From NCBI RefSeq assembly GCF_030813515.1, contig NZ_JAUSUK010000002.1:1736001-1800000 (forward strand): DNA of 64,000 bases, written 5' to 3'. A model generated the notes under the pieces. That model did no database searches. It was not told where the DNA came from and worked only from the letters and a program-made list of their open reading frames with translations. Below are positions 1 through 64,000 of the stretch, piece by piece. This stretch comes from Rhodopseudomonas julia (GTDB lineage Bacteria > Pseudomonadota > Alphaproteobacteria > Rhizobiales > Afifellaceae). Each line of letters opens with the position of its first letter. The stretch's first letter is position 1. The position numbers were made by a program, and so were the translations under genes.

Positions 1-422
1 TCGCCTTCCGGCGCATAGGCTGGGCCGCGATTGACCGTGTCGCAGCACATGATCGGGATCACGCTCGAATCCTGAACCGGCTCATATTTCCATTTGATGG
101 CGCCGTCGTTGTTGAGGTCGAGCGCATAGACGATGTTCGGAAACGGCGTATGCACGTACATCATGTCATTGATGACGAGTGGTCCGCCTTCATGACCACG
201 CAGGACGCCGGTTGAAAACGTCCATGCGACCTGCAGATCGCCGACATTGTCCTTGTTGATTTGATCGAGCTCGGAGAAGCGGTGATTGGCATAATTGCCG
301 GTGGGCATGACCCACTCTTTCGCGTTCTTCTCCATTTCAATGAGTTTTTCATTAGAGAATGCTGGCCCCATCAATATGACGAGCCCAAGCCCGGCGCAAA
401 GCGCCGTCACGATGCGACCCAT
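1..422 (-). CDS. xoxF: XoxF-type PQQ methanol dehydrogenase, N-terminal part (cut by window start)
   Basis: Periplasmic quinoprotein that oxidises methanol with PQQ and, in the XoxF clade, a lanthanide. About 140 codons are present and the 3' part lies outside the window. Seen: a hydrophobic signal peptide, then WVMPTGNYANHRFSELDQIN, the W-motif start TGVLRGHEGGPLV, and the vicinal-cysteine motif MCCDTVNRG typical of PQQ alcohol dehydrogenases. The N-terminal wording fits XoxF better than MxaF. The lanthanide-diagnostic Asp lies beyond the edge, so the subtype rests on overall similarity. The start ATG at 422 follows a GGGAGG ribosome site. The gene lies downstream of a small exported protein on the same strand. 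Confidence 0.85.
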   Translation of the reverse strand, partial: MGRIVTALCAGLGLVILMGPAFSNEKLIEMEKNAKEWVMPTGNYANHRFSELDQINKDNVGDLQVAWTFSTGVLRGHEGGPLVINDMMYVHTPFPNIVYALDLNNDGAIKWKYEPVQDSSVIPIMCCDTVNRGPAYAPEG

Positions 423-727
423 TTGACCCTCCCATTGCGACATTAGCGTCGTCTATGGTTTCGTTACGTACAGCCGCGGCCGAACGCACGAACGCTTATT
501 GAAAAGGGTTTTCGACAATACGAAACGACATCGAGCTACGCTTTCATTTGCGCACTCGAACTGACCTTCGACAGCATCCAATTCCCAGGTTGGATTCTTT
601 TTAAGTCGAAAACCTAATGAGTACTGTACGGGCATTCTGCATTCTCGGCAAGGATACTGATGACTCCTTGTCGCACCCAGATGCCTTGAAGACCCGAAAA
701 GCCCGCCAAAGCCGATACTTCGGGCGC
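423..727. other. intergenic stretch upstream of xoxF
   Basis: No convincing gene on either strand. It is more AT-rich than the neighbouring coding DNA and should carry the xoxF promoter and leader. Apart from the GGGAGG ribosome site just before the xoxF start I recognise no operator or terminator. Confidence 0.5.
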
Positions 728-1090
728 TCAGTTACCCTTGAAGCAGCGCACATCCGCCTCAGCCTGGGCGCGGCGCAGATCCTGGATCGACGCATTCGAG
801 CGTGGGCTGTTGCGAAAGATATCGGCACCTTCTCCGTGCAATTGGTGCATGCTCAAGAAGGTGCTCGCGGTCAGATAACGCTCATAGGTGAGGAGCGAGG
901 CGACGACGTCGATCGAACAGGCGCAGGCGGACAGGACCGGCCGCGTCTCGCCATTCGCCTTCATGCAGGCATAGACATATTCGGCGATCGCCTCGCTCGG
1001 ATAGTCGTTGCCGGCCGAGGCGGCCATCGCCAATGCCGGGCTCGTGCAAAGAGTGGCGGCAAGGACGGGACCAAAGATTGTGTGACGCAT
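728..1090 (-). CDS. small exported Cys-containing protein upstream of xoxF
   Basis: 120 residues. Seen: a signal peptide (MRHTIFGPVLAATL then CTSPALAMA) with probable cleavage near residue 23, then a short mature domain with cysteines in YACMK, SACACSID and DVRCFK, suggesting disulfides or a redox/metal site in the periplasm. Start chosen at 1090 because of the strong GGAGG site 7 bases upstream. I recall similar uncharacterised exported proteins next to methanol dehydrogenase genes in methylotrophs, but I assign no function. A helper role for XoxF is inferred from position only. Confidence 0.65.
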   Translation of the reverse strand: MRHTIFGPVLAATLCTSPALAMAASAGNDYPSEAIAEYVYACMKANGETRPVLSACACSIDVVASLLTYERYLTASTFLSMHQLHGEGADIFRNSPRSNASIQDLRRAQAEADVRCFKGN

Positions 1091-1819
1091 CGTTCGCCCT
1101 CCCATCTCGCCGAAAAGTTGCCGCGTTGCTCAAAAGCTCCACCTTGGCCAGGCTGGTGACGAGCCTTCAGCGCGCGGTACGGGAACGCAGCTTGGGTCGC
1201 CTCATTCATCCCGGCAGGACGCCATCTAGACGTGCTCCACCACAAACATCGGCACTATGGGCTCGTCACCACGCCCGAGAGCCCCACAAACTTCCAAGGG
1301 AAAGCGTCTTCCTTCCAGGGGGAAGCGTCTTCCCAGATCGACGACATTCGACATGTCCCAATACGACGTCGGTCGTGCGGCGTTTGAAGCGTGACCTTCC
1401 TTTCTGCCGCGCCGCAACAGAAATAAACTCGCAAGACGGCAGATAACTTCGGAAATGAACGAACTCTGTCTTTCTAGATAAGTCTAAAAAATTGTCGGCC
1501 GCAACGCTTACCTCGTACTTCTGGCGCCTGGAAGGTGTCAGCCGACACGATCTCACGCTTCGCCAATTGCGTATCTTGTGGACCAACGCCGACGGCTGTG
1601 CCCGGATCACCAACGCGCCGTCGGCCTTCAACGCGAAATGCGCTGCGGCACGGCCGGTGACGGGCGATCCGGAAAACACCGATCCGGCCTGCAGTCTGTC
1701 GTCCCATCATGCCGAGATGGAGAAACTCGCCCGGAACTGGGCCACGGACAGGCGCCCGAGGCGCCGCCACCCTTCACCTATCGCCGCTTCCGGTAGCCGT
1801 TGCCGGAGACCGGCCTCAC
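1091..1819. other. gene-poor region with possible decayed coding remnants
   Basis: 729 bases with no gene I can defend. Open frames exist on both strands (for example plus 1492-1860 and minus 1266-1679), but none has a convincing ribosome site, family motif or rhizobial-style composition. It carries a 2 x 21 bp tandem repeat at 1291-1332. The stretch separates the methanol dehydrogenase region from the polyamine-type transporter operon and may be a degraded gene or operon junction. Confidence 0.4.
1291..1332. repeat. 2 x 21 bp tandem direct repeat
   Basis: Two adjacent copies with two mismatches: one starts CTTCCAAGGGAAAGCG at 1291, the next CTTCCAGGGGGAAGCG at 1312, and both end TCTTC. Read on the minus strand it would encode a repeated RRFPLEG/V heptad, but no real gene is recognised there. 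Confidence 0.7.
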
Positions 1820-2509
1820 CTAGAGGCCGAGGGAGCCCGTCTTCAGAAACTGCCTCATGAGAGCAGCGACGAACGACCGGTCGAGCGCCGTTTCGCGAAT
1901 CCGGTCGGGCAGAGACTTCCGCATCGCCTCGGGCAATGCGGCGCCGCGTTCGGCGAGAAGCCCACTCACATAATCCGCATCGAATTCCGGGTGTGGCTGG
2001 AAGGTGAGAAGCCTCTCCCGCTCGAACATCCCTGCGATGGGGCAGTTCTCGCCTTCAGCAAAAACCTCGACGCCCGATGGTGCTCGCGTCACCTGATCGC
2101 GGTGCCAGGCATTGACGGTGAAGCGTTGATCTGCCGGCCCGCGATAGGTCTGCGGACCCAAGATCCAGCCGACATCGGCGCGTTTCACCTCGCCGCCCAG
2201 CGCGCGGGCAATGATCTGGTGGCCGAAGCAGATCCCGACGAGGGGCCGGACGGCCGAACGCGCAGCCCGGATAAAATGCTCCAGAGGATCGCGCCAGGGA
2301 TGATCCTCGTAGGCGCCATGGCGAGAACCTGTGATGAGCCAGCCGGCGGCCGCATCGATGTCGTCGGGCAACTCGCCAGCTTCCACATCCCAGATGCGAT
2401 AGGTAAAGTCCGTCTCGCCGAGGAGCGCGCGAAAACACGCGTCGTAATCGCCCTTGTCATGCGCCAAGCCCTCCGGCGCGTGACCGGGCAGGAGGATGCC
2501 GATCGGCAT
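1820..2509 (-). CDS. class I glutamine amidotransferase
   Basis: 229 residues, one GATase class I domain. Seen: oxyanion region LITGSRHGAYED, nucleophile elbow GICFGHQIIA (Cys) and the catalytic His in FQPHPEFD. It belongs to the stand-alone GuaA-like amidotransferase group, which hydrolyses glutamine or gamma-glutamyl compounds; the acceptor is unknown. It is last in an operon running M24 peptidase, binding protein, ATPase, two permeases, amidotransferase. The upstream permease ends 14 bases before this ATG. A GTG three codons earlier is an alternative start. Context suggests breakdown or amide transfer on an imported nitrogen compound; the substrate is not evident. Confidence 0.85.
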   Translation of the reverse strand: MPIGILLPGHAPEGLAHDKGDYDACFRALLGETDFTYRIWDVEAGELPDDIDAAAGWLITGSRHGAYEDHPWRDPLEHFIRAARSAVRPLVGICFGHQIIARALGGEVKRADVGWILGPQTYRGPADQRFTVNAWHRDQVTRAPSGVEVFAEGENCPIAGMFERERLLTFQPHPEFDADYVSGLLAERGAALPEAMRKSLPDRIRETALDRSFVAALMRQFLKTGSLGL

Positions 2510-2523
2510 TTTCGTCACGTCGA

Positions 2524-3318
2524 TCAGGCTCCCGTTTCGAGCGTTCCGCTCGCCTTGCGGATCGCCCAGTCGGCGAGAAGCACAATCACCGTGATCGCCA
2601 CCAGGAAGGTGGAAACAGCGGCAATCGTCGGCTCCACTTCCAGAAGCAGGCTGTTCCAGATCTTGACCGGCAGCGTTTGGGTCCGCACGCCGGTGAGGAA
2701 GAGCGAGATGATGAGCTCGTCGAAGGAGGCAAGAAAGGAGAAAAGCGCCGCGGAGACGACGCCCGGCAAGGCGAGCGGGATCACAACGAGACGGAAAGTC
2801 TGAAGTCGGGAGCAACCCATGCCGGCGGCGGCCCGCTCCAACGCAGGATCGATGTTGCGCAAGGTGGCAAGCAGGATGAGAAGCACGATCGGCAGCGCGA
2901 TCACCGAATGGCAGATGGAAACCCAGACGAGATTGCCGACGAGACCGAGCTGCGACGAGACATAGAACATCGCAATCGCAGTGATCACTTGCGGTACGAT
3001 CATCGGCGTCAGCGCCAGAGCCAGCAAGGCTGTCCGAAAACGGCTCGAGCTGCGCACCAGCACATAGGCGCCCAGAAAACCGATCGTGGTGGAGAAGAGG
3101 CTCGCCACCAGCGCGATGATCGCCGAGGCCCACAACGCGTCCCACCAGCGGCCATCACCAAAGAAAACCTCATACCATTGCAGCGACAAGGAACTCGGCG
3201 GGAACTTCAGATAGCCGTCCCCACCAAAGGAAACGATGACGATAATGCCGATCGGCGCGATCAACAGCAGAGCGCCGATGCCGACGATCAGGCGCAGCCA
3301 GGCGGGCGTGCGGGTCAT
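2524..3318 (-). CDS. ABC transporter permease, PotC-type
   Basis: 264 residues, about six hydrophobic membrane segments. The conserved permease EAA loop is visible as AAAGMGCSRLQTFRLVVIPL followed by ALPGV, the contact site for the ATPase. It is the second inner-membrane subunit of a spermidine/putrescine-type importer. Its start overlaps the end of the preceding permease by 4 bases (3315-3318), showing translational coupling. Family membership is clear. Polyamine specificity is not, because PotABCD-like systems in rhizobia import many amino compounds. Confidence 0.88.
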   Translation of the reverse strand: MTRTPAWLRLIVGIGALLLIAPIGIIVIVSFGGDGYLKFPPSSLSLQWYEVFFGDGRWWDALWASAIIALVASLFSTTIGFLGAYVLVRSSSRFRTALLALALTPMIVPQVITAIAMFYVSSQLGLVGNLVWVSICHSVIALPIVLLILLATLRNIDPALERAAAGMGCSRLQTFRLVVIPLALPGVVSAALFSFLASFDELIISLFLTGVRTQTLPVKIWNSLLLEVEPTIAAVSTFLVAITVIVLLADWAIRKASGTLETGA

Positions 3319-4172
3319 TCCGGTTCGCTCCCGATCAACGAGTTGAGCCCGCCGAATGCGATGTAGATGAAGAAGAGCAGCAGCGTCACCACGAGCAGAG
3401 CCAGCGCCATCACTGCAGCCAACGGCCAGTTCAGCATGATCTCCACCTCGTGCTGGATCTTCATGGCGATCATGATGTCTCCCGGTCCGCCCATCAGCGC
3501 GGGCGTGATGAAATAACCGACAGCGAGGATGAAGACGATGAGCCCGCCCGACACCACTCCCGGCAGGGAGAGCGGGAAATAGATCTTCCAGAAGGTGGTG
3601 AAACCGCCGGCACCCATGCCGCGGGCCGCCTGCATCAACCGCGGGTCGATGCTCTTCATCGCCGCATAGAGGGTCAGCACCATGTAGGGCAGAAGCACGT
3701 AGATCATGCCGATCAGGATGCCGCGCTCGTTATAAAGAAGGTCGAGCGGTTCGGTGACCAATCCCGAAGAGACAAGTGCATCGTTGATCAGCCCCTTGGA
3801 GCCGAGCAGCACCATCCAGGCATAGGTGCGCACGATGACGGAGGTGAAATAGGGCACGATCACGCACAACACGACGAGGTTGAAGGCGAGCTTGCTGGCG
3901 CGCGACAGGAAATAAGCGAGCGGATAGGCGATGACGAGGCAGCCGAACGTCACGATCACCGAGATGCGCAAGGTGGTGACGAAGGATTGCACCACGGCGC
4001 GCGAAGCAAGCACCTTGCCCGCATAGGCGAGCCCGTCGGCAAGTCCGCGCTGGTCGATCAGCTGACCGAGCGTGACAATCAGAAACCACAGGAGCGGCCC
4101 CAGAAAGACCAGCGTCAGAAGCGCAAGCATCGGCAGGAGAAGCAGCGCGTATCCGTTTCGCGCAGCACTCAT
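3315..4172 (-). CDS. ABC transporter permease, PotB-type
   Basis: 285 residues with six predicted membrane spans and the EAA loop ARGMGAGGFTTFWKIYFPLS. First permease of the polyamine-type importer. I start it at ATG 4172 (MSAARNGYALLLLPM), which overlaps the stop of the ATPase gene as ATGA. A longer frame upstream lies inside the ATPase gene and would add a non-membrane tail with no family match. Confidence 0.88.
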   Translation of the reverse strand: MSAARNGYALLLLPMLALLTLVFLGPLLWFLIVTLGQLIDQRGLADGLAYAGKVLASRAVVQSFVTTLRISVIVTFGCLVIAYPLAYFLSRASKLAFNLVVLCVIVPYFTSVIVRTYAWMVLLGSKGLINDALVSSGLVTEPLDLLYNERGILIGMIYVLLPYMVLTLYAAMKSIDPRLMQAARGMGAGGFTTFWKIYFPLSLPGVVSGGLIVFILAVGYFITPALMGGPGDIMIAMKIQHEVEIMLNWPLAAVMALALLVVTLLLFFIYIAFGGLNSLIGSEPE

Positions 4173-5290
4173 GCCTCGTTCTCCTCGGAGGCAAAGCCGG
4201 ACCGCGCCGGCGCTTCCACCGGCAGAAGCCGGCAATCGGCCGCGTTGAAGCCGAGCACGCAGGATGCGCCGACGGCAAAAGCCGGCTCGCCGGAGAGGTT
4301 CTGCACATCGGCCGTCAGATCCTCGCCATCGATGGTGACGCCGTAACGGATGATGTTGCCGAGATAGGAGACGCGATGGACGGTGCCGGCGAGTTCGTTG
4401 TCGAAGCCACCGCCCGTCATCGCCGCAACGCGCAGCTTCTCCGGTCGCACGAAAAGCAGAGCCTGACCGCTTTCAAGCCCGCTCGGGCTTTCCGAACAAG
4501 CGAGCGTCAGCCCGCCCCGGCTCGCGGAACGAGCGGAGGTGGCAGTCACCGGCAGAAGATTGGCCTCGCCGAGAAAGGTGCCGACGAAGGCGGAAACAGG
4601 ATGCTGATAGACCTCGGAAGGCGAGCCGAGCTGCGCCATCCGCCCATCGCGCATGATGGCGATGCGGTCCGACAAGTTCATCGCCTCTTCCTGGTCATGG
4701 GTGACGTAGATCACCGTCATGCCGAGGCGGCGTTGGATATCCTTGATCTCCGTCTGCATGTGGAAGCGCAGATTCTTGTCGAGCGCACCCAAAGGTTCGT
4801 CCATCAGGATGACCTTGGGCTGGTAGACGATGGCACGTGCAAGCGCCACGCGCTGCTGCTGGCCACCGGAGAGACGGCGCGGAGCACGATCTGCGAAATC
4901 CGTGAGCTTGACGGTTTCGAGCGCCCAGGCGACACGCTCGCGCCGTTCGGAGGCGGAGACGCCGCGCACCTTCAGCGGAAAGGCGACGTTTTCCGCCACG
5001 CTCATATGCGGGAACAGGGCATAGTTCTGGAAGACCATGCCGAAGCCGCGGTTCTTCGGCGGCACCGAGGAGATGTCGCGCCCGCCGACAGTGATGCGGC
5101 CGAGATCGGTCTCGGCAAAGCCGGCGATCATCATCAGCGTCGTCGTCTTGCCGGAGCCCGAAGGGCCGAGAAGGGAGAAGAACTCCCCCTCCTCAATGGT
5201 CACGTTGACGTCGCTGACGACCCGGGTATCGCCGTAGATCTTGCCGACCCCTTCCAGCGTGATGTGTCCGGATCCGCTCGTTTCCGTCAT
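4169..5290 (-). CDS. ABC transporter ATP-binding protein, PotA-type
   Basis: 373 residues. Seen: Walker A GPSGSGKTT near residue 45, Q-loop FQNYALFPHM, signature LSGGQQQR, Walker B VILMDEP and H-loop VTHD, followed by a C-terminal TOBE-type regulatory region (LFVRPEKLRV). Powers the polyamine-type importer at the cytoplasmic face. Its ATG at 5290 overlaps the stop of the binding-protein gene by 4 bases, and its own stop overlaps the next permease. A start four codons upstream is possible but would lie deeper in the preceding gene. Confidence 0.9.
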   Translation of the reverse strand: MTETSGSGHITLEGVGKIYGDTRVVSDVNVTIEEGEFFSLLGPSGSGKTTTLMMIAGFAETDLGRITVGGRDISSVPPKNRGFGMVFQNYALFPHMSVAENVAFPLKVRGVSASERRERVAWALETVKLTDFADRAPRRLSGGQQQRVALARAIVYQPKVILMDEPLGALDKNLRFHMQTEIKDIQRRLGMTVIYVTHDQEEAMNLSDRIAIMRDGRMAQLGSPSEVYQHPVSAFVGTFLGEANLLPVTATSARSASRGGLTLACSESPSGLESGQALLFVRPEKLRVAAMTGGGFDNELAGTVHRVSYLGNIIRYGVTIDGEDLTADVQNLSGEPAFAVGASCVLGFNAADCRLLPVEAPARSGFASEENEA

Positions 5291-6354
5291 TCGATGATCC
5301 AATCCGCCCAGCGCTGGTTGATCTCATCGCGATGGTCTTCCCAATAGACGACATCCTGCAGGAAGCCTTGTTCCGCCAGTTGCGGGCTGCCAGGCATGTC
5401 GGGCAGAAGCTTCGGGTCAATCAAGTCATAGGCCTTCTGGTTGGCCGGACCGTAATTGAGCGCCGTCGCGAAGATGCTGCCGGGCTTGGCGCCGCAGGCA
5501 AAGTCGACGAGCTTTTGCGCGTTCTCGGCATTCGGCGTGTCCTTGAAGATGCCGTAGGCCTGCACCTGCAGCATGTTCTCGTTCCACTCGATCGCCAGCG
5601 GAGCGCCATTCTTGGCGGCCGTCTGCAAACGTCCGTTCCAGATGGAGCCGAGCACGACCTCCTGGTCGGCCATCATCTGCGCCGACAGGGCGCCGCTGTC
5701 CCAGAACTTGCGGATATGCGGCTTGATCTCGGTCAGCCTGTCGAAGGCCTTGTCGAGGTCGAGCGGGTAGAGCTCGTCCTTCGGAACGCCAGCGGCGAGC
5801 AGAGCGAATTCGAGATTGGGCTGGCCGGAGGCGATATCAGCAAGCATGCGCGCGCCCGGGAATTTCTCCACGTCCCAGAACTCCGCCCAGGATCGCGGGT
5901 GCTCGCCGCCGGAAAACACATCGGTGTTGTAGCCAAGAACGGTGGCGAACATGAAATTGCCGACCATGTAGGGGCGCACGAGATCCTGGCGGACGTCCTT
6001 CGGATCGGTGAATTCCCAGTTGGCGTAGTCGAGCTTTTCCAGCGCTCCTTCCCGCTCCAGCTTCAGGAGCGAACCATCCGTCGTGTCGATGACGTCGAGT
6101 TCGAGATTGCCCGACCTGTACATCGCCATGAGCTTCGCGAAGGTCGCAGGAACCGAAAGGACCTCGATGCCGGTTGCCTCGGTGAAGGGGTCGTAGACCG
6201 CCTTGCGCATGGTGTCTTCGTAGACGCCGCCGGGATTGCGCACGATGACCTGGTTGGAGGCGGCGCGGGCCGTCAGGTTCAAAAAGGGCGCGGCAAGAGC
6301 CGCACTGCCGGTCGCGGCAAGAAAGCTGCGGCGCGAGATGGAACTGGAAGCCAT
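5287..6354 (-). CDS. periplasmic solute-binding protein, PotD/F-like, Tat-exported
   Basis: 355 residues. The N terminus carries a twin-arginine signal (ISRRSFLAATGSAALAAPFL), so it is probably exported folded. The mature part has the extracellular binding-protein fold of the spermidine/putrescine group (IVRNPGGVYEDTMRKAVYD, then DVIDTTDGSLLKLEREGAL). It delivers its ligand to the downstream ATPase/permease trio. The ligand cannot be read from the sequence. The adjoining M24 peptidase and amidotransferase argue for an amino compound, not necessarily a polyamine. Start taken at the MASSSISRR methionine. Confidence 0.87.
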   Translation of the reverse strand: MASSSISRRSFLAATGSAALAAPFLNLTARAASNQVIVRNPGGVYEDTMRKAVYDPFTEATGIEVLSVPATFAKLMAMYRSGNLELDVIDTTDGSLLKLEREGALEKLDYANWEFTDPKDVRQDLVRPYMVGNFMFATVLGYNTDVFSGGEHPRSWAEFWDVEKFPGARMLADIASGQPNLEFALLAAGVPKDELYPLDLDKAFDRLTEIKPHIRKFWDSGALSAQMMADQEVVLGSIWNGRLQTAAKNGAPLAIEWNENMLQVQAYGIFKDTPNAENAQKLVDFACGAKPGSIFATALNYGPANQKAYDLIDPKLLPDMPGSPQLAEQGFLQDVVYWEDHRDEINQRWADWIIE

Positions 6355-6408
6355 TTGTTTTTCACTCCTCTTGGGGGGGCAGACTGTGCGGGGCACACTC
6401 GATCCGAC

Positions 6409-7584
6409 TCAGGCCGGGAAGACATCGCTTTCAAAGAGCTTGCGGTCGAGGCGTGTCAGCCGCTCCGCACCCTTGTCGGTTATGAGTATTGTCTCGGAGA
6501 AAGCGATGCCGTCTGCGACCAGGTACATGTGGAACGTCATGCCTGGTTGCAGCTCCCAATCGGCCTTCGGATGGAAGACGCGATTGAAATCGGATGTCCG
6601 TGGCGTGGCCGGGCCGTTGAAGCCGACCGTGTAGCCGGAAATGCCGGTGAAGTCGTCGCGGAGCCCCTCCTCCACCAGAGCGTCGCGCACGACCGCATCC
6701 ACGTCGCGCGCGATCATGCCGGGCTTCATCGCCGCAAATTGCGCGTCCTGCAGGGCGATGAGGCGCTCGGCGACATGCGCCTGGCGTTCGCTCGCCCGGC
6801 CGATCACGACCGGGCGCATCATCCGCGAACTGTATCCGGCGAATTTCGGCAAGAGCTCCACATGGCAGATTTCGCCCCGCTTCAGCGGTGCCGGGCGCAA
6901 ATGGCCGTGCAGGAAATCAACGCCGACGCCGACCGTGATCGGACCGACCGGAGACGGGTCAGCGCCCCCATCGAGATAGACCCGGTAGGCGGCTTTGACG
7001 ACATCGTGCAGGATGACGCCCTCGCGCGCACTGCCGAGAGCGGACAACATGGCCTTATCCGCGACAGCCGCAGAACGGCGCAAAAGATCGAGTTCGGCGG
7101 CATTCTTGATCATGCGCCGGTCGGTGACAGCCGCACCGACATCGACGAAGTGGGCGTCAGGCAACCGGGCCTGCAGCACCTCGAAGAAGTCCACCGGCAA
7201 ACCATAGGAATGCTTGTCGAGGCCGATCGTACCGGCCGCGAAGCCGCGGGCCGTCAGCGTGTCGGCGAGCACCTTTTCCGGCTCGTCCCAATCGCAGAAG
7301 GTCACGACATCGTCGATCCAGCTCACATCTCGGAACGGGGCCGCATCGAGCGCGCGGATCAGGAAAACTGGACTGCCCTCGGCCGGCAGCACCAGGCAGC
7401 GATAAATGTTCATGGCGCCCGGAAAGCCGGTCAGCCATTGCACGGCTTCGATCTCGTCATAGATCGCGACGCCGACGCCGCGGCCCTTCAGATCGGCCTG
7501 AACCGCGCTGCAGCGCTCCGCATAAAGCGCCAGCGGAAACAGCAAACGTTTTCCCGCACTCGCGCCACTGGCCAATTCGTCCAT
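6409..7584 (-). CDS. M24-family metallopeptidase (creatinase/prolidase type)
   Basis: 391 residues: an N-terminal creatinase-like domain (residues 1-150) and a C-terminal pita-bread metallohydrolase domain (about 160-380). Catalytic features include VGVGVDFLHGHLRP and the EICHVELLPKF segment. The family includes aminopeptidase P, prolidase, creatinase and ectoine hydrolase and cleaves C-N bonds of small amino compounds. First gene of the transporter operon, so it probably processes the imported ligand in the cytoplasm. Some canonical metal ligands look replaced (HVELLP where many prolidases have D/E-rich motifs), which points to a catabolic hydrolase more than a true dipeptidase. Confidence 0.82.
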   Translation of the reverse strand: MDELASGASAGKRLLFPLALYAERCSAVQADLKGRGVGVAIYDEIEAVQWLTGFPGAMNIYRCLVLPAEGSPVFLIRALDAAPFRDVSWIDDVVTFCDWDEPEKVLADTLTARGFAAGTIGLDKHSYGLPVDFFEVLQARLPDAHFVDVGAAVTDRRMIKNAAELDLLRRSAAVADKAMLSALGSAREGVILHDVVKAAYRVYLDGGADPSPVGPITVGVGVDFLHGHLRPAPLKRGEICHVELLPKFAGYSSRMMRPVVIGRASERQAHVAERLIALQDAQFAAMKPGMIARDVDAVVRDALVEEGLRDDFTGISGYTVGFNGPATPRTSDFNRVFHPKADWELQPGMTFHMYLVADGIAFSETILITDKGAERLTRLDRKLFESDVFPA

Positions 7585-7652
7585 GAACCCTCACCCCGAG
7601 ATGATTGACAGGATCAGACAGTGGCCAAGAGGCCGAAAATGAGTCAAATATA

Positions 7653-8432
7653 ATGAAACAGAGTTGCAAAATACGGGACAAAGCGTTGTCATCCTTGGCC
7701 AAGGCATCTTCGATCCTGGCATGCTTCACCACCGAAGAAACCGATCTCACGGTCTCCCGCGTCGCGGAGAAACTCGTCCTCCCAAAAAGCTCGGTGTCGC
7801 GGCTGATGAAGGAAATGGCGGAGCTCGGGCTCCTGCAGCGCGCCTCGGACGGGCGGGGCTATGGGCCCGGATATATGCTTTTCCAGCTTGGCTCGATCTA
7901 CCAGATGCGCTTCGACATCATCGAAATCGTCGATCGGATCGTGCGGGACCTCGTCAAACAAACGGGGTGCACGGGCTATATCGGCCTTCTCGACGACGGC
8001 GAGATCGTCGCCATGCGCAAGCATCTCGGCACCGATGCGGTGCGCTACCGCATCGAGGTCGGCCGGCGCTATCCGATCACCTACCTCTCGTTCGGCAAAG
8101 CTCTCCTGGCGCGCCGCTCCGATGCCGAGATCCAGGGCTTCTTCACCAAGTATCCGGCCGCCCGACCTGCAAAGATGAGCGTATTCCTAAAGGAGATCGG
8201 CACCATCCGCGCCCAGGGCTGGGCGGAAGCGACCCAGACTTCGGTTCCCGGAGCCCACGGGCTCGGCGTCGCTGTCATCAGCCCGCTGTCGGAACAACTC
8301 ATCGGCTATTCCCTGTCGTTTCACGCCGATCTCGTATCCCGCCAGACGCGGCACGAAATCGCCATGGCTCTGGTCAACAGCGCCCGCCGGGCGGCGGCGC
8401 TCACCCGCGATGCCTACTGGCTCAACCGATAA
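7653..8432 (+). CDS. IclR-family transcriptional regulator (transporter/M24 operon)
   Basis: 259 residues from ATG 7653. Seen: an N-terminal winged HTH (LTVSRVAEKLVLPKSSVSRL) and a C-terminal IclR effector domain (GCTGYIGLLDDGEIVAMRKH). Divergent from the M24/ABC operon across about 70 bases, so it likely controls that operon and itself. An in-frame TTG at 7605 would add 16 residues, but it lies in the promoter gap and lacks a ribosome site. The effector is unknown, probably the imported amino compound or a breakdown product. Confidence 0.87.
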   Translation: MKQSCKIRDKALSSLAKASSILACFTTEETDLTVSRVAEKLVLPKSSVSRLMKEMAELGLLQRASDGRGYGPGYMLFQLGSIYQMRFDIIEIVDRIVRDLVKQTGCTGYIGLLDDGEIVAMRKHLGTDAVRYRIEVGRRYPITYLSFGKALLARRSDAEIQGFFTKYPAARPAKMSVFLKEIGTIRAQGWAEATQTSVPGAHGLGVAVISPLSEQLIGYSLSFHADLVSRQTRHEIAMALVNSARRAAALTRDAYWLNR

Positions 8433-8444
8433 ACCGGCGGCAGT

Positions 8445-9830
8445 CTAAAGTGCCGCCATATAAGTGTTGAGGTCCTTGAGCCGGGGCACGACGATCATGC
8501 GGGTGATATGGCCCTTCTTGAAGGCCTTCAGGAAGCGCTCGTAATTGGCGAAGACCACGCAGCCGTTGGACTGCGAGCGCGACCCGCCCCCGGCATACAT
8601 GTAGGGGTGCGCCAGGAGCCCGTCGCGATTGTATTTCTTGCGGCCGTCGGAGGGCAGCAGGCGGATGGCCTCCGCTCCGTGGAAGCGGCTTTCGCGCATC
8701 ACCAGATCGTAGACATTCGGCGGCGTCGGGCCGCGGTTCTTTTCCCGCACATAACGGGGATCGTCCTGCATCTTGGCAAGGCCAGAATGCGCCTCGAGAC
8801 GTTCGCCGTTCGGCAGGTAGACGGTCGCCGATTCAATCTCATAGACGGCGACGCCGCTATCGCGTCCGGGAAGTCTGGCACGACTGCCAGGCACGAACAA
8901 TTTGTTGAAGAAGCCGTCGGATGAATCGCTTGCAGCGGAATCTTCGACCGCCGCGTAAGCAAGACTTGCCGGCGAGCGACCGCCTCTCGCAATCACGCTC
9001 GGCGTAGGCCGGGAGGCAGGCACCGCGACCTTTTTCAAAACGGCCTGAGCGTCCAAAGCTTCGTCAAAACCCACTGCCGATGCCGGCCGGGCATCCGGCT
9101 CCAGGCTGGCGACCTCGGTCTCGCCGATGTCGGGCCTCGGGACCGGTACGAAGTCGAGACCTGCCACCGCATCTGAGACCATTTCCTCAGGCAATGGCAC
9201 TTGGTCAATCCCGATGAGGGCGGCGAGATACGCCCCGGCGGTGGGCTCAAAAGCCTCGGACATCCAGCGCTTCGCAAACACCTCTGCGCTTGTCTGGGGG
9301 ACCATCGCGAAGGCCGTCGCCGATCGTGCCGTGCCGGCTTCTCTCGCCGGCACCAGGAGCCCCGGATAACCCTCGACGATTTCCGGCAGGTGAACCATCG
9401 TCGGCTGCCAGGCGAAACGCTGCGTGTCGAAAAGAGCGGGCGGCAGGCCTTTCACATCGGCATCTTCAAAAAGGTTGCGCTCGAACGTTGGGCTGCGCTG
9501 TCCGAGATCGCTCGACTGATCCTGCTTGAAAGCGACCGAGGACAGGCGATCTCCGCGCGATGCGGCCCCGAGCCCCTCGGCTCCACCGTGCATGGGTCCC
9601 GAAAAAGGTCCTCCCGCAGCAATCAGGCTCGCAGATGCCTGCACGAAGCGCTCGGTGACGAAAGTCGTCGTCGCCAGGAGCGCAACGGCACCGATCGCAA
9701 CAGCGGGAACAGTCCACAAACCGCGCCGCGTCACGCGCTTTCGCGCAGTCAGCTTTCGCTTCTGAAGCTTCCGGTGCATCACGAGATGTCCCGCTCCCTT
9801 TGTCGCGAGGCTCGGCTCTGCCGGTGGCAT
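8445..9830 (-). CDS. DUF2778 (Tlde1-like L,D-transpeptidase fold) membrane-anchored protein
   Basis: 461 residues from the chosen ATG. Seen: a basic cytoplasmic tail (KLQKRKLTARKRVTRR), one membrane span near residues 38-58, a long low-complexity periplasmic linker rich in Pro, Ala, Ser and Glu, and a C-terminal DUF2778 domain with EAHSGLAKMQDDPRYV, a late PYMYAGG and the active-site-like SRSQSNGCVVFANYERF. This fold contains a catalytic Cys and acts on peptidoglycan cross-links. In rhizobia such anchored proteins are common house-keeping wall enzymes, unlike the secreted Tlde1 toxins. Alternative starts at 9872 or 9779 change only the tail. It stands alone, end-to-end with the IclR gene. Confidence 0.78.
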   Translation of the reverse strand: MPPAEPSLATKGAGHLVMHRKLQKRKLTARKRVTRRGLWTVPAVAIGAVALLATTTFVTERFVQASASLIAAGGPFSGPMHGGAEGLGAASRGDRLSSVAFKQDQSSDLGQRSPTFERNLFEDADVKGLPPALFDTQRFAWQPTMVHLPEIVEGYPGLLVPAREAGTARSATAFAMVPQTSAEVFAKRWMSEAFEPTAGAYLAALIGIDQVPLPEEMVSDAVAGLDFVPVPRPDIGETEVASLEPDARPASAVGFDEALDAQAVLKKVAVPASRPTPSVIARGGRSPASLAYAAVEDSAASDSSDGFFNKLFVPGSRARLPGRDSGVAVYEIESATVYLPNGERLEAHSGLAKMQDDPRYVREKNRGPTPPNVYDLVMRESRFHGAEAIRLLPSDGRKKYNRDGLLAHPYMYAGGGSRSQSNGCVVFANYERFLKAFKKGHITRMIVVPRLKDLNTYMAAL

Positions 9831-10226
9831 GGCATCACCACCGTGCGCTGAGCGACCTACCACATTCTCCATACAGCTTGGAGCGTTATGGTTTCGTTTA
9901 CGATAACGGCCAGCCCGAGGGCGAACCGGCAAGGGGCGCACGAGGCCCGGCGATCCCCCAGCCCGGTCTCATCCCGGCATGCGACCCGCCTTTTCACGGC
10001 ACGCCGTTTCATGGGTCGCCGTTTCATGGGCTGGGTCATCGACGAGGTCAGCATCGAGGGCGCTCGTAAATGCACGCCTGCTTTGCTTGGCGAGCATCGA
10101 GAAGCATCGGATAATCGCTCCCCTCGCCCCGTGAACAGAAAACGTCGGGCGTCTGAACGGACAGTGTTCGGATCTGCGATCTGAGATGGAAATCCCGCCA
10201 GCAACTGCGACGAAGGGCAATGCCTG
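9831..10226. other. divergent gap between DUF2778 gene and methyltransferase
   Basis: About 400 bases with promoters presumably facing both ways. No gene is supported. It contains a 3 x 15 bp tandem repeat (listed separately). The left end may belong to the DUF2778 gene if an upstream start (9872) is used. Confidence 0.45.
9987..10031. repeat. 3 x 15 bp tandem repeat
   Basis: Three head-to-tail 15-bp units: CGCCTTTTCACGGCA (9987), CGCCGTTTCATGGGT (10002) and CGCCGTTTCATGGGC (10017). The last two differ at one base and the first is diverged. Period 15 keeps reading frame; on the minus strand it reads as a KRRPM-like pentapeptide, but no gene is recognised there. Confidence 0.75.
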
Positions 10227-10919
10227 ATGAACCTCGCTTCGAACGCCAAAACCAGAACGATTTCCACCTGGTATGTCGATCCCGCCGACGAAGACGCCAT
10301 GACTGAAGCCCACGCACCGATCTGGCGTCACCTCATCGGGCTGCTGCCGGAACGTGACCTGACGACTAAAAACGTCCTCGATTTCGGCTGCAATCAGGGC
10401 GGTTTCTTGCGGCATCTCTATGCCCTCCGCCCGTTCCGAAAGGCGCTGGGTGTCGACATCGCGACGGCGTCGGTCGAAAAAGCGGAAAGCCTGAAAGGCG
10501 CCGTGCCCGTCCATTACGATACCGACACAAGACTGCGCGGATGGGATGAACAGTTCGATGTCGCCTTCACGCATGAAGTGATCTACCTGATCGAGGACAT
10601 CCAGCGTCACGCATCCGATCTCTGGCGGGTGCTAAAACCATGCGGCGTCTACTACGCCGTTACGGGGTGCCATACCGACAATCCGCTTTGGCCGGAATGG
10701 CGCAGCCTGATCGCGGGGCGAACCAACACGACCGTGCAGGACCGCTCGATCACCGACTATGCTCGGGCATTCGTTGATGCCGGCTTCCAGGTTTCGGCTC
10801 GCAAGCTCGCCTTCGACGGCTTCGTTCCCTACCAGCCGGATGGATGGTCGCCGAACTTTGCTCAGACGCTCGACTATTACACGCAGACCAAAGTCGTCTT
10901 TCGTCTCGTGAAGCCGTAG
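10227..10919 (+). CDS. class I SAM-dependent methyltransferase
   Basis: 230 residues. Seen: SAM-binding motif I VLDFGCNQGGFL near residue 50, the acidic motif II end GVDIATASVEKAE and the later FDVAFTHEVIYLIED, all of the Rossmann methyltransferase type (Methyltransf_11/25). No substrate domain is recognisable, so small molecule, lipid or protein targets are all possible. It is a single gene, convergent with the copper ATPase downstream. A weak AAGGG-type site precedes the ATG. Confidence 0.82.
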   Translation: MNLASNAKTRTISTWYVDPADEDAMTEAHAPIWRHLIGLLPERDLTTKNVLDFGCNQGGFLRHLYALRPFRKALGVDIATASVEKAESLKGAVPVHYDTDTRLRGWDEQFDVAFTHEVIYLIEDIQRHASDLWRVLKPCGVYYAVTGCHTDNPLWPEWRSLIAGRTNTTVQDRSITDYARAFVDAGFQVSARKLAFDGFVPYQPDGWSPNFAQTLDYYTQTKVVFRLVKP

Positions 10920-11043
10920 AGGCCTCGGATCGACACCGAGACAAGTTGTTTCAAATGCGGCGACATCTCCCGACCGGGTCCGGTCTCACCCGTTGGCCCG
11001 GCCAGGAAATCGCAGCAAATCACTGGTAAGCCGCGGTCGCAAT

Positions 11044-11250
11044 TCAGGCCGCTGCCAACTTCTCGTTCGGATAGCCCGCCTCGCGGATCGCGGTTTCGAT
11101 CGCCACCTCGTCGGCCGAACTCTCGATTGCGGCGGTGCCGGCATCGAGGTCGATATCGACCTTGGCATCGGGGTCGACACCCTTCACGGCCTTCTCCACA
11201 TTCGCCACGCAATGCTTGCACGACATTTCTTCAACCTTGAGCTTCAGCAT
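11044..11250 (-). CDS. copZ: nested copper chaperone CopZ, translated from inside copA (predicted)
   Basis: Reading the same frame as copA, codon 875 is an ATG (11250) preceded by GAGAAGGAGATTTCT, a near-perfect ribosome site at ideal spacing, inside coding sequence. The product would be 68 residues ([20 protein letters not shown]...), the usual size and motif pattern of a free CopZ chaperone with Cys11 and Cys14. A stand-alone CopZ would shuttle Cu(I) to the N-terminal HMA domains of CopA. Alternatively the domain is only a fused tail. The strong ribosome site is seen; separate translation is inferred. Confidence 0.6.
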
Positions 11251-13872
11251 AGAAATCTCCTTCTCAGACATGACATTGGCCGGCACCGCCGGAGTTTGGG
11301 ACGCAGATTGTGCAGGTTTTGATGGCGTTTCAGGTTGCACCGTCGCCGCTGATTTGGCGAAGGGGACATTGTGCTTTCCGGTCACCGCAAGGGGTGGCGA
11401 AAACCGTCTCAGACGCAGGGCATTGGTGACGACGAAGACGCTCGAAAGCGCCATCGCTCCGGCCGCGAAAATCGGCGACAGAAGCACGCCGGTCGACGGA
11501 TAAAGCACACCGGCGGCGACCGGGATCAGCACGACATTGTAGGCGAAGGCCCAGAAGAGGTTCTGCCGGATATTGGCGAGCGTTGCCTTGGAGAGCGCAA
11601 TCGCGTTGGCGACGCCGCCGAGATCTCCCGACATCAACACCACATCGGCACTTTCGATCGCCACATCCGTGCCGGTGCCGATCGCCAGACCGACATCGGC
11701 TTCCGCCAGCGCCGGCGCGTCGTTGATGCCATCGCCGACGAAGGCCACCTTGCGGCCGCCGGACCGCAAGGCTTTGATCGCATCGATCTTGCCCTGCGGC
11801 AGCACTTCGGCGACCACTTCGTCGATGCCGAGACGCCGAGCGACGGCGTCCGCCGTGCGACGATTGTCGCCGGTGATCATCGCCACTTTCAATCCCAGAT
11901 CGTGCAGGGCCTTGATCGCGGCCGGCGTCGACGCCTTGACCGGATCGGCGACCGCCAGCATCGCGGCAAGCTTCCCGTCAATCGCGGCATAAAGCGGCGA
12001 CTTGCCCTCCTCACCCAGCCTCACGGCTTCCTCGGCGAAGCGCTCGAGGACGACTTTGTGCTCCGTCATCAACCGGTCGGCGCCGACCATCACCTCACGG
12101 CCGGCAACCCGCGCCGTGATGCCGAAACCAGGTATCGCCTCGAAAGCGTCAGGCTTTGCAAGCGTCAACCCCCGACGCTCGGCCGTGGCGACGATTGCGG
12201 TCGCGATCGGGTGCTCGGAGCCCGCCTCGACGGCCGCCACCAAAGCCAGGACTTCGGCCTCGTCGAAACCGTCAGAGACACTGAGATCGGTCAGTTCGGG
12301 CTGGCCTTCCGTCAGCGTGCCCGTCTTGTCGAGCGCGATCACGCGCGCCTCGCGCAGCGTCTGCAGCGCCTCGCCGCGCCGGAACAAAACGCCGAACTCG
12401 GCCGCCCGGCCCGTGCCGACCATGATCGAGGTCGGCGTTGCGAGCCCCATGGCGCAGGGGCAGGCGATGATGAGGACGGCGACCGCATTGACGAGCGCAA
12501 AGCCCAGCGCCGGCTCCGGACCGAAGACGAGCCAGACGAGGAAAGTCAGGAGGGCCGCACTCATCACGGCCGGGACGAACCATTGCGTGACCTTATCGAC
12601 CATCGCCTGGATCGGCAGCTTGCCGCCCTGCGCCGCCTCGACCATGCGGATGATATTGGCGAGCATCGTATCGCTGCCGACCTTCTCGGCGCGATAGGTG
12701 AAGCTGCCGGTCTTGTTGATGGTGCCGCCAACGACTTCAGCGCCTTCGGTCTTTTCGACCGGGATCGGCTCGCCGGTGATCATCGATTCGTCGACATAGG
12801 ACATGCCGGTCAAAACGGTGCCGTCGACGGCGATCTTGTCGCCAGGGCGCACCTGCAGAACGTCGCCGACGACGATCTCTTCAAGCGGCACTTCGACGAA
12901 ACGCCCCTCCCGCTCGACCCGGGCGATTTTCGGCTGCAGGCCGATCAGGCGTTTGATTGCCTCGCCCGTGCGGCCTTTGGCACGCGCTTCGAGAAGGCGG
13001 CCGACGAGAATGAGCGTCACGATCCCGGCCGCCGCCTCGAAATAGACATTCACCGTCCCGGCCGGCAGCACTTGCGGCAGAAAAGTCGCGACCGTGGAAT
13101 AACCCCAGGCGGCGCTCGCCCCCACGACGACCAGAGAATTCATGTCAGGTGCGGCGTGAAGGAGCGCGGGCAAGCCCTTGCGGAAGAATCGCAATCCCGG
13201 GCCGAAGAGCACGAGCGTCGTCAGGACGAACTGCATGAGATGATTGCTGCCCGAACCGATCGTCCGCTGCACGAGGTCATGGATCGCCGGCGAGACATGC
13301 GAGCCCATCTCGACCAGGAAGACGGGCAATGTCAGAACCGCAGCTATGATGAGATCGCGCTTCAGGGCAGCGTAATCGCGTGCCTTCACCTCGGCGCGCC
13401 GGTCGGCCCCGGCCGCGTCATGCTCGATCAGGCGCGGTGTATAGCCGGCCTCGCGGATCGCCGCGGCGACGGCCCCGCGATCGAGCCCGCCCAGGCTCGT
13501 CATCGAGGCCCGTTCGGTCGCCAGATTGACGGACACCGCGTCGACGCCCGGCACGGCCGCGATTGCGCGTTCGACCCGCCCCACGCAGGAGGCGCAGGTC
13601 ATACCCTCGATGGCGATCTCGAAATCCTCGCGCGGCACATCGTAGCCGGCCTTCTTAATCGCCGCGACCACGGCGCCGTCCTCAGGCGCGCCGGCGAAGA
13701 TGACCTCGACCGTCTCCGTCGCCAGATTGACATTGGCTGTGTCGACAGACGGTAGCGCCGCGATCGCCTGCTCGACACGGCCCACGCACGAGGCGCAGGT
13801 CATGCCCTCGACATGGTATCGCCGCGAAGAAGGTCCTTCGCGAAAACTCTCTGGAGGTGCAATCTCGTTCAT
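11044..13872 (-). CDS. copA: copper-exporting P1B-type ATPase with a C-terminal HMA domain
   Basis: 942 residues. Order: HMA domain 1 (GMTCASC, Cys26/29), HMA domain 2 (GMTCASC, Cys93/96), eight membrane spans with the copper motif [14 protein letters not shown], phosphorylation site [11 protein letters not shown], hinge [18 protein letters not shown], and an extra HMA domain at the C terminus (residues 875-942, MSCKHC). Exports Cu(I) from the cytoplasm using ATP. The CPC motif fixes the copper/silver subgroup. A third HMA domain after the last span is unusual and has its own ribosome site (see nested copZ). A CueR-type operator lies 35-60 bases upstream. GAGGATGG precedes the start. Confidence 0.92.
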
Positions 13873-13903
13873 GAGACCATCCTCGTGGCTGATCGCACCC
13901 TAG

Positions 13904-13931
13904 ATGGGGCTTCCAGCCACTGGAAGGTCAA
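13904..13931 (-). promoter_or_regulatory. CueR-type promoter/operator of copA
   Basis: Perfect inverted repeat CTTCCAG-TGG-CTGGAAG at 13910-13926, overlapped by a -35 TTGACC (13931-13926 on the minus strand) and followed after 19 bases by CATCTA as a poor -10. The long spacer with the dyad inside it is the hallmark of MerR-family promoters; the sequence closely resembles the E. coli copA promoter bound by CueR. The activator gene itself is not in the window. Confidence 0.82.
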
Positions 13932-13943
13932 GTCAGTCGATCG

Positions 13944-14984
13944 TCATGCCCTGGCGGCGGGCTCGTCGTTCAGATGGCAGGCGGAAAGATGACCGCCGGC
14001 GACCGGCTTGAGCTTCGGCACTTCGACCCGGCAGCGCGCATGGGCGAACGGGCATCTTGGGTGGAAGTGACAGCCCTTCGGCGGAAACAACGGGCTCGGA
14101 ATTTCGCCTTTGATCGCCTCGAAGCGGCGCTTGCGCGGCTCGATGCGCGGGATTTCGGCCAGCAGTGCCTGTGTATAGGGGTGGTTCGGGCGGGCGAATA
14201 TTTCTTCAACCGGCGCCTCTTCCACGATCCGACCGAGATACATGATGACGACACGGTCGGAGATATGCTCGACCACGCCGAGATCGTGGCTGATGAACAT
14301 ATAGGTGAGATCGAGCTCTTCCCGCAGCTTCACGAAAAGATTGATGATCTGCGCCTGGATGGAGACGTCGAGCGCGGCGACGCTTTCGTCGCAAACCAGA
14401 AATTCCGGCTTCACGGCGAGCGCTCTCGCGATGTTCACACGCTGGCGCTGACCGCCGGAGAATTCGTGCGGCAGGCGCTTCTTCATCGCCGGATCGAAGC
14501 CGGCCATGCGCAGATGCTCATCGACGTAATCGGAGACGCTTCCCTCGATGAGGCCGTGAGCGCGCGGCGCCTCTGCGACGATGCTCTCGATGCGCATACG
14601 CGGATTGAGGGCCGCCATCGGATTCTGGAAAATCATCTGCGCGGCGAGATCGGCCGCCTTGCGCGCCCGGCCCTTCAGCTTGTGATGCGCCTCGCCCTTC
14701 CAGCGGATTTCTCCATCGGTCGGCGGCAGAATGCCCGCCACGATGCGGCCGAGCGTCGATTTCCCGCAGCCGCTCTCGCCGACCACTCCCAAAACTTCGC
14801 CACGCGCGACCGAGAGATTGATGCCGTCGAGCGCGTAGACCACGGCTGGCGGTTCCGCCGCGCCTGCGCTGATGGCAATGCGGGCGGCAAGATCCGGCGT
14901 TGCACCGAAGCGGCGCGTCACGTCGCGTGCTTCGACGAGTGGAATCTTTGGAGCGTTCTCCATGATCTGGTTCGTATCGCTCAC
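13944..14984 (-). CDS. dipeptide/oligopeptide ABC transporter ATPase, DppF/OppF-type
   Basis: 346 residues. Seen: Walker [12 protein letters not shown]-loop [14 protein letters not shown], signature [15 protein letters not shown], Walker [13 protein letters not shown], and a C-terminal oligopeptide-type zinc/iron-like cysteine region ([14 protein letters not shown]) typical of OppD/F proteins. Last gene of the peptide importer. A GTG start at 14984 overlaps the stop of the DppD-type gene (GTGA). Confidence 0.9.
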
Positions 14985-15982
14985 GATACGGCCTCCCCGG
15001 CGATCGCGCCCAAGGACTGCGCACCCAAGGGGTGCACGCAACGATAGCTCCGCTCCCCTTCCCCGATCTCGGGCGGAAGCTTCGTGCAGAGGGCATCGGC
15101 GCCTCCGCAACGGGTTCGGAAGCTGCATCCGGAAGGAAGATTGGCCGGGCTCGGTGTCATGCCGGGAATCTGCTTCAGGAGCGCGCCGCGGGTGTTCTGG
15201 CTCGGCACGGAATCCATCAGCCCGCGCGTATAATGATGGCGCGGTTCGGTGAGCACTTCCGCGACAGGGCCGGTCTCCACGAGGCGGCCCGCATACATGA
15301 CGGCAATGTCGTCGGCGAGCCGCGAGACGATGGCAAGATCGTGGGTGATCCAGATCACGGCCGTGTCCCTCTCCTCGGCCAGGCGTTGAAACTCGGAAAT
15401 GATTTGGGCCTGGATGGTCACGTCGAGTGCCGTCGTGGGTTCGTCCGCGATGATCAGCTCGGGGCTGTGCAGAAGCGCAATCGCGATGGCGACGCGCTGG
15501 CGCATGCCGCCCGAGAACTCGTGCGGATAGGCGGAGAGCCGCTCTTCGGGGCTCGGAATTCCGACCATGCCGAGTGCATCCCGCGCTCGTGCACGCGCCT
15601 CGGCACGATCCATCTTCTCATGCGCGAGGAGCGTCTCGGTCATCTGCGTCTCGATCCGCAGCACCGGATTGAGCGTCATCATCGGATCCTGGAAGACCAT
15701 CGCGATATGGCGCCCGCGCAAACGCCGCATCTCCTCCGCATTGAGATCGGCGAGGTTTTCACCGTTGAAGAAGATGTCGCCTGCAGCGACGCGGCCAGGC
15801 GCATCGACGAGGCCCATGATCGAAAAGCCGGTGACGGATTTTCCCGAACCGCTCTCGCCGACAAGTCCGAGCACCCTTCCCTTCTCAAGCGAAAAGGAGA
15901 CGTCGTTGACCGCCTTGACGGGCGCTCCGCCGTGACGGGGAAACTCGGTGACGAGGTTCTTCACTTCAAGCAAAGCGGCCAT
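14981..15982 (-). CDS. dipeptide/oligopeptide ABC transporter ATPase, DppD/OppD-type
   Basis: 333 residues. Seen: Walker [12 protein letters not shown]-loop [14 protein letters not shown], signature [15 protein letters not shown], Walker [13 protein letters not shown], and the C-terminal [14 protein letters not shown] cysteine motif. Pairs with the DppF-type ATPase. Start at [10 protein letters not shown]; the upstream permease stop (TGA) lies one base before this ATG, so expression is coupled. Confidence 0.9.
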
Positions 15983-15983
15983 C

Positions 15984-16910
15984 TCAGACGTTCCTCGGAT
16001 TGAGGACGTCGCGCAGCCTGTCACCGACGAGGTTGATGGCAACGATCGTCACGAGAAGGGCAATGCCCGGATAGAAGCTGATCCAGTAGAGGCCGGAGAG
16101 CAGATACTGGTAGCCATTGGAGATGAGCATGCCGAGGGAGGGTTCCGTCACGGATGCGCCGAGACCGAGAAAGGACAAAGTCGCCTCCAGGCTGATGGCG
16201 CGGGCGACCTGCATCGTGGAGATGACGATCACCGGCGCGAGGCAGTTGGGCAGAAGATGGCGGAAGAGAATGCGCCAGCCCGGCAGCCGCAGGCAGCGCG
16301 CGGCCTCGATATATTCTTTCTCGCGCTCAACGAGGGCCGTCGCACGCACGGTGCGGGCATAGACGGCCCATTCGGCGATGATCAGAGCCAGGATGACGTT
16401 CATCAGGCCTTTGCCGAGCACGGCGAGCATCATCAATGCCATGAGGATCGTCGGAAAGGAGAGCTGCAGATCCACGATCCGCATCATGAGGCTTTCCACC
16501 CGTCCGCCGATATAGGCGGCCGAAAGGCCTACCGAGGTGCCGATGATCGCGGCAGCGAAGGCTGAAAGCACGCCCACCATCAGCGAGGCGCGCAGGCCAT
16601 AGAGAATCCCTGAGAGGATGTCGCGCCCCTGTGCATCCGTCCCGAGAACGTAGGGCACGCCGGAGAAGGATTCCGATCCCGGCGGCAACCGGCTGTCGAG
16701 AATGTCGAGCTGCGAAAGATCGTAAGGGTCCTGCGGCGCGATATGCGGCGCGAGGATCGCCACGATGACAATCAAGAAAAGCGTGAGCAGCCCCAGCACC
16801 GCGCCTGGAGAGCGAAAGAACTCCCGAAGCTGATTGCGGCCGCGCTCGGGGGTGAGCGTCTCGGTCTCTGGAACCGCGTTTTCAATGTGATCTGCGAGCT
16901 GAGGGTCCAT
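15984..16910 (-). CDS. dipeptide ABC transporter permease, DppC-type
   Basis: 308 residues. Seen: a cytoplasmic N-tail, a first span (GAVLGLLTLFLIVIVAILAP), the periplasmic HPLGTDAQGRDI-like VLGTDAQGRDILSGILYG, and the EAA loop EAARCLRLPGWRILFRHLLP. Inner-membrane subunit of the importer. ATG 16910 sits 4 bases after the upstream stop. ATG 16928 would overlap that gene by 14 bases and is a possible alternative. Confidence 0.88.
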   Translation of the reverse strand: MDPQLADHIENAVPETETLTPERGRNQLREFFRSPGAVLGLLTLFLIVIVAILAPHIAPQDPYDLSQLDILDSRLPPGSESFSGVPYVLGTDAQGRDILSGILYGLRASLMVGVLSAFAAAIIGTSVGLSAAYIGGRVESLMMRIVDLQLSFPTILMALMMLAVLGKGLMNVILALIIAEWAVYARTVRATALVEREKEYIEAARCLRLPGWRILFRHLLPNCLAPVIVISTMQVARAISLEATLSFLGLGASVTEPSLGMLISNGYQYLLSGLYWISFYPGIALLVTIVAINLVGDRLRDVLNPRNV

Positions 16911-16914
16911 AGCG

Positions 16915-17889
16915 TCACCGTTTGGCATCGAGCCGGACGCGGGGATCCAGCAGCGTGTAGCAAAGATCGACAATGAAATTCAGGCTGACGAAAATCAGGA
17001 CCATCATCATCAGGTAGGCGACGATCACAGGCCGATCGAGAAGGTTGATGCTGTCGATGATGAGCTTGCCCATGCCTGGCCAGGCGAAGATGCTCTCCGT
17101 CACGACGGAGAAGGCAATGAGCGAGCCGAATTCGAGCCCGACGATGGTCACGACCGGGATCATCAGGTTCTTGAGAACGTGCACGGAAATGATCCGGCGC
17201 TCGCTCAGTCCCTTGGCTCGGGCGAACTTGATATAATCCTGCGGCAACACCTCCTGCACGCCGGCGCGGGTCAGGCGCAGAACGAGCGACGTCTTGAAGA
17301 GCGCGAGGTTGAGCGCCGGCAGAAAGAGATGCCGCAATCCGTCCGCCGTCAGGAAAGACCAACGCATGCCGAGGATTTCCACGGTCTCGCCGCGCCCGTT
17401 CGACGGCAGCCATCCGAGTTGCACGGAAAACAAGAGGATGAACATGAGGCCGACCCAGAATGTCGGCAATGAAAAGCCGAGGATCGAGCCCGACATGATG
17501 ATCCGCGAGGCGACGCTCCGCGGCCGCAGCCCGGCGTAAAGGCCGAGCGGCAGACCGACGATGAGCGCGATCACCAGTGCCGAGAGCGCGAGTTCGAGCG
17601 TCGCCGGAAAGCGCTCCAAAATCACCTGGAGAGCGGAGCGACCGTAGACGAAGCTGTTGCCGAAATCGCCGCGCAACAGCCCCGCCAGGAAATCGATATA
17701 CTGACGCCAGAGAGGCTGATCGAGGCCATATTCCGCGATCACGCGCGCGCGCTCGGCCTGGTTCGCATCCGGGTTGATCAGAATGTCGACCGGATTGCCG
17801 ATGACGTTGACGGCGACAAAGACGATCACCGTCATCGCCACGATGACGAACAATGCCTGGATGAACCGCCGAATAATGGAAGTGACCAT
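16915..17889 (-). CDS. dipeptide ABC transporter permease, DppB-type
   Basis: 324 residues, six spans. Seen: an N-terminal span with FIQALFVIVAMTVIVFVAVN, the DppB-type loop LDQPLWRQYIDFLAGLLRGD then FGNSF, and the EAA loop KFARAKGLSERRIISVHVLK. First permease gene after the gamma-glutamyltransferase, 19 bases downstream. Family assignment is firm; the imported peptide is not known. Confidence 0.9.
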   Translation of the reverse strand: MVTSIIRRFIQALFVIVAMTVIVFVAVNVIGNPVDILINPDANQAERARVIAEYGLDQPLWRQYIDFLAGLLRGDFGNSFVYGRSALQVILERFPATLELALSALVIALIVGLPLGLYAGLRPRSVASRIIMSGSILGFSLPTFWVGLMFILLFSVQLGWLPSNGRGETVEILGMRWSFLTADGLRHLFLPALNLALFKTSLVLRLTRAGVQEVLPQDYIKFARAKGLSERRIISVHVLKNLMIPVVTIVGLEFGSLIAFSVVTESIFAWPGMGKLIIDSINLLDRPVIVAYLMMMVLIFVSLNFIVDLCYTLLDPRVRLDAKR

Positions 17890-17907
17890 TCAGCCTCTCC
17901 GCCCTGA

Positions 17908-19518
17908 CTAGGTGATCGAGATGGCCATACCATCCCGCTGCGGATCTGCGGCTCCCTTCGACACGCCGTCGTCGATCCGGATGCCATGCAGAGCCGCAAA
18001 GGCATAGGTCTGCGGCGAGCGCTCGACATCGTAGCCGTCCGCCCGCAGATCCGCCTCCACCGAACGGCGAATGCGGTTGCAGATGTCGATCGTGTTCGAC
18101 ACGCCGACGATGCGCGGGGCCGTCACCGCCTCCTGAATCGACATGTCAAAATCGATCATATTCATGATGCCCTGAGCGATCGTCGGGGCGATATAGCTGC
18201 CGCCGGGGGCACCGATGACGATAAAAGGCTTGTCGTCGCGAAACACGATCGTCGGGGCGGCCGAACTCGCCCGGCGCTTGCGCGGGGCGATAGAGCCGGG
18301 GCGTCCGGGGCGCGGGTCGAAACGGCTCATCGTGCCGTTGTACATGAAGCCGAGGCCGTCGGTGATCGCACCAGAGGGACTGCCGAGCGTGTGGGTCATG
18401 GCGACCGCATTCCCCTCACGATCGATCACCGAGATATGAGTGGTGTCGCGCTGGGACAGGTCGAGGCGTTCCACATTCGCACGTTCGCCGCGGCGGATGC
18501 TCTCGGCGTGGGCCCGAATGTTCTCATCGGAGAGAAGTCGTTCGACCGGCACCTCGACATAGGCCGGATCGCCCATATGGGCGTCCTTGTCGATCGTCAT
18601 GCGCTTCATCGCCTCGAAGAGAAGGCGCACATGCTCGGTGCTCGCATGCTGCATGGCAGCGACGTCGAAATGCTCCATGATGTGCAGGATTTCCAGCATC
18701 GGGAACCCGGATGCCGGAGGCGCGCTCGTGGAAATCTTGTGGCCGCGGTAATGCCCCCAGACCGGCTCCGATCTGGTCACCTTGTATTTCGCGAGGTCTT
18801 CCAGACCAATGAGGCCACCGCCCGCCTTGAAGTCGGCGGCAATCTCTTCGGCGATTTCGCCATGATAGTAGATATCCGAGCCGCCGCTTCGCGCGATCCG
18901 CTCCAGAGTGCTGGCAAGGTCCGGGTTGCGCAGGATCTCGCCGACCTCACGAAGGCTTCCGTCCTCGTGGAAATAGACGCTCCGTCCGGTCTTGGAGAAA
19001 CGCAGCTTGTCGATCGTGTTCGCCTGCCCGTCTCCCGACTGGTCCTTCGACCAGTACCAGTGCATATGCGGGCGGATCATGAAACCGGTGCGCGCGACTT
19101 CGGCCGCAGGCGTGATCAGATCGGCCCAATCGAACGTGCCGTAATCGCGAAGGGCGGTCTCATACCCCTTGAGAGAGCCCGGCGTGCAGCAGGCGAGATA
19201 GCCGATCTCGGAGATGTTGCCTTCGAGAATGAAACCGAAGCCGTCGCGGCTTTGGCCGAGCAGCTTGTCGAGCCACATCTCCGGCGTGGCCGCGGCGGGT
19301 GCGAGAGCATAGAATTCCAGCGTCTCGTGCACGCCTCGCCCCGGCATATAGATCTGCATCGAGCCGAAGCCGCCGACACCGGCCATCTGCGGATCGACCA
19401 CGCCTTGCATGAAGGCGCAGGCGAGCGCCGCATCGACGGCGTTGCCGCCGCGCTCCAGGACATTGGCGCCCGCTTCCACAGCCTCCGGCTGCGGGGCGAC
19501 TATGGTCGCGTTGTTCAT
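17908..19518 (-). CDS. gamma-glutamyltransferase family protein
   Basis: 536 residues, without an obvious signal peptide, so probably cytoplasmic. Seen: the N-terminal NTN-hydrolase region (GGNAVDAALACAFMQGVVDP), the autocleavage site RDTTHISVIDREGNAVAMT with Thr359 as probable nucleophile of the small subunit, and the late GAPGGSYIAPTIAQ oxyanion motif. The family transfers or hydrolyses gamma-glutamyl groups, or in related enzymes deacylates other amides. Its place between an alpha/beta hydrolase and a peptide importer suggests it digests the imported gamma-glutamyl or acyl-amino compound. Its ATG overlaps the hydrolase stop (ATGA). Confidence 0.87.
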   Translation of the reverse strand: MNNATIVAPQPEAVEAGANVLERGGNAVDAALACAFMQGVVDPQMAGVGGFGSMQIYMPGRGVHETLEFYALAPAAATPEMWLDKLLGQSRDGFGFILEGNISEIGYLACCTPGSLKGYETALRDYGTFDWADLITPAAEVARTGFMIRPHMHWYWSKDQSGDGQANTIDKLRFSKTGRSVYFHEDGSLREVGEILRNPDLASTLERIARSGGSDIYYHGEIAEEIAADFKAGGGLIGLEDLAKYKVTRSEPVWGHYRGHKISTSAPPASGFPMLEILHIMEHFDVAAMQHASTEHVRLLFEAMKRMTIDKDAHMGDPAYVEVPVERLLSDENIRAHAESIRRGERANVERLDLSQRDTTHISVIDREGNAVAMTHTLGSPSGAITDGLGFMYNGTMSRFDPRPGRPGSIAPRKRRASSAAPTIVFRDDKPFIVIGAPGGSYIAPTIAQGIMNMIDFDMSIQEAVTAPRIVGVSNTIDICNRIRRSVEADLRADGYDVERSPQTYAFAALHGIRIDDGVSKGAADPQRDGMAISIT

Positions 19519-20369
19519 CGGCTGCGCCTCTCTGCGAGCGTGCGTGTGAGGAAGGCTTTGACATGGCCGAGCACCTTCATGCGGTCATGCGAGATGCCGG
19601 GGACTTCATCGAAGGTGACATTCACGCCGACCGCTTCGAACGAGCGCGCGAGCGAACGCAGACGTTCCGGACGCGTCTCGCCGGCATCGTTGGCGCCTTC
19701 CATCCAGTAGGCCGAGCCGGGCTTGTGAGTGATTTCCCAGGTCTCGAGATCGAGTTTGCCGACGACCATCTGCACCGGCAGTTTGGCGAGTTCTTCGAGA
19801 TTGAACGGCTTTCCGAATTTTTCCGCGAGATCGCGGGTGCCGACCCACCAGTCGCGCTCCGGATCGATCAGCGTGACCGAACCGGGTGCACCCACACATG
19901 CGGCCCATAGGCGTTCGGGATGAACGAGCGCGAAGCGATGGGTGAAATGCCCGCCGCCGGAATAGCCGAACATCGCGAAACGCGACCAGTCCTGACCGTA
20001 TTTCTCGGCCATCTCCTCGACCATGGAAATGAGCAGGAGATCGTAGCGGATATCGCCCTCGATCAGATATTTGTACCCGGAGCGTGCGCCGTCGCCGCGC
20101 ACATTCATCGGGAAGATCGGGCATAGGACGGCGCAGTCGTTGTAGAGACCGAACTCGGCGAAGCCGTCGCGGAATTCCATTGCGGAGGTGCGGCCGGTTC
20201 CGTGCACCGCGACCAGGAGGTCGACCGGGCGGCCGTCGGCCGCCGCCGGCGGGACGTACAAAAGCATGTGAAAACGCGGATCGGCCGTAGAGGCAAAGAT
20301 TGCCGTATGGCCGTAATCGTAGATGGCGCGCGCGCGGGCAGCGGCAGCGCTGGTGCCGAGTTCCTGCAT
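19515..20369 (-). CDS. alpha/beta hydrolase
   Basis: 284 residues. Seen: LLVAVHGTGRTSAMEFRDGF (oxyanion HG motif), the nucleophile elbow FGYSGGGHFTHRFA (Ser) and late GISHDRM giving a candidate His. No signal peptide. Esterase/peptidase-like fold with unknown substrate. Second gene of the IclR-controlled peptide operon, after the binding protein; overlaps the gamma-glutamyltransferase start by 4 bases. Confidence 0.82.
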   Translation of the reverse strand: MQELGTSAAAARARAIYDYGHTAIFASTADPRFHMLLYVPPAAADGRPVDLLVAVHGTGRTSAMEFRDGFAEFGLYNDCAVLCPIFPMNVRGDGARSGYKYLIEGDIRYDLLLISMVEEMAEKYGQDWSRFAMFGYSGGGHFTHRFALVHPERLWAACVGAPGSVTLIDPERDWWVGTRDLAEKFGKPFNLEELAKLPVQMVVGKLDLETWEITHKPGSAYWMEGANDAGETRPERLRSLARSFEAVGVNVTFDEVPGISHDRMKVLGHVKAFLTRTLAERRSR

Positions 20370-20394
20370 TCCTATGTCCTGAAAGGGGAGAATT

Positions 20395-20447
20395 GGCGGG
20401 CGTGGCGCAGAGGCGCCCCGCCCGGTGATTTAAAGACGAGCCTTGAG
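20395..20447 (-). terminator. intercistronic hairpins after the binding-protein gene
   Basis: Directly after the binding-protein stop the minus strand has GAGCC-TCAA-GGCTC, a short run TTTAAA, then a second GC-rich hairpin (GGCGGG paired with CCCGCC around GGCGC/GCGCC). This is typical of a partial terminator or RNA-stability hairpin that keeps binding-protein mRNA above that of the downstream genes. No long U-tract is present. Confidence 0.5.
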
Positions 20448-20449
20448 GC

Positions 20450-22033
20450 TCACTCGGCCGACTTCACCTCATACGCGAGCAGATATTTGTCGCCGCGCGG
20501 CTTGTAGTCGACGTCCTTGCTGGCCCCGAGCACGACGTTCTCGTAGTGCAGCGGCAGTAGATAATGGTGGTTGAAGGTGAGCTCGGAAACCTTCTGAAGG
20601 ATCGGCTCACGCTTGTCCTCGTCGAGCGTCGAGGTCGCCTCATCCAGGAGCTTGTTGATCTCCGGATCGTCGATGCCACCGCCATTGTAACGGCCGGTGC
20701 CCTTCGCCTCGTCGCGACCGGCCACGATGGCAATCGCCGGGTTCGACACTTCACCGGTGTTGACGCCCCAAGAGCCGAGGAAGACAGAGTATTCGCCGTC
20801 GGAGTATTTGTCGGCGTACATCGACCACGGCATCACCTCGACCTTCGTATCGATACCGATGCGTGCGAACATCTGGCCGACCGCCTGCAGAACGTCGCTG
20901 TCGTTGACGTAGCGTCCCTGCGGGCCGTGCAGGGTCAGACGGAAGCCGTCGGGATAACCCGCCTCCTCAAGGAGCTTCTTGGCGCCTTCCGGATCATAGG
21001 AGACTTCGTCGACATCGTCTGAATGGCCGAAATAACCCTCGGCGACGAATTGGTGGGCGACGGTGCCATTGTCCTGCATGACGCGCTGGACGATCGCCTG
21101 CCGGTTGATCGACATCAGGAGCGCCTTGCGGACACGCTCGTCCTTGAGCGGGTTCTTGTCGAGCTTGGAGCCGTCCTTTGCCGTGATGAAAGGCGTCTGA
21201 TCGCGCGCGATATCCACGCCGAGATAGACGATGCGGGTCGACTGGCCGCGGATGACCTTGAGATTATCGGAATTCTCCACCCGCTCGACGCCTTCTGCGG
21301 GAAGCGTCTCGATGAGGTCAGCGTCACCGGAGAGCAGGCTTGCGAGCCGCGCGCCGTTGTCGGGCAGCATGCGCAAAGTCACCTTGCTCCACTCGGAGGG
21401 ACCCGCGAAATAATCGTCGTTCCGCTCCATGACGATGCGGTCGCCCGGCGTGTAGGAGACGAATTTGAACGGGCCGGTGCCGACCGCCGCAGTCCCGTTG
21501 TCGAACGCGGCGACATCGTCGTCGGCGTGCTCGGAGCTGATGATGCGAATGCGGCTCAGCGAGTTGAGGATCATCGGATCCGGAACGCTCGTCTCCACGA
21601 CGACAGTGTGGGGATCTTCTGCCGTCACATCCGTGATGTTGCGCGTGTAGGACGCAAACGCCTGGCTCGGCTTGTCGCGTGCCCGCAGCACAGAGGCGAT
21701 GACGTCCTCGGCGTCGAAATCGGTGCCGTCGTGAAATTTCACCCCCTCGCGGAGATGAAACCGCCAGTGGGTGTTGTCGACGACCTCCCAGGAGGTCGCA
21801 AGCTGGGGTTCGTTTTCGGCAGCGCCGCCACGATAGATCAGGCTATCGAAGATGTGCCTGCTCATCGCATTGTGCGGCGAGTTCGATTCCTCATGCGGAT
21901 CGACAGTCGCAAACGTCGACGCCATGCCGACTGTCAATTCCTTGTCCTGCGCCCACGCCGTTCCGGCAGCGACCGCACATATGGCCAAGGCAGCAGCACC
22001 CCGGCCGATCCATCCCATTGTCGCGATACCCAA
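20450..22033 (-). CDS. periplasmic peptide-binding protein (SBP family 5, DppA-like)
   Basis: 527 residues with a signal peptide ending in AAGTAWAQ and the family-5 signature region around DPHEESNSPHNAMSRHIFDS and QLATSWEVVDNTHWRFHLRE. Binds the ligand of the downstream ATPase/permease set. First gene of its operon, divergent from an IclR regulator. The TTG at 22033 has a GAGGGG ribosome site at good spacing; an ATG five codons later (22018) gives the same signal peptide core. Confidence 0.88.
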   Translation of the reverse strand: MGIATMGWIGRGAAALAICAVAAGTAWAQDKELTVGMASTFATVDPHEESNSPHNAMSRHIFDSLIYRGGAAENEPQLATSWEVVDNTHWRFHLREGVKFHDGTDFDAEDVIASVLRARDKPSQAFASYTRNITDVTAEDPHTVVVETSVPDPMILNSLSRIRIISSEHADDDVAAFDNGTAAVGTGPFKFVSYTPGDRIVMERNDDYFAGPSEWSKVTLRMLPDNGARLASLLSGDADLIETLPAEGVERVENSDNLKVIRGQSTRIVYLGVDIARDQTPFITAKDGSKLDKNPLKDERVRKALLMSINRQAIVQRVMQDNGTVAHQFVAEGYFGHSDDVDEVSYDPEGAKKLLEEAGYPDGFRLTLHGPQGRYVNDSDVLQAVGQMFARIGIDTKVEVMPWSMYADKYSDGEYSVFLGSWGVNTGEVSNPAIAIVAGRDEAKGTGRYNGGGIDDPEINKLLDEATSTLDEDKREPILQKVSELTFNHHYLLPLHYENVVLGASKDVDYKPRGDKYLLAYEVKSAE

Positions 22034-22151
22034 GAATTAGTCCCCTCTTGTTCGAAAAGGCCGGACCCCGCAATGCGGCGACTGCCCATGCCTTGACCAC
22101 GCTTGAACGTTGACCAGGAACGCATGCGCAAAGGAGGGCTGTCAACAAAAA

Positions 22152-22166
22152 TGAAACTGTGTTTCA
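22152..22166. promoter_or_regulatory. probable IclR operator
   Basis: Perfect inverted repeat TGAAAC-TGT-GTTTCA in the gap between the divergent binding-protein gene and the iclR-type gene. Position and size fit an operator through which the IclR protein controls both directions. Binding is inferred from location only. Confidence 0.6.
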
Positions 22167-22245
22167 CTGTGTGAGACACGCGAGTCTTGCAACCGGAATT
22201 TGAGGCACATTGTCGCAAGCTTCTTCAGCGCACGGGGATCAAGCC

Positions 22246-23040
22246 ATGGCGGAACAAGAAAAAAGCTATGTTGTTCAGTCGGTTGATGACGCAATCAATA
22301 TTCTCATGACAGTCGCGGAGCATCCCGAGGCGGGGGTCTCGGAGATCGCTCGCGCGGCGGGCGTGACAAAGGCCAAAACATTCAGATTGTTACGAACACT
22401 GGAACGGCGAGAGCTGGTCTCGCAGGAACCGGACGGCCGATGGCGGCTCGGAAACGCCATCCTGGTGCTCGGCACCTCCGCCTCCTCGCAGATCGATCTC
22501 GTCAAACTCGCCAATCCGATTCTGGAAGATCTCGGGCTCAAAACGAACGAGACGGTGCAGCTGCGCCTGCGCGATAAGAGCGAGGCTCTGTGCATCGCCA
22601 AATACGAGCCGTCTCGGGATTTGCGCGTGCATGCGGTGGTGGGCCGCCGGCGTCCGCTTTATGCGGGATCGAGCAAGGCGATCATGGCCTATCTCTCAGA
22701 AGACGAACGCGAATCTGTGTTGCCGCAAGAACTGAAGGCCTTCACCGGCAACACCATCACCAACCGGTCCCGCCTCTTTGCCGAACTCGATCGGATTCGC
22801 GCGCGCGGTATCTGCATCAGTCGCGGCGAAGTGAGCGACCAGCTCGTGGCCGTGTCGGCTCCCGTATTTTCCGCCGATGGCTCCGTCTTTGCCTCGATCA
22901 ATATCGCTGCGCCGGCCTTCCGAACAGAGGACACCGACATCGAACGCTTCATCCGGCTGGTCGCCGAGGCGGCAGGCCGGATTTCCGAAGGGCTCGGCTG
23001 GAAAGGCGATGCCTCGCTCAAAGGACGAATGGCGTCTTGA
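22246..23040 (+). CDS. IclR-family transcriptional regulator (peptide/GGT operon)
   Basis: 264 residues from ATG 22246. Seen: winged HTH (GVSEIARAAGVTKAKTFRLL) and an effector domain (TNETVQLRLRDKSEALCIAK, then VGRRRPLYAGSSKAIMAYL). Divergent from the peptide-transport operon, with a perfect dyad in between, so likely its repressor or activator. I prefer ATG 22246, with GGGGAT upstream, over an in-frame TTG at 22210. Confidence 0.88.
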   Translation: MAEQEKSYVVQSVDDAINILMTVAEHPEAGVSEIARAAGVTKAKTFRLLRTLERRELVSQEPDGRWRLGNAILVLGTSASSQIDLVKLANPILEDLGLKTNETVQLRLRDKSEALCIAKYEPSRDLRVHAVVGRRRPLYAGSSKAIMAYLSEDERESVLPQELKAFTGNTITNRSRLFAELDRIRARGICISRGEVSDQLVAVSAPVFSADGSVFASINIAAPAFRTEDTDIERFIRLVAEAAGRISEGLGWKGDASLKGRMAS

Positions 23041-23120
23041 AATCGGGCACCTCGCAGCCCCACCACGTCGCGATAGATAGAAAACAAGCAGCAATGTAAG
23101 CGACGAGGAGCACTGGAGCG

Positions 23121-23717
23121 ATGTGGGATGAGAGATATGGCAAGCCCGGCTATCTCTTCGGGACGGAACCGAACGCCTTCCTCGCCGCCCATGCGAACCT
23201 GCTGCGCCCAGGGATGCGGGTCCTGTCGGTTGCCGATGGCGAAGGGCGCAACGGCGTCTGGCTGGCTGAGCAGGGGCTTGAGGTCACGGCGATCGACGCC
23301 TCAGCGGTGGCGATCGAGAAATCGAAACGCCTCGCAGCCGACCGCGGCGTGTCACTCGCCCACGTGCATGCGGATCTCGCCGCATGGGAATGGCCGCCAT
23401 CCGCCTATCACGGCGTGGTGGCCATCTTCATCCAGTTTGCCAATCCGACGCTTCGCGGCGAGCTCTTCGAGGCGATGAAGCGAGCTCTCCTGCCCGGCGG
23501 GATTCTGCTCCTGCAAGGTTACCGGCCCGAGCAGATCGGCTATGGCACAGGCGGACCGCCCGACCCCGACCACCTCTATACGCGCTCCCTGATCGAGGAA
23601 GCATTCGCCGATCTTGAGATCCTTCGGCTTGCAGAACACGACAGCGAAATTCACGAGGGTAAGGGACATTCCGGCCTGTCGGCCTTGATCGATCTCGTGG
23701 CACAGAAACCTGCCTGA
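23121..23717 (+). CDS. class I SAM-dependent methyltransferase, TehB/thiopurine type
   Basis: 198 residues. Seen: an N-terminal WDERYGKPGYLFGTEPNAFL, motif I VLSVADGEGRNGVWLAEQG and motif II VTAIDASAVAIEKSK, the pattern of small TehB-like methyltransferases that detoxify chalcogen or thiol compounds. It follows the IclR gene by 80 bases and is convergent with fruR. A GGAG site sits just before the ATG. Substrate unknown. Confidence 0.83.
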   Translation: MWDERYGKPGYLFGTEPNAFLAAHANLLRPGMRVLSVADGEGRNGVWLAEQGLEVTAIDASAVAIEKSKRLAADRGVSLAHVHADLAAWEWPPSAYHGVVAIFIQFANPTLRGELFEAMKRALLPGGILLLQGYRPEQIGYGTGGPPDPDHLYTRSLIEEAFADLEILRLAEHDSEIHEGKGHSGLSALIDLVAQKPA

Positions 23718-23736
23718 CGGCGCGCTCGAACGAAAC

Positions 23737-24783
23737 TCAAGGGTTCATCGCACCCGCTGCCGCCAATGGCGTGGATCTGTTTTCCGCCAGAGCCGCCGGT
23801 TTTGACGCCAAGGTCGAACCGCGCACGATACAGCGACCGGACAGGACCACTTTGCGGGGCGCCAGACCCGGATTTTGCAGGCGGTCGAAGAGGAGCGACA
23901 TGGCGTTGCGGCCGATGTCGTGCACCGGCTGCTCGATCACCGTCAGCCCCGGTCCGACCACTTCCGTCCAGTCCTCATTATCGAAGCCAGCAACGGCAAG
24001 GTCGCCTGGGATGGTGCGCCCCAGCCTCTGCGCCGCCTTGACGACGCCCATGAGCAAGAGACCATTGCTGGCGATGATCGCCTCCGGCGCATCAGGCCCT
24101 GCCAGCCATTCACTCATCTCCCTCTCCCCGGCATCGACCGTCGGCGGCAGCAGACGCGAATCCGGCTTAAGGCCCTTGGCTTTCATACTGGCGCAATAGC
24201 CGTCGCGGCGTTCCAAGCCCGTGGCACTGGTCTGGCCGAACACGCCGCCGATGCGCCGATAGCCCTCTGAGAAAAGGTGCTCCACAAGCGTGTTCGCAGC
24301 CTCGCGGTTGTCGAGAACGACAGAATCGTAAAGGCCGCCAGCCCCTGCCCGGTCGATCAGCACAGCGGGAAACTGCAGCGGGTTCTTTTGCAACTGATCG
24401 AGCATCGCGAGCGTCGGCGCGAGAATGAGGCCCGTCACGCGCTCCTCCTGCATCAGACGCAGATACATACGCTCGCGCTCGACATTCTCATCGGTGTTGC
24501 ACAGAAGCACGCGCATACCGGCCCGATAGGCAGCATCCTCGACCCCCCGACCCACGGCGGTGAAAAACGGATTGCGGATATCGGAGACGATGAGGCCGAT
24601 CGTCTGAGCGTGCTGCGTGCGCAGACGCCGGGCCGAGAGATTGGGACGATAGCCGAGCGCTTTGATCGCGGCGTGAACCCGCTCTTTGGTGTCCGCGCGA
24701 ACGGGCCCTTCGCTGAGGACCCGCGACACTGTGGCGACCGATACGCCGGCCTTCTCGGCGACGTCCTTGATGCTGATGGACAT
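23737..24783 (-). CDS. fruR: LacI-family repressor of the fructose PTS operon
   Basis: 348 residues. Seen: N-terminal LacI HTH (SIKDVAEKAGVSVATVSRVL) with the hinge NLSARRLRT, then a periplasmic-binding-like effector core (TIGLIVSDIRNPFFTAVGRG). Divergent from fruBKA, hence probably FruR sensing fructose 1-phosphate, as in related proteobacteria. No ribosome site precedes the ATG; instead a perfect 12-bp palindrome ends 6 bases upstream, suggesting a leaderless or very short leader mRNA and strong autorepression. Confidence 0.87.
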   Translation of the reverse strand: MSISIKDVAEKAGVSVATVSRVLSEGPVRADTKERVHAAIKALGYRPNLSARRLRTQHAQTIGLIVSDIRNPFFTAVGRGVEDAAYRAGMRVLLCNTDENVERERMYLRLMQEERVTGLILAPTLAMLDQLQKNPLQFPAVLIDRAGAGGLYDSVVLDNREAANTLVEHLFSEGYRRIGGVFGQTSATGLERRDGYCASMKAKGLKPDSRLLPPTVDAGEREMSEWLAGPDAPEAIIASNGLLLMGVVKAAQRLGRTIPGDLAVAGFDNEDWTEVVGPGLTVIEQPVHDIGRNAMSLLFDRLQNPGLAPRKVVLSGRCIVRGSTLASKPAALAENRSTPLAAAGAMNP

Positions 24784-24788
24784 TTTTA

Positions 24789-24800
24789 GAAAACGTTTTC
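24789..24800. promoter_or_regulatory. LacI-family operator at fruR start
   Basis: Perfect palindrome GAAAACGTTTTC with the central CG typical of LacI-family sites, 6 bases before the fruR start codon. Predicted FruR autoregulatory site. Confidence 0.75.
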
Positions 24801-24886
24801 ACACATTAGGCCTGAACGATGCCACGTTGCGCACGAACAGGCAACCATTGTGCACTGCAAAACTCGGATTTCTGGGATCTCGATGA

Positions 24887-24915
24887 TTGACATCCATAAT
24901 GTAATCGTTTTCACT
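24887..24915 (+). promoter_or_regulatory. fruBKA promoter with overlapping FruR half-site
   Basis: TTGACA at 24887 and, after 17 bases, TTCACT at 24910 as -10. The segment TAATCGTTTTCAC overlapping the -10 matches half of the GAAAACGTTTTC palindrome, so FruR binding here would block RNA polymerase. Confidence 0.6.
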
Positions 24916-24944
24916 AAATCAAACGGCACGGAGGAAATGGACCG

Positions 24945-27461
24945 ATGACAAACGCCCAGCCCGACATCCTGCCACCGTCCAATCTGGTTCGCCTCGGCGC
25001 AGCACCCGCGGACAAAGAGGCCGCCATCCGTGAAGCCGCGCAGCTGTTGATCGCGGCCGGATGCATCGACCCCCGATATGCCGACAGCATGATGCGACGC
25101 GAGGACGTGGCCGAAACCTATCTCGGACACGGCGTGGCCATTCCCCACGGCAAGGTCGAAGATCGAGGCATGGTTCGCCGCAACGGCCTCTCCATCCTGC
25201 AAGTGCCTAAGGGCGTGGAATGGAATGTGGGCCAGACGGTGCATCTCGTCGTCGCCATCGCCGCAGAATCGGACGCGCACATCGACACGCTGAGACGTCT
25301 CACGAACCTTCTGCAGGACGAAGAGCACCTCAAGAAGCTGTTCACGACGAACGACACCTCCGACATCATCAACGCTTTGAGCGAGGCCGAGGCCCAGCCC
25401 GAGGCGGACGGGGTGCCCGCGGAAGACCTCGACGAACGTTTCGAGTGGACCGTCGATTATCCTTCGGGCCTTCACGCCCGCCCGGCCTCGGCATGGGTTG
25501 CAGCCGCGCGGAAAGCGAGCGGCTCCGTGCAGGTGCGCAAAGGCGCCGCCGTGGCCGATGCCAAGGCGCTCGTGTCGCTCCTGCGGCTCGGCCTGCGCCA
25601 AGGCGACACGATCGTCATTTCCGCCGACGGCCCCGATGCAGGCTCTGCAATCGACCGGATGCAGGCAGCCGTCACCGGGCTCAGCGCCCAGGAAAAAGCG
25701 GATGCCCAGGCGGCGAAAGGACCCGAGCCGACCGTCAAGGGCTGGACGCCGCCGGAGGATATGCCGGTCATCGCAGGAATCGGCGCAAGTCCCGGCCTCT
25801 CCATCGGGCCGATCCATGTCTATGCGCCTGCCGAAATCGCCATTGCGGATACGCCGACGCCACTCAATGAAGGTGGTAACAAGCTGCACGAGGCCTTGAC
25901 GGTGACGCAGACGCAGCTGCGCGTCCTCGCAGACGACACTCTGCGCCGTCTCGGCGAAGCGGAAGCGAACATTTTCCGCGCCCAGGCAGAACTCCTCCAC
26001 GACACCGACCTTATCACTCTCGCCTGTCAGTTGATGGTCGAAGGACATGGTCTCGCCTGGTCTTGGAACGAGGCGATCGAACGCACAGCCCGGGATCTTG
26101 AATCCAACGACAACGAAGTGCTGGCCGCACGTGCCGCCGACCTGCGCGACGTGGGACGCCGCGTCCTGGCGCGGATCGATCCCTCGCTTGAGAACAGAGA
26201 CGGCGATCCTCTGCCGGCTGAGCCCTGCATTCTCGTCGCCGGCGACCTGTCGCCGTCCGACACCGCGGGCCTCGACGTGGAGCGCGTGCTCGGGCTCGCC
26301 ACCGTTCAGGGCGGACCGACGTCGCACACCGCCATTCTGGCGCGCACCCTCGGCCTGCCGGCGATGGTCGGCGGCAGCGAGGCCCTGCTCGATCTCGAAA
26401 ACGGCACGGAAGTCATTCTCGACGGCCAGGCCGGCCGCCTCTATCCAAAGCCGTCCGCCTCCGCCATCGCTTCGGCACGCGACTGGCTTGCCTCGCAGGA
26501 AGAGCAGCACAAGCGCGAGATCGCCGAGAGAAGCCTGCCGGCGCGCACCACCGACGGCCATCAGATGGAGATTGCGGCAAACATCAACCGCCCCGACCAG
26601 ATCGAGCTCGCGCTCTCGCAAGGCGGCGAAGGCGTCGGCCTTATGCGCACCGAGTTCTTGTTCCTGGAGCGTAGCTCCGCGCCCACGGAAGACGAGCAAT
26701 ACGAAACCTACCGGGCCATGCTCGATGGCCTCGAAGACCGTCCGCTCATCGTGCGGGCGCTCGATATCGGCGGCGACAAGCAGGTGCCACACCTCAACCT
26801 GCCGCGCGAGGCCAATCCCTTCCTCGGCGTGCGCGGTTCGCGGCTTCTCCTGCGCCGCCTCGACCTTCTCGCAACACAGTTGCGGGCGCTTTATCGCGCC
26901 GCCCGCGACGGCGAGAGCAGCGGTCTTTCGATCATGTTCCCGATGATTACCTCCGTCGGCGAAATGCAGCGCCTCAGAGCCGTAGCGGACAGCATCCGCG
27001 ACGAGCTCGACGCACCTCAGATACCGCTCGGCGCCATGGTCGAGGTGCCGGCCGCTGCGATCGGCGCAGACATTCTCGCCCGCTATGTCGATTTCTTCTC
27101 GATCGGAACCAACGACCTCACGCAATACGGGCTTGCCATCGACAGGCAGCACCCGGAGCTCGCCGCCGAGGCAGACGCACTCCATCCTTGCGTCCTGCGC
27201 CTGATCCGCATGACGGTCGAGGGGGCCGCAAAGCACGGCCGCTGGGTCGGCGTGTGCGGCGGCATCGCCGGCGAACCTTTCGCGGCCTCCGTTTTGACCG
27301 GACTTGGCGTCAACGAATTGTCGATGACGCCGCGCGACATCCCCGCCGTCAAAGCAGCCCTGCGCGGGACCTCCCTGACCGCACTCAAAACTCTCGCCGA
27401 CAAAGCCCTTGCCTGCGAGACGGCAGCCGAGGTGCACGCCTTGGATCGGGAGGAATTGTGA
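24945..27461 (+). CDS. fruB: multiphosphoryl transfer protein EIIA(Fru)-HPr-EI
   Basis: 838 residues, three fused PTS modules. EIIA-Fru with phosphohistidine His68 (GHGVAIPHGK), HPr with His177 (DYPSGLHARPAS), and enzyme I with His461 (GGPTSHTAILART), the GVGLMRTEFLFLER region and a late GVCGGIAGEP Cys. Passes phosphate from PEP to the fructose permease FruA, so the operon is a self-sufficient fructose PTS, as in Rhodobacter. GGAGG precedes the start. The gene ends in a 4-base overlap with fruK. Confidence 0.93.
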   Translation: MTNAQPDILPPSNLVRLGAAPADKEAAIREAAQLLIAAGCIDPRYADSMMRREDVAETYLGHGVAIPHGKVEDRGMVRRNGLSILQVPKGVEWNVGQTVHLVVAIAAESDAHIDTLRRLTNLLQDEEHLKKLFTTNDTSDIINALSEAEAQPEADGVPAEDLDERFEWTVDYPSGLHARPASAWVAAARKASGSVQVRKGAAVADAKALVSLLRLGLRQGDTIVISADGPDAGSAIDRMQAAVTGLSAQEKADAQAAKGPEPTVKGWTPPEDMPVIAGIGASPGLSIGPIHVYAPAEIAIADTPTPLNEGGNKLHEALTVTQTQLRVLADDTLRRLGEAEANIFRAQAELLHDTDLITLACQLMVEGHGLAWSWNEAIERTARDLESNDNEVLAARAADLRDVGRRVLARIDPSLENRDGDPLPAEPCILVAGDLSPSDTAGLDVERVLGLATVQGGPTSHTAILARTLGLPAMVGGSEALLDLENGTEVILDGQAGRLYPKPSASAIASARDWLASQEEQHKREIAERSLPARTTDGHQMEIAANINRPDQIELALSQGGEGVGLMRTEFLFLERSSAPTEDEQYETYRAMLDGLEDRPLIVRALDIGGDKQVPHLNLPREANPFLGVRGSRLLLRRLDLLATQLRALYRAARDGESSGLSIMFPMITSVGEMQRLRAVADSIRDELDAPQIPLGAMVEVPAAAIGADILARYVDFFSIGTNDLTQYGLAIDRQHPELAAEADALHPCVLRLIRMTVEGAAKHGRWVGVCGGIAGEPFAASVLTGLGVNELSMTPRDIPAVKAALRGTSLTALKTLADKALACETAAEVHALDREEL

Positions 27462-28447
27462 AACCCTCACCCCTCCCCGTCGTCACCGTCACCTTGAACC
27501 CGGCGATCGATCAGACGGTCGTCGTGGAAGGGATGACGCTCGGTGACGTTCACCGCGCTTCGTCCGTGCAGAGCAATGCGGGCGGCAAGGGCGTCAATGT
27601 CGCGAGCTGCCTCGCCGACTGGTCGGTGCCCGTGATCGCAACGGGCATCCTTGGCGGCGGCAATCCCGGCCCCTTCGAGGCGCTTTTCAGCGCCAAGAAC
27701 ATTCGTGATCTCTTCGTGCGCGTTCCTGGCGAAACCCGAACCAACATCAAAATCGCCGATCCCACCCGCAACGAGACCACCGACATCAACCTGCCCGGCC
27801 CGACCGCCGATGATGCAGCTCTCGAGCGGGTGAAAGCCGTCCTCAACGAAACGGTCGCGCCCGACAGCCTCGTGGTGCTTGCCGGAAGTCTGCCGGCCGG
27901 GCTTCCCGACGACACGCTCGCCCGCCTCTCTGCAGCATTGTGCAAACGAGGTGCACGCGTCGTTGTCGATACCAGCGGGGCACCGCTCGGGGCCGCCCTC
28001 TCGGCACCAGCCGAAGATCTCCCCTTCTGCGTCAAACCCAATCAGCACGAGCTTGAGGAATGGGCAGGTAAGTCCTTGTCGGGCCGCGACGATCTTCTCG
28101 CGGCTGCCACCGCTCTTCAGGCGAGCGGGATTGCCGTGGTGGTGGTTTCGCTCGGCTCTGAGGGAGCCCTGTTCGTTACCGGAAACCAGATTCTCATGGG
28201 CCGGAGCGAACCGGTCGAGACTTTGAGCACGGTCGGGGCCGGAGACGCCATGGTGGCGGGCCTCGTCGCCGCTTTTCGGGAGGATGCGCCACTTGAAGAC
28301 GTGGCGCGTCTTTCCACCGCCTTTGCCGCCGCGAAGCTGGGCCGCATCGGGCCGCACCTGCCCGATGCAGAGGAAGTCCGGCGTCTTGCTCGGGCGGTCG
28401 TCGTGACGGAGCTCCCGGCTGGCCGGGACCTCAAGCAACAAGCATAG
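27458..28447 (+). CDS. fruK: 1-phosphofructokinase
   Basis: 329 residues of the PfkB family. Seen: [15 protein letters not shown] at the N terminus, [14 protein letters not shown], and the anion-hole signature [17 protein letters not shown] near residue 255. Phosphorylates fructose 1-phosphate to the 1,6-bisphosphate. GTG start at 27458 overlaps the fruB stop (GTGA) with GGGAGG just upstream; longer in-frame extensions run into fruB. Confidence 0.93.
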
Positions 28448-28455
28448 GAGGACCC

Positions 28456-30213
28456 ATGACACACGTTCTTGCCGTCATATCGGCAGGCGACCTCACGACC
28501 CAGGCCGCATTGGCGGCCGAGGCCCTGCGCAAGGCGGCCGACAATCTGGGCCATCGGATCGACATCGAGGTGCGCTCCGACCTCGGCATCCGCAATTCGA
28601 TCTCGAGCAAGGCTGCAAATGATGCCGCTGTCGTGCTCCTGGTGGGCTCCGGCGAGCACGAGGAAAGCCGTTTCGGCGCAGTGAAGCAAAGCACCGTGAC
28701 CATCGAGGCGGTACTGGAGGACGCGGACGGCGTCCTTGCCCAGGCCCTTCAAGCCGCCGGCTCTACTGCAGACGCAGCACCAGCCGCCTCGACCGGCGGT
28801 CAAAAGCACATCGTGGCCATCACCTCCTGCCCGACCGGCATCGCCCATACCTTCATGGCGGCCGAAGGCGTGCAGAAGGGTGCCGAAGCGCTCGGCTACT
28901 CGGCGCGCGTGGAAACGCAAGGCTCCGTCGGCTCCCAGAACAAGCTGACCGACGAGGAAATCGCAAAGGCCGATCTCGTTATCATTGCCGCCGATACGCA
29001 GGTGGATTTGAGCCGCTTCGCCGGCAAGCCGGTCTTTCTCTCCGGCACCAAGCCCGCCATCAACAACGGCAAGGCGCTCGTTGAGCGGGCTTTCAAGGAA
29101 GCCGAGATCCAGGGCGGCAGCGAGGGCCTCGCCGATCGCGTCGCGGCCGGCAAGGCGGAACGCGCCGCTTCCCGCACCGGCCCCTACAAGCACCTGATGA
29201 CCGGTGTGTCATACATGCTGCCCTTCGTCGTGGCGGGCGGCTTGCTGATCGCGGTCGCCTTCGCGATCGGCGGCATCTACGCCTACGAGAACGAAGGCAC
29301 GCTTGCCTACAATCTCTTCCAGATCGGCGCCAAGGGCGGTTTCGCGCTGATGGTTCCGGCACTCGCGGGCTATATCGCCTATTCGATCGCCGACCGACCC
29401 GGCATCACGCCCGGCATGATCGGCGGCCTTCTCGCCGCCAATGTCGGCGCCGGCTTCCTGGGCGGCATCGTCGCCGGTTTCATCGCCGGTTACGGCACCG
29501 ATTTCATGAATCGGCACATCAAGTTGCACAAGAATCTTGAAGGCCTGAAGCCGGTTCTCATCCTGCCGCTCCTCGGCACGCTCCTGACCGGCCTCTTGAT
29601 GATGTATGTGATCGGCACGCCCGTCGCCGAAATCATGACCTTCCTGACCGACTGGCTGAAGTCGATGCAGGGCTCGAGCGCCATCATGCTCGGCCTCATC
29701 ATCGGGGCGATGATGGGCTTCGATCTCGGCGGCCCTGTCAACAAAGCGGCTTACACCTTCTCCACAGGGCTGCTCGCAAGCCAGGTGTACACGCCGATGG
29801 CGGCCGCGATGGCCGCGGGCATGGTGCCGCCGCTCGCTGTGGCGCTTGCGACGAAGATCTTCGCCGACCGCTTCACCGCAGACGAGAGGGAAGCCGGCAA
29901 TGCGGCGGCGGTGCTCGGCATCGCCTTCATCACGGAAGGTGCCATCCCGTTCGCGGCACGCGACCCGCTGCGGGTGATTCCCGCCATGATGGTGGGCGCC
30001 GCCACGACTGGCGCCATCTCGATGGCGATCGGCGCCGAGCTCAAGGTTCCGCATGGCGGCATCTTCGTCCTGCCGATCCCGAATGCCGTCACCCATCTCG
30101 GCGGTTATATCGTGGCGCTCCTTATCGGCACGGTGGTGAGTGCGGTTCTCCTGCGGCTTCTGAAAAAGCCGATCCAGGCTGTCGCCCCAGCAGCTCTCGC
30201 ACCTGCCGAATAA
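28456..30213 (+). CDS. fruA: PTS fructose permease EIIB'BC
   Basis: 585 residues. An N-terminal degenerate EIIB' domain (residues 1-100, no active Cys), a functional EIIB with Cys in [17 protein letters not shown] near residue 120, then an EIIC membrane domain of about eight spans ([20 protein letters not shown]). Imports and phosphorylates fructose at C1. Strong AGGAGG site 5 bases before the start, 8 bases after fruK. Confidence 0.93.
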
Positions 30214-30252
30214 GCCTGCGGAGCTTGTCTTCCCCCCACAAGAACCAAGGCC

Positions 30253-30278
30253 GAGGCCGGCGTGCAAACGCCGGCCTC
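30253..30278 (+). terminator. hairpin after fruA
   Basis: Perfect 11-bp stem GAGGCCGGCGT / ACGCCGGCCTC with a GCAA tetraloop, 40 bases after the fruA stop. No clear U-tract follows, so it is a likely but not classical rho-independent terminator or 3' end. Confidence 0.65.
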
Positions 30279-30559
30279 ACCACTTTCGTGAAGGCGTTTT
30301 GGCAAGCCTGAAGGGGTCTTCCCACGCCACCAGAAAGACCGCATCGGCCGCGCAAAACTTCGTCATGAAAAGCCCGATTTTGCTTGCCAAAATCGCTTGT
30401 AGTGGATAGCGTAGTTTTACTACATAACCTGATCGCTCGACCGGAGCAGCGCGGCCTGACCGCCTTCAATCCGCGAGCGGCACGACAATCCCAGCCCTCT
30501 TGGGCCCCACCCTCTTGGGCACTGCGCAGAAACCCGACATTCTTGGAAGGGCCAGAGCC
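30279..30559. other. adhE upstream region
   Basis: No gene. Holds a HexR-like palindrome (30410-30424, listed separately), a nearby extra half-site TGTAGT (30399), and a 2 x 15 bp near-repeat (CCCTCTTGGGC at 30495 and 30510). The long leader between operator and start suggests a regulated anaerobic promoter. I found no convincing FNR box. Confidence 0.55.
30410..30424. promoter_or_regulatory. RpiR/HexR-like operator upstream of adhE
   Basis: CGTAGTTTTACTACA, the reverse complement of TGTAGTAAAACTACG. It differs at one end base from the TGTAGTAAAACTACA dyad in front of pflB, and both match the HexR-type pattern TGTAnT-N3-AnTACA. The RpiR gene lies between the two targets. Confidence 0.72.
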
Positions 30560-33217
30560 ATGACATCCGAAACGCTCCCGAGCCTCGACGCTCTCATCGC
30601 TCCTGTGAAGGAGGCCCAACGGATCTACGCGGGGTATTCCCAGGAGAGGGTCGATCAGATCTTTCGTGCGGCCGCGCTCGCGGCCAACAATGCCCGCATC
30701 AAGCTCGCCAAGCTCGCCGTCGAAGAAACCGGCATGGGCGTCATGGAAGACAAGGTGGTCAAGAACCACTTCGCGTCGGAGTACATCTACAACAAGTACA
30801 AGGACGAAAAGACCTGCGGTATCCTCTCCGAGGAGCCGGAGTACGGCACGCTGACGATCGCCGAGCCGATCGGCCTGATCTGCGGCATCGTCCCCACGAC
30901 CAACCCTACCTCGACGGCCATCTTCAAAGCCCTCATCAGTCTGAAGACGAGAAACGGCATCATCTTTTCGCCGCATCCGCGCGCGCGTCGCGCCACCTGC
31001 GAAGCGGCCCGTATCGTGCTTGAAGCAGCGGTCGCAGCCGGAGCGCCTGAGAACATCATCGGCTGGCTCGAAGAGCCGACGGTCGAACTCTCGAACGCGC
31101 TGATGCGCCACAAAGACATCAACCTCATCCTCGCGACGGGCGGGCCGGGCATGGTCAAGGCGGCCTATTCCTCCGGCAAGCCGGCGATCGGTGTCGGCGC
31201 GGGCAACACGCCGGCCGTCATCGACGAATTCGCCGATATCAAGCGCGCTGTCGCCTCCATCCTCATGTCGAAGACTTTCGACAACGGTGTCATCTGCGCC
31301 TCGGAGCAATCGGCGATCGTCGTCGACCAGGTCTATGACGCGGTGCGCGCACGCTTTTCCAAGCACGGCGGCTACATTCTCTCCCCCGACGAGACGGACG
31401 CGGTCCGCCATGTCATCATGCCGAACGGCACATTGAATGCCCGTATTGTCGGCCAGTCGGCCGCCGCCATCGCCGAGATGGCCGGATTTTCGGTGCCGCC
31501 CTTCACTAAGGTTTTGATCGGCGAAGTCAGCGATGTGAGCGAGGCAGAAGTCTTCGCCCATGAAAAGCTGTCACCGACGCTCGCCCTCTACCGCGCGAAG
31601 GATTTCGGCCACGCGTGCGATATCGCTGCCGATCTGGTTGCGCTCGGCGGCATCGGTCACACCTCGGTCCTCTACACCGAACAGGACCAGCAGGAAGAGC
31701 GCATCCACCAATTCGGCGATCGCATGAAAACGGCGCGCATCCTGATCAACTCACCGTCTTCGCAGGGCGGGATCGGCGATCTCTACAATTTCCGGCTGGC
31801 GCCGTCGCTGACACTCGGCTGCGGCTCCTGGGGCGGCAATTCCATCTCGGAGAATGTCGGCCCCCAGCATCTCATGAACAAGAAAACCGTGGCGAAGCGA
31901 GCGGAAAACATGCTCTGGCACAAGCTCCCGAAATCCATCTACTTCCGCCGTGGCAGCCTGCCTTTCGCGCTCGAGGAATTGCGCGGACACAAACGCTGCC
32001 TGATCGTTACGGACAAATTCCTGTTCGAAAGCGGTGCCGTCAGCGAGACCATCAGCCTTCTCAAGAACCTGGGTCTCGAGGTCGAGGTCTTCTACGAGGT
32101 CAACGCCGACCCGACGCTCGAGACGGTGCGCAAAGCCACCTCGCTCGCCAACGCCTTCAAACCTGACGTGATCCTGGCGCAGGGCGGCGGTTCGCCGATG
32201 GATGCGGCGAAGATCATGTGGGTGATGTACGAACACCCTGACGTCGCCTTCGAAGAACTCGCGCTGCGCTTCATGGATATCCGCAAGCGCATCTACAAAT
32301 TCCCGAAAATGGGCATCAAAGCGCAGTTCGTCGCGGTGCCGACGACCTCGGGCACCGGTTCGGAGGTCACCCCCTTCGCCGTCGTCACCGACGAGAAAAC
32401 GGGCATCAAATACCCGATCGCCGATTACGAGCTCACGCCCAACATGGCGATCGTCGACCCCAACCTCGTCATGACCATGCCGAAATCCCTGACGGCGGCC
32501 GGCGGCATCGACGCCGTGACGCATGCGCTCGAATCCTACGTCTCGGTGCTGGCGAACGAATACAGCGACGGCCAGGGGCTGCAGGCCCTCAAGCTCCTGA
32601 AAGACTATCTGCCGTCGGCCTACCGCAACGGACACGAAGATCCGAAGGCACGCGAGCAGGTGCACAATGCCGCAACGATCGCAGGCATCGCCTTCGCCAA
32701 CGCCTTCCTCGGCGTCTGCCATTCCATGGCGCACAAGATCGGCGCGGAATTCCACATTCCGCATGGCATCGCCAATGCGCTCCTGATCTCGAATGTCATC
32801 CGCTACAACTCGGCAGACATTCCAACGAAACAGACGGCCTTCAGCCAGTACGACCGTCCGAAAGGCGTCGCACGATATGCGCAGATCGCCCGCCACCTCG
32901 GTCTTTCCGGCGAGCGCGACCACGAGCGCGTGCAGAGCCTCATCGCCTGGGTGGACGAGCTGAAAGAGGAGCTGGAAATCCCGGAGAGCATCCAGGCCTT
33001 CGGCATCAAGGAGGCAGACTTCCTCGACAAAGTGGACAGCCTCGCCGAGGCGGCCTTCGACGACCAGTGCACCACCGCCAATCCGCGCTTTCCGCTCGTC
33101 AGCGAGCTGAAACAGCTCCTTCTCGACAGCTATTACGGCCGGGCCTGGGTCGAACCGTCGCTTGAAGCCGAGAACCAGATGCAGGGCTCCTCCCCTGCCT
33201 CGCTTGCCGCCGAATGA
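30560..33217 (+). CDS. adhE: bifunctional acetaldehyde/alcohol dehydrogenase
   Basis: 885 residues. N-terminal CoA-acylating aldehyde dehydrogenase (about residues 1-440; catalytic Cys in NGVICASEQSAIVVD), a linker, and a C-terminal iron alcohol dehydrogenase (GGGSPMDAAKIMWV, metal His in HALESYVS and GVCHSMAHKIGAEFHIPHG). Converts acetyl-CoA to ethanol with two NADH, balancing redox in fermentation. GGAAGGG precedes the ATG. Monocistronic, followed by a strong hairpin, with the same operator type as pflB. No encapsulation-like tail is seen, so probably cytosolic and not part of the BMC. Confidence 0.93.
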   Translation: MTSETLPSLDALIAPVKEAQRIYAGYSQERVDQIFRAAALAANNARIKLAKLAVEETGMGVMEDKVVKNHFASEYIYNKYKDEKTCGILSEEPEYGTLTIAEPIGLICGIVPTTNPTSTAIFKALISLKTRNGIIFSPHPRARRATCEAARIVLEAAVAAGAPENIIGWLEEPTVELSNALMRHKDINLILATGGPGMVKAAYSSGKPAIGVGAGNTPAVIDEFADIKRAVASILMSKTFDNGVICASEQSAIVVDQVYDAVRARFSKHGGYILSPDETDAVRHVIMPNGTLNARIVGQSAAAIAEMAGFSVPPFTKVLIGEVSDVSEAEVFAHEKLSPTLALYRAKDFGHACDIAADLVALGGIGHTSVLYTEQDQQEERIHQFGDRMKTARILINSPSSQGGIGDLYNFRLAPSLTLGCGSWGGNSISENVGPQHLMNKKTVAKRAENMLWHKLPKSIYFRRGSLPFALEELRGHKRCLIVTDKFLFESGAVSETISLLKNLGLEVEVFYEVNADPTLETVRKATSLANAFKPDVILAQGGGSPMDAAKIMWVMYEHPDVAFEELALRFMDIRKRIYKFPKMGIKAQFVAVPTTSGTGSEVTPFAVVTDEKTGIKYPIADYELTPNMAIVDPNLVMTMPKSLTAAGGIDAVTHALESYVSVLANEYSDGQGLQALKLLKDYLPSAYRNGHEDPKAREQVHNAATIAGIAFANAFLGVCHSMAHKIGAEFHIPHGIANALLISNVIRYNSADIPTKQTAFSQYDRPKGVARYAQIARHLGLSGERDHERVQSLIAWVDELKEELEIPESIQAFGIKEADFLDKVDSLAEAAFDDQCTTANPRFPLVSELKQLLLDSYYGRAWVEPSLEAENQMQGSSPASLAAE

Positions 33218-33224
33218 CGGCACA

Positions 33225-33273
33225 TTGGCGGGTCCGCTCTCACCCCTCCTCCCGAAGAGTGCGGACCCGCCAA
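33225..33273 (+). terminator. long hairpin after adhE
   Basis: Perfect 13-bp stem TTGGCGGGTCCGC / GCGGACCCGCCAA with a 23-base loop, 8 bases after the adhE stop. It has no U-tract, so it may be a 3' stabiliser or rho-assisted end instead of a classical terminator. Confidence 0.6.
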
Positions 33274-33334
33274 ATCAACTCCGACGCCAAATCAGCCCCG
33301 ATGGCTGTCGTCGGAGGACAGAAGGAATGAGACG

Positions 33335-33580
33335 ATGAGCAAGAGCTTGATGTGGACCGCCAAAGAGGCGCGTGGCCTCACGGTTCAGTGCCTCTTCAAC
33401 GAGGATGCCCGTAGCTACGAGATGACCGTCTCGGCCCAATCCGCCCGGGCATGTCGCAGCGAGGCATTTCTTGCAAGCACTGAGCCCGTCTTCGGCATGG
33501 ATCCGGACGACCGGGCGCTGTCGGTCCAGGTCGCCGACCGGCTCTTGCGCGATGTCGCGCGCTCACTCGGCGACTTCTGA
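33335..33580 (+). CDS. small hypothetical protein between adhE and rpiR
   Basis: 81 residues, MSKSLMWTAKEARGLTVQC..., no signal peptide or membrane span, two Cys. Good AAGGAATGAG ribosome site and coding-like composition. It is on the adhE strand but past the hairpin. I do not recognise the family; the first half looks beta-strand rich. No function assigned. Confidence 0.55.
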   Translation: MSKSLMWTAKEARGLTVQCLFNEDARSYEMTVSAQSARACRSEAFLASTEPVFGMDPDDRALSVQVADRLLRDVARSLGDF

Positions 33581-33613
33581 CGGCACAAGCTGACCGCTGT
33601 GCGCTTTCAATCC

Positions 33614-34453
33614 TCAGTCCCGCAGCCCGCCGTTTTCCTTCAGGAGCGCTTTGCTGCGCTCCACACGCTCATGCAGGGCCCGCCCCTTGCGCAGCGCCAC
33701 GCAGATGGAGAGCGCATCTCCCAAAACGAGGTGACTGATGCGGGAAGTGAGAGGCGAATAGACGTCGTATTCTTCGGCGACGTCGGTCAGAAGGCTCACG
33801 GTCGCGAGACGCGCCAGCGGAGAATCGGAGCGGGTCAACGCCACGACATCGGCGCCGACCGTCAGCGCGTTCTGCACGCTGTCCAGAATATCGCGTGTGC
33901 GCCCGGAATTGGACACGGCCACGACCGCGTCGCCCGGGGCGAGCGCTAGCGACGAAATGAAGTAAACATGCGGATCACTGTAGGCCACAGTCGGCATTCC
34001 GAGCCGGAAAAAGCGGCGCTGAACGTCCTCCGCGATGGTGCCGGAATTGCCCGAGCCGTAGAACTCGATGCGCCGCGCCGACGCCAGAATGTCCGCAGCC
34101 TTGTCCAGCATCGCGGCGGAGAGATTGTTGCGCACGCCGATCAGCGTGTTGATGGTGCGATCGAAAACTTTTCCGGCAATGCCGGTGGCGCCGTCATCGG
34201 GCAGCACATCCTGATCGAGGAACGGCATCCCGCCTGCGATATCCTGCGCCAACTTGATCTTGAATTCGCGAAAGCCCTTGCAGCCAAGCGCGGAACAGAA
34301 GCGCGCCACAGTCGGCTCGCTCACCTCCGAGCGGCGCGCCACTTCGGCCATCGACAAGTTGATGACCTCGCCGGGATGGGAGAGCACGAAGTCCGCCAGC
34401 TTGCGCTCGGACGGCCGGATCTGATCCTTGACCGAGGTGATTCGTCCCAACAT
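33614..34453 (-). CDS. RpiR/HexR-type transcriptional regulator of fermentation genes
   Basis: 279 residues from ATG 34453. Seen: N-terminal RpiR HTH (SMAEVARRSEVSEPTVARFC) and a C-terminal SIS sugar-phosphate domain (RRIEFYGSGNSGTIAEDVQR, then VVAVSNSGRTRDILDSV). The family senses sugar phosphates; HexR uses KDPG. It sits between adhE and pflB, both preceded by near-identical HexR-like palindromes, so it probably links glycolytic flux to mixed-acid fermentation. AGAGGGCGG at ideal spacing decides the start; longer frames lack a site. Confidence 0.87.
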   Translation of the reverse strand: MLGRITSVKDQIRPSERKLADFVLSHPGEVINLSMAEVARRSEVSEPTVARFCSALGCKGFREFKIKLAQDIAGGMPFLDQDVLPDDGATGIAGKVFDRTINTLIGVRNNLSAAMLDKAADILASARRIEFYGSGNSGTIAEDVQRRFFRLGMPTVAYSDPHVYFISSLALAPGDAVVAVSNSGRTRDILDSVQNALTVGADVVALTRSDSPLARLATVSLLTDVAEEYDVYSPLTSRISHLVLGDALSICVALRKGRALHERVERSKALLKENGGLRD

Positions 34454-34558
34454 TTCCGCCCTCTTTCGTTGCGTCAGCCGGCGAAAGCGATCATCCATGA
34501 CGCGGGCCAACGCAGACAAGCCCTGCACGGCATGCATGACAGCATGCTACACACCGCA

Positions 34559-34573
34559 AATCCAATTTGGATT
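34559..34573. promoter_or_regulatory. perfect dyad in the rpiR-pflB gap
   Basis: AATCCAA-T-TTGGATT, a 7-1-7 perfect inverted repeat about 105 bases upstream of the rpiR-type start. Unlike the HexR-like dyads, so it may be a site for another regulator or an rpiR autoregulatory site. Function not established. Confidence 0.45.
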
Positions 34574-34670
34574 GAGCTAACGTACTGACGTGTTTATAGT
34601 TTTGTCCCTAATGGCAAATCCGGGCGAGGCAGGACGCTTGCTCCCTTTGCCCTTCAACCACACACATTTG

Positions 34671-34685
34671 TGTAGTAAAACTACA
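34671..34685. promoter_or_regulatory. RpiR/HexR-like operator upstream of pflB
   Basis: Perfect 6-3-6 palindrome TGTAGT-AAA-ACTACA about 100 bases before pflB. It matches the published HexR pattern TGTAATnnnATTACA at 13 of its fixed or allowed positions and recurs upstream of adhE. Confidence 0.75.
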
Positions 34686-34783
34686 GAAAGTCAACGGTTC
34701 GTGAAACGGATCCAATCCAACCGGCAGAACCATCAGAAATATGATAGGTTCAAGCCACAGCGCCCTTTTCACAAGGAGTGACA

Positions 34784-37069
34784 ATGAACGCCATAGTGAT
34801 GTCCTCTCGCGTCGATCTCAACGACTTCCCGACGACGAACGACCCGTGGCGCGGCTTCAAGCCCGGCGCGTGGCAGCATGAAGTCAACCTCCGCGACTTC
34901 ATCCTCGACAATATCACCCCTTATGAGGGCGATGCAGCCTTCCTCGCCGGCTCGACCAAACGGACGAAGGCGCTTTGGGACAAGGTTTCCGAGCTCCTGA
35001 AAGAGGAACGCGCCTCCAAGGGCGGCGTTCTCGACGCCGATACGGAGGTGATCTCCTCCATCACCTCGCATGACGCGGGCTACATCGACCGCGATTTGGA
35101 AGTCGTTTTCGGGCTCCAGACCGACAAGCCGCTGAAGCGTGGGATCATGCCCTTCGGTGGCTGGCGCATGGTCGTGAAGGGCCTGGAAGCCTATGGCTTT
35201 ACGCCCTCGCCCAAACTCAAAGAGGTATTCCCGAGCCTCCGCAAGACCCACAATGACGGCGTCTTCGACGTTTACACCGATGAAATCCTGCGCTGCCGCA
35301 AGTCCGGTCTCATCACCGGCCTTCCCGACGCCTACGGGCGCGGCCGCATCATCGGAGATTACAGGCGTGTCGCCCTTTATGGCGTCGACCGCCTCATCGC
35401 CGACAAGCAGGAGCAGATGACCTCGTTGGAGGTGAGCCCGCTCGATTCCGATATTCTCCAGCTGCGCGAGGAGATCGCCGAGCAGATCAAGGCCCTCAAC
35501 GAACTGAAAGAGATGGGTGCGGTCTACGGCTTCGATCTTTCGCAGCCGGCAACCAATGCGCGCGAAGCGGTGCAGTGGACCTATTTTGCCTATCTGGCCG
35601 TCGTCAAGGAAGCCAATGGCGCGGCCATGTCGCTCGGCCGAGTATCGAGCTTCCTCGACATCTACATCGCGCGCGACCTCGCCGAAGGCACCCTCACGGA
35701 AGCCCAGGCGCAGGAACTCATCGATCAATTCGTCATCAAACTGCGTCTCGTCCGCTTCCTGCGCACGCCGGAATATGACTCTCTGTTTTCGGGCGATCCG
35801 ACCTGGGTCACCGAAGTTCTCGGCGGCATGGCTCTCGACGGCTCGACGCTCGTCACGCGCACGAGCTTCCGGATGCTGCAGACGCTGCACAATCTGGGTC
35901 CCGCGCCGGAACCCAACCTCACGGTCTTATGGTCGGAGAAGCTGCCCAAGGGCTTCAAGGAATTCTGCGCCGAGACCTCCATCAAGACGTGCTCGCTGCA
36001 ATATGAAAACGACGATCTGATGCGGCCTTATTACGGCGACGATTACGGCATTGCCTGCTGTGTGTCGGCCATGCAGATCGGCAAGCAGATGCAGTTCTTC
36101 GGCGCCCGTGCGAACCTCGCAAAGGCCCTGCTCTACGCCATCAACGGTGGCCGCGACGAGAAGTCCGGCGTCCAGGTCGTGCCGGCTTTCGCCCCGATCA
36201 CGGCCGAGGTGCTGGATTATGACACGGTCGTGGAAAAGTTCCTGCCCATGCTGGAATGGCTGGCGCGGGTCTATGTCAACGCGCTCAACGCCATCCACTA
36301 CATGCATGATAAGTACATGTATGAGCGCCTCGAGATGGCGCTGCACGACCGCGATGTGCTTCGCACCATGGCCTGTGGCATCGCCGGTCTTTCGGTGGTG
36401 GCGGACAGCCTGTCGGCCATCAAGCACACCAAGGTGAAGGTCATCCGCGACGAGCGCGGGCTTGCCACCGACTTCGAGATCGACGGCGAATATCCGACTT
36501 TTGGCAACAACGATGCACGCGTCGACGACATCGCCTCCTGGGTGGTCAAAACCTTCATGGACATTCTGCGCCAGCAGAAGGCCTATCGTGGGGCCACGCC
36601 GACGCAGTCGGTCCTGACCATCACATCCAATGTGGTCTACGGCAAAAAGACGGGTTCCACGCCCGACGGCCGCAAGGCCGGCGAGCCTTTCGCACCGGGC
36701 GCCAATCCGATGCATGGCCGCGACAGCAAGGGCGCCCTCGCCTCCATGGCGAGTGTCGCGAAGCTGCCGTACGAACATGCCCAGGACGGCATTTCCTACA
36801 CCTTCACGATCGTCCCCTCCGCCCTCGGGCCAACCGAGGACGAGCGGACGGAAAATCTGGTCGGCATGCTCGACGGCTACGTGGCGGCCGGCGGTCACCA
36901 CATGAACGTCAACGTCTTCGACAAGGAGACGCTGTTGCACGCGATGGATCATCCGGAGCTCTATCCGCAGCTCACCATCCGCGTGTCGGGCTATGCCGTG
37001 AACTTCATCAAGCTGACCAGGGAGCAGCAGCTTGACGTCATCAGCCGCACGTTCCACCAGCGCCACTGA
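34784..37069 (+). CDS. pflB: pyruvate formate-lyase
   Basis: 761 residues. Catalytic vicinal cysteines Cys425-Cys426 (GIACCVSAM) and the glycyl-radical loop RVSGYAVNF with Gly736, matching Cys418/419 and Gly734 of the E. coli enzyme. Splits pyruvate into acetyl-CoA and formate under anoxia; it is true PFL, not a choline- or diol-type glycyl radical enzyme, as shown by the NIT...EGDAAFLAG and [12 protein letters not shown] stretches. AAGGAG site decides ATG 34784. A near-perfect HexR-like operator lies upstream. Confidence 0.94.
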
Positions 37070-37850
37070 ACCCGTTCAGGAGGTGACGCAGAGCGAAGCA
37101 CCCGAGGCCGCAGCGGCGCCCTGCGTCAAGGGCTGGGTGCATTCGCTCGAAACGGGCGGCACCCTCGATGGGCCGGGCCTGCGTTACGTGCTGTTTCTGT
37201 CTGGCTGCCCTTTGCGCTGCTGCTACTGCCACAACCCGGACACGTGGCACATGCGCAAGGGGAAGCTGCAAAGCTCGGAAGATATCGCGGCGGAGATCGC
37301 CTCCTTCGCACCCTTCCTGAAGCGCGGTCGTGGCGGCGTCACCTTGACGGGCGGCGAACCGCTTGTGCAGCCCGAATTCTGCCGGGCGATCCTGCGGGCA
37401 TCGAAAGACCTCGGCCTGCACACAGCGCTCGACACGTCCGGTTTTCTGGGTGCACGAGCCGATGACGCGTTTCTGGAAGACGTCGACCTCGTGCTTCTCG
37501 ACATCAAGGCGTTTTCCGAAGCCACCTACCGCAATGTCACGGGCGTGCGTCTGCGCCCAACGCTCGATTTCGCCGAGCGGCTCTCCGCCATGAAGAAGCC
37601 CGTGTGGCTTCGTTACGTCCTCGTGCCGGATTTCACCGACAATACGACGGAGATCGAAGCGCTCGCCCGCTATGTGGCCGATCTCAAGAATGTCGAGCGC
37701 GTCGACGTTCTGCCCTATCACGACCTTGGCGCCTACAAATGGCCTCGCCTGGACAAGGCCTATCGTCTGGCGGGCACGCAGCCGCCGAAGCTCGAAGAGA
37801 CGGAGCGCGTGCGCAACATTTTCCGGGCTCGGGGCCTTCTCGCGACATAG
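37032..37850 (+). CDS. pflA: pyruvate formate-lyase activating enzyme
   Basis: 272 residues, radical SAM. Seen: the cluster motif [14 protein letters not shown] (CxxxCxxC type), [13 protein letters not shown] and the later [18 protein letters not shown]. Puts the glycyl radical on PflB using SAM and a 4Fe-4S cluster. It overlaps pflB by 38 bases; a TTG at 37032 with AGGGAG at good spacing is the best start, while GTG 37083 has its site too close. The extra N-terminal tail (about 25 residues) is atypical for PflA. Confidence 0.9.
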
Positions 37851-38064
37851 ATGGGCTGAGAGCGGCCCACCTCCTTGTCCTGCGGCTCGCCGCAAGGACG
37901 AGGCTCTGCGTTATCCCCTTCAGGATCAGACGTCCTGCTCTGCTCAGGTGAGAACGGGGCCGACCTCATTCATCGCGACCGTCGCTCCCCAACGACGTCG
38001 CGTGTAGCGTTAGCCCTGGTTTCTGCGAGCGGCACGAAGCGGGCACACGCTCTTCTTTCGCCCA

Positions 38065-38099
38065 TATAAAAACCCTCCCGCCGATCTCCGGCGGGAGGG
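38065..38099 (-). terminator. rho-independent terminator of the BMC-end operon
   Basis: Minus strand: perfect 11-bp stem CCCTCCCGCCG / CGGCGGGAGGG (38073-38099) with loop GAGAT and then TTTTT. Lies 30 bases after the membrane-protein stop and ends the minus-strand operon. It also separates that operon from pflA, which points toward it. Confidence 0.85.
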
Positions 38100-38129
38100 C
38101 AAAGTCGTTCGAGTGCGTTCGTCCCTAAA

Positions 38130-39041
38130 TTAGTAGGGCAGCGGCACCAGGCTGAAGAAGCCGATCGACAAGAGATAGTTCACCGTGAGGGTCATGGTGG
38201 CGATCGTCGTTGCCGGCGGATCGAAGTGCGTATCGCCGTGATCGTGGAAGAGCCGGGCAAAGAACTCGCCGAGCAGCGCCCCGATCACACCAACGACTGC
38301 CGCCCACAGCAGGCTACCCGACCCCGCAGCCGCCAGAGCAGCTGGCAGAGCGATATGGTGGGTGACCGGCACGGAGACGCCAAACTGGAGGAAGATCAGC
38401 GAGGCGGCAGAAATACCGAAGGCGAGGAAGCATCCGGCGCCACCGTAGAGATCGCCGAGATATCCGCCGAAGATGCCGACGCCCAGGCCGATCACGACGA
38501 GCTGGCCGAGCGTGCTCTGGAAGGGCAGCCACAGATCGGCTTCTCCCGGATTCCAGCGCGTGGTGCCCTCTTTAGGTGTGCCGAAGAGGCCCGCCTTGCC
38601 GAACATGAGGCGGGTGACGATGGCGCTGATGACGACCGTCAGAGCAACCGTGTCCGTCCAGGCCAGTCCTTCGCCGAAGGCCGGCACGAGAGCGAGATAG
38701 TACTGGACGATGTAACCGAAGATACCGAATGCGCCGCCGACGAGGAGCACGTCCGGCGCCTTAAGTCCCATCATCCCGGCAAGGATATTCTTGCCCGAAT
38801 CGAACTTGCCGCGGCGTGCGGCATAGGCGGCCGCAGCCACACCCGAAGCGAAACCACCGACATGGGGTCCGAAGACGCCAAACGGCAGTCCGAAGAAATC
38901 GGTCGCCTCCGGTGCAACACCGAGCTGCACGGCCACACCGATCATCACGAGGAAACCGACCATTTCGAACGCCGGCAAGGCGCCGATGGCAGCTCCAAAT
39001 ATCCCCCCGCCAAATGCGGCAATTATTCCTAGGACCGTCAT
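38130..39041 (-). CDS. multi-pass membrane protein at the 3' end of the pdu operon
   Basis: 303 residues, about eight to nine hydrophobic spans, Gly-rich (FGGGIFGAAIGALPAFEMVG, FGPHVGGFASGVAAAAYAAR) and a His/Asp-rich loop near the C terminus (RLFHDHGDTHFDPPATT). Not the PduF glycerol-facilitator family and no ABC or MFS motif; I do not recognise the family. GGAGGG precedes ATG 39041. It follows pduP after 416 bases with two hairpins and ends at the terminator. A transport or aldehyde/diol-tolerance role is only inferred from position. Confidence 0.75.
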   Translation of the reverse strand: MTVLGIIAAFGGGIFGAAIGALPAFEMVGFLVMIGVAVQLGVAPEATDFFGLPFGVFGPHVGGFASGVAAAAYAARRGKFDSGKNILAGMMGLKAPDVLLVGGAFGIFGYIVQYYLALVPAFGEGLAWTDTVALTVVISAIVTRLMFGKAGLFGTPKEGTTRWNPGEADLWLPFQSTLGQLVVIGLGVGIFGGYLGDLYGGAGCFLAFGISAASLIFLQFGVSVPVTHHIALPAALAAAGSGSLLWAAVVGVIGALLGEFFARLFHDHGDTHFDPPATTIATMTLTVNYLLSIGFFSLVPLPY

Positions 39042-39315
39042 TTTGCCCTCCAAGAGGTCGTCACTGTTTCACAAGATCCAAGCCTTGGCCAAAAGTCGAA
39101 GCACGAATGAAGCTGCCGCCACTTGTCATACCGAGCTCCATAAGATGTACTTTGCTTCTCAATCCCCCGCCGGCCTGCAGTTTTTTGGGAATATCATCCC
39201 CGCTCCGCCGTTTCCGGCAGATTTCGTTGTTCTCAGCTTTCGAGTTGGCTTCCCCGCCCTGAGGAAGATGCAACCGTATGCGATCCGGTCACCACGATGA
39301 CGTCGTGGCAGTCGC

Positions 39316-39350
39316 CCGCTGCCAGCCCCCGCGTTGAGAGCTGGCAGCGG
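39316..39350 (-). terminator. strong hairpin downstream of pduP (distal of two)
   Basis: Perfect 11-bp stem CCGCTGCCAGC / GCTGGCAGCGG with a 13-base loop. No U-tract. With the neighbouring hairpin it probably attenuates or protects the end of the long pdu transcript. Confidence 0.5.
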
Positions 39351-39365
39351 TTGCAAGACGGTTCA

Positions 39366-39400
39366 GCGACCGGGCGCCTTTGTGCCCCAGCCCCGGTCGC
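39366..39400 (-). terminator. strong hairpin downstream of pduP (proximal of two)
   Basis: 9-bp stem GCGACCGGG / CCCGGTCGC with a 17-base loop that can pair further (GCGCC side). Lies about 60 bases after the pduP stop. No U-tract. Confidence 0.5.
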
Positions 39401-39457
39401 GATGCCCCTTCTCAGATTGAGACGATGCCGTTCTCGCATGCATTTTCGCAGTCGTGA

Positions 39458-40882
39458 TTAGAGCGAGAACGCCCCAACGAGCGCACAGCGGCGAACACGC
39501 GTGAAGGTGCGCACGGTCGCGATGCCCTCGCCGGTCCGCCCAGCGATGGTGAAGCCCGTATGTCCCTCGCCGCCGATACCGATACCGGCATAGGAGGGAG
39601 CGTTCTTGACGTAGATCGTGGTGTTGATCGCTCTTCCGAACTCGCTCATGTGATAGACATCGGAGGAATGGATGATCGCCGAGTGACGATTGCCGCCCTC
39701 AAGCTCCACGGCCACATCCACCGCCTCCTTGAAGTTGCCGACGCGCACAACGCCGAGAACCGGGATCATCAGCTCGTGGACCACGAACGGATGCTTCCGG
39801 TCGGTCTCCACGATGATGGCGCGGATGTCGTCGCCCGCATCAATGCCGAGCTCACGAAGGATGACGTTGGCGTTCTGGCCGATCATCTTCGGCGCACCGC
39901 CCGTCCGCTTTTCGTTGAGCACGATGCGCTCGAGCTCCGGCAGACGGTCTGCACCGAGAACGACGGCGTTGTCGCAACGACCGAAGGCTGCCATGAGGTT
40001 ATCGGCAATGCCGGAGGTCGCGATGACTTCCTTCTCGGCGATGCACGGCAGGTTGTTGTCGAAGGAATGGCCGGCGATGATTTCGCGCGCAGCCTTCGCC
40101 GGATCGGCGCTGTTGTCGACCACGACCGGCGGGTTGCCCGCAGCCGCGCCAATCACACGTTTGCCGCTGGTCATCGCTTCACTGACGACACCGGTGCCGC
40201 CCGTGATGCACAAGATCGCGATCTTCGGATGGCGCATCAGCCCCTGAACCACCTTGAGATCGACGGCGCTCGTCGTCACGCAGGTGTTGGCCGGGCCGCC
40301 GGCCTTCTCCACCGCCTCGTTGATGAGGTCGATGCAGTGCAGCGAGGTCTTCAACGCACGCGGATGCGGCGCGAAATAGACCGTGTTGCCGGCCGCGAGC
40401 ATGCTTATGGCATTGTTGAGCAGCGTGGCCGTCGGGTTGGTCGTCGGCGTCACGGCGAGGATCGTGCCGAACGGTGCCGGCTCCTCGGTCGACAGGCCGA
40501 AATCGCCGACCATCGCGTTGGTCGGCAGACCTTCAACGCCCGGGGTCTTTTCAGCCACCGCCAGGTGCTTCTTCACCTTGTCTTCGACGCGGCCCATACG
40601 AGTTTCAGAAACGGCCATCTGGGCCAGTTCCTGCGCATGTTCGATCGTCACGTCACGCAGCGCGTCGACGATCGCCCGGCGCTTGGCTAGGCTAACGCTG
40701 CGGAACTCCGCATTGGCACGCTCGACGGCAAGGATGGCATCGTCTGCATTCGCAAAGACGCCACGTTGCCCCGTCGTGACCGGCTGCGGACGGAAAGCCG
40801 AACGGTCAGCATCCGGCCGACCACCCATCTCACCGAGAACCCGGCGAACGATCTCGCTGATTGTGTTGTCTTCTACAGCCAT
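39458..40882 (-). CDS. pduP: CoA-dependent propionaldehyde dehydrogenase
   Basis: 474 residues. N-terminal amphipathic helix NTISEIVRRVLGEMG is an encapsulation peptide targeting the enzyme into the BMC. The rest is a CoA-acylating aldehyde dehydrogenase: TPTTNPTATLLNNAISM near 145, catalytic Cys in SFDNNLPCIAEKEVIA. Oxidises propionaldehyde to propionyl-CoA with NAD+. Last enzyme gene of the pdu operon, 27 bases after pduO. Closer to PduP/EutE than to AdhE. Confidence 0.93.
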   Translation of the reverse strand: MAVEDNTISEIVRRVLGEMGGRPDADRSAFRPQPVTTGQRGVFANADDAILAVERANAEFRSVSLAKRRAIVDALRDVTIEHAQELAQMAVSETRMGRVEDKVKKHLAVAEKTPGVEGLPTNAMVGDFGLSTEEPAPFGTILAVTPTTNPTATLLNNAISMLAAGNTVYFAPHPRALKTSLHCIDLINEAVEKAGGPANTCVTTSAVDLKVVQGLMRHPKIAILCITGGTGVVSEAMTSGKRVIGAAAGNPPVVVDNSADPAKAAREIIAGHSFDNNLPCIAEKEVIATSGIADNLMAAFGRCDNAVVLGADRLPELERIVLNEKRTGGAPKMIGQNANVILRELGIDAGDDIRAIIVETDRKHPFVVHELMIPVLGVVRVGNFKEAVDVAVELEGGNRHSAIIHSSDVYHMSEFGRAINTTIYVKNAPSYAGIGIGGEGHTGFTIAGRTGEGIATVRTFTRVRRCALVGAFSL

Positions 40883-40909
40883 AGCGTGTCTTTTCCTTTC
40901 ACAGAATTC

Positions 40910-41890
40910 TCACAGCGCCGCGACCATCGCGCGGGCCACGTCGATATCTTCCTCGACCGATCCTCCACTCACCCCGACAGCGCCGACGACGCGACCGCCG
41001 CGCTCAAGCGGCAGCCCTCCGCCGACTAGCGTGAAGTTCGGAATGTTGCTGTCGATGCCGAACAGCGGACCGCCGGGCTGCGATAGTTTCGCGATCTCAT
41101 GGGTCGGCGTACGCACCGCAGCCGCCGTATAGCCTTTATTCGGCGCAAGCTTCAGGCTGACGCCGAGCGAACCCTTCATGCGGCGCAGCTCGATCAGATC
41201 TCCCGCCGCGTCGACGACGACCAGAACCATCGGTACGGAAATGGCGTCCGCGCGGGCAATTCCGGCCTCCACCAGGCGGTCGCAATCTGACAGGCAGAGT
41301 TCCGTCATCGTCCCCTCCTCGGGTTCGGCCTTGGCTGTCTGAATCTGCTTGGTGACTTCGCGAACGACCGTGCGCTGCTCGTCGATGCGCGCGGCCATGT
41401 ACAGATAGTCCGATAAGCGATTGAAATACTTGAGGAGAACCGGATTGATCTCTTCTTCACGACCGAGCGCGATGAGCCGGCGTTCGCCGCGCCGCACGAA
41501 GGTGCGGGCCATGTCGAAGGCGGCTGCCGCTTGTGTCCCGCCAGGCGTCACGAAGCCTCTCTGAGGAACCCGCTCTTCCTGGTAGGCGTCGATCAGCTTC
41601 TCCAGATGTTCCACCTGGTGAGGTTCGACGCGGTAGACTTTGCCTTTGCGTGGCTTATCGGGGTCAAACCCGGAGGCGACCTCGGCCATCACGTCGATCA
41701 GCTCGCGTTGCAGGCAGTGGAGGTCGCCACGCAGCTCGTCATCTTCACACGAGGCCCGAGCGAGACCCATCGCCGACGTCGCCTCGTCGAGGGTCCCGTA
41801 AACTTCCACCCTCAGGCTGTCTTTCGGGACGCGCAAACCACCGAGAAGCGAGGTTTCGCCCTTGTCGCCGCCTTTCGTGTAGACGCTCAT
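40910..41890 (-). CDS. pduO: cobalamin adenosyltransferase with heme-binding C-domain
   Basis: 326 residues, two domains. N-terminal (1-190) ATP:cob(I)alamin adenosyltransferase: MSVYTKGGDKGETSLLGG and the ATP loop RTFVRRGERRLIALGREE. C-terminal (195-326) GlcG/PduO-C domain (LSDCDRLVEAGIARADAI, then GPLFGIDSNIPNFTLVGGG). Rebuilds adenosylcobalamin for the diol dehydratase. ATGA overlap with pduN. The reductase PduS usually found near PduO is absent; a flavoprotein lies two genes upstream. Confidence 0.92.
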   Translation of the reverse strand: MSVYTKGGDKGETSLLGGLRVPKDSLRVEVYGTLDEATSAMGLARASCEDDELRGDLHCLQRELIDVMAEVASGFDPDKPRKGKVYRVEPHQVEHLEKLIDAYQEERVPQRGFVTPGGTQAAAAFDMARTFVRRGERRLIALGREEEINPVLLKYFNRLSDYLYMAARIDEQRTVVREVTKQIQTAKAEPEEGTMTELCLSDCDRLVEAGIARADAISVPMVLVVVDAAGDLIELRRMKGSLGVSLKLAPNKGYTAAAVRTPTHEIAKLSQPGGPLFGIDSNIPNFTLVGGGLPLERGGRVVGAVGVSGGSVEEDIDVARAMVAAL

Positions 41891-42135
41891 GACCGCACAT
41901 CCACGGTGTCGACGATGCCGACGACAGCCGCATCGACCGGGCTTGGTTTATCCAGCTTGACGCGAGCGGCACCGCCGGTGACGTAGAGAACGGTGTCGCT
42001 GCCGCCGGCGCCGACGAGGTCGATGGCGACGATGCGGGAGCCGTCCGAGAGTTCCAGGACGAGAAGCTTGTAGCCGACCAGCGCATCGTCCTTGCGGGTG
42101 GCGACGACAGTCCCGATTACCGTTGCAAGTTGCAT
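41887..42135 (-). CDS. pduN: BMC pentameric vertex protein
   Basis: 82 residues of the EutN/CcmL family (QLATVIGTVVATRKDDALVG, then GAGGSDTVLYVTGGAARV). Pentamers cap the twelve vertices of the polyhedral shell. Short intergenic gap after the flavoprotein, 4-base overlap into pduO. Confidence 0.92.
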   Translation of the reverse strand: MQLATVIGTVVATRKDDALVGYKLLVLELSDGSRIVAIDLVGAGGSDTVLYVTGGAARVKLDKPSPVDAAVVGIVDTVDVRS

Positions 42136-42148
42136 TTCAGTCGTCCTT

Positions 42149-42970
42149 TCACTGTGACGCAGCCACGAGCTTCAGATGCAGGCGCTCGACAGCATCGCGG
42201 GCCTGGGCCGTCAAAGCCTGCCCCGGCGCGAGGCTGATCGAAGAGCCAGGCGCAAGACCCAGGAGCTCATTGGCAGTCACGAATTTCGAGGTCGGCGTCC
42301 CCGCGCGCGCTCTTCTAGCGGCGACCGGTGCCACCGGCTGCGGAACCGCGGCAGGCGCCTCCGTCGCGTGGCGCGAGGTCACAAGGTGGCGTTCCATCCG
42401 CATCAGGAAGTCCTGCTTGTCGACCATTTCCGCGCCAAAGGCGGCGAGCCGCGCGAGGTATTCCTGCAGAAGCGACCAGAGGACGGGCGAACCATCAGGC
42501 CTGGATCCCATGACCTCGCCGCGTTTGTCCGCCGGATCGGCGCCATTGCGAATGGCGACAACCGGCTTGCCTGCGAGCAGGACGCCCAGGAAGAGCGTCG
42601 TTGCCGGAGAATCCATGAGGCCGAGGGCAAGCCGCCCGGCAAGATTCATCGTCAGGCACGGCACGAGGAGCAGATCGCACTCCTTGATGAGCTCCGGAAC
42701 GTCGAGCCAGGGATCGTAAGGCAGGATCGTCTTCGCGCCCTCCTGGCGAACCAGATCTTCGGTCAGGACATGCTGGGCGCCCGGCGTCATCAGCACTTTG
42801 AGCTCATGCTTGGAGGCACTCAGGCGGCGGATGCCTTCGCGCGCGGCGTAAAAGCCACTTGCTGCACCGCTCAGCAGCATGACGACGCGCCGCGGCGAGG
42901 TGTCGAGTGTCTCGCCCTCAAGCTGCGCCATCACCCTGGCGACGACCATGTCGACGATTGCCTCGTCCAT
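42149..42970 (-). CDS. flavoprotein-family enzyme with encapsulation-like N-terminal helix
   Basis: 273 residues. N terminus AIVDMVVARVMAQLEG has the hydrophobic spacing of encapsulation peptides in PduD, PduE and PduP here. The core is a Flavoprotein (PF02441-like) fold: RVVMLLSGAASGFYAAREGI, LKVLMTPGAQHVL and the late LAGKPVVAIRNGAD region. The C-terminal third is Ala/Pro-rich plus a short helical tail. Such flavoproteins occur in some BMC loci, but the reaction is not settled. Because PduS is missing, a cobalamin-reductase or electron role beside PduO is a reasonable inference, not shown. Confidence 0.8.
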   Translation of the reverse strand: MDEAIVDMVVARVMAQLEGETLDTSPRRVVMLLSGAASGFYAAREGIRRLSASKHELKVLMTPGAQHVLTEDLVRQEGAKTILPYDPWLDVPELIKECDLLLVPCLTMNLAGRLALGLMDSPATTLFLGVLLAGKPVVAIRNGADPADKRGEVMGSRPDGSPVLWSLLQEYLARLAAFGAEMVDKQDFLMRMERHLVTSRHATEAPAAVPQPVAPVAARRARAGTPTSKFVTANELLGLAPGSSISLAPGQALTAQARDAVERLHLKLVAASQ

Positions 42971-42991
42971 CGCCCTCTCCCTTCAGCCTCC

Positions 42992-43774
42992 TCAGCGCGG
43001 AATGATGAGCGTGCACATCTGGCCGGTGCGGATGCCGGCCGCGTTCGCTTCGTCCGTGTCGACGTGCAGTTCGGTGCGCCAGCCCGCCTTCACCCGCACG
43101 AAGATGCCGTGCAGTGTGGTGGGCTTCGGGCCATCGACACGCAGATCGAGAAGGTCGCCGGCCTTCACGCGCAGCTCGCGGGCGACATCATCGCTGAGGT
43201 GAATGTGACGCCGTGCCTGGAAGGCACCACCGCCCTTGCCGCCCGGCAGGCGTACGGTGCCCCTCGGTCCAACGAGAGTGACCGGCTGCGTGCCTTCTTC
43301 GCTGCCTTCGGTGCGCACCGGCAGTTTCAGGCCGATATTGGTGGCATCCGTCTGCGCGAGTTCCACCTGCGAGAATGCTCTGGTCGGGCCGAGAACCCGA
43401 ACCTTTTCGATCGCCCGTTTCGGACCGACGACGATCAGCTGCTCTTTTGCGGCGAAATAGCCCTTCTGATAGAGCTCATTGTAGACCTGCAGGTCATAGC
43501 CTTCGCCGAAGAGCACCTTCACGTGTTCGTCGCAGAGATGGATGTGGCGCACGGAGACGCCGGTGTAGACCGGCAGTTCCAGATTGCCGTTGCGAATGAC
43601 CGGCTTCGTCGGGGTTTCGCTTTGGATAGCCTCAGGCTTGGGCGTCGCCGTCTCCGTCTTGGCCGCAGCCGGTGGTGCACTCGCCGTCGACTTCGCCGCG
43701 CCCGCTCCCGCTTGCGAAAGACGCCGGACCACTTCTTTGGTGACCCCTTCGATCGTTTCGGCGGTGATTTCCAT
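42992..43774 (-). CDS. pduL: phosphate propanoyltransferase
   Basis: 260 residues. N-terminal encapsulation helix (TIEGVTKEVVRRLSQAG), a Pro/Ala linker, then two PduL beta-barrels with the zinc-binding His motifs VRHIHLCDEHVKVLFGE and RRHIHLSDDVARELRV and a late TELHVDTDEANAAG. Converts propionyl-CoA plus phosphate to propionyl phosphate inside the BMC and releases CoA for PduP. A small hairpin (43791-43805) precedes its ribosome site. Confidence 0.92.
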   Translation of the reverse strand: MEITAETIEGVTKEVVRRLSQAGAGAAKSTASAPPAAAKTETATPKPEAIQSETPTKPVIRNGNLELPVYTGVSVRHIHLCDEHVKVLFGEGYDLQVYNELYQKGYFAAKEQLIVVGPKRAIEKVRVLGPTRAFSQVELAQTDATNIGLKLPVRTEGSEEGTQPVTLVGPRGTVRLPGGKGGGAFQARRHIHLSDDVARELRVKAGDLLDLRVDGPKPTTLHGIFVRVKAGWRTELHVDTDEANAAGIRTGQMCTLIIPR

Positions 43775-43853
43775 CGAGATACTCCTCAGTCGCGCCTTCG
43801 GCGCGGTCTTCTTCGTCCGTTCAAATCGTCGGCGAGGCGGCCTTCACCGACCG

Positions 43854-44546
43854 TCAGTATTTCCTTCTGGAGCGCCGTCCCTTGCGGGGCCGGCTGTTTG
43901 AGGCCGATTGCTCACCGCTGGAATTCGCTTCGTCCGTCTCGCCGTCGGAGGTGTCGTCACCCTCTTCATCACCCGCCTCGCCGGAGGCTTCATCGTCAGT
44001 TTCGGCCGCGGTCTCGACCGGAGCTTCCTCTTGCGGGCTGACTTCGGCTGCGGCAGACGTCTGGACCTCAGGGGCTTCTTCAGTGACCGGCGCGGTCACC
44101 TCCGAAGCCTTGGGTTGGTCGTCTTCGCCGTCGCTTTCGCCTTCGGCCGCATCCTCGGAGCCGCCGGTTTCAGCGCCCGCCTCGTCCGGTGCAGTTTCTG
44201 CGGCAGCAGGTTCTGCCGCGGATGTCTCAGAAGCGGCCTCGCTCGGCGCTTCCGACTTCGGCTTGCCGCCGGCCTGAAGGATCAGGCTTTCGAGCGTGTC
44301 GTGCGGACGCGGGATGATCAGTTGACCATCGATGCGGCCGACCTTCTCACCAGCCGCCGTTCCGGCGGCGACCGCCGCGCGGATCGCGCCGACGTCTCCG
44401 GCCAGCTTGATGGTGATACGTCCGCCGCCTTTTGCGGTTTCGGAGCCGAGCAGCACGACATTGGCGGATTTCACCGCCGCGTCCGCCGCCGCGATTGCGG
44501 TCGGAAGGCCAATGGCCTCGATCAATCCCAGAGCCTTCAGCGCCAT
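43854..44546 (-). CDS. BMC-H shell protein with long acidic tail and basic end (PduK-like position)
   Basis: 230 residues. Residues 1-88 form a canonical BMC-H domain (ALKALGLIEAIGLPTAIAAA, then ANVVLLGSETAKGGGRITIK). Residues 90-215 are a disordered Ala/Glu/Ser/Thr/Pro tail with no Cys, ending in SRPRKGRRSRRKY. Known PduK tails instead carry a Cys-rich Fe-S site, which is absent here. The acidic linker and Arg-rich end could tether lumen cargo or an RNA-like partner to the shell. Overlaps the pduH end by 10 bases. Confidence 0.82.
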   Translation of the reverse strand: MALKALGLIEAIGLPTAIAAADAAVKSANVVLLGSETAKGGGRITIKLAGDVGAIRAAVAAGTAAGEKVGRIDGQLIIPRPHDTLESLILQAGGKPKSEAPSEAASETSAAEPAAAETAPDEAGAETGGSEDAAEGESDGEDDQPKASEVTAPVTEEAPEVQTSAAAEVSPQEEAPVETAAETDDEASGEAGDEEGDDTSDGETDEANSSGEQSASNSRPRKGRRSRRKY

Positions 44547-45151
44547 TGTGTTCCTCGTTCTTTGATGATCGCCACGACGATCTTGACGATCTTGCGTATG
44601 TCGGCCTCGCTCAGAGCAAGCTCCGCAGAGGCCTCCCCGGCCGTCGGTCTTGCTGTCTCAGCCGCTTGTTGATTTGTGCTGTGCTGCCGCGCACTGCCCT
44701 CGGCGAGCTTCGTGCCTTGGGTCGGCGCGGAAGCGGCCTGTTGCGCTGCGGCGCGCCGCTCGGAGGCTGGCCGAACGTGGTCGTCAACATCCTCCACCTC
44801 GTCTTCGAAACGCAGCGGGAGGCGTGCCACCATGCGGGCGGCATTGGCACCGGCACGGCGACACACGGCCTCCGCCCGGTTTTCGTAAGGGATCGTCAGG
44901 ACTGGCTTGCGGGGCGGCATGTGCCGCTCGTGCAGAACGATCGCATCAGAGCCAATCGCAACACCGATATCGATCCGCGAACTGATCGCAGCAGCGTAAG
45001 CCGCATCGACGACGTCCCCGTCAGCGGCCTCGGCAAGTTTGGTCGGGACGCCCTCTTCCTCAGCGCCGATCAACACCCATTCGTAAAGGGACGGCTCTGC
45101 ACCGCGGACGACCGCGACATTGATGGTGGGACGTTCGGACTTCTCGGCCAT
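44537..45151 (-). CDS. pduH: diol dehydratase reactivase small subunit with added C-terminal helix
   Basis: 204 residues. Residues 1-115 match the reactivase small subunit (TINVAVVRGAEPSLYEWVLI, IDIGVAIGSDAIVLHERHMP). The usual protein is about 120-125 residues; here an Ala/Gln/Glu linker and a terminal amphipathic helix LSEADIRKIVKIVVAIIKER follow. That helix resembles encapsulation peptides of the same operon, so reactivase may be carried into the BMC by its own tag. Forms the ATP-dependent chaperone with PduG. Three bases separate it from pduG. Confidence 0.86.
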   Translation of the reverse strand: MAEKSERPTINVAVVRGAEPSLYEWVLIGAEEEGVPTKLAEAADGDVVDAAYAAAISSRIDIGVAIGSDAIVLHERHMPPRKPVLTIPYENRAEAVCRRAGANAARMVARLPLRFEDEVEDVDDHVRPASERRAAAQQAASAPTQGTKLAEGSARQHSTNQQAAETARPTAGEASAELALSEADIRKIVKIVVAIIKERGTQWR

Positions 45152-45154
45152 CGC

Positions 45155-46993
45155 TCAGACCGCTCCCTGACGCCGCGCATGGCTCAGGACGAGGCCGGTC
45201 GCCACGGCATTCACCGGGCCGAGGGCCCCGCGAATATTGGCGGTGCCGATCACCGTGCCGTAATGGGCGAGCTGATCGGTCAGCATCCGAGCGACTTCGA
45301 AGTCGAGCCCCGAACCGCCGACGACCGCGACGAACTGGATCTCGCGGATGTTGCCGGCCGGGGCGACCGCGGACAGAGCACGCATGGCGTTGCGCACGAA
45401 GACGCGGCGCTTGGCTTCGCGGCGCACCTCGCGAATGCGGTCCAGCGTGTGATGCGTCGGAATCGGTGAGAGCCCGTCCGGGGTGATCAAAGCGACGCGG
45501 CCAAACAGCTTCGGATCGAGCGGCTCTTCGAAGAAGCGCACCGTGTTGTCCTCGTGGCGGACGTGGAACAGACTTTCCACACGCACCAGCGGAAAACGCT
45601 TGATCTGCTCGGCGACGTCCGTCTCGTTGCCGCCCGGCAGATCGAGTTCACGCTGAATGAGGAGCGTGACCATGTCGCCCGCGCCGGCGAGATGCACCGA
45701 GCGCACTTCGCGGTCCTTTTCGAGGATCGCAGCGTCGGTCGAACCGGCGCCGAGATCGAGGATCGCCAGTGGCGTGTCGAGCCCCGGCGTGGTGAGTGTG
45801 CCGAGGATCGCCATATTGGCTTCGACACCGCCCAGCTGCACCTGGATGCCGAGCTCCTTGTGCAGACCTTCGGCGAGCTGCTCCATCAGTAGCTTGTCGG
45901 TGTTGACCATAGCCGCAAGACCGACGGCGTTCTCCATCGAGAATTCTTGGGCGAGGCCGCCCGAAACCCGCTGCGGCACGAGGCAATCGACCGCCAGCAC
46001 GTCGCGGATATGCACCTCCGACGCCGGCTTCTTCGTCATGTTGCTCATGGTCTGGCGCACACGCGCCACCATGCCGCCGACATTGGTGCCGGATTCACCC
46101 TCCACGTCCTTGAGCGGGAAGACCTGGGCGAGCGCATCCATGATTGCGTCCGCGCCGGAATCCATCGGGGCGTCGACCGTGCGGCGCTCGCCGACGAGCT
46201 TCAGCGAACCGGCAGGAATGTGCCGGGTCTGGACGTCGCCTGCGGGGGTGCGGATGACCACGGCCGAGCGCAGGCCGATGAGGGCCTTGGCGATCGGGAT
46301 GATCATCGTCGTTTCCTGCGGCGTCAGCTTGAACAGCGTCGCGATGCCATAGGGATTGCTGAGCTGCTGGATCGCCTGGCCATGATCGGCCACCTCGACG
46401 GCAGCGAGCATGCCGAGCGGCACCTGATCGATGAGCTTCACCTCATCGACGATCGGCAGTTTCTTGGGCAGGCGGTTGGCGATCAGAACGCCATCATCGC
46501 CCTGCACGATCGCAGCCGTCACATCGACGCCGCGCTCGAGCGCGGCTGCGAGCATCTGTGCGGCGCGCGTGAAGTCGTAAGTCTTCGGGACGACGGCGAT
46601 GACCGCCTCGTCCTTCGGGGCTGTCTCAAGCTCACTGATGTCGTGCGTTACGCCGACACCGATGCCGAGCCCACCCGGGGAATTCGGATTGTGACCGATC
46701 ATCGAGGATTCGGTGATGATCGTCTCGGTGATCGTTTCCATGGCGATATCGCCGATCACCGGGGTCGCTTCATTCAAGAGAACGAGATCAATGTCCCGCA
46801 GCGACAGCCCTGCCTGCTGCACAGCCGTATCGAGCGCCCGCACCACACCCGGGACATTTGCCAGAGTGCCCTTGATGCCCGTCGTCGGCATGCGGCTGGA
46901 GGCCAGAAAATTCGGCACCCCGCCATTCGCGCCAACTTCGGCCAGGGCAACTTCCGTGGTCGAGTTTCCGATATCGACGCCCGCGACCTTCAT
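45155..46993 (-). CDS. pduG: diol dehydratase reactivase large subunit
   Basis: 612 residues, the normal family size. Actin/Hsp70-like ATPase motifs MKVAGVDIGNSTTEVALAEV at the N terminus and ILDLGAGSTDAAILEKDREV later. Exchanges damaged cyano- or hydroxo-cobalamin for adenosylcobalamin on PduCDE. Start set by GGAAGAGAA before ATG 46993; an in-frame upstream extension has no family match. A 14-bp perfect hairpin lies between pduE and this gene. Confidence 0.93.
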   Translation of the reverse strand: MKVAGVDIGNSTTEVALAEVGANGGVPNFLASSRMPTTGIKGTLANVPGVVRALDTAVQQAGLSLRDIDLVLLNEATPVIGDIAMETITETIITESSMIGHNPNSPGGLGIGVGVTHDISELETAPKDEAVIAVVPKTYDFTRAAQMLAAALERGVDVTAAIVQGDDGVLIANRLPKKLPIVDEVKLIDQVPLGMLAAVEVADHGQAIQQLSNPYGIATLFKLTPQETTMIIPIAKALIGLRSAVVIRTPAGDVQTRHIPAGSLKLVGERRTVDAPMDSGADAIMDALAQVFPLKDVEGESGTNVGGMVARVRQTMSNMTKKPASEVHIRDVLAVDCLVPQRVSGGLAQEFSMENAVGLAAMVNTDKLLMEQLAEGLHKELGIQVQLGGVEANMAILGTLTTPGLDTPLAILDLGAGSTDAAILEKDREVRSVHLAGAGDMVTLLIQRELDLPGGNETDVAEQIKRFPLVRVESLFHVRHEDNTVRFFEEPLDPKLFGRVALITPDGLSPIPTHHTLDRIREVRREAKRRVFVRNAMRALSAVAPAGNIREIQFVAVVGGSGLDFEVARMLTDQLAHYGTVIGTANIRGALGPVNAVATGLVLSHARRQGAV

Positions 46994-47024
46994 TTCTCTT
47001 CCAATAGGTTTGCTTTGAGGAAGG

Positions 47025-47067
47025 TGCGAAACGGCGGGCCAATTGGGGGTACACCCGCCGTTTCGCA
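47025..47067 (-). terminator. 14-bp hairpin between pduE and pduG
   Basis: Perfect 14-bp stem TGCGAAACGGCGGG / CCCGCCGTTTCGCA with a 15-base loop, no U-tract. Lies in the only large gap of the pduC-to-pduH stretch and probably lowers reactivase mRNA relative to shell/dehydratase mRNA, or protects the upstream 3' end. Confidence 0.65.
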
Positions 47068-47108
47068 GAGAACCAAACTCCAAGGGGGAGCAACGTGCAG
47101 GAGTTTGG

Positions 47109-47624
47109 TCAGTCCTTGCGGAGGACGTCGCGACGTTCGTAAACGTCGGCAGCCTCACGAACGAAGCCGGCGCAAATCTTCGCGTCGAACTTGCTCTCCA
47201 ACTCGTCCGCGATCGCCAGCAATTCGGCTTTCGTGGAACGGTTCGGACGCAGTGCGTTGTACATCTGCAGGATCCGGTCGTCGGGAACCCGGGTCATCTC
47301 GGCAGCGCGCCGGAGGTTCGCCGCAAACTGCGGGCGACCGACGCTCTCACCGATCTGGGCCTGGTATTCCAAGGTCTGAGCCGTGATGCGGATGTCGTTC
47401 GCGCCGATCTTGCCGTTGAGCACATCCTCAAGCGTGATGTCCTCAAGCGACTTGCCGCCTGGCGTCTTGACCAGCTCGGGGCGATTCTTGGCGAGCGGAT
47501 AGTCCTTCGTGTGGTCGAGCTTTCCGCTTGTCGAGGCCTTGCTGGGCGCAGCGGCGGAACCGCCGTTGCCCAGCTCCGCGAGCACTTCGCGAACAATGGA
47601 GTTGATCAGGTCTTGCTGTGACAT
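47109..47624 (-). CDS. pduE: diol dehydratase small subunit
   Basis: 171 residues. N-terminal encapsulation helix (LINSIVREVLAELG), a short linker, then the small-subunit core (KNRPELVKTPGGKSLEDITL, LRRAAEMTRVPDDRILQMYN). Part of the (alpha-beta-gamma)2 adenosylcobalamin enzyme. 18 bases after pduD. Confidence 0.93.
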   Translation of the reverse strand: MSQQDLINSIVREVLAELGNGGSAAAPSKASTSGKLDHTKDYPLAKNRPELVKTPGGKSLEDITLEDVLNGKIGANDIRITAQTLEYQAQIGESVGRPQFAANLRRAAEMTRVPDDRILQMYNALRPNRSTKAELLAIADELESKFDAKICAGFVREAADVYERRDVLRKD

Positions 47625-47642
47625 TTGTTTCTCCCTGTCCGC

Positions 47643-48323
47643 TCAGCTGAACTTCACTTCCAGATCGACCGGCTTCGCATTGCGATCAACGAAGCTGGTT
47701 TCACGGATGTGGAGGACCGCTGCGATGGCCTGGTATTTCGGCCGGGCCATCTGGTCGTTCTTCTGCCGCACGGGATCGGGCGTCTCGCCCTTCGCGTAGC
47801 GGGCAGCGTTGCGGCCGATTGAGCGGTAGGTTTCAAGGTCGAGCACCGGCGCCTGCGGGAACAGCTCCAGGTTCTGGAGCGGGAACAGGTCTCGCTGGTG
47901 GATGACCGAGGTGCCCCGCGACTGGATGCCGATGGCGATGCCCGAACCGGCGAGCTTCGCACCGACATTGCCAGCGAAGGCGACATCGGAGGTGTGCTTG
48001 ACCCGAACGACGCGTCCCTTGCAGCCCTCTTCCTCGATGCCGGCGAGAATTTCGCGCAACACCTTGGCGTGGGGAATGCCAGTGATCGTCTGCTCCTTCA
48101 GCTTGTCGCCGAAGGCCGGAGCGAGCGCCACGACGACTTCGTTCGGCTCTGTGCCCTGCTTGGCAGGGCCGACCTCACGCAGCGTCATCTTAGCGGCAGA
48201 GTTGTCGACCGGAGCAAAGGCGGAAACCGGAGTGCTCTTTGCACCCTTGTCTTCCGCCAGCTGCATCTGGGCCAGGACTTCCCGAACCGCGTCGCGGACA
48301 GCTGCTTCTGTGATCTGTGCCAT
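47643..48323 (-). CDS. pduD: diol dehydratase medium subunit
   Basis: 226 residues. N-terminal encapsulation helix ([18 protein letters not shown]) as in Salmonella PduD, the main tag for the dehydratase. The core has [20 protein letters not shown] and [19 protein letters not shown], which form the cobalamin-facing beta subunit. Coupled to pduC 24 bases upstream. Confidence 0.94.
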
Positions 48324-48347
48324 TTCTGTCTATCTCCTGACCGCGGC

Positions 48348-50015
48348 TTAGAGATCTTCAGGCCGAATGGCCTGACGGATCGTCTGCAACTGTTTCCAGC
48401 GCTCGCCTTCGGCCCGATATCCAGTGCCAGGGCCCTGGTAGTCGTTCAGGTCATTGACGGCAGCGATCGGGTTGAAGTCCGTGTCGAAGATCGTCGAAGT
48501 GTGCAGATAGTCACCCGCCACGCGCTGCTTCTGGATGGACAGAACCGAGTTCGCCACATCCGCAAAGCCTTGCTTGGCAAGAGCCTTGATCACATCGAGA
48601 CCGGTGATGCCCCGCTTCAGGATGTCCTGGGCAGCCTTGGTGTCCCGCACCTTGTCGCGCGCCGGCATGTCGTCGCTCGAATAGGCGTAGGTTGCTGCTT
48701 CGACTTCCTCGTCGGTGATCGCCGGCAGACCGAGTTCCGTAAAGACTGCCTGCATGGCGCGGGCGGCCTTGTTGCGGACTTCGATGATCTTCTCTTCCGA
48801 ACTTGGAACGAGGCCAGCATCGACCTTGAGGTCGCGCTGAATGATCAGCCAATCGTCAATGTCGTCGATGTCGACATTGGAACCGGCGAACATGTTGTCC
48901 TTGTTCGGCGTGGCCGAGTAGCCAGAGGTGATGAAGTCGGTTCCCGGAAGGAACTGCATCAACAGGCGGGCCGTCCGACGCATGTCGGAATGCGAGAAGG
49001 TCTGGTCGTTGCCCGACGCGTTCTCAAGATCGAGGCACGCCGTGACGAGGTTCTCGCCGAGGACGGCACGGATACCACCCGGGACGCCGGCAGGAACGCC
49101 GATGCACGAGATGGAGCCGTTCTGCAGGCCCTGCACGCCGGCCGCCTTGGTCAGCATGATGCACTTGATCTCCAAGTACAGCATCGACTTGCCTTCGGCG
49201 TAACCCATCTGCACTTCCGAACCGGTACCGGAGGTGAAGCGCATCTTGATGCCGCGTGAGGCGTAGGCGGAAGCCAGGAAGCCCTTCGACCACGGCGTGT
49301 CGTCGCCGTCGATGAACACCCGCTCCGTGCCATAGACCGAGACGGTTTCCGCATAGGCGGTCAGACCGCGCATGCCGAGCTCGAGCTCGATCGATTCTTC
49401 CAGAGAGTCCTGCCAGAGGACACCCGGACGGCCGACCTGGCCACCGATCAGAAGCGCAAGCGCGTTGAACGGGCCATAGTTGAACACAGCGACGGTCGTC
49501 TCGATCTCGGCGAAGCCGTAGCAGGTCGCCTCAGCCGCGTCGGCCGCCATCAGGACGGGATTGTCCTGGGTGTTGGTCACGTGAGCCTGGTTCGCCGGGG
49601 TGCGGCGGGCACGCATCTTCTGCACGCCCATCATCATCTCGACGACGTTGAGCTCGTCCACAACCGCTGCGATCTTGGCAGGCGTGAGACCCGAGAAGAC
49701 GCGAACGACCTTCTCGCGCGGCACGTTGATGTCGACGATCATCCGGGCGATGTCGACTGCCGACATCGCCATCATCTCTTCGGCAACCTTGGTGTTGATG
49801 CCGTACTTGGCGATGAAGATCTCGTTGAAGTCGAACTCTTCATGCGTGCGACCGTCCATTTCGACGATCACACCGTCCTTGATTTTGATGCTCGGCTTCG
49901 GGTCGTTCGGGCTGCCCATGGCGATCATGCCGACTTCGGGCCATTCCGTCACGTATCCGTCTTGGTTGACGGGCCGCTTCTCCAGAGCCTCAAATCTTTT
50001 GTGCCTTTTGGCCAT
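48348..50015 (-). CDS. pduC: B12-dependent propanediol dehydratase large subunit
   Basis: 555 residues, matching PduC length. TIM-barrel alpha subunit; seen are KRFEALEKRPVNQDGYVTEW at the N terminus, ISCIGVPAGVPGGIRAVLGE and YSATPNKDNMFAGSNVDIDD. Converts 1,2-propanediol (also glycerol or ethylene glycol) to the aldehyde with adenosylcobalamin and K+. Start at MAKRHKRF, 31 bases after pduB. This is diol/glycerol dehydratase, not a glycyl-radical diol enzyme. Confidence 0.95.
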   Translation of the reverse strand: MAKRHKRFEALEKRPVNQDGYVTEWPEVGMIAMGSPNDPKPSIKIKDGVIVEMDGRTHEEFDFNEIFIAKYGINTKVAEEMMAMSAVDIARMIVDINVPREKVVRVFSGLTPAKIAAVVDELNVVEMMMGVQKMRARRTPANQAHVTNTQDNPVLMAADAAEATCYGFAEIETTVAVFNYGPFNALALLIGGQVGRPGVLWQDSLEESIELELGMRGLTAYAETVSVYGTERVFIDGDDTPWSKGFLASAYASRGIKMRFTSGTGSEVQMGYAEGKSMLYLEIKCIMLTKAAGVQGLQNGSISCIGVPAGVPGGIRAVLGENLVTACLDLENASGNDQTFSHSDMRRTARLLMQFLPGTDFITSGYSATPNKDNMFAGSNVDIDDIDDWLIIQRDLKVDAGLVPSSEEKIIEVRNKAARAMQAVFTELGLPAITDEEVEAATYAYSSDDMPARDKVRDTKAAQDILKRGITGLDVIKALAKQGFADVANSVLSIQKQRVAGDYLHTSTIFDTDFNPIAAVNDLNDYQGPGTGYRAEGERWKQLQTIRQAIRPEDL

Positions 50016-50046
50016 ACTATTATTCCTCGCTAAGGCTGGCTCTCGA

Positions 50047-50844
50047 TCAGATGTACGGGGTTCCGCCCGTCTTCGGCTCCGAGCCAAGCGTTCCGAGGAG
50101 CTTCACGCCGATCTCGCGCGCCGTGACGACCGCCTGGCGGACCGCACCGGCATCACCGCTGAAGAAGCCGATGACCTCGTTGGAGAAGGACGTGCCTTTG
50201 GCCGGCGAAGCAACGCCGAGAAGATCAACATCCGCGGACTTCACCGCAGCGTCGACCATTTCGACCCCGATACCGGCGGGAGCACCGACGCACAGACCGA
50301 AGGCGCGTCCGATCGGGGCGTTGAACGCCTTGTTGCAGGCGTAGCTGGCGCGAGCCGTATACTGCAGTTCGATATGGCCAGCGTCGTTTGCGTAGACGTC
50401 GCCGAAGGTGCGCTCGAGATCCTTCAGAGCGACCTCGATACCGCGGCGCGCATCGGACACCTCTTCGGCACCCAGAAGAATCAACGAACCATGACCCGCA
50501 CCACCCTTGGTGTCGCGAGCAAGCTCAATCGAGATGACCTCGGTATTGGTCGCCTTCACGGCCTCGTCGACGGCAAGGATGTGCGGGCCAGCACCGGTCC
50601 GCGAGCTCAAGATGCCGATCGAGCGGTACTTCGGGTCGAAGCCGAGCATTTCGTGCAGCTTCGGATCGAGATTGGCGATCACGATGCCGATCGAATCGCC
50701 GACCGCAGTCCCGACGAATTCCGTCAAGCCGGGATGCTTGTTGGCGGGCTGCGACGCAGCCGGGGCAGCCGGAGCAGCGCCGGCGTTGCCGCCGATCTTC
50801 TGCATCACCTGCTGCACCATCTGGTCGAGGAGTTTATCGTCCAT
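50047..50844 (-). CDS. pduB: BMC trimeric shell protein
   Basis: 265 residues: an N-terminal helix DKLLDQMVQQVMQKIGG that in Salmonella PduB links shell and lumen, an Ala/Pro linker, then two BMC domains (BMC-T, for example GIVIANLDPKLHEMLGFDPK and GRAFGLCVGAPAGIGVEMVD). Probable pore for diol or cofactors. Confidence 0.93.
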   Translation of the reverse strand: MDDKLLDQMVQQVMQKIGGNAGAAPAAPAASQPANKHPGLTEFVGTAVGDSIGIVIANLDPKLHEMLGFDPKYRSIGILSSRTGAGPHILAVDEAVKATNTEVISIELARDTKGGAGHGSLILLGAEEVSDARRGIEVALKDLERTFGDVYANDAGHIELQYTARASYACNKAFNAPIGRAFGLCVGAPAGIGVEMVDAAVKSADVDLLGVASPAKGTSFSNEVIGFFSGDAGAVRQAVVTAREIGVKLLGTLGSEPKTGGTPYI

Positions 50845-50878
50845 GGCGTGTCATCCTTTAATGACTAGTGCGTACAGA

Positions 50879-51178
50879 TCAGCTCTGGCTGCCCGGCAGT
50901 TTCGGCAGGAGCTTTTCCGTATCCATGTGCGGCCGCGGAATGACGTGGACCGAAACCACTTCACCGACGCGCTGGGCCGCAGCGGCACCCGCATCAGTCG
51001 CAGCCTTCACGGCGCCGACATCGCCACGGACCATGACGGTCACGAGACCGGAACCGATCTTCTCCGTGCCAATCAGCGTGACGTTGGCCGCTTTGACCAT
51101 CGCGTCGGCCGCCTCGACCATCGCGACAAGACCCTTCGTCTCAAGCAGGCCAAGGGCTTCACCCGGTGTATTTGCCAT
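50879..51178 (-). CDS. pduA: BMC hexameric shell protein
   Basis: 99 residues, canonical BMC-H ([40 protein letters not shown]). Main facet tile and likely propanediol pore. The only plain BMC-H gene here; no pduJ duplicate is present. Confidence 0.94.
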
Positions 51179-51184
51179 GTTGCT

Positions 51185-51676
51185 TCACTCCTCTGTGTTA
51201 GAAGCGCTGTGGTGAACCAGTCCCAGGGCAAGAAGACGTTGGCGCAATTCCTCAATGCCGGTGCCTTCAACCGCAGAGACGGGGTAGATGTCCCCACGCA
51301 CCCCGGCATCGCGGAGCAGCCGTGAGGCGTGAGCGATGTCGGCGTCGGGACGATCAATCTTTGTGACCAGGCCGATGACGGTCTGGGAAAACATCAGGAA
51401 GAACCCAGGCGGAAAGCTGGAGCGCGCTCGCGTGGCATCCTGGATCACCAGGAGCACTGACGCGTCGTTCGCGGTCGTGATCAGATGGTTCCGGAACATC
51501 CCCATCTCGGAGTATTCCCCGGGGGTGTCGATGCCCCAGCCGGCGTAGTCGACCATCTGGGTCTTGCGTGCCGCCTCGCCCGCGCCTTCAAGAGCACGCA
51601 GCAGGGTCGTCTTGCCGAAGCCGACGGAGCCGAGCACCATAAAGCGCTGCTCGGAGGGAGTTTCCGTTGTAGCCAT
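51185..51676 (-). CDS. pduV: BMC-associated small GTPase, PduV/EutP-type
   Basis: 163 residues. P-loop GSVGFGKTTLLRALEG, DTPGEY switch, and late TKIDRPDADIAHASRLLRDA (NKxD-like TKID). PduV links shells to cytoskeletal filaments in Salmonella. Start at MATTETPS with GGAG upstream, between pduU and pduA. Confidence 0.87.
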   Translation of the reverse strand: MATTETPSEQRFMVLGSVGFGKTTLLRALEGAGEAARKTQMVDYAGWGIDTPGEYSEMGMFRNHLITTANDASVLLVIQDATRARSSFPPGFFLMFSQTVIGLVTKIDRPDADIAHASRLLRDAGVRGDIYPVSAVEGTGIEELRQRLLALGLVHHSASNTEE

Positions 51677-51693
51677 TGCTACTCCGCCCCGCC

Positions 51694-52056
51694 TCATGTC
51701 CGTGTGACCTTGGCCGGGAAGAAGGCCAGGACACTTTGGAGCCCACGATTGGCCGCCTCGACGGCGACCTCGACGCTATCCAGGCTGCCGCACACCACCA
51801 GCGTGCCACTGAAGCGGTCCAGGAAACCGATGGTGACATCAGCCGCCTTCATCGCCAGATCGCCCGCTATGATCGTGCCCTCGCCCGGCGTCACAGTTAG
51901 GATCCCGACCGCTTCCGCGTCCTCAAGGCCGACCCTTTGACACAAAGCGGCGTCCGGATTCGCGATAATATGAGCAATCGTTACCTGCCGGCCAGGCACG
52001 TATTCTTGAATAATACGTGTCGATACTTCTTCCTGGTCGAACTGCGTCCGCGACAT
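51694..52056 (-). CDS. pduU: circularly permuted BMC-H shell protein
   Basis: 120 residues. Order of BMC elements is permuted: RIIQEYVPGRQVTIAHIIAN first, then GILTVTPGEGTIIAGDLAMK and TLVVCGSLDSVEVAVEAANR, the PduU/EutS pattern with a plugged pore. First gene of the pdu operon. An 8-7-8 inverted repeat lies within its 5' part. Confidence 0.92.
   Translation of the reverse strand: MSRTQFDQEEVSTRIIQEYVPGRQVTIAHIIANPDAALCQRVGLEDAEAVGILTVTPGEGTIIAGDLAMKAADVTIGFLDRFSGTLVVCGSLDSVEVAVEAANRGLQSVLAFFPAKVTRT
51997..52019. promoter_or_regulatory. inverted repeat inside the 5' end of pduU
   Basis: CACGTATT-CTTGAAT-AATACGTG, perfect 8-bp arms, codons 13-20 of pduU. It could be an operator for the PDU regulator, an mRNA hairpin, or chance. 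Function unproven. Confidence 0.35.
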
Positions 52057-52472
52057 GCTTATTTGTTCTTCCTTTTGATACAGTCGCGGTTTTAGACGGC
52101 GGGGGTCACACCTTCAATGCACGGACCGGCGGAGCCACTCCACAAATCGGCTTTTGTTCGGCCCGAGAGTGTACGAACTCAGCCGAAAAGTGCACAACCA
52201 TAGCGGCTAATTGCATTGCCGCATCCTCGCCTGCCACATAAGAAAGTACCGGCTAAAAAAAGCCGGTTCTGCCGTGCGCACAAGCGTGTACGGCTGACAA
52301 TTGTCTTGCGCGTGAGGTTGCCGATTACGCCAGCAATGCCCGACGATATCTTCTGTCGCGATAATAGACCCCAGAGATATCTGCCGGTTTTGCTGAAACC
52401 CGGACAATGCCCGGTTCAACGCGGGGTCCTTGACCGCCTCGCGGACAAGTGCGCCCATCTGGAGCATCTACT
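52057..52472. other. divergent pdu / alcohol-dehydrogenase control region
   Basis: 416 bases with promoters for both BMC operons. No gene. Holds the A-rich palindrome 52248-52267 and GTGTAC-type short repeats (around 52168 and 52284) that could be recognised by the AraC-type response regulator. I saw no sigma-54 or clear sigma-70 promoter. This is the likeliest place for the locus switch. Confidence 0.55.
52248..52267. promoter_or_regulatory. palindrome with A6 centre in the pdu control region
   Basis: ACCGGCT-AAAAAA-AGCCGGT, perfect 7-bp arms. It is either a DNA site for the response regulator or an RNA hairpin in one leader. Confidence 0.45.
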
Positions 52473-53597
52473 GTGAAAGCTTTGGTCTATTACGGCTCTG
52501 GAAAGATCTCCTGGGAAGACAAACCTCTCCCGAAGATCGAGCACCCGGCGGACGTGATCGTCCAGATCAGCAAGACGACGCTTTGCGGTACCGATCTTGC
52601 GATTCTGCGTGGTGGCGTGCCCGATGTTCAGCCGGGCCGCACGATCGGCCATGAGGCCACCGGTTACGTCACCGAGATCGGCCCCGCCGTGCAGGACCTC
52701 AAGGTCAGCGATCACGTCATCATTCCCTGCAACACGTCCTGCGGACGCTGCGAACCCTGCCGGAAGGGGCTTCACTCCAGTTGCGAGCGCGGAGGCTGGC
52801 TGCTCGGTCACACGATCGACGGCGTACAGGCCGAATACGCGCGCGTCCCGCTTGCCGATTCGAGCCTCTTTCGCATTCCCGACGGCGTCGACGAGGAAGC
52901 GGCCTTGATGCTTGCCGACATTCTGCCGACGGGCCTCGAGGTCGGCGTCAAGCGTGCGGAGGTCGGCCTGGGCGACGCCCTTGTGGTGATCGGCGCCGGG
53001 CCTGTCGGGCTGGCGACCATCCTCGCCGCCGAATTCTACTCGCCAGCCCGGATCATCGCGATCGATCTGGACGACAATCGCCTGGCGAAAGCGCGCGAAA
53101 TCGGCGCCACAGACACCATCAACAACAAGGACGGCAAGGCGCGCGAGAAGGTGATGACACTCACCGAAGGGCGCGGCGCGGACGCCGTCATCGAGGTGAT
53201 CGGCAATCCCGCCACCTTCCAGCTGGCGCAGGAGATCCTCGCTACGGGCGGCCGCATGGCCAATATCGGCATCTTCCACAAGAGCACCGAACTGCACAAC
53301 GAAACGCTCTGGACGCGCAACATCACCCTGCGGATGGGCGTGGTCGACAACAGCACGGTGCCGGTTCTTTTGAAGATGGTTCAGGCAGGAAGGCTCGATC
53401 CGAGCAGCCTGGTCTCGCACCACTTCCACATCAACGAGATCCTCGAAGCCTACGAGATCTTCAAGAATGCGGCCCAGGAGCAGGCGATCAAGATCGTTCT
53501 CTCCACCGATGCGGCCAAGAAGGCTGGCAGCAACAAAGTCTCCAACGACAACGAGTTCATTCGCCAGATCGTAGAGCGCGTTCTGGCCAGCCTCTGA
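52473..53597 (+). CDS. zinc alcohol dehydrogenase with C-terminal encapsulation-like helix
   Basis: 374 residues, medium-chain ADH. Catalytic zinc Cys in TTLCGTDLAIL, structural-zinc cysteines CNTSCGRCEPCRKGLHSSC, Rossmann VVIGAGPVGLATILAAEF. After the catalytic core a linker (AAKKAGSNKVSN) and the helix NEFIRQIVERVLASL follow, whose spacing matches the operon's encapsulation peptides. Likely the propanol-forming NADH recycler in place of the iron ADH PduQ, imported through its C-terminus. GTG 52473 with GGAG upstream; an earlier GTG is possible. Confidence 0.88.
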   Translation: MKALVYYGSGKISWEDKPLPKIEHPADVIVQISKTTLCGTDLAILRGGVPDVQPGRTIGHEATGYVTEIGPAVQDLKVSDHVIIPCNTSCGRCEPCRKGLHSSCERGGWLLGHTIDGVQAEYARVPLADSSLFRIPDGVDEEAALMLADILPTGLEVGVKRAEVGLGDALVVIGAGPVGLATILAAEFYSPARIIAIDLDDNRLAKAREIGATDTINNKDGKAREKVMTLTEGRGADAVIEVIGNPATFQLAQEILATGGRMANIGIFHKSTELHNETLWTRNITLRMGVVDNSTVPVLLKMVQAGRLDPSSLVSHHFHINEILEAYEIFKNAAQEQAIKIVLSTDAAKKAGSNKVSNDNEFIRQIVERVLASL

Positions 53598-53674
53598 CAT
53601 CCGTCGCCGGCGGCCGCGATGCGGCACGGCTCAACGAAAACCGGCGCCCCACGCCTCGCAGAGGTAGTGCGGCC

Positions 53675-54904
53675 ATGCTTGCGGAGTGTTCACCGGTGAT
53701 TTTGGTTATCAACTGCGGCAGCTCGACGCTGAAATATCAGCTCTACACGACCGATCTCAAAATCGTCGCCGCCAAAGGCCTCGTCAGCAGGATCGGCGAG
53801 GAAGGCTCGCGACTGGAATATACCGCTCACGGATCGAAACATGTCCGCGTCTTGCCGGTGCCGGACCATCACACAGCCTTCACCGCCATGATCGACATCC
53901 TGCTCGACCCCGAGGCCGGCGTCATCGACGATATCAGCGAGGTCACGGCGGTCGGCCACCGCGCCGTCCACGGCGCCGACACCTTCGTCAAATCGTCGGT
54001 GATCAATGACGAGGTCATCGCCAAGCTTGAGGAATGCGTCCCGCTCGCGCCGCTTCACAATCCGCCGAATCTCGTCGGCATCGTGGAGGCGCGCAAATTG
54101 CTGCCGGACGTCCCGCAAGTGGTCGTCTTCGACACCGCGTTCCACCAGACCATGCCCGAATATGCGCATGTCTATGCCCTGCCCTACGAGCTTTACAGCG
54201 AGCACCGGATTCGTCGCTACGGTTTCCACGGAACGTCCTGCCGCTTCGTCAATCAGAGGGCGGCGGACATGCTCGGCAGACCGGTGGACGAGCTCAAGAT
54301 GGTCATCTGCCATCTCGGCAACGGGGTCACGATCGACGCGATCGAGAACGGACGCTCGATCGATACGAGCATCGGCTTTGCCACGTTTTCGGGCGTGATG
54401 ATGGGCACGCGCTCCGGCGACGTCGATCCGGGCCTGATTTTCTATCTCAACAAGCAACTCGGCATGAGTCTCGGCGACATCGAGGCCATGCTTTACAAAC
54501 GGAGTGGCCTCCTCGGCGTCTCGGGCATCAGCAATGATATGCGCGAAGTGGAGGAACGCGCCGAGGGCGGATGCGAACGTTGCGAACTCGCACTCGAGAT
54601 GTTCGCCTACATGACGCGGAAATATATCGGATCTTATGCGGCAGCCTTGGGCGGGCTCGATGCGCTGGTCTTCACCGCGGGGATCGGCGAGAACAGCCCG
54701 TCGATGCGGGCACGCATCTGCGAGAAGCTCGACTTCCTCGGCATTGCCATTGATGGTGACGCCAACGAGGCGCCTGGGGAAGATGGCCGCATCAGCACCC
54801 GCGATTCCCGGACGGCGGCGATGGTCGTGCCGACCGACGAGGAAAAGATGATCGCGATCGACACCCTCCGCCTGACCGAAAAGGCGAGAGCAGAAGCTGC
54901 GTGA
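53675..54904 (+). CDS. pduW: propionate/acetate kinase
   Basis: 409 residues of the acetokinase family. Seen: VINCGSSTLKYQLY, GHRAVHGADTFVKSSVI, DTAFHQTMPEYAHVYALPYE, RRYGFHGTSCRFV and CHLGNGVTIDAI. Makes ATP from propionyl phosphate (or acetyl phosphate). No encapsulation helix, so cytosolic. 77 bases after the ADH. Its BMC context favours propionate; the substrate range is not proven. Confidence 0.9.
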   Translation: MLAECSPVILVINCGSSTLKYQLYTTDLKIVAAKGLVSRIGEEGSRLEYTAHGSKHVRVLPVPDHHTAFTAMIDILLDPEAGVIDDISEVTAVGHRAVHGADTFVKSSVINDEVIAKLEECVPLAPLHNPPNLVGIVEARKLLPDVPQVVVFDTAFHQTMPEYAHVYALPYELYSEHRIRRYGFHGTSCRFVNQRAADMLGRPVDELKMVICHLGNGVTIDAIENGRSIDTSIGFATFSGVMMGTRSGDVDPGLIFYLNKQLGMSLGDIEAMLYKRSGLLGVSGISNDMREVEERAEGGCERCELALEMFAYMTRKYIGSYAAALGGLDALVFTAGIGENSPSMRARICEKLDFLGIAIDGDANEAPGEDGRISTRDSRTAAMVVPTDEEKMIAIDTLRLTEKARAEAA

Positions 54905-54914
54905 GGCAGGAACC

Positions 54915-55745
54915 ATGAACAACCACGCCGACGACATCCTCGCCCGTGCGGTCAGCGTCTTCAACAAGACGCCAGCGCAACAGGCTTACAAGGGCCGCGT
55001 CCATGTCGGGGTTGATCTCGGCACGGCCTACACCGTTCTCGTCGTCCTCGACGAGGACGGGCAGCCGCTCGCCGGGCGCTATCAGTTCGCGCAAATCGTG
55101 CGTGACGGTCTCGTGGTGGATTTCATCGGCGCGATTAAGATCCTGTCGCGCATGAAGGCAGAGGTGGAGGCGGATCTCGGCTTTCAGCTTGAGAGCGCGG
55201 CGACCTCCTACCCGCCCGGCGTTGCCCCGGCGGAGGTGAAGGCGACGCAAAACGTCGTCATCGGCGCGGGGCTCGAATGCGAGCACTTCGTCGATGAGCC
55301 GACAGCGGCCAATGCCCTCCTGCAGATCAAGGATGGGGCGGTGGTCGACGTCGGCGGCGGCACGACGGGCGTTGCGATCTTCAAGGATGGCGAAGTCGTC
55401 TATACCGCCGACGAGGCGACCGGCGGGACCCAGTTCACTTTGGTACTTTCAGGTGCCCTCGGCGTCTCCTTCGAGGAGGCGGAGGATATCAAGAAAGATC
55501 CGAAACGAGCCCGATCACTTTATCCGCTGGTCAGACCGGTGATGCAGAAGGTCGGCAGCATCGTGGCCCGCCATATCGCACCATACGACGTCAAGACCAT
55601 TCACCTCGTTGGAGGCACAAGCGGCATGCCCGGCATGGCCGAGATCGTAGGCGAGATGACGGGCGTGCCGACAAAGTTGCCGTCCCACCCGATGTTTGTG
55701 ACGCCGATCGGCATCGCCATGCATGATCGCAAAGACCGTGCATGA
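54915..55745 (+). CDS. eutJ: EutJ-type Hsp70/actin-like chaperone
   Basis: 276 residues. ATPase motifs VHVGVDLGTAYTVLVVLDED, DVGGGTTGVAIFKDGE and HLVGGTSGMPGMAEIVGEMT. EutJ proteins sit in BMC operons and may help shell or enzyme assembly; their activity is not settled. It is normally in ethanolamine loci, so its place after a propionate kinase in a pdu locus is notable. 10 bases after pduW. Confidence 0.88.
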   Translation: MNNHADDILARAVSVFNKTPAQQAYKGRVHVGVDLGTAYTVLVVLDEDGQPLAGRYQFAQIVRDGLVVDFIGAIKILSRMKAEVEADLGFQLESAATSYPPGVAPAEVKATQNVVIGAGLECEHFVDEPTAANALLQIKDGAVVDVGGGTTGVAIFKDGEVVYTADEATGGTQFTLVLSGALGVSFEEAEDIKKDPKRARSLYPLVRPVMQKVGSIVARHIAPYDVKTIHLVGGTSGMPGMAEIVGEMTGVPTKLPSHPMFVTPIGIAMHDRKDRA

Positions 55746-55760
55746 GTGAGAAGACGAAGC

Positions 55761-55788
55761 GGCCGCCCATCCTCGAAGATAGGCGGCC
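55761..55788. terminator. convergent GC hairpin between eutJ and response regulator
   Basis: GGCCGCC / GGCGGCC arms with an inner ATC/GAT pair and loop CTCGAA. Between two convergent stops, so a likely bidirectional end. No U-tract. A similar GGCCGCCC/GGGCGGCC hairpin lies at 58589-58616. Confidence 0.5.
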
Positions 55789-55794
55789 CGAAGG

Positions 55795-56661
55795 TCACTC
55801 CGAGCTGGCCTCCGGCTCCTTCTCGCATCTGCGGAACTGCGCCGGTGTCATGCCTGTCTCACGCTGGAACAGGCGATAGAAATTGGTGACGTTGGCATAG
55901 CCGACCTGCTCGGCGACCGCCTCATTGGTCGTGTCGGTCGTCAAAAGCAGGTCTTTGGCGGCTTCGATGCGCTTTTCGGTGAGAAACTGCTTGTAGCTGA
56001 CGCCGACGCATTCGCGAAAACGGTGCGCAAGATGTGACGGGCTGAGATGCGCGACGTTGGCGACAGCCGCGAGCGACATGTTTTCGTCGGCATAGTTCTC
56101 GGAGATGAAGGCGACCGCCCGCTTGACCGGATCTCTCTCCGGCGCACAGGGCGTTGCGGCCGGCGTGACGTCACGAGCGATCTCCGCGTCATTAGCCGAC
56201 GACGCACTCAATTCCGTGCAAATCTCACCGTGGAGTTTGCGCAGCAATTCGCCGAGCTTCGTCGGACGGATCGGCTTCAAGAGATAATCGAGCGCGCCGA
56301 TCTTGAGGGCGCGCTGCACATAGGCAAACTCATCATAAGCCGTGAGAAAGATGAGCCGCGTGCGGGGCAGCTCGGCCTTGATGATCGCCGCCGCCTCCAA
56401 CCCGTCCACGCCGGGCATCTTGATATCGATCAGAATGAGCTCGGGCCGCTCCCGCCGGGCGACCTCGACCGCTTCGGAGCCGTTCTTGGCTTCCCAGACA
56501 TTGGCGAAGTCGAGAGCCTCTGCGGCAACGACGCGACTGATCGTCGAGCGAATGATCGGTGTGTCGTCGGCCACCAAAAGGCCAGGTCGAACCGAGGACT
56601 CCTGCTGAAACGCCCCCTGAAACATGGAAGCAAAACGCTCAGTACGGGCGAGCTCAAGCAT
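55795..56661 (-). CDS. AraC-type response regulator of the pdu system
   Basis: 288 residues. Receiver domain (about 20-140; LLVADDTPIIRSTISRVV, phospho-Asp in ILIDIKMPG, Lys in YLLKPI) followed by a C-terminal AraC HTH (SLAAVANVAHLSPSHLAHRF, TTNEAVAEQVGYANVTNFYR). Partner of the upstream PocR kinase and likely activator of both pdu operons. I start at ATG 56661, overlapping the kinase stop by 8 bases; upstream in-frame ATGs lie within the kinase gene. Confidence 0.88.
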   Translation of the reverse strand: MLELARTERFASMFQGAFQQESSVRPGLLVADDTPIIRSTISRVVAAEALDFANVWEAKNGSEAVEVARRERPELILIDIKMPGVDGLEAAAIIKAELPRTRLIFLTAYDEFAYVQRALKIGALDYLLKPIRPTKLGELLRKLHGEICTELSASSANDAEIARDVTPAATPCAPERDPVKRAVAFISENYADENMSLAAVANVAHLSPSHLAHRFRECVGVSYKQFLTEKRIEAAKDLLLTTDTTNEAVAEQVGYANVTNFYRLFQRETGMTPAQFRRCEKEPEASSE

Positions 56662-57904
56662 TTTCGAGCTGCGCATAGTCGCCGAGTGGCCAGGAAAGCT
56701 CAATTCGGGTTCCCTCATTCAGTCTGCTCGTCACTTTGAGATCGAAGTCGTTGCCGTACTCGCTGTCGAGCCGGGTAATGACGCTCTGCAGTCCCAGAGC
56801 CGCCCGGCTCCGTTCCGCCTGCTGCAGGACACAACGATCGTTGTTGAGCGCGGCGACCTGAGCCTCGCTCATACCCGCGCCGTTGTCATAGACCTCGATC
56901 AAACCGCGATCATCGACCTTGCGAGCCGAAACGCGCACGCGCACCGGCCGTGAGAGCGCTTCGACCCCATGCACGATCGCGTTCTCGGCAAGCGGCTGCA
57001 GAACCATGCAGGGGACCGGCCAGTTGCGCAGGCTTTCGTCGAGATCGACTTCAATGCTCAGATGGTCGCCGAAGCGAAGCTGATGGAGGCGCAAGCAGCG
57101 CTCGATCATGTCGAATTCTTCGCTGAGCGGCACCAGCGTGGCGAGATTGCGCAGACTGTAGCGGAGGATGTCGCTCAGCATATAGGCGACTTCCTCGGTC
57201 TTCACCGCCCTCTCCTCGAAAGCCGTGTAGCCGATGAGCGTCAAGGAGTTGAACAGGAAATGCGGATTGACCCGCGCCTGCAAGGCCCGCAGCTGAGCAT
57301 CCTGCAGCGCCTTTTCGGTGGCGGCCTTGGCTTTCACCTCCTTGAGGAGGCGCGCCTGGATCAAGTTCGTCTTGCCAATCTCGATGATGTGGCTCGCCGC
57401 CAGCATCAGCATCTCAACAGCGGAATCGAGACGGTCACGATCGGCCGCCGGCATGGCGTAGACCGCTTCTTCGAGCTCCGCCGGAGCAATGCCAAGCGAA
57501 TGGTTTCGGTCGAGCACGTTCCGAATGGTGCGCTCGCGCTCATCTTCGAGCATCACCTGGCCGCACAAAAGGCAGCCGAGATATTCATCTTCGATGATGA
57601 TCGGCGCAGCGACATCGACGAGCCCGGCATGACAGACATAGGTCGCCGGCCGGCCAGACCGATAGGCGGCGAGCCCCCCGCAAGCGTCGCAGGCATGGCA
57701 GCGCCGCAACCCTTCGGTCGTGGAGCGCATCAAACGACACACGGGCTGGAAATTGCTCGCTTTTGTGACGGGCACGCCGTCGCGATCAACTGTCACCGCG
57801 GCCATATCCATGGCCTTGGCGAAAGTGTCCTGAATCCGCTGCAACGTCGGGATGTCGACGAAGTCCTGGATCCGCCACTTATGAGTTGGGTAATGCTCTT
57901 CCAT
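56654..57904 (-). CDS. PocR-domain sensor histidine kinase of the pdu system
   Basis: 416 residues, no membrane span, so cytosolic. PocR domain (residues 10-180: WRIQDFVDIPTLQRIQDTFA, CRLMRSTTEGLRRCHACDAC, ATYVCHAGLVDVAAPIII), which binds 1,2-propanediol-like ligands in PocR, then a LytS/NatK-type kinase core (LQARVNPHFLFNSLTLIGY with the phospho-His) and ATPase loop (EVYDNGAGMSEAQVA). Senses propanediol and phosphorylates the downstream response regulator. A cobalamin riboswitch lies in its leader. GGAG is 11 bases before the ATG, spacing a little long. Confidence 0.88.
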   Translation of the reverse strand: MEEHYPTHKWRIQDFVDIPTLQRIQDTFAKAMDMAAVTVDRDGVPVTKASNFQPVCRLMRSTTEGLRRCHACDACGGLAAYRSGRPATYVCHAGLVDVAAPIIIEDEYLGCLLCGQVMLEDERERTIRNVLDRNHSLGIAPAELEEAVYAMPAADRDRLDSAVEMLMLAASHIIEIGKTNLIQARLLKEVKAKAATEKALQDAQLRALQARVNPHFLFNSLTLIGYTAFEERAVKTEEVAYMLSDILRYSLRNLATLVPLSEEFDMIERCLRLHQLRFGDHLSIEVDLDESLRNWPVPCMVLQPLAENAIVHGVEALSRPVRVRVSARKVDDRGLIEVYDNGAGMSEAQVAALNNDRCVLQQAERSRAALGLQSVITRLDSEYGNDFDLKVTSRLNEGTRIELSWPLGDYAQLENA

Positions 57905-58034
57905 CAGGATGACCGCTCCGCCCAACGCCGAAATATGACAAGCAAGCGCACGCGCTGCCTGCCGTGACTTTCGTCGCTGGATGCAGACCCCGACATCCCT
58001 CGTTATGCATCGACGGCCCACACAGCCCGATGCA

Positions 58035-58225
58035 CATCACCGGCAGGTCTCCTGGCTCGCGGCACCAAGCAAAGGCTACCTTCCCAGCGCTCGCGCGCCA
58101 GTGGCACTCCCAGCCCTGCTCTCCGCTCACAGTTGCGGGGGCAGCTACGGTTTCGGCCCTTCTTGGGGAGCCTCACCGTATTCCCTTTTCATCCTCACGC
58201 TCGCGCGCTCGGAAACCGGTAACGG
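58035..58225 (-). ncRNA. cobalamin riboswitch in the leader of the PocR kinase gene
   Basis: Sense orientation toward the kinase. Seen on the minus strand: the core GGGAATACGGTGAGGCTCCC, GCTGCCCCCGCAACTGTGAG, the B12 box AGCCAGGAGACCTGCC (58057-58042), and P1 arms ACCGG (58220-58216) / CCGGT (58043-58039). A hairpin TGCATCG...CGATGCA at 58034-58006, directly after the B12 box, is the probable expression platform. Binds adenosylcobalamin, the cofactor of PduCDE. Usually such elements shut off the gene when B12 is present. Confidence 0.93.
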
Positions 58226-58641
58226 GCTTTTACTGGCGCTAACCACGGCTTATGTCAAGTCGGTCTCGCCGTGGGCTGCTTCGTTACCCACTTGCAACAG
58301 GAGGAAATTCTATCTTTGGTTTATTTATAACGCCCATAGGTTGCTTCCTGCCATAAAAATGCACCTGGAAGCACCAATTTCTGCAATATTTACATCGGTA
58401 TTCATAAATAATACTTCGATGTATGACGATTTTTACAGGCATCCCCAGCTGAAGCCAGCCATAATGCCGCAGGCTGTAGAGCCCGACACCCTCGACGCGG
58501 GGCACCAGGCATATCGCTCGTTGCAGGTGAGCATATCTATCGGGGCACGATCTCGACAAGAAGAGCCCGGCCTCAGCCGCTCCCTTCGGGCCGCCCCTTC
58601 GAGCATAAGGGCGGCCTATGCCGTAAAGCTCTCGGCCCGAG
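58226..58641. other. region between the riboswitch and the ugpC-type gene, with an AT-rich island
   Basis: No gene supported. 58310-58440 is clearly AT-rich in a GC-rich window, with an interrupted inverted ACATCG...CGATGT and TATAA-like tracts. 58589-58616 is a GGCCGCCC/GGGCGGCC hairpin likely ending the ugpC-type operon. The island may contain additional promoters or binding sites for the kinase operon. Confidence 0.5.
58230..58258 (-). promoter_or_regulatory. candidate promoter of the riboswitch-kinase transcript
   Basis: TTGACA (58258-58253), 17-base spacer, CAGTAA (58235-58230) as a weak -10. The predicted start near 58223 coincides with the first pairing base of the riboswitch, which supports the call. 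Confidence 0.5.
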
Positions 58642-59730
58642 CTATAGAGCCTGGCCATCCTTTCCGAAGAAATGGCAATGGCTCGGATCGAAACTCAGCC
58701 AAACGCGCTCACCCGTCGTCACATCGCTGATACCTGCCGTCTCGACCGTGACGAGATCGTCCTCACCGATATTGGCATAAAGAAGCGTGTGGTTGCCGAA
58801 GGTCTCGACCACGACGATCTCGGCCGAAATGCCCTGGGTTTCCTCGCGACTGAATTTGATCTCGTGAGGGCGGATACCGAGCACGACATCGTCCCGGTCG
58901 ATCGCAGCCGGGGGCACTTCCGGGAAAGCCATCTCAACCCCGTTCGGCAGCTTGAGGCGAGGACCACCGTCCGCCGTCCCGGCAACACGCACCGGCAGAA
59001 AATTCATCTGCGGGCTGCCGATGAAGCTCGCGACGAACCGCGTCTTCGGCTTGCCGTAGAGCTCAAGCGGCGTGCCGACCTGTTCGATCTGCCCCTCGTT
59101 CAAAACCACGATGCGGTCGGCGAGTGTCATCGCCTCCGTCTGATCGTGCGTGACGTAGATCATCGTGGCGTCCATGTCGCGATGCAGGCGCGCGATCTCG
59201 ATGCGCATCTGGGCGCGCAGGGCCGCATCGAGATTGGAGAGAGGCTCGTCGAACAGAAAGACCTTCGGATCGCGTACGATCGCACGACCGATGGCAACAC
59301 GCTGGCGTTGCCCGCCGGACAATTGTCGCGGCTTACGCTGGAGAAGCTCCGACAGGCGCAGCATCTCGGCCGCTTCGGTGACCTGCCGCTTGATCTCCGA
59401 CTTCTCGACCTTCGCCTGCTTCAGTCCGAAGCCCATATTCTCTTCCACGGTCAGATGCGGATAGAGCGCGTAGGACTGAAACACCATCGAGATGCCGCGT
59501 TTGGCCGGCGACAGATCCTTCACCGAACGCCCCTCGATCAAGAGGTCGCCGGAGGTGATCTCCTCCAGACCCGCGATCAAGCGCAGGAGCGTCGACTTTC
59601 CGCATCCCGACGGCCCGACGAAGACGACGAATTCCCCGGCCTCAACGCCGAGGTCGACGCCACGGATCACCTCCGCGGCCCCGAACTTCTTACGCACACC
59701 TCGAAGCTCAACTTGCAGCTCTCGGGCCAT
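58642..59730 (-). CDS. ugpC: sugar ABC transporter ATPase, UgpC/MsmK type
   Basis: 362 residues. Walker [19 protein letters not shown]-loop FQSYALYPHL, signature [16 protein letters not shown], Walker B FLFDEPLSNLDAALR, and an MalK-type C-terminal regulatory part (VLGIRPHEIKFS). Energises carbohydrate importers, often several different ones. Third gene of a minus-strand operon with SIS and ROK kinase genes. Start at MARELQVELR with AGGTG upstream. Symbol reflects the family; glycerol-3-phosphate transport is not implied. Confidence 0.85.
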   Translation of the reverse strand: MARELQVELRGVRKKFGAAEVIRGVDLGVEAGEFVVFVGPSGCGKSTLLRLIAGLEEITSGDLLIEGRSVKDLSPAKRGISMVFQSYALYPHLTVEENMGFGLKQAKVEKSEIKRQVTEAAEMLRLSELLQRKPRQLSGGQRQRVAIGRAIVRDPKVFLFDEPLSNLDAALRAQMRIEIARLHRDMDATMIYVTHDQTEAMTLADRIVVLNEGQIEQVGTPLELYGKPKTRFVASFIGSPQMNFLPVRVAGTADGGPRLKLPNGVEMAFPEVPPAAIDRDDVVLGIRPHEIKFSREETQGISAEIVVVETFGNHTLLYANIGEDDLVTVETAGISDVTTGERVWLSFDPSHCHFFGKDGQAL

Positions 59731-59744
59731 GGCGGTCACCTCGT

Positions 59745-60719
59745 TCAAACGAATGCCGATGGTTTGATGACGGGAACGCTCTCGCCCGCCACAGGATTGA
59801 GACGGCGGCGCACCATGGCCGCAGCTCCGATGAGACCGGAATCGTTACCATGCTCGGTCGCCAAGATCCGGGCATCAGCAACCAGATACGGCCAGGTATT
59901 TGCCCGAAGATGCCGGCGGATACGATCGAGCAGAAAGCCTCCGGCGAGCGAGATCCCGCCACCGACGACGCAAAGCTCGATCGCGGTGAGATTGATCATC
60001 GTGCCGAATGCCTGAGCGATGTAGCGCCCCATCGTCTCGAATGCCGCGTCGGCTCGGGCGTCACCGGCCAGAGCGCGTTCGCGCAAGAGGCTCATATTGA
60101 GATCTTCGGCAGCTTCTCCGGTCTGCGCGGCATAGGCGGCAATGATTGCTTTGCCACCGGCGAGATCCTCAAAGGTCCCGCGCAGGCCCTGACGTTCATA
60201 AGGATGACCCGGCTCCAGAACCATGGCGCCAAATTCCGGCGGCTTGCCGTCACGACCGCGCACGATACGGCGATCGATCACAAGGGCGCCGCCGATCCCC
60301 GTGCCCACTGTGATCAGCGCAAAGCTCGAAACGCGCCTGCCGACACCGAACTCCAATTCTCCGAGCGTGGCACAGATCGCGTCGTTGTCGGTTGCGGCGG
60401 GCACGTTCAACCGCCTGGCGAGCTCTTCTGCAAGCGAGCCGCCCTGAAGAAGCGGGACGTTGCCCGTGCCGTCGAGTGGCAGGCCAGTGGCGGGATCCGC
60501 ATAGCCGGGGGCCGCGATGCCAATCGCCTCAGGCGCCGCGGCAACCGAGCGGGCCAAGGCGTCGAGGCTTTCGGCGGCCTCCTCTGCGAGGGCTTCGAAG
60601 CTTGCCAGCGACAGAAATGGAAGCGCGTTCTTGGCGACGACGACGCCTTTGCCGTCGACGATGCCAAGCTTCACCGACGATCCGCCGACATCAACCGCAA
60701 AAAGGAATTCGGGCGTCAA
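59745..60719 (-). CDS. ROK-family sugar kinase
   Basis: 324 residues. Phosphate-1 motif AVDVGGSSVKLGIVDGKGVV, DNDAICATLGELEFG with the catalytic Asp, ITVGTGIGGALVID. No zinc Cys motif, unlike the ROK repressor nearby. Phosphorylates a hexose or amino sugar. TTG start at 60719 overlaps the SIS stop (TTGA) with GGAG upstream. Substrate could be glucose, N-acetyl-glucosamine or similar. Confidence 0.86.
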   Translation of the reverse strand: MTPEFLFAVDVGGSSVKLGIVDGKGVVVAKNALPFLSLASFEALAEEAAESLDALARSVAAAPEAIGIAAPGYADPATGLPLDGTGNVPLLQGGSLAEELARRLNVPAATDNDAICATLGELEFGVGRRVSSFALITVGTGIGGALVIDRRIVRGRDGKPPEFGAMVLEPGHPYERQGLRGTFEDLAGGKAIIAAYAAQTGEAAEDLNMSLLRERALAGDARADAAFETMGRYIAQAFGTMINLTAIELCVVGGGISLAGGFLLDRIRRHLRANTWPYLVADARILATEHGNDSGLIGAAAMVRRRLNPVAGESVPVIKPSAFV

Positions 60720-61759
60720 ACGGCCTCTCCGACCTTGATGCCGAGCCGCTTGGTCATGCCTGGATAAGGCATATCCTCCGGGACGAGGCCACGCTCTGCG
60801 GCAAGATCGATCGCCAGCCACTGAAACGGCACGACGGCGCTCAACGTATCGAAACCGGCCGTCGCCTCTCCCGGTGCCGGCCAGACGATTCCGGCGGGCT
60901 CTTTGCCCGCGAGATCGAAAATGAAGCCCGTCAAACCGTAATGCGCCATCGCAGCCACAACGCGTCGCGCCAGATCGAGCTCGTCCGCATTCGAAGCAAG
61001 CGCAATCGTCACGCTCTTCTTGGTGAGACCATGCAGACGTCCGTGGCTCGCCTCCTCGGTTTCGAGACCGAAGGAGGGAATGCCGGCCATCTCCGCCACT
61101 TTCAAGGATCCCTCCAGGGCAGAACCGTAATGCCGCCCCTGCCCCAGCACGGCGATCACATCGGCGCCGGCGAGCTTCGGAGCCAGATTGGTGGACCAGA
61201 TGCGCGCCGTCTCAATCAACTCTGCGTAAGCCTCGACGAAACCGTTTGCCGCTCCCGGCATCGCCTTGCCGCTGAGCGCCAGGCCGATCAACCGTAGCGC
61301 CAGAACGCTCGCAGTGTAGCCCTTGGTCTTGGGGCCGACGGTCTCGTCCTCGACCGGAAGCCAAACGAGATTCACATCACAGGCGGCAAGCGGCGCATCC
61401 CGTCCGGCCGTCACCACGATGACGTCCATGCCCTCTTTGCGGGCCTGTTTCGTCGCTGCGATCGTATCGCTGCTGTTGCCCGACTGGGACAGCACGATAG
61501 CAAGGCTCTTTGCGACACGTCGCTCGCCGGTCTCGGCAAGGAAGGTCAGCGGGCTGCGCAGCGCAAGCTCGGCAGGGAGACCGGAAAAGCTGTCGGAGGC
61601 GGCAAGGAGCGCATTCATCGAACTGCCGGTGCCGATCAAAATGACGCGTTCGGGCTCCGATTCTGGGAGCGCCGCTTCAATCTGTGACGGCAGGTCGGAC
61701 AGGACTTTCTCGACCGTCGCCGGTTGTTGGGCGATAAAGTCGCTGATTTTCATGGTCAT
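60716..61759 (-). CDS. SIS-domain sugar isomerase/deaminase (AgaS/NagB-II like)
   Basis: 347 residues, two SIS domains: RVILIGTGSSMNALLAASDS, AIVLSQSGNSSDTIAATKQA and later VIAVLGQGRHYGSALEGSLK. The family isomerises or deaminates aminosugar phosphates. First gene of the operon, divergent from the ROK regulator. Two ATGs (61759, 61753) are possible; no strong ribosome site. Confidence 0.84.
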   Translation of the reverse strand: MTMKISDFIAQQPATVEKVLSDLPSQIEAALPESEPERVILIGTGSSMNALLAASDSFSGLPAELALRSPLTFLAETGERRVAKSLAIVLSQSGNSSDTIAATKQARKEGMDVIVVTAGRDAPLAACDVNLVWLPVEDETVGPKTKGYTASVLALRLIGLALSGKAMPGAANGFVEAYAELIETARIWSTNLAPKLAGADVIAVLGQGRHYGSALEGSLKVAEMAGIPSFGLETEEASHGRLHGLTKKSVTIALASNADELDLARRVVAAMAHYGLTGFIFDLAGKEPAGIVWPAPGEATAGFDTLSAVVPFQWLAIDLAAERGLVPEDMPYPGMTKRLGIKVGEAV

Positions 61760-61817
61760 AACGCAGCCTGAGTGTCCGTATCGAGGAAGTTGATTGACGT
61801 GATGGCCTCCTATTAAT

Positions 61818-61829
61818 CAAAACGTTTTG
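61818..61829. promoter_or_regulatory. palindromic operator between the SIS operon and ROK repressor
   Basis: CAAAACGTTTTG, perfect 12-bp palindrome at the centre of the divergent gap. Probably the ROK repressor site, though its AAAACGTTTT core equals that of the fruR operator. Confidence 0.62.
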
Positions 61830-61863
61830 GAAAACTCAACCATTTACAGCGAGACGGAGTGCA

Positions 61864-63096
61864 ATGTCGCTTCAGGGCACAAACCTCGAACATGCGAGAA
61901 GACGAAATCGCCGCGTGGCATTCGAAGCGGTGCTGAAGCACGGGCCGCTGTCGCGCTCAGAGATCGCCCGCATGACGGGCCTCACCTCACAGACCGCCTC
62001 CAACATTGCCGGGGAATTGATTGCCCTTGGCCTGATCAAGGAGACCGGCCGGCGCCTCGGCCGCAAAGGCCAACCCGCCACTGAATATGTGGTCGACGAG
62101 GAAGGCGCCTACACGATCGGCATCCACCTCGATCAGAACCAGCTTGTCGGCCTGCTCGTCGACGTTCTGGGCCACATTGTTGCACGCACCGCCCTTCCGA
62201 TCGCGCGCCAAAATCCGGGCGAGGTCTTGCCGCTGGTGGAGCGCGCCGTCGATGGCCTGGTCAACGGAAACGACGAAATCCGCCGGCGCCTTCTCGGGCT
62301 CGGCGCGGTGATGCCGGGCTTTTTCGAAAGCGGCACCTTCGCCTCGCGCGGCCCCCTCACGATGGAAGGCTGGCTCGATTTTCCGCTCGCCCAGGAGCTT
62401 TCCGGACGCCTCAACCTGCCGGTTTTCGTGGATAACGACGCGACAGCCGCGGCGATCGGCGAAAGCCTCTACGGCTTCGGCCAGACACACCCGACCTTTA
62501 TCTACATCTATTTCGGGCTCGGGCTCGGCGGCGGCATCGTCATCGACGGGCGGCCCTTCACCGGCGTGCGACAAAGAGCGGCTGAACTCGGACATCTCAT
62601 CGTCAATCCCGGCGGCAAGCCCTGCGCCTGCGGCAATCGCGGCTGCCTGGAGCGCTACGTCTCGCTGCACAGCGCCTACGAGGCGATCCTGCAAACTGAG
62701 AACGAGTGGGAAGGTGCAAGCCCCGAGCTGCTCTTGAGAGCCTTTCAGATGGGCAATAACGCCCTCGCAAAGTGGCTCGACGACGCCGCCTACTATCTGC
62801 GCATCGCCGTCAACGGGCTTGAGAATCTCTTCGACCCGAGCGGCATCGTCGTCGGGGGCCTGCTCCCCGACCCAATCCTGAGCGCCTTGATCGAGAAGAC
62901 TTTTCCACTGCTGCCGAGCTCAGCGGCAAGCCCAGGGACCCGAGGCGCGCGGCTCATCAAGGGCGAGGTCCGCTTCGATACGCCGGCGGCAGGGGCAGCG
63001 GCGCTGCCGATGTCACGCCTCCTGCATCCGCTCGCGAAGGAAGACGGGCCAGAGCTGGAAAATGCCGCAGGCGCCGGCCTTTTCGGAGCGCTTTAG
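61864..63096 (+). CDS. ROK-family transcriptional repressor (NagC/Mlc type)
   Basis: 410 residues. N-terminal winged HTH (LSRSEIARMTGLTSQTASNI), then a ROK core with VDNDATAAAIGESLYGFGQT and the zinc motif CACGNRGCLERYV. Senses a sugar or its phosphate and represses uptake and kinase genes. Divergent from the SIS/ROK-kinase/UgpC operon and upstream of a sugar-binding protein. CGGAG at good spacing sets the start. Confidence 0.89.
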   Translation: MSLQGTNLEHARRRNRRVAFEAVLKHGPLSRSEIARMTGLTSQTASNIAGELIALGLIKETGRRLGRKGQPATEYVVDEEGAYTIGIHLDQNQLVGLLVDVLGHIVARTALPIARQNPGEVLPLVERAVDGLVNGNDEIRRRLLGLGAVMPGFFESGTFASRGPLTMEGWLDFPLAQELSGRLNLPVFVDNDATAAAIGESLYGFGQTHPTFIYIYFGLGLGGGIVIDGRPFTGVRQRAAELGHLIVNPGGKPCACGNRGCLERYVSLHSAYEAILQTENEWEGASPELLLRAFQMGNNALAKWLDDAAYYLRIAVNGLENLFDPSGIVVGGLLPDPILSALIEKTFPLLPSSAASPGTRGARLIKGEVRFDTPAAGAAALPMSRLLHPLAKEDGPELENAAGAGLFGAL

Positions 63097-63365
63097 GCGT
63101 CGTGGACGCACGGATTCGGGCCACACCGCGGCCCGGACCATGTGCAATCCCACTGCTCAGAAGGGGCGCGCTCGTCCGGGCGAATGGGGCGCCTTTTCAA
63201 GACGGATCAGCAGCTTTTTGCAGTGCACCAAGCGTGTCATACCCGGCGAGCGCTTGTTGACAGGCAATTTTGCCCTTGATCTATTTAGCAAAACAATTTG
63301 AATTATTAATCCTTGCGGTTTCGATGTCGCTGGAATTGTCCGCAACTGAAATGGAGTCCAAGTGC
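63097..63365. other. ROK-repressor to binding-protein gap
   Basis: 269 bases, no gene. An AT-rich stretch near 63285-63315 (GCAAAACAATTTG then AATTATTAAT) resembles ROK/NagC-Mlc sites (TTTTGC and AATT blocks) and probably controls the binding protein. Confidence 0.45.
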
Positions 63366-64000
63366 ATGAACATTTTACGCATCAGTGCGGCCACGGCCTT
63401 GGTCGCATCGTCGCTCGGCCTGGCCACGGCCGGCCCGGCCTCGGCGGAGACGACCATCAATGCTCTCTACATGTCGCAGGCTTCCTACAATGAGGCCGAT
63501 GTCCGCAGCATGACAGAGGCATTTGAGAAGGCGAACCCCGACGTCAAAATCAATCTCGAGTTCGTCCCCTACGAAGGCTTGCGCGACAAGACCCTTCTCG
63601 CCAGCAATTCCAGCCAGGGTTACGACGTCGTCCTATTCGACGTGATCTGGACTGCGGAATACGCCAAGCGTGGCATCCTCGCCGACGAGACGGACAACAT
63701 CTCCGCCGACGTCAAAGACGAGATTTTCCCCGGCGCCTGGACGACGGTGGAATATAACGGCCACTATTACGGCATGCCGTGGACGAACAGCTCCAAGCTC
63801 TTCTTCTATAACAAGGAAATGGTCGAGAAGGCCGGCTTCGATCACGCTCCGCAGACCTGGAGCGAGCTCGTCGAGCAGGCCAAGGCGATGAAAGAGCAGG
63901 GTATCGTCGACTACCCGATCGTGTGGAGCTGGGCGCAGGCGGAAGCCGTGATCTGCGACTACACCGTTCTTCTCGACGCCTTCGACGGCAAGTTCCTCGA
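63366..64000 (+). CDS. periplasmic sugar-binding protein, N-terminal part (cut by window end)
   Basis: 211 codons visible, the rest lies beyond the window. Signal peptide (AATALVASSLGLATAGPASA), then a family-1 extracellular binding core (SMTEAFEKANPDVKINLEFV, then YDVVLFDVIWTAEYAKRGIL). Its ABC permeases are presumably downstream; with the UgpC-type ATPase they would form the importer. The ligand is a carbohydrate, perhaps an amino sugar given the SIS and ROK genes. GGAG is 10 bases before ATG 63366. Confidence 0.88.
   Translation, partial: MNILRISAATALVASSLGLATAGPASAETTINALYMSQASYNEADVRSMTEAFEKANPDVKINLEFVPYEGLRDKTLLASNSSQGYDVVLFDVIWTAEYAKRGILADETDNISADVKDEIFPGAWTTVEYNGHYYGMPWTNSSKLFFYNKEMVEKAGFDHAPQTWSELVEQAKAMKEQGIVDYPIVWSWAQAEAVICDYTVLLDAFDGKFL

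Follow-up and report, generated by a model that had tools for sequence, protein, structure and literature searches.

Cobalamin riboswitches and B12-dependent pathways

In the available parts of eight papers, cobalamin riboswitches are described as OFF switches, or mostly so (PMC9600662, PMC9943018, PMC3766115, PMC11477304, PMC7007895, PMC3543383, PMC5821096, PMC11575231). The same papers also cover the antisense pocR riboswitch of Listeria, with orthologues in other Listeria and in Vagococcus, and the trans-acting case of EutX. As far as these parts go, the published OFF switches mostly sit on B12 supply genes and isozymes, and pathways activated by B12 are described as being reached via detours, through an antisense RNA at pocR in Listeria or through titration by the EutX RNA. 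In the ppe2 leader of Mycobacterium tuberculosis, the accessible sections of the source describe a uORF relay with an AUGA overlap and a translation start located in the L13 hairpin (PMC11260477). Neither a sense cobalamin riboswitch placed before a PocR-type sensor nor a natural cis-acting ON cobalamin riboswitch is described in the available parts of the literature surveyed, which is mostly open access and leaves subscription papers largely outside, absence being therefore unproven. This agrees with the preliminary description of the present locus, which knew of no described case of the arrangement.

The locus considered here was analysed in a window of 64,000 nucleotides from Rhodopseudomonas julia, this term standing for the whole stretch of DNA. 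It carries a cobalamin riboswitch in front of a PocR-domain sensor kinase, beside the genes of a pdu cluster. As in Listeria monocytogenes, where the antisense RNA is named AspocR, a B12 riboswitch is tied to a PocR regulator of propanediol use, and the goal would be the same if the switch were ON, but here the element is in sense orientation, 5' of a PocR-domain kinase and on the minus strand like it, and a terminator was not found. In Enterococcus and Listeria, EutX (Rli55) likewise makes the two-component system of a B12-dependent pathway subject to B12. EutX, however, titrates in trans EutV, which carries an ANTAR RNA-binding domain, whereas the present riboswitch lies in the leader of the kinase and the regulator has a DNA-binding domain. 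The enteric pocR-cbi arrangement likewise has a pocR-type gene and a cobalamin riboswitch on one strand; there, as in Salmonella and in the locus L075 described below, the riboswitch stands behind pocR and faces a cbiA-like gene, whereas here it stands in front of the PocR-domain gene. With the ppe2 leader, finally, the locus shares an L13 hairpin overlapping the start of a short ORF and a stop-start overlap with the target gene, but its leader ORF shows neither a well-placed Shine-Dalgarno (SD) sequence nor coding constraint.

A sense riboswitch in the leader of a sensor kinase would thus be a third solution. If it were an ON switch, it would be a natural positive B12 riboswitch built from ordinary P13 parts, and the propanediol sensor would be made only under conditions in which the diol dehydratase can receive its cofactor. 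The locus is a small system in which to examine how a riboswitch can reverse its sign.

The pdu locus and its sensor kinase

The sensor kinase (56654..57904, minus strand) displays PocR (PF10114), His_kinase and HATPase_c domains in Pfam. Its end is overlapped by the gene of a response regulator (55795..56718, minus strand, read from its first ATG), whose Pfam matches are a receiver and an AraC-type HTH_18/HTH_AraC domain, with no ANTAR family among them. This pair adjoins the pdu cluster (39461..55745, no strand assigned), which encodes an aldehyde dehydrogenase, a PduO-type adenosyltransferase, a phosphate propanoyltransferase, BMC shell proteins, PduB, three dehydratase subunits, a reactivase, an alcohol dehydrogenase, an acetate kinase and an FtsA/HSP70-like protein, presumably EutJ. 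A GTG at 58021, given in the list of open reading frames, was considered as the kinase start and set aside in favour of the likelier ATG at 57904. Indeed, the extension shows no coding constraint, the last 30 codons of its frame including 2 synonymous against 5 nonsynonymous variable codons, and alignments with homologues begin at residue 10 or 11 of the protein as read from the ATG.

The kinase occurs at 97-100% identity in three of the five Afifella genomes, its best named relative being that of Afifella marina (98% identity), which places the host in this genus; the two genomes without it are also without the diol dehydratase. In all three kinase-bearing genomes (the window species, A. marina and G001), the riboswitch precedes the kinase. 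As 17.4 kb around the locus are 91% identical to A. marina, conservation of the leader is by itself unremarkable, and the three near-identical species count as one observation.

The cobalamin aptamer

The Rfam covariance model of the cobalamin riboswitch, RF00174, matches the minus strand from 58235 to 58025 over its full length (model positions 1-189 of 189), with 122.1 bits and an E value of 3.8e-30 for a gathering score of 31.5 bits, and this is the sole match at the gathering threshold within the window. At the same place, the two other kinase-bearing Afifella species reach 123.7 and 125 bits. The preliminary description had recognised a canonical cobalamin riboswitch in sense orientation before the PocR-domain kinase of the pdu locus, and both statements hold, the riboswitch being 5' of the kinase with both on the minus strand; only the limits proposed for it (58006-58225) have to be changed, being offset by 10 to 19 bases from those of Rfam. 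As a whole, the element is very probably a cis-acting sense riboswitch for the kinase.

The B12 box AGCCAGGAGACCTGCC occupies 58042..58057 on the minus strand, according to the sequence and the Rfam alignment, and P1, read from the sequence, joins 58223-58216 to 58043-58036. The core of L5, CCCCG (58136..58140, minus strand), is complementary to CGGGG in L13 (57992-57988), and the two may form a kissing loop; the complementarity scan used CCCCCGC, a string present at the window locus, as a stand-in for L5. The aptamer, the B12 box and the position of the -35 box are shared with the other RF00174 leaders of Afifella, which precede genes for B12 uptake, cobalt transport and cob functions, and the L13 complement to L5 is shared with most of them, whereas the target here encodes a sensor kinase and adjoins the genes of a B12-dependent pathway. 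The closest Afifella aptamers outside the kinase loci stand before cobalt-transport-like genes, with 79-82% identity over aligned bases.

Hairpins between the aptamer and the kinase

A hairpin of 13 pairs (58004..58036, minus strand) adjoins P1. All 13 pairs are kept in the three species, with 100% of cells paired, and the changes it carries (four one-sided, one two-sided) all preserve pairing, the structure having been predicted from the same sequences. A 10-bp hairpin after the B12 box had been put forward in the preliminary description as the candidate expression platform; the hairpin is there, but the role of platform belongs more probably to P13, which lies downstream and resembles the platforms of sibling riboswitches. 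Indeed, the hairpin was rejected both as a terminator and as a platform, the terminator scan giving no intrinsic terminator-like site in 57850-58650 and a better L13 being found downstream, and it is probably a spacer between P1 and P13.

The P13 hairpin, GGAUG-UCGGGGUCUG-CAUCC (57979..57998, minus strand, with the L13 core at 57992-57988), is identical in the three species, and its loop is similar to the P13 loops UCGGGGUGUG of btuB-like sibling riboswitches. Judged from its sequence, P13 is the likely expression platform, and it is fairly probable that the riboswitch acts through it on translation. In unconstrained folds the probability of P13 is near 0. The kinase ATG lies 74 bases past P13. 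None of the three kinase leaders has a start triplet within 25 bases after P13, in contrast to 23 of the 25 sibling leaders counted (L002 dropped as misplaced, L053 left out), a weak distinction since chance often gives such a triplet. The kinase ribosome site (57906..57921, minus strand) includes GCGGA and CAUCCU, which can pair in minimum folds with the loop and the 5' arm of P13.

Sign of the switch

This complementarity suggests a way in which B12 could favour the synthesis of the kinase. With AdoCbl bound, L5 would kiss L13 and P13 would be locked; without it, the 5' arm and the loop of P13 would mask the kinase ribosome site by pairing with it. As P13 and the masking pairing use the same bases, B12 would release the ribosome site, giving a translational ON switch by which the sensor kinase would be made only in the presence of the cofactor of the diol dehydratase. 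Such a sign would suit the B12 requirement of the pathway.

For tails ending about 28 bases beyond the start, P13 bases mask the kinase ribosome site in the ligand-free minimum fold of all three species. The P13 segments GGGAUG and UCUGC pair, whole or nearly, with CAUCCU (CAUCUU in G001) and GCGGA (GCAGG in the relatives), and these minimum folds exclude P13. For the window alone, the fold of 57998-57896 has a z score of -2.7, with 1 of 200 shuffles as good, and that of 57998-57880 a z score of -2.35, with 6 of 200. Nine variable pairs stay paired among the species and a tenth fails in one of 162 cells; row shuffling gives no covariation signal (182/500), three such close species being uninformative in this respect.

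How much energy it takes to open the ribosome site (-15 to +3) was then compared between leaders with P13 free and with P13 locked, for tails of varied end points. Locking P13 lowers this cost by 7.7, 5.9 and 4.4 kcal/mol in the three kinase leaders for tails ending at +9, and by 6.2, 5.0 and 4.4 kcal/mol at +15. Sibling leaders behave differently, 15 of the 19 going in the opposite direction at +9 and again at +15, as would be expected of OFF switches, with lowest values of -2.0 and -3.0, so that in short tails locking P13 is predicted to act on the ribosome site with opposite sign in the two groups; these 19 leaders come from a small number of gene groups and are taken to be OFF switches because of the genes they precede. 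In linker shuffling, which covered the window species and A. marina and left out G001, the observed value is reached at +12 by 0/150 shuffles in the window and 1/150 in A. marina; shuffles as low number 17/150 and 25/150, respectively, at +24, and 3/150 and 6/150 at +36.

These values depend on the length of the transcript and on the definition of the site. Tails of +42 to +48 give a difference of the other sign (+1.3 to +2.8), which has shrunk to +0.3 to +1.1 at +75; at these lengths kinase codons compete for the P13 arm. Defining the site as -12 to +6 weakens the effect, which in two of the three species is close to zero between +18 and +30, and an initial measure with tails to +60 gave -1.7 to +1.4 according to the site window. 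In the ensemble at +30, the pairing of P13 with the ribosome site carries about half of the weight in the two relatives; by +45 almost nothing of it remains. When the whole aptamer is left free to fold, the difference at +9 is -5.2 in the window species, -1.7 in A. marina and 0.0 in G001, the last two falling inside the range of the siblings, of which the lowest is -1.8 and 13 of 19 are positive; at +12, it is -3.9, -0.4 and +0.2. Exposure of the ribosome site in the ligand-bound state is thus predicted in nascent-length tails, not in long transcripts, and, with a free aptamer, in the window species only. Besides, the raw complementarity between P13 and the ribosome site is ordinary for GC-rich DNA, being equalled or exceeded by 19, 21 and 52% of random 24-mers and by 5, 6 and 13% of shuffled sites.

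Because the folding evidence is limited in tail length, site window, ensemble weight, behaviour of the free aptamer and ordinary complementarity, the structure calculations lean only weakly to ON, and this sign is proposed tentatively, at somewhat less than an even chance. The complete scheme, a natural cis-acting ON riboswitch in which the P13 arm and the L13 loop mask the ribosome site without ligand and AdoCbl locks P13, is a model to be held with slightly more reserve still.

An ordinary OFF switch serving as a feedback valve is a serious competitor that we also place below an even chance and just after the ON reading. Free AdoCbl would lower kinase translation and limit pdu once the cofactor is plentiful, either directly or through loss of leader translation followed by Rho-dependent ending, and the pdu cluster does include PduO, the adenosyltransferase that makes AdoCbl. 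The OFF sign is that of the published cobalamin riboswitches, at least for the most part and in the sections available, and nearly all other Afifella riboswitches face, by eye, genes for the uptake of B12 or cobalt, for B12 synthesis or for isozyme-like proteins, L053 being an exception. As expected for such a valve, the ribosome site becomes slightly harder to open on locking P13 when the tail ends at +42 to +48, and at +48 shuffles are as high in 4/100 cases for A. marina and 15/100 for the window. However, the nascent-length tails give the opposite sign, the start triplet that follows P13 in most siblings is lacking, no terminator was found in the scanned region and the sensor would decrease exactly when the cofactor of its pathway becomes available.

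The leader also includes an ORF of 30 codons (57904..57996, minus strand), which starts inside P13 and whose stop overlaps the kinase start (TGATG). It is open in the three species, with the overlap kept in all of them, and it recalls the relay of the ppe2 leader (PMC11260477), in which case B12 would hide the start of the short ORF in P13, and translation of this ORF would feed the kinase start. No coding constraint is seen, however: of its variable codons 3 are synonymous and 4 nonsynonymous, where the kinase frame has 100 and 13. Its SD-like sequence, GAGG, stands 1 base from the ATG, which is too close for normal initiation. Translation of the leader ORF is therefore not supported by the sequence, and a relay of this kind is unlikely.

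Transcription of the leader

A TTGACA motif, identical in the three species, is the probable -35 box (58253..58258, minus strand), followed after 17 bases by a poor -10 candidate, CAGTAA (58235-58230). Among the 30 Afifella riboswitches, 22, including that of the window, have TTGAC at -21 to -24 of the Rfam start, two have it at -51/-52 and six have none within 80 bases. As TTGACA stands at the spacing common to these 22 riboswitches, co-transcription of the riboswitch and the kinase is likely. The mRNA would then be expected to start near 58223, with P1 at its extreme 5' end. An extension of P1 (GCCCG/CGGGC) was discarded, its 5' half falling downstream of the -10 candidate but ahead of the expected start and being probably untranscribed.

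It is improbable, to a greater degree than the relay, that a promoter lies downstream of the aptamer or that the aptamer has decayed, either of which would leave an element without control of the kinase. The strict promoter scan found no consensus sigma-70 promoter upstream of the riboswitch, as these possibilities would have it, but the aptamer keeps 122-125 bits in three species and TTGACA is located where most siblings carry TTGAC. Moreover, from the TTGACA box to the kinase start the three species align with one single-base indel, located within the aptamer, whereas much of the spacer further upstream is strongly diverged, with longer indels, and far less conserved than the aptamer. Action in trans, which the preliminary description had left as an option, shares with EutX/Rli55 the theme of B12-dependent catabolism under a two-component system, but a small RNA titrating the response regulator is the least probable of all these readings, as this regulator has a DNA-binding HTH_18 and no RNA-binding ANTAR domain, and no terminator able to release such an RNA was found in 57850-58650.

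Further upstream of the riboswitch promoter, an inverted repeat, TACATCG-N19-CGATGTA (window 58391-58423), has its arms kept in the three species and is a possible operator. Comparison of the block upstream of the riboswitch with the divergent pdu promoter for regulator motifs gave no shared 8-mer.

Occurrence of the arrangement in other genomes

At E 1e-30, the kinase is matched in 15 of 397 genomes of the order, among them the three Afifella and three others matching the kinase half only, and in one of 385 genomes of the class, which is the own genome. RF00174 is absent within 1500 bases on either side of the nine other full-length kinase loci (L015-L023). The PocR domain was detected in 40 of 398 genomes of the phylum with 57 matches, of which 30 were made into loci, one being the own locus. 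A B12-box pattern, itself incomplete, was found among them at the own locus only, and the Rfam scan of the other 29 (some on contigs ending near the gene) gave a single RF00174, in L075, behind pocR and facing a cbiA-like gene (by eye). This locus has pduF-like, pocR, riboswitch and cbiA-like elements in a row, together with a match to the STnc230 sRNA.

The diol dehydratase is present in 31 of 397 genomes of the order. Its loci were scanned with Rfam in 26 of the 28 non-Afifella genomes (G507 and G430 being left out as fragmented), over at most 20 kb around the gene, or 35 kb in G647, some contigs ending sooner. One RF00174 was obtained, in G647, whose kinase is 64% identical to that of the window; it faces a TonB-receptor-like gene (by eye) beside pdu genes, and not the kinase. 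This riboswitch (L086:4059-3852) lies just behind the last gene of a pduQ/EutJ-like pair, and the genes in front of it are TonB-receptor and B12-uptake-like (by eye).

A search of genome contigs with one query sequence returned one locus. In the PLSDB plasmids, two of 336 records match more than 80% of the kinase length, both from Rahnella and with 34% identity, and RF00174 is absent from L084, the one of these two loci that was scanned. Thus, the same arrangement was not found at any other scanned PocR or dehydratase locus, and within this sample a riboswitch before the kinase is confined to Afifella.

Other cobalamin leaders of Afifella

The remaining B12 leaders of Afifella show some features of their own. 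The cbtB-like leaders (L007, L046, L047, L052, L038) have a strong P13, with GGAGG or GGTGG in L13 and no 5-bp Watson-Crick match to the stand-in L5 string, and their kissing loop may differ. In G003, one cobalamin riboswitch match (L053, contig 36) has diverged and its B12 box is altered; it precedes a Rieske oxygenase-like gene (by eye). Two leaders of the same genome (L050 and L051) agree, by eye, in the 3' end of the riboswitch and in the start of a metE-like gene, reflecting a duplication or an assembly copy. By eye, the cobQ riboswitch leaders L006 and L049 contain short ORFs whose ends lie at the cobQ start or close to it, and leader ORFs may be common in the B12 leaders of Afifella.
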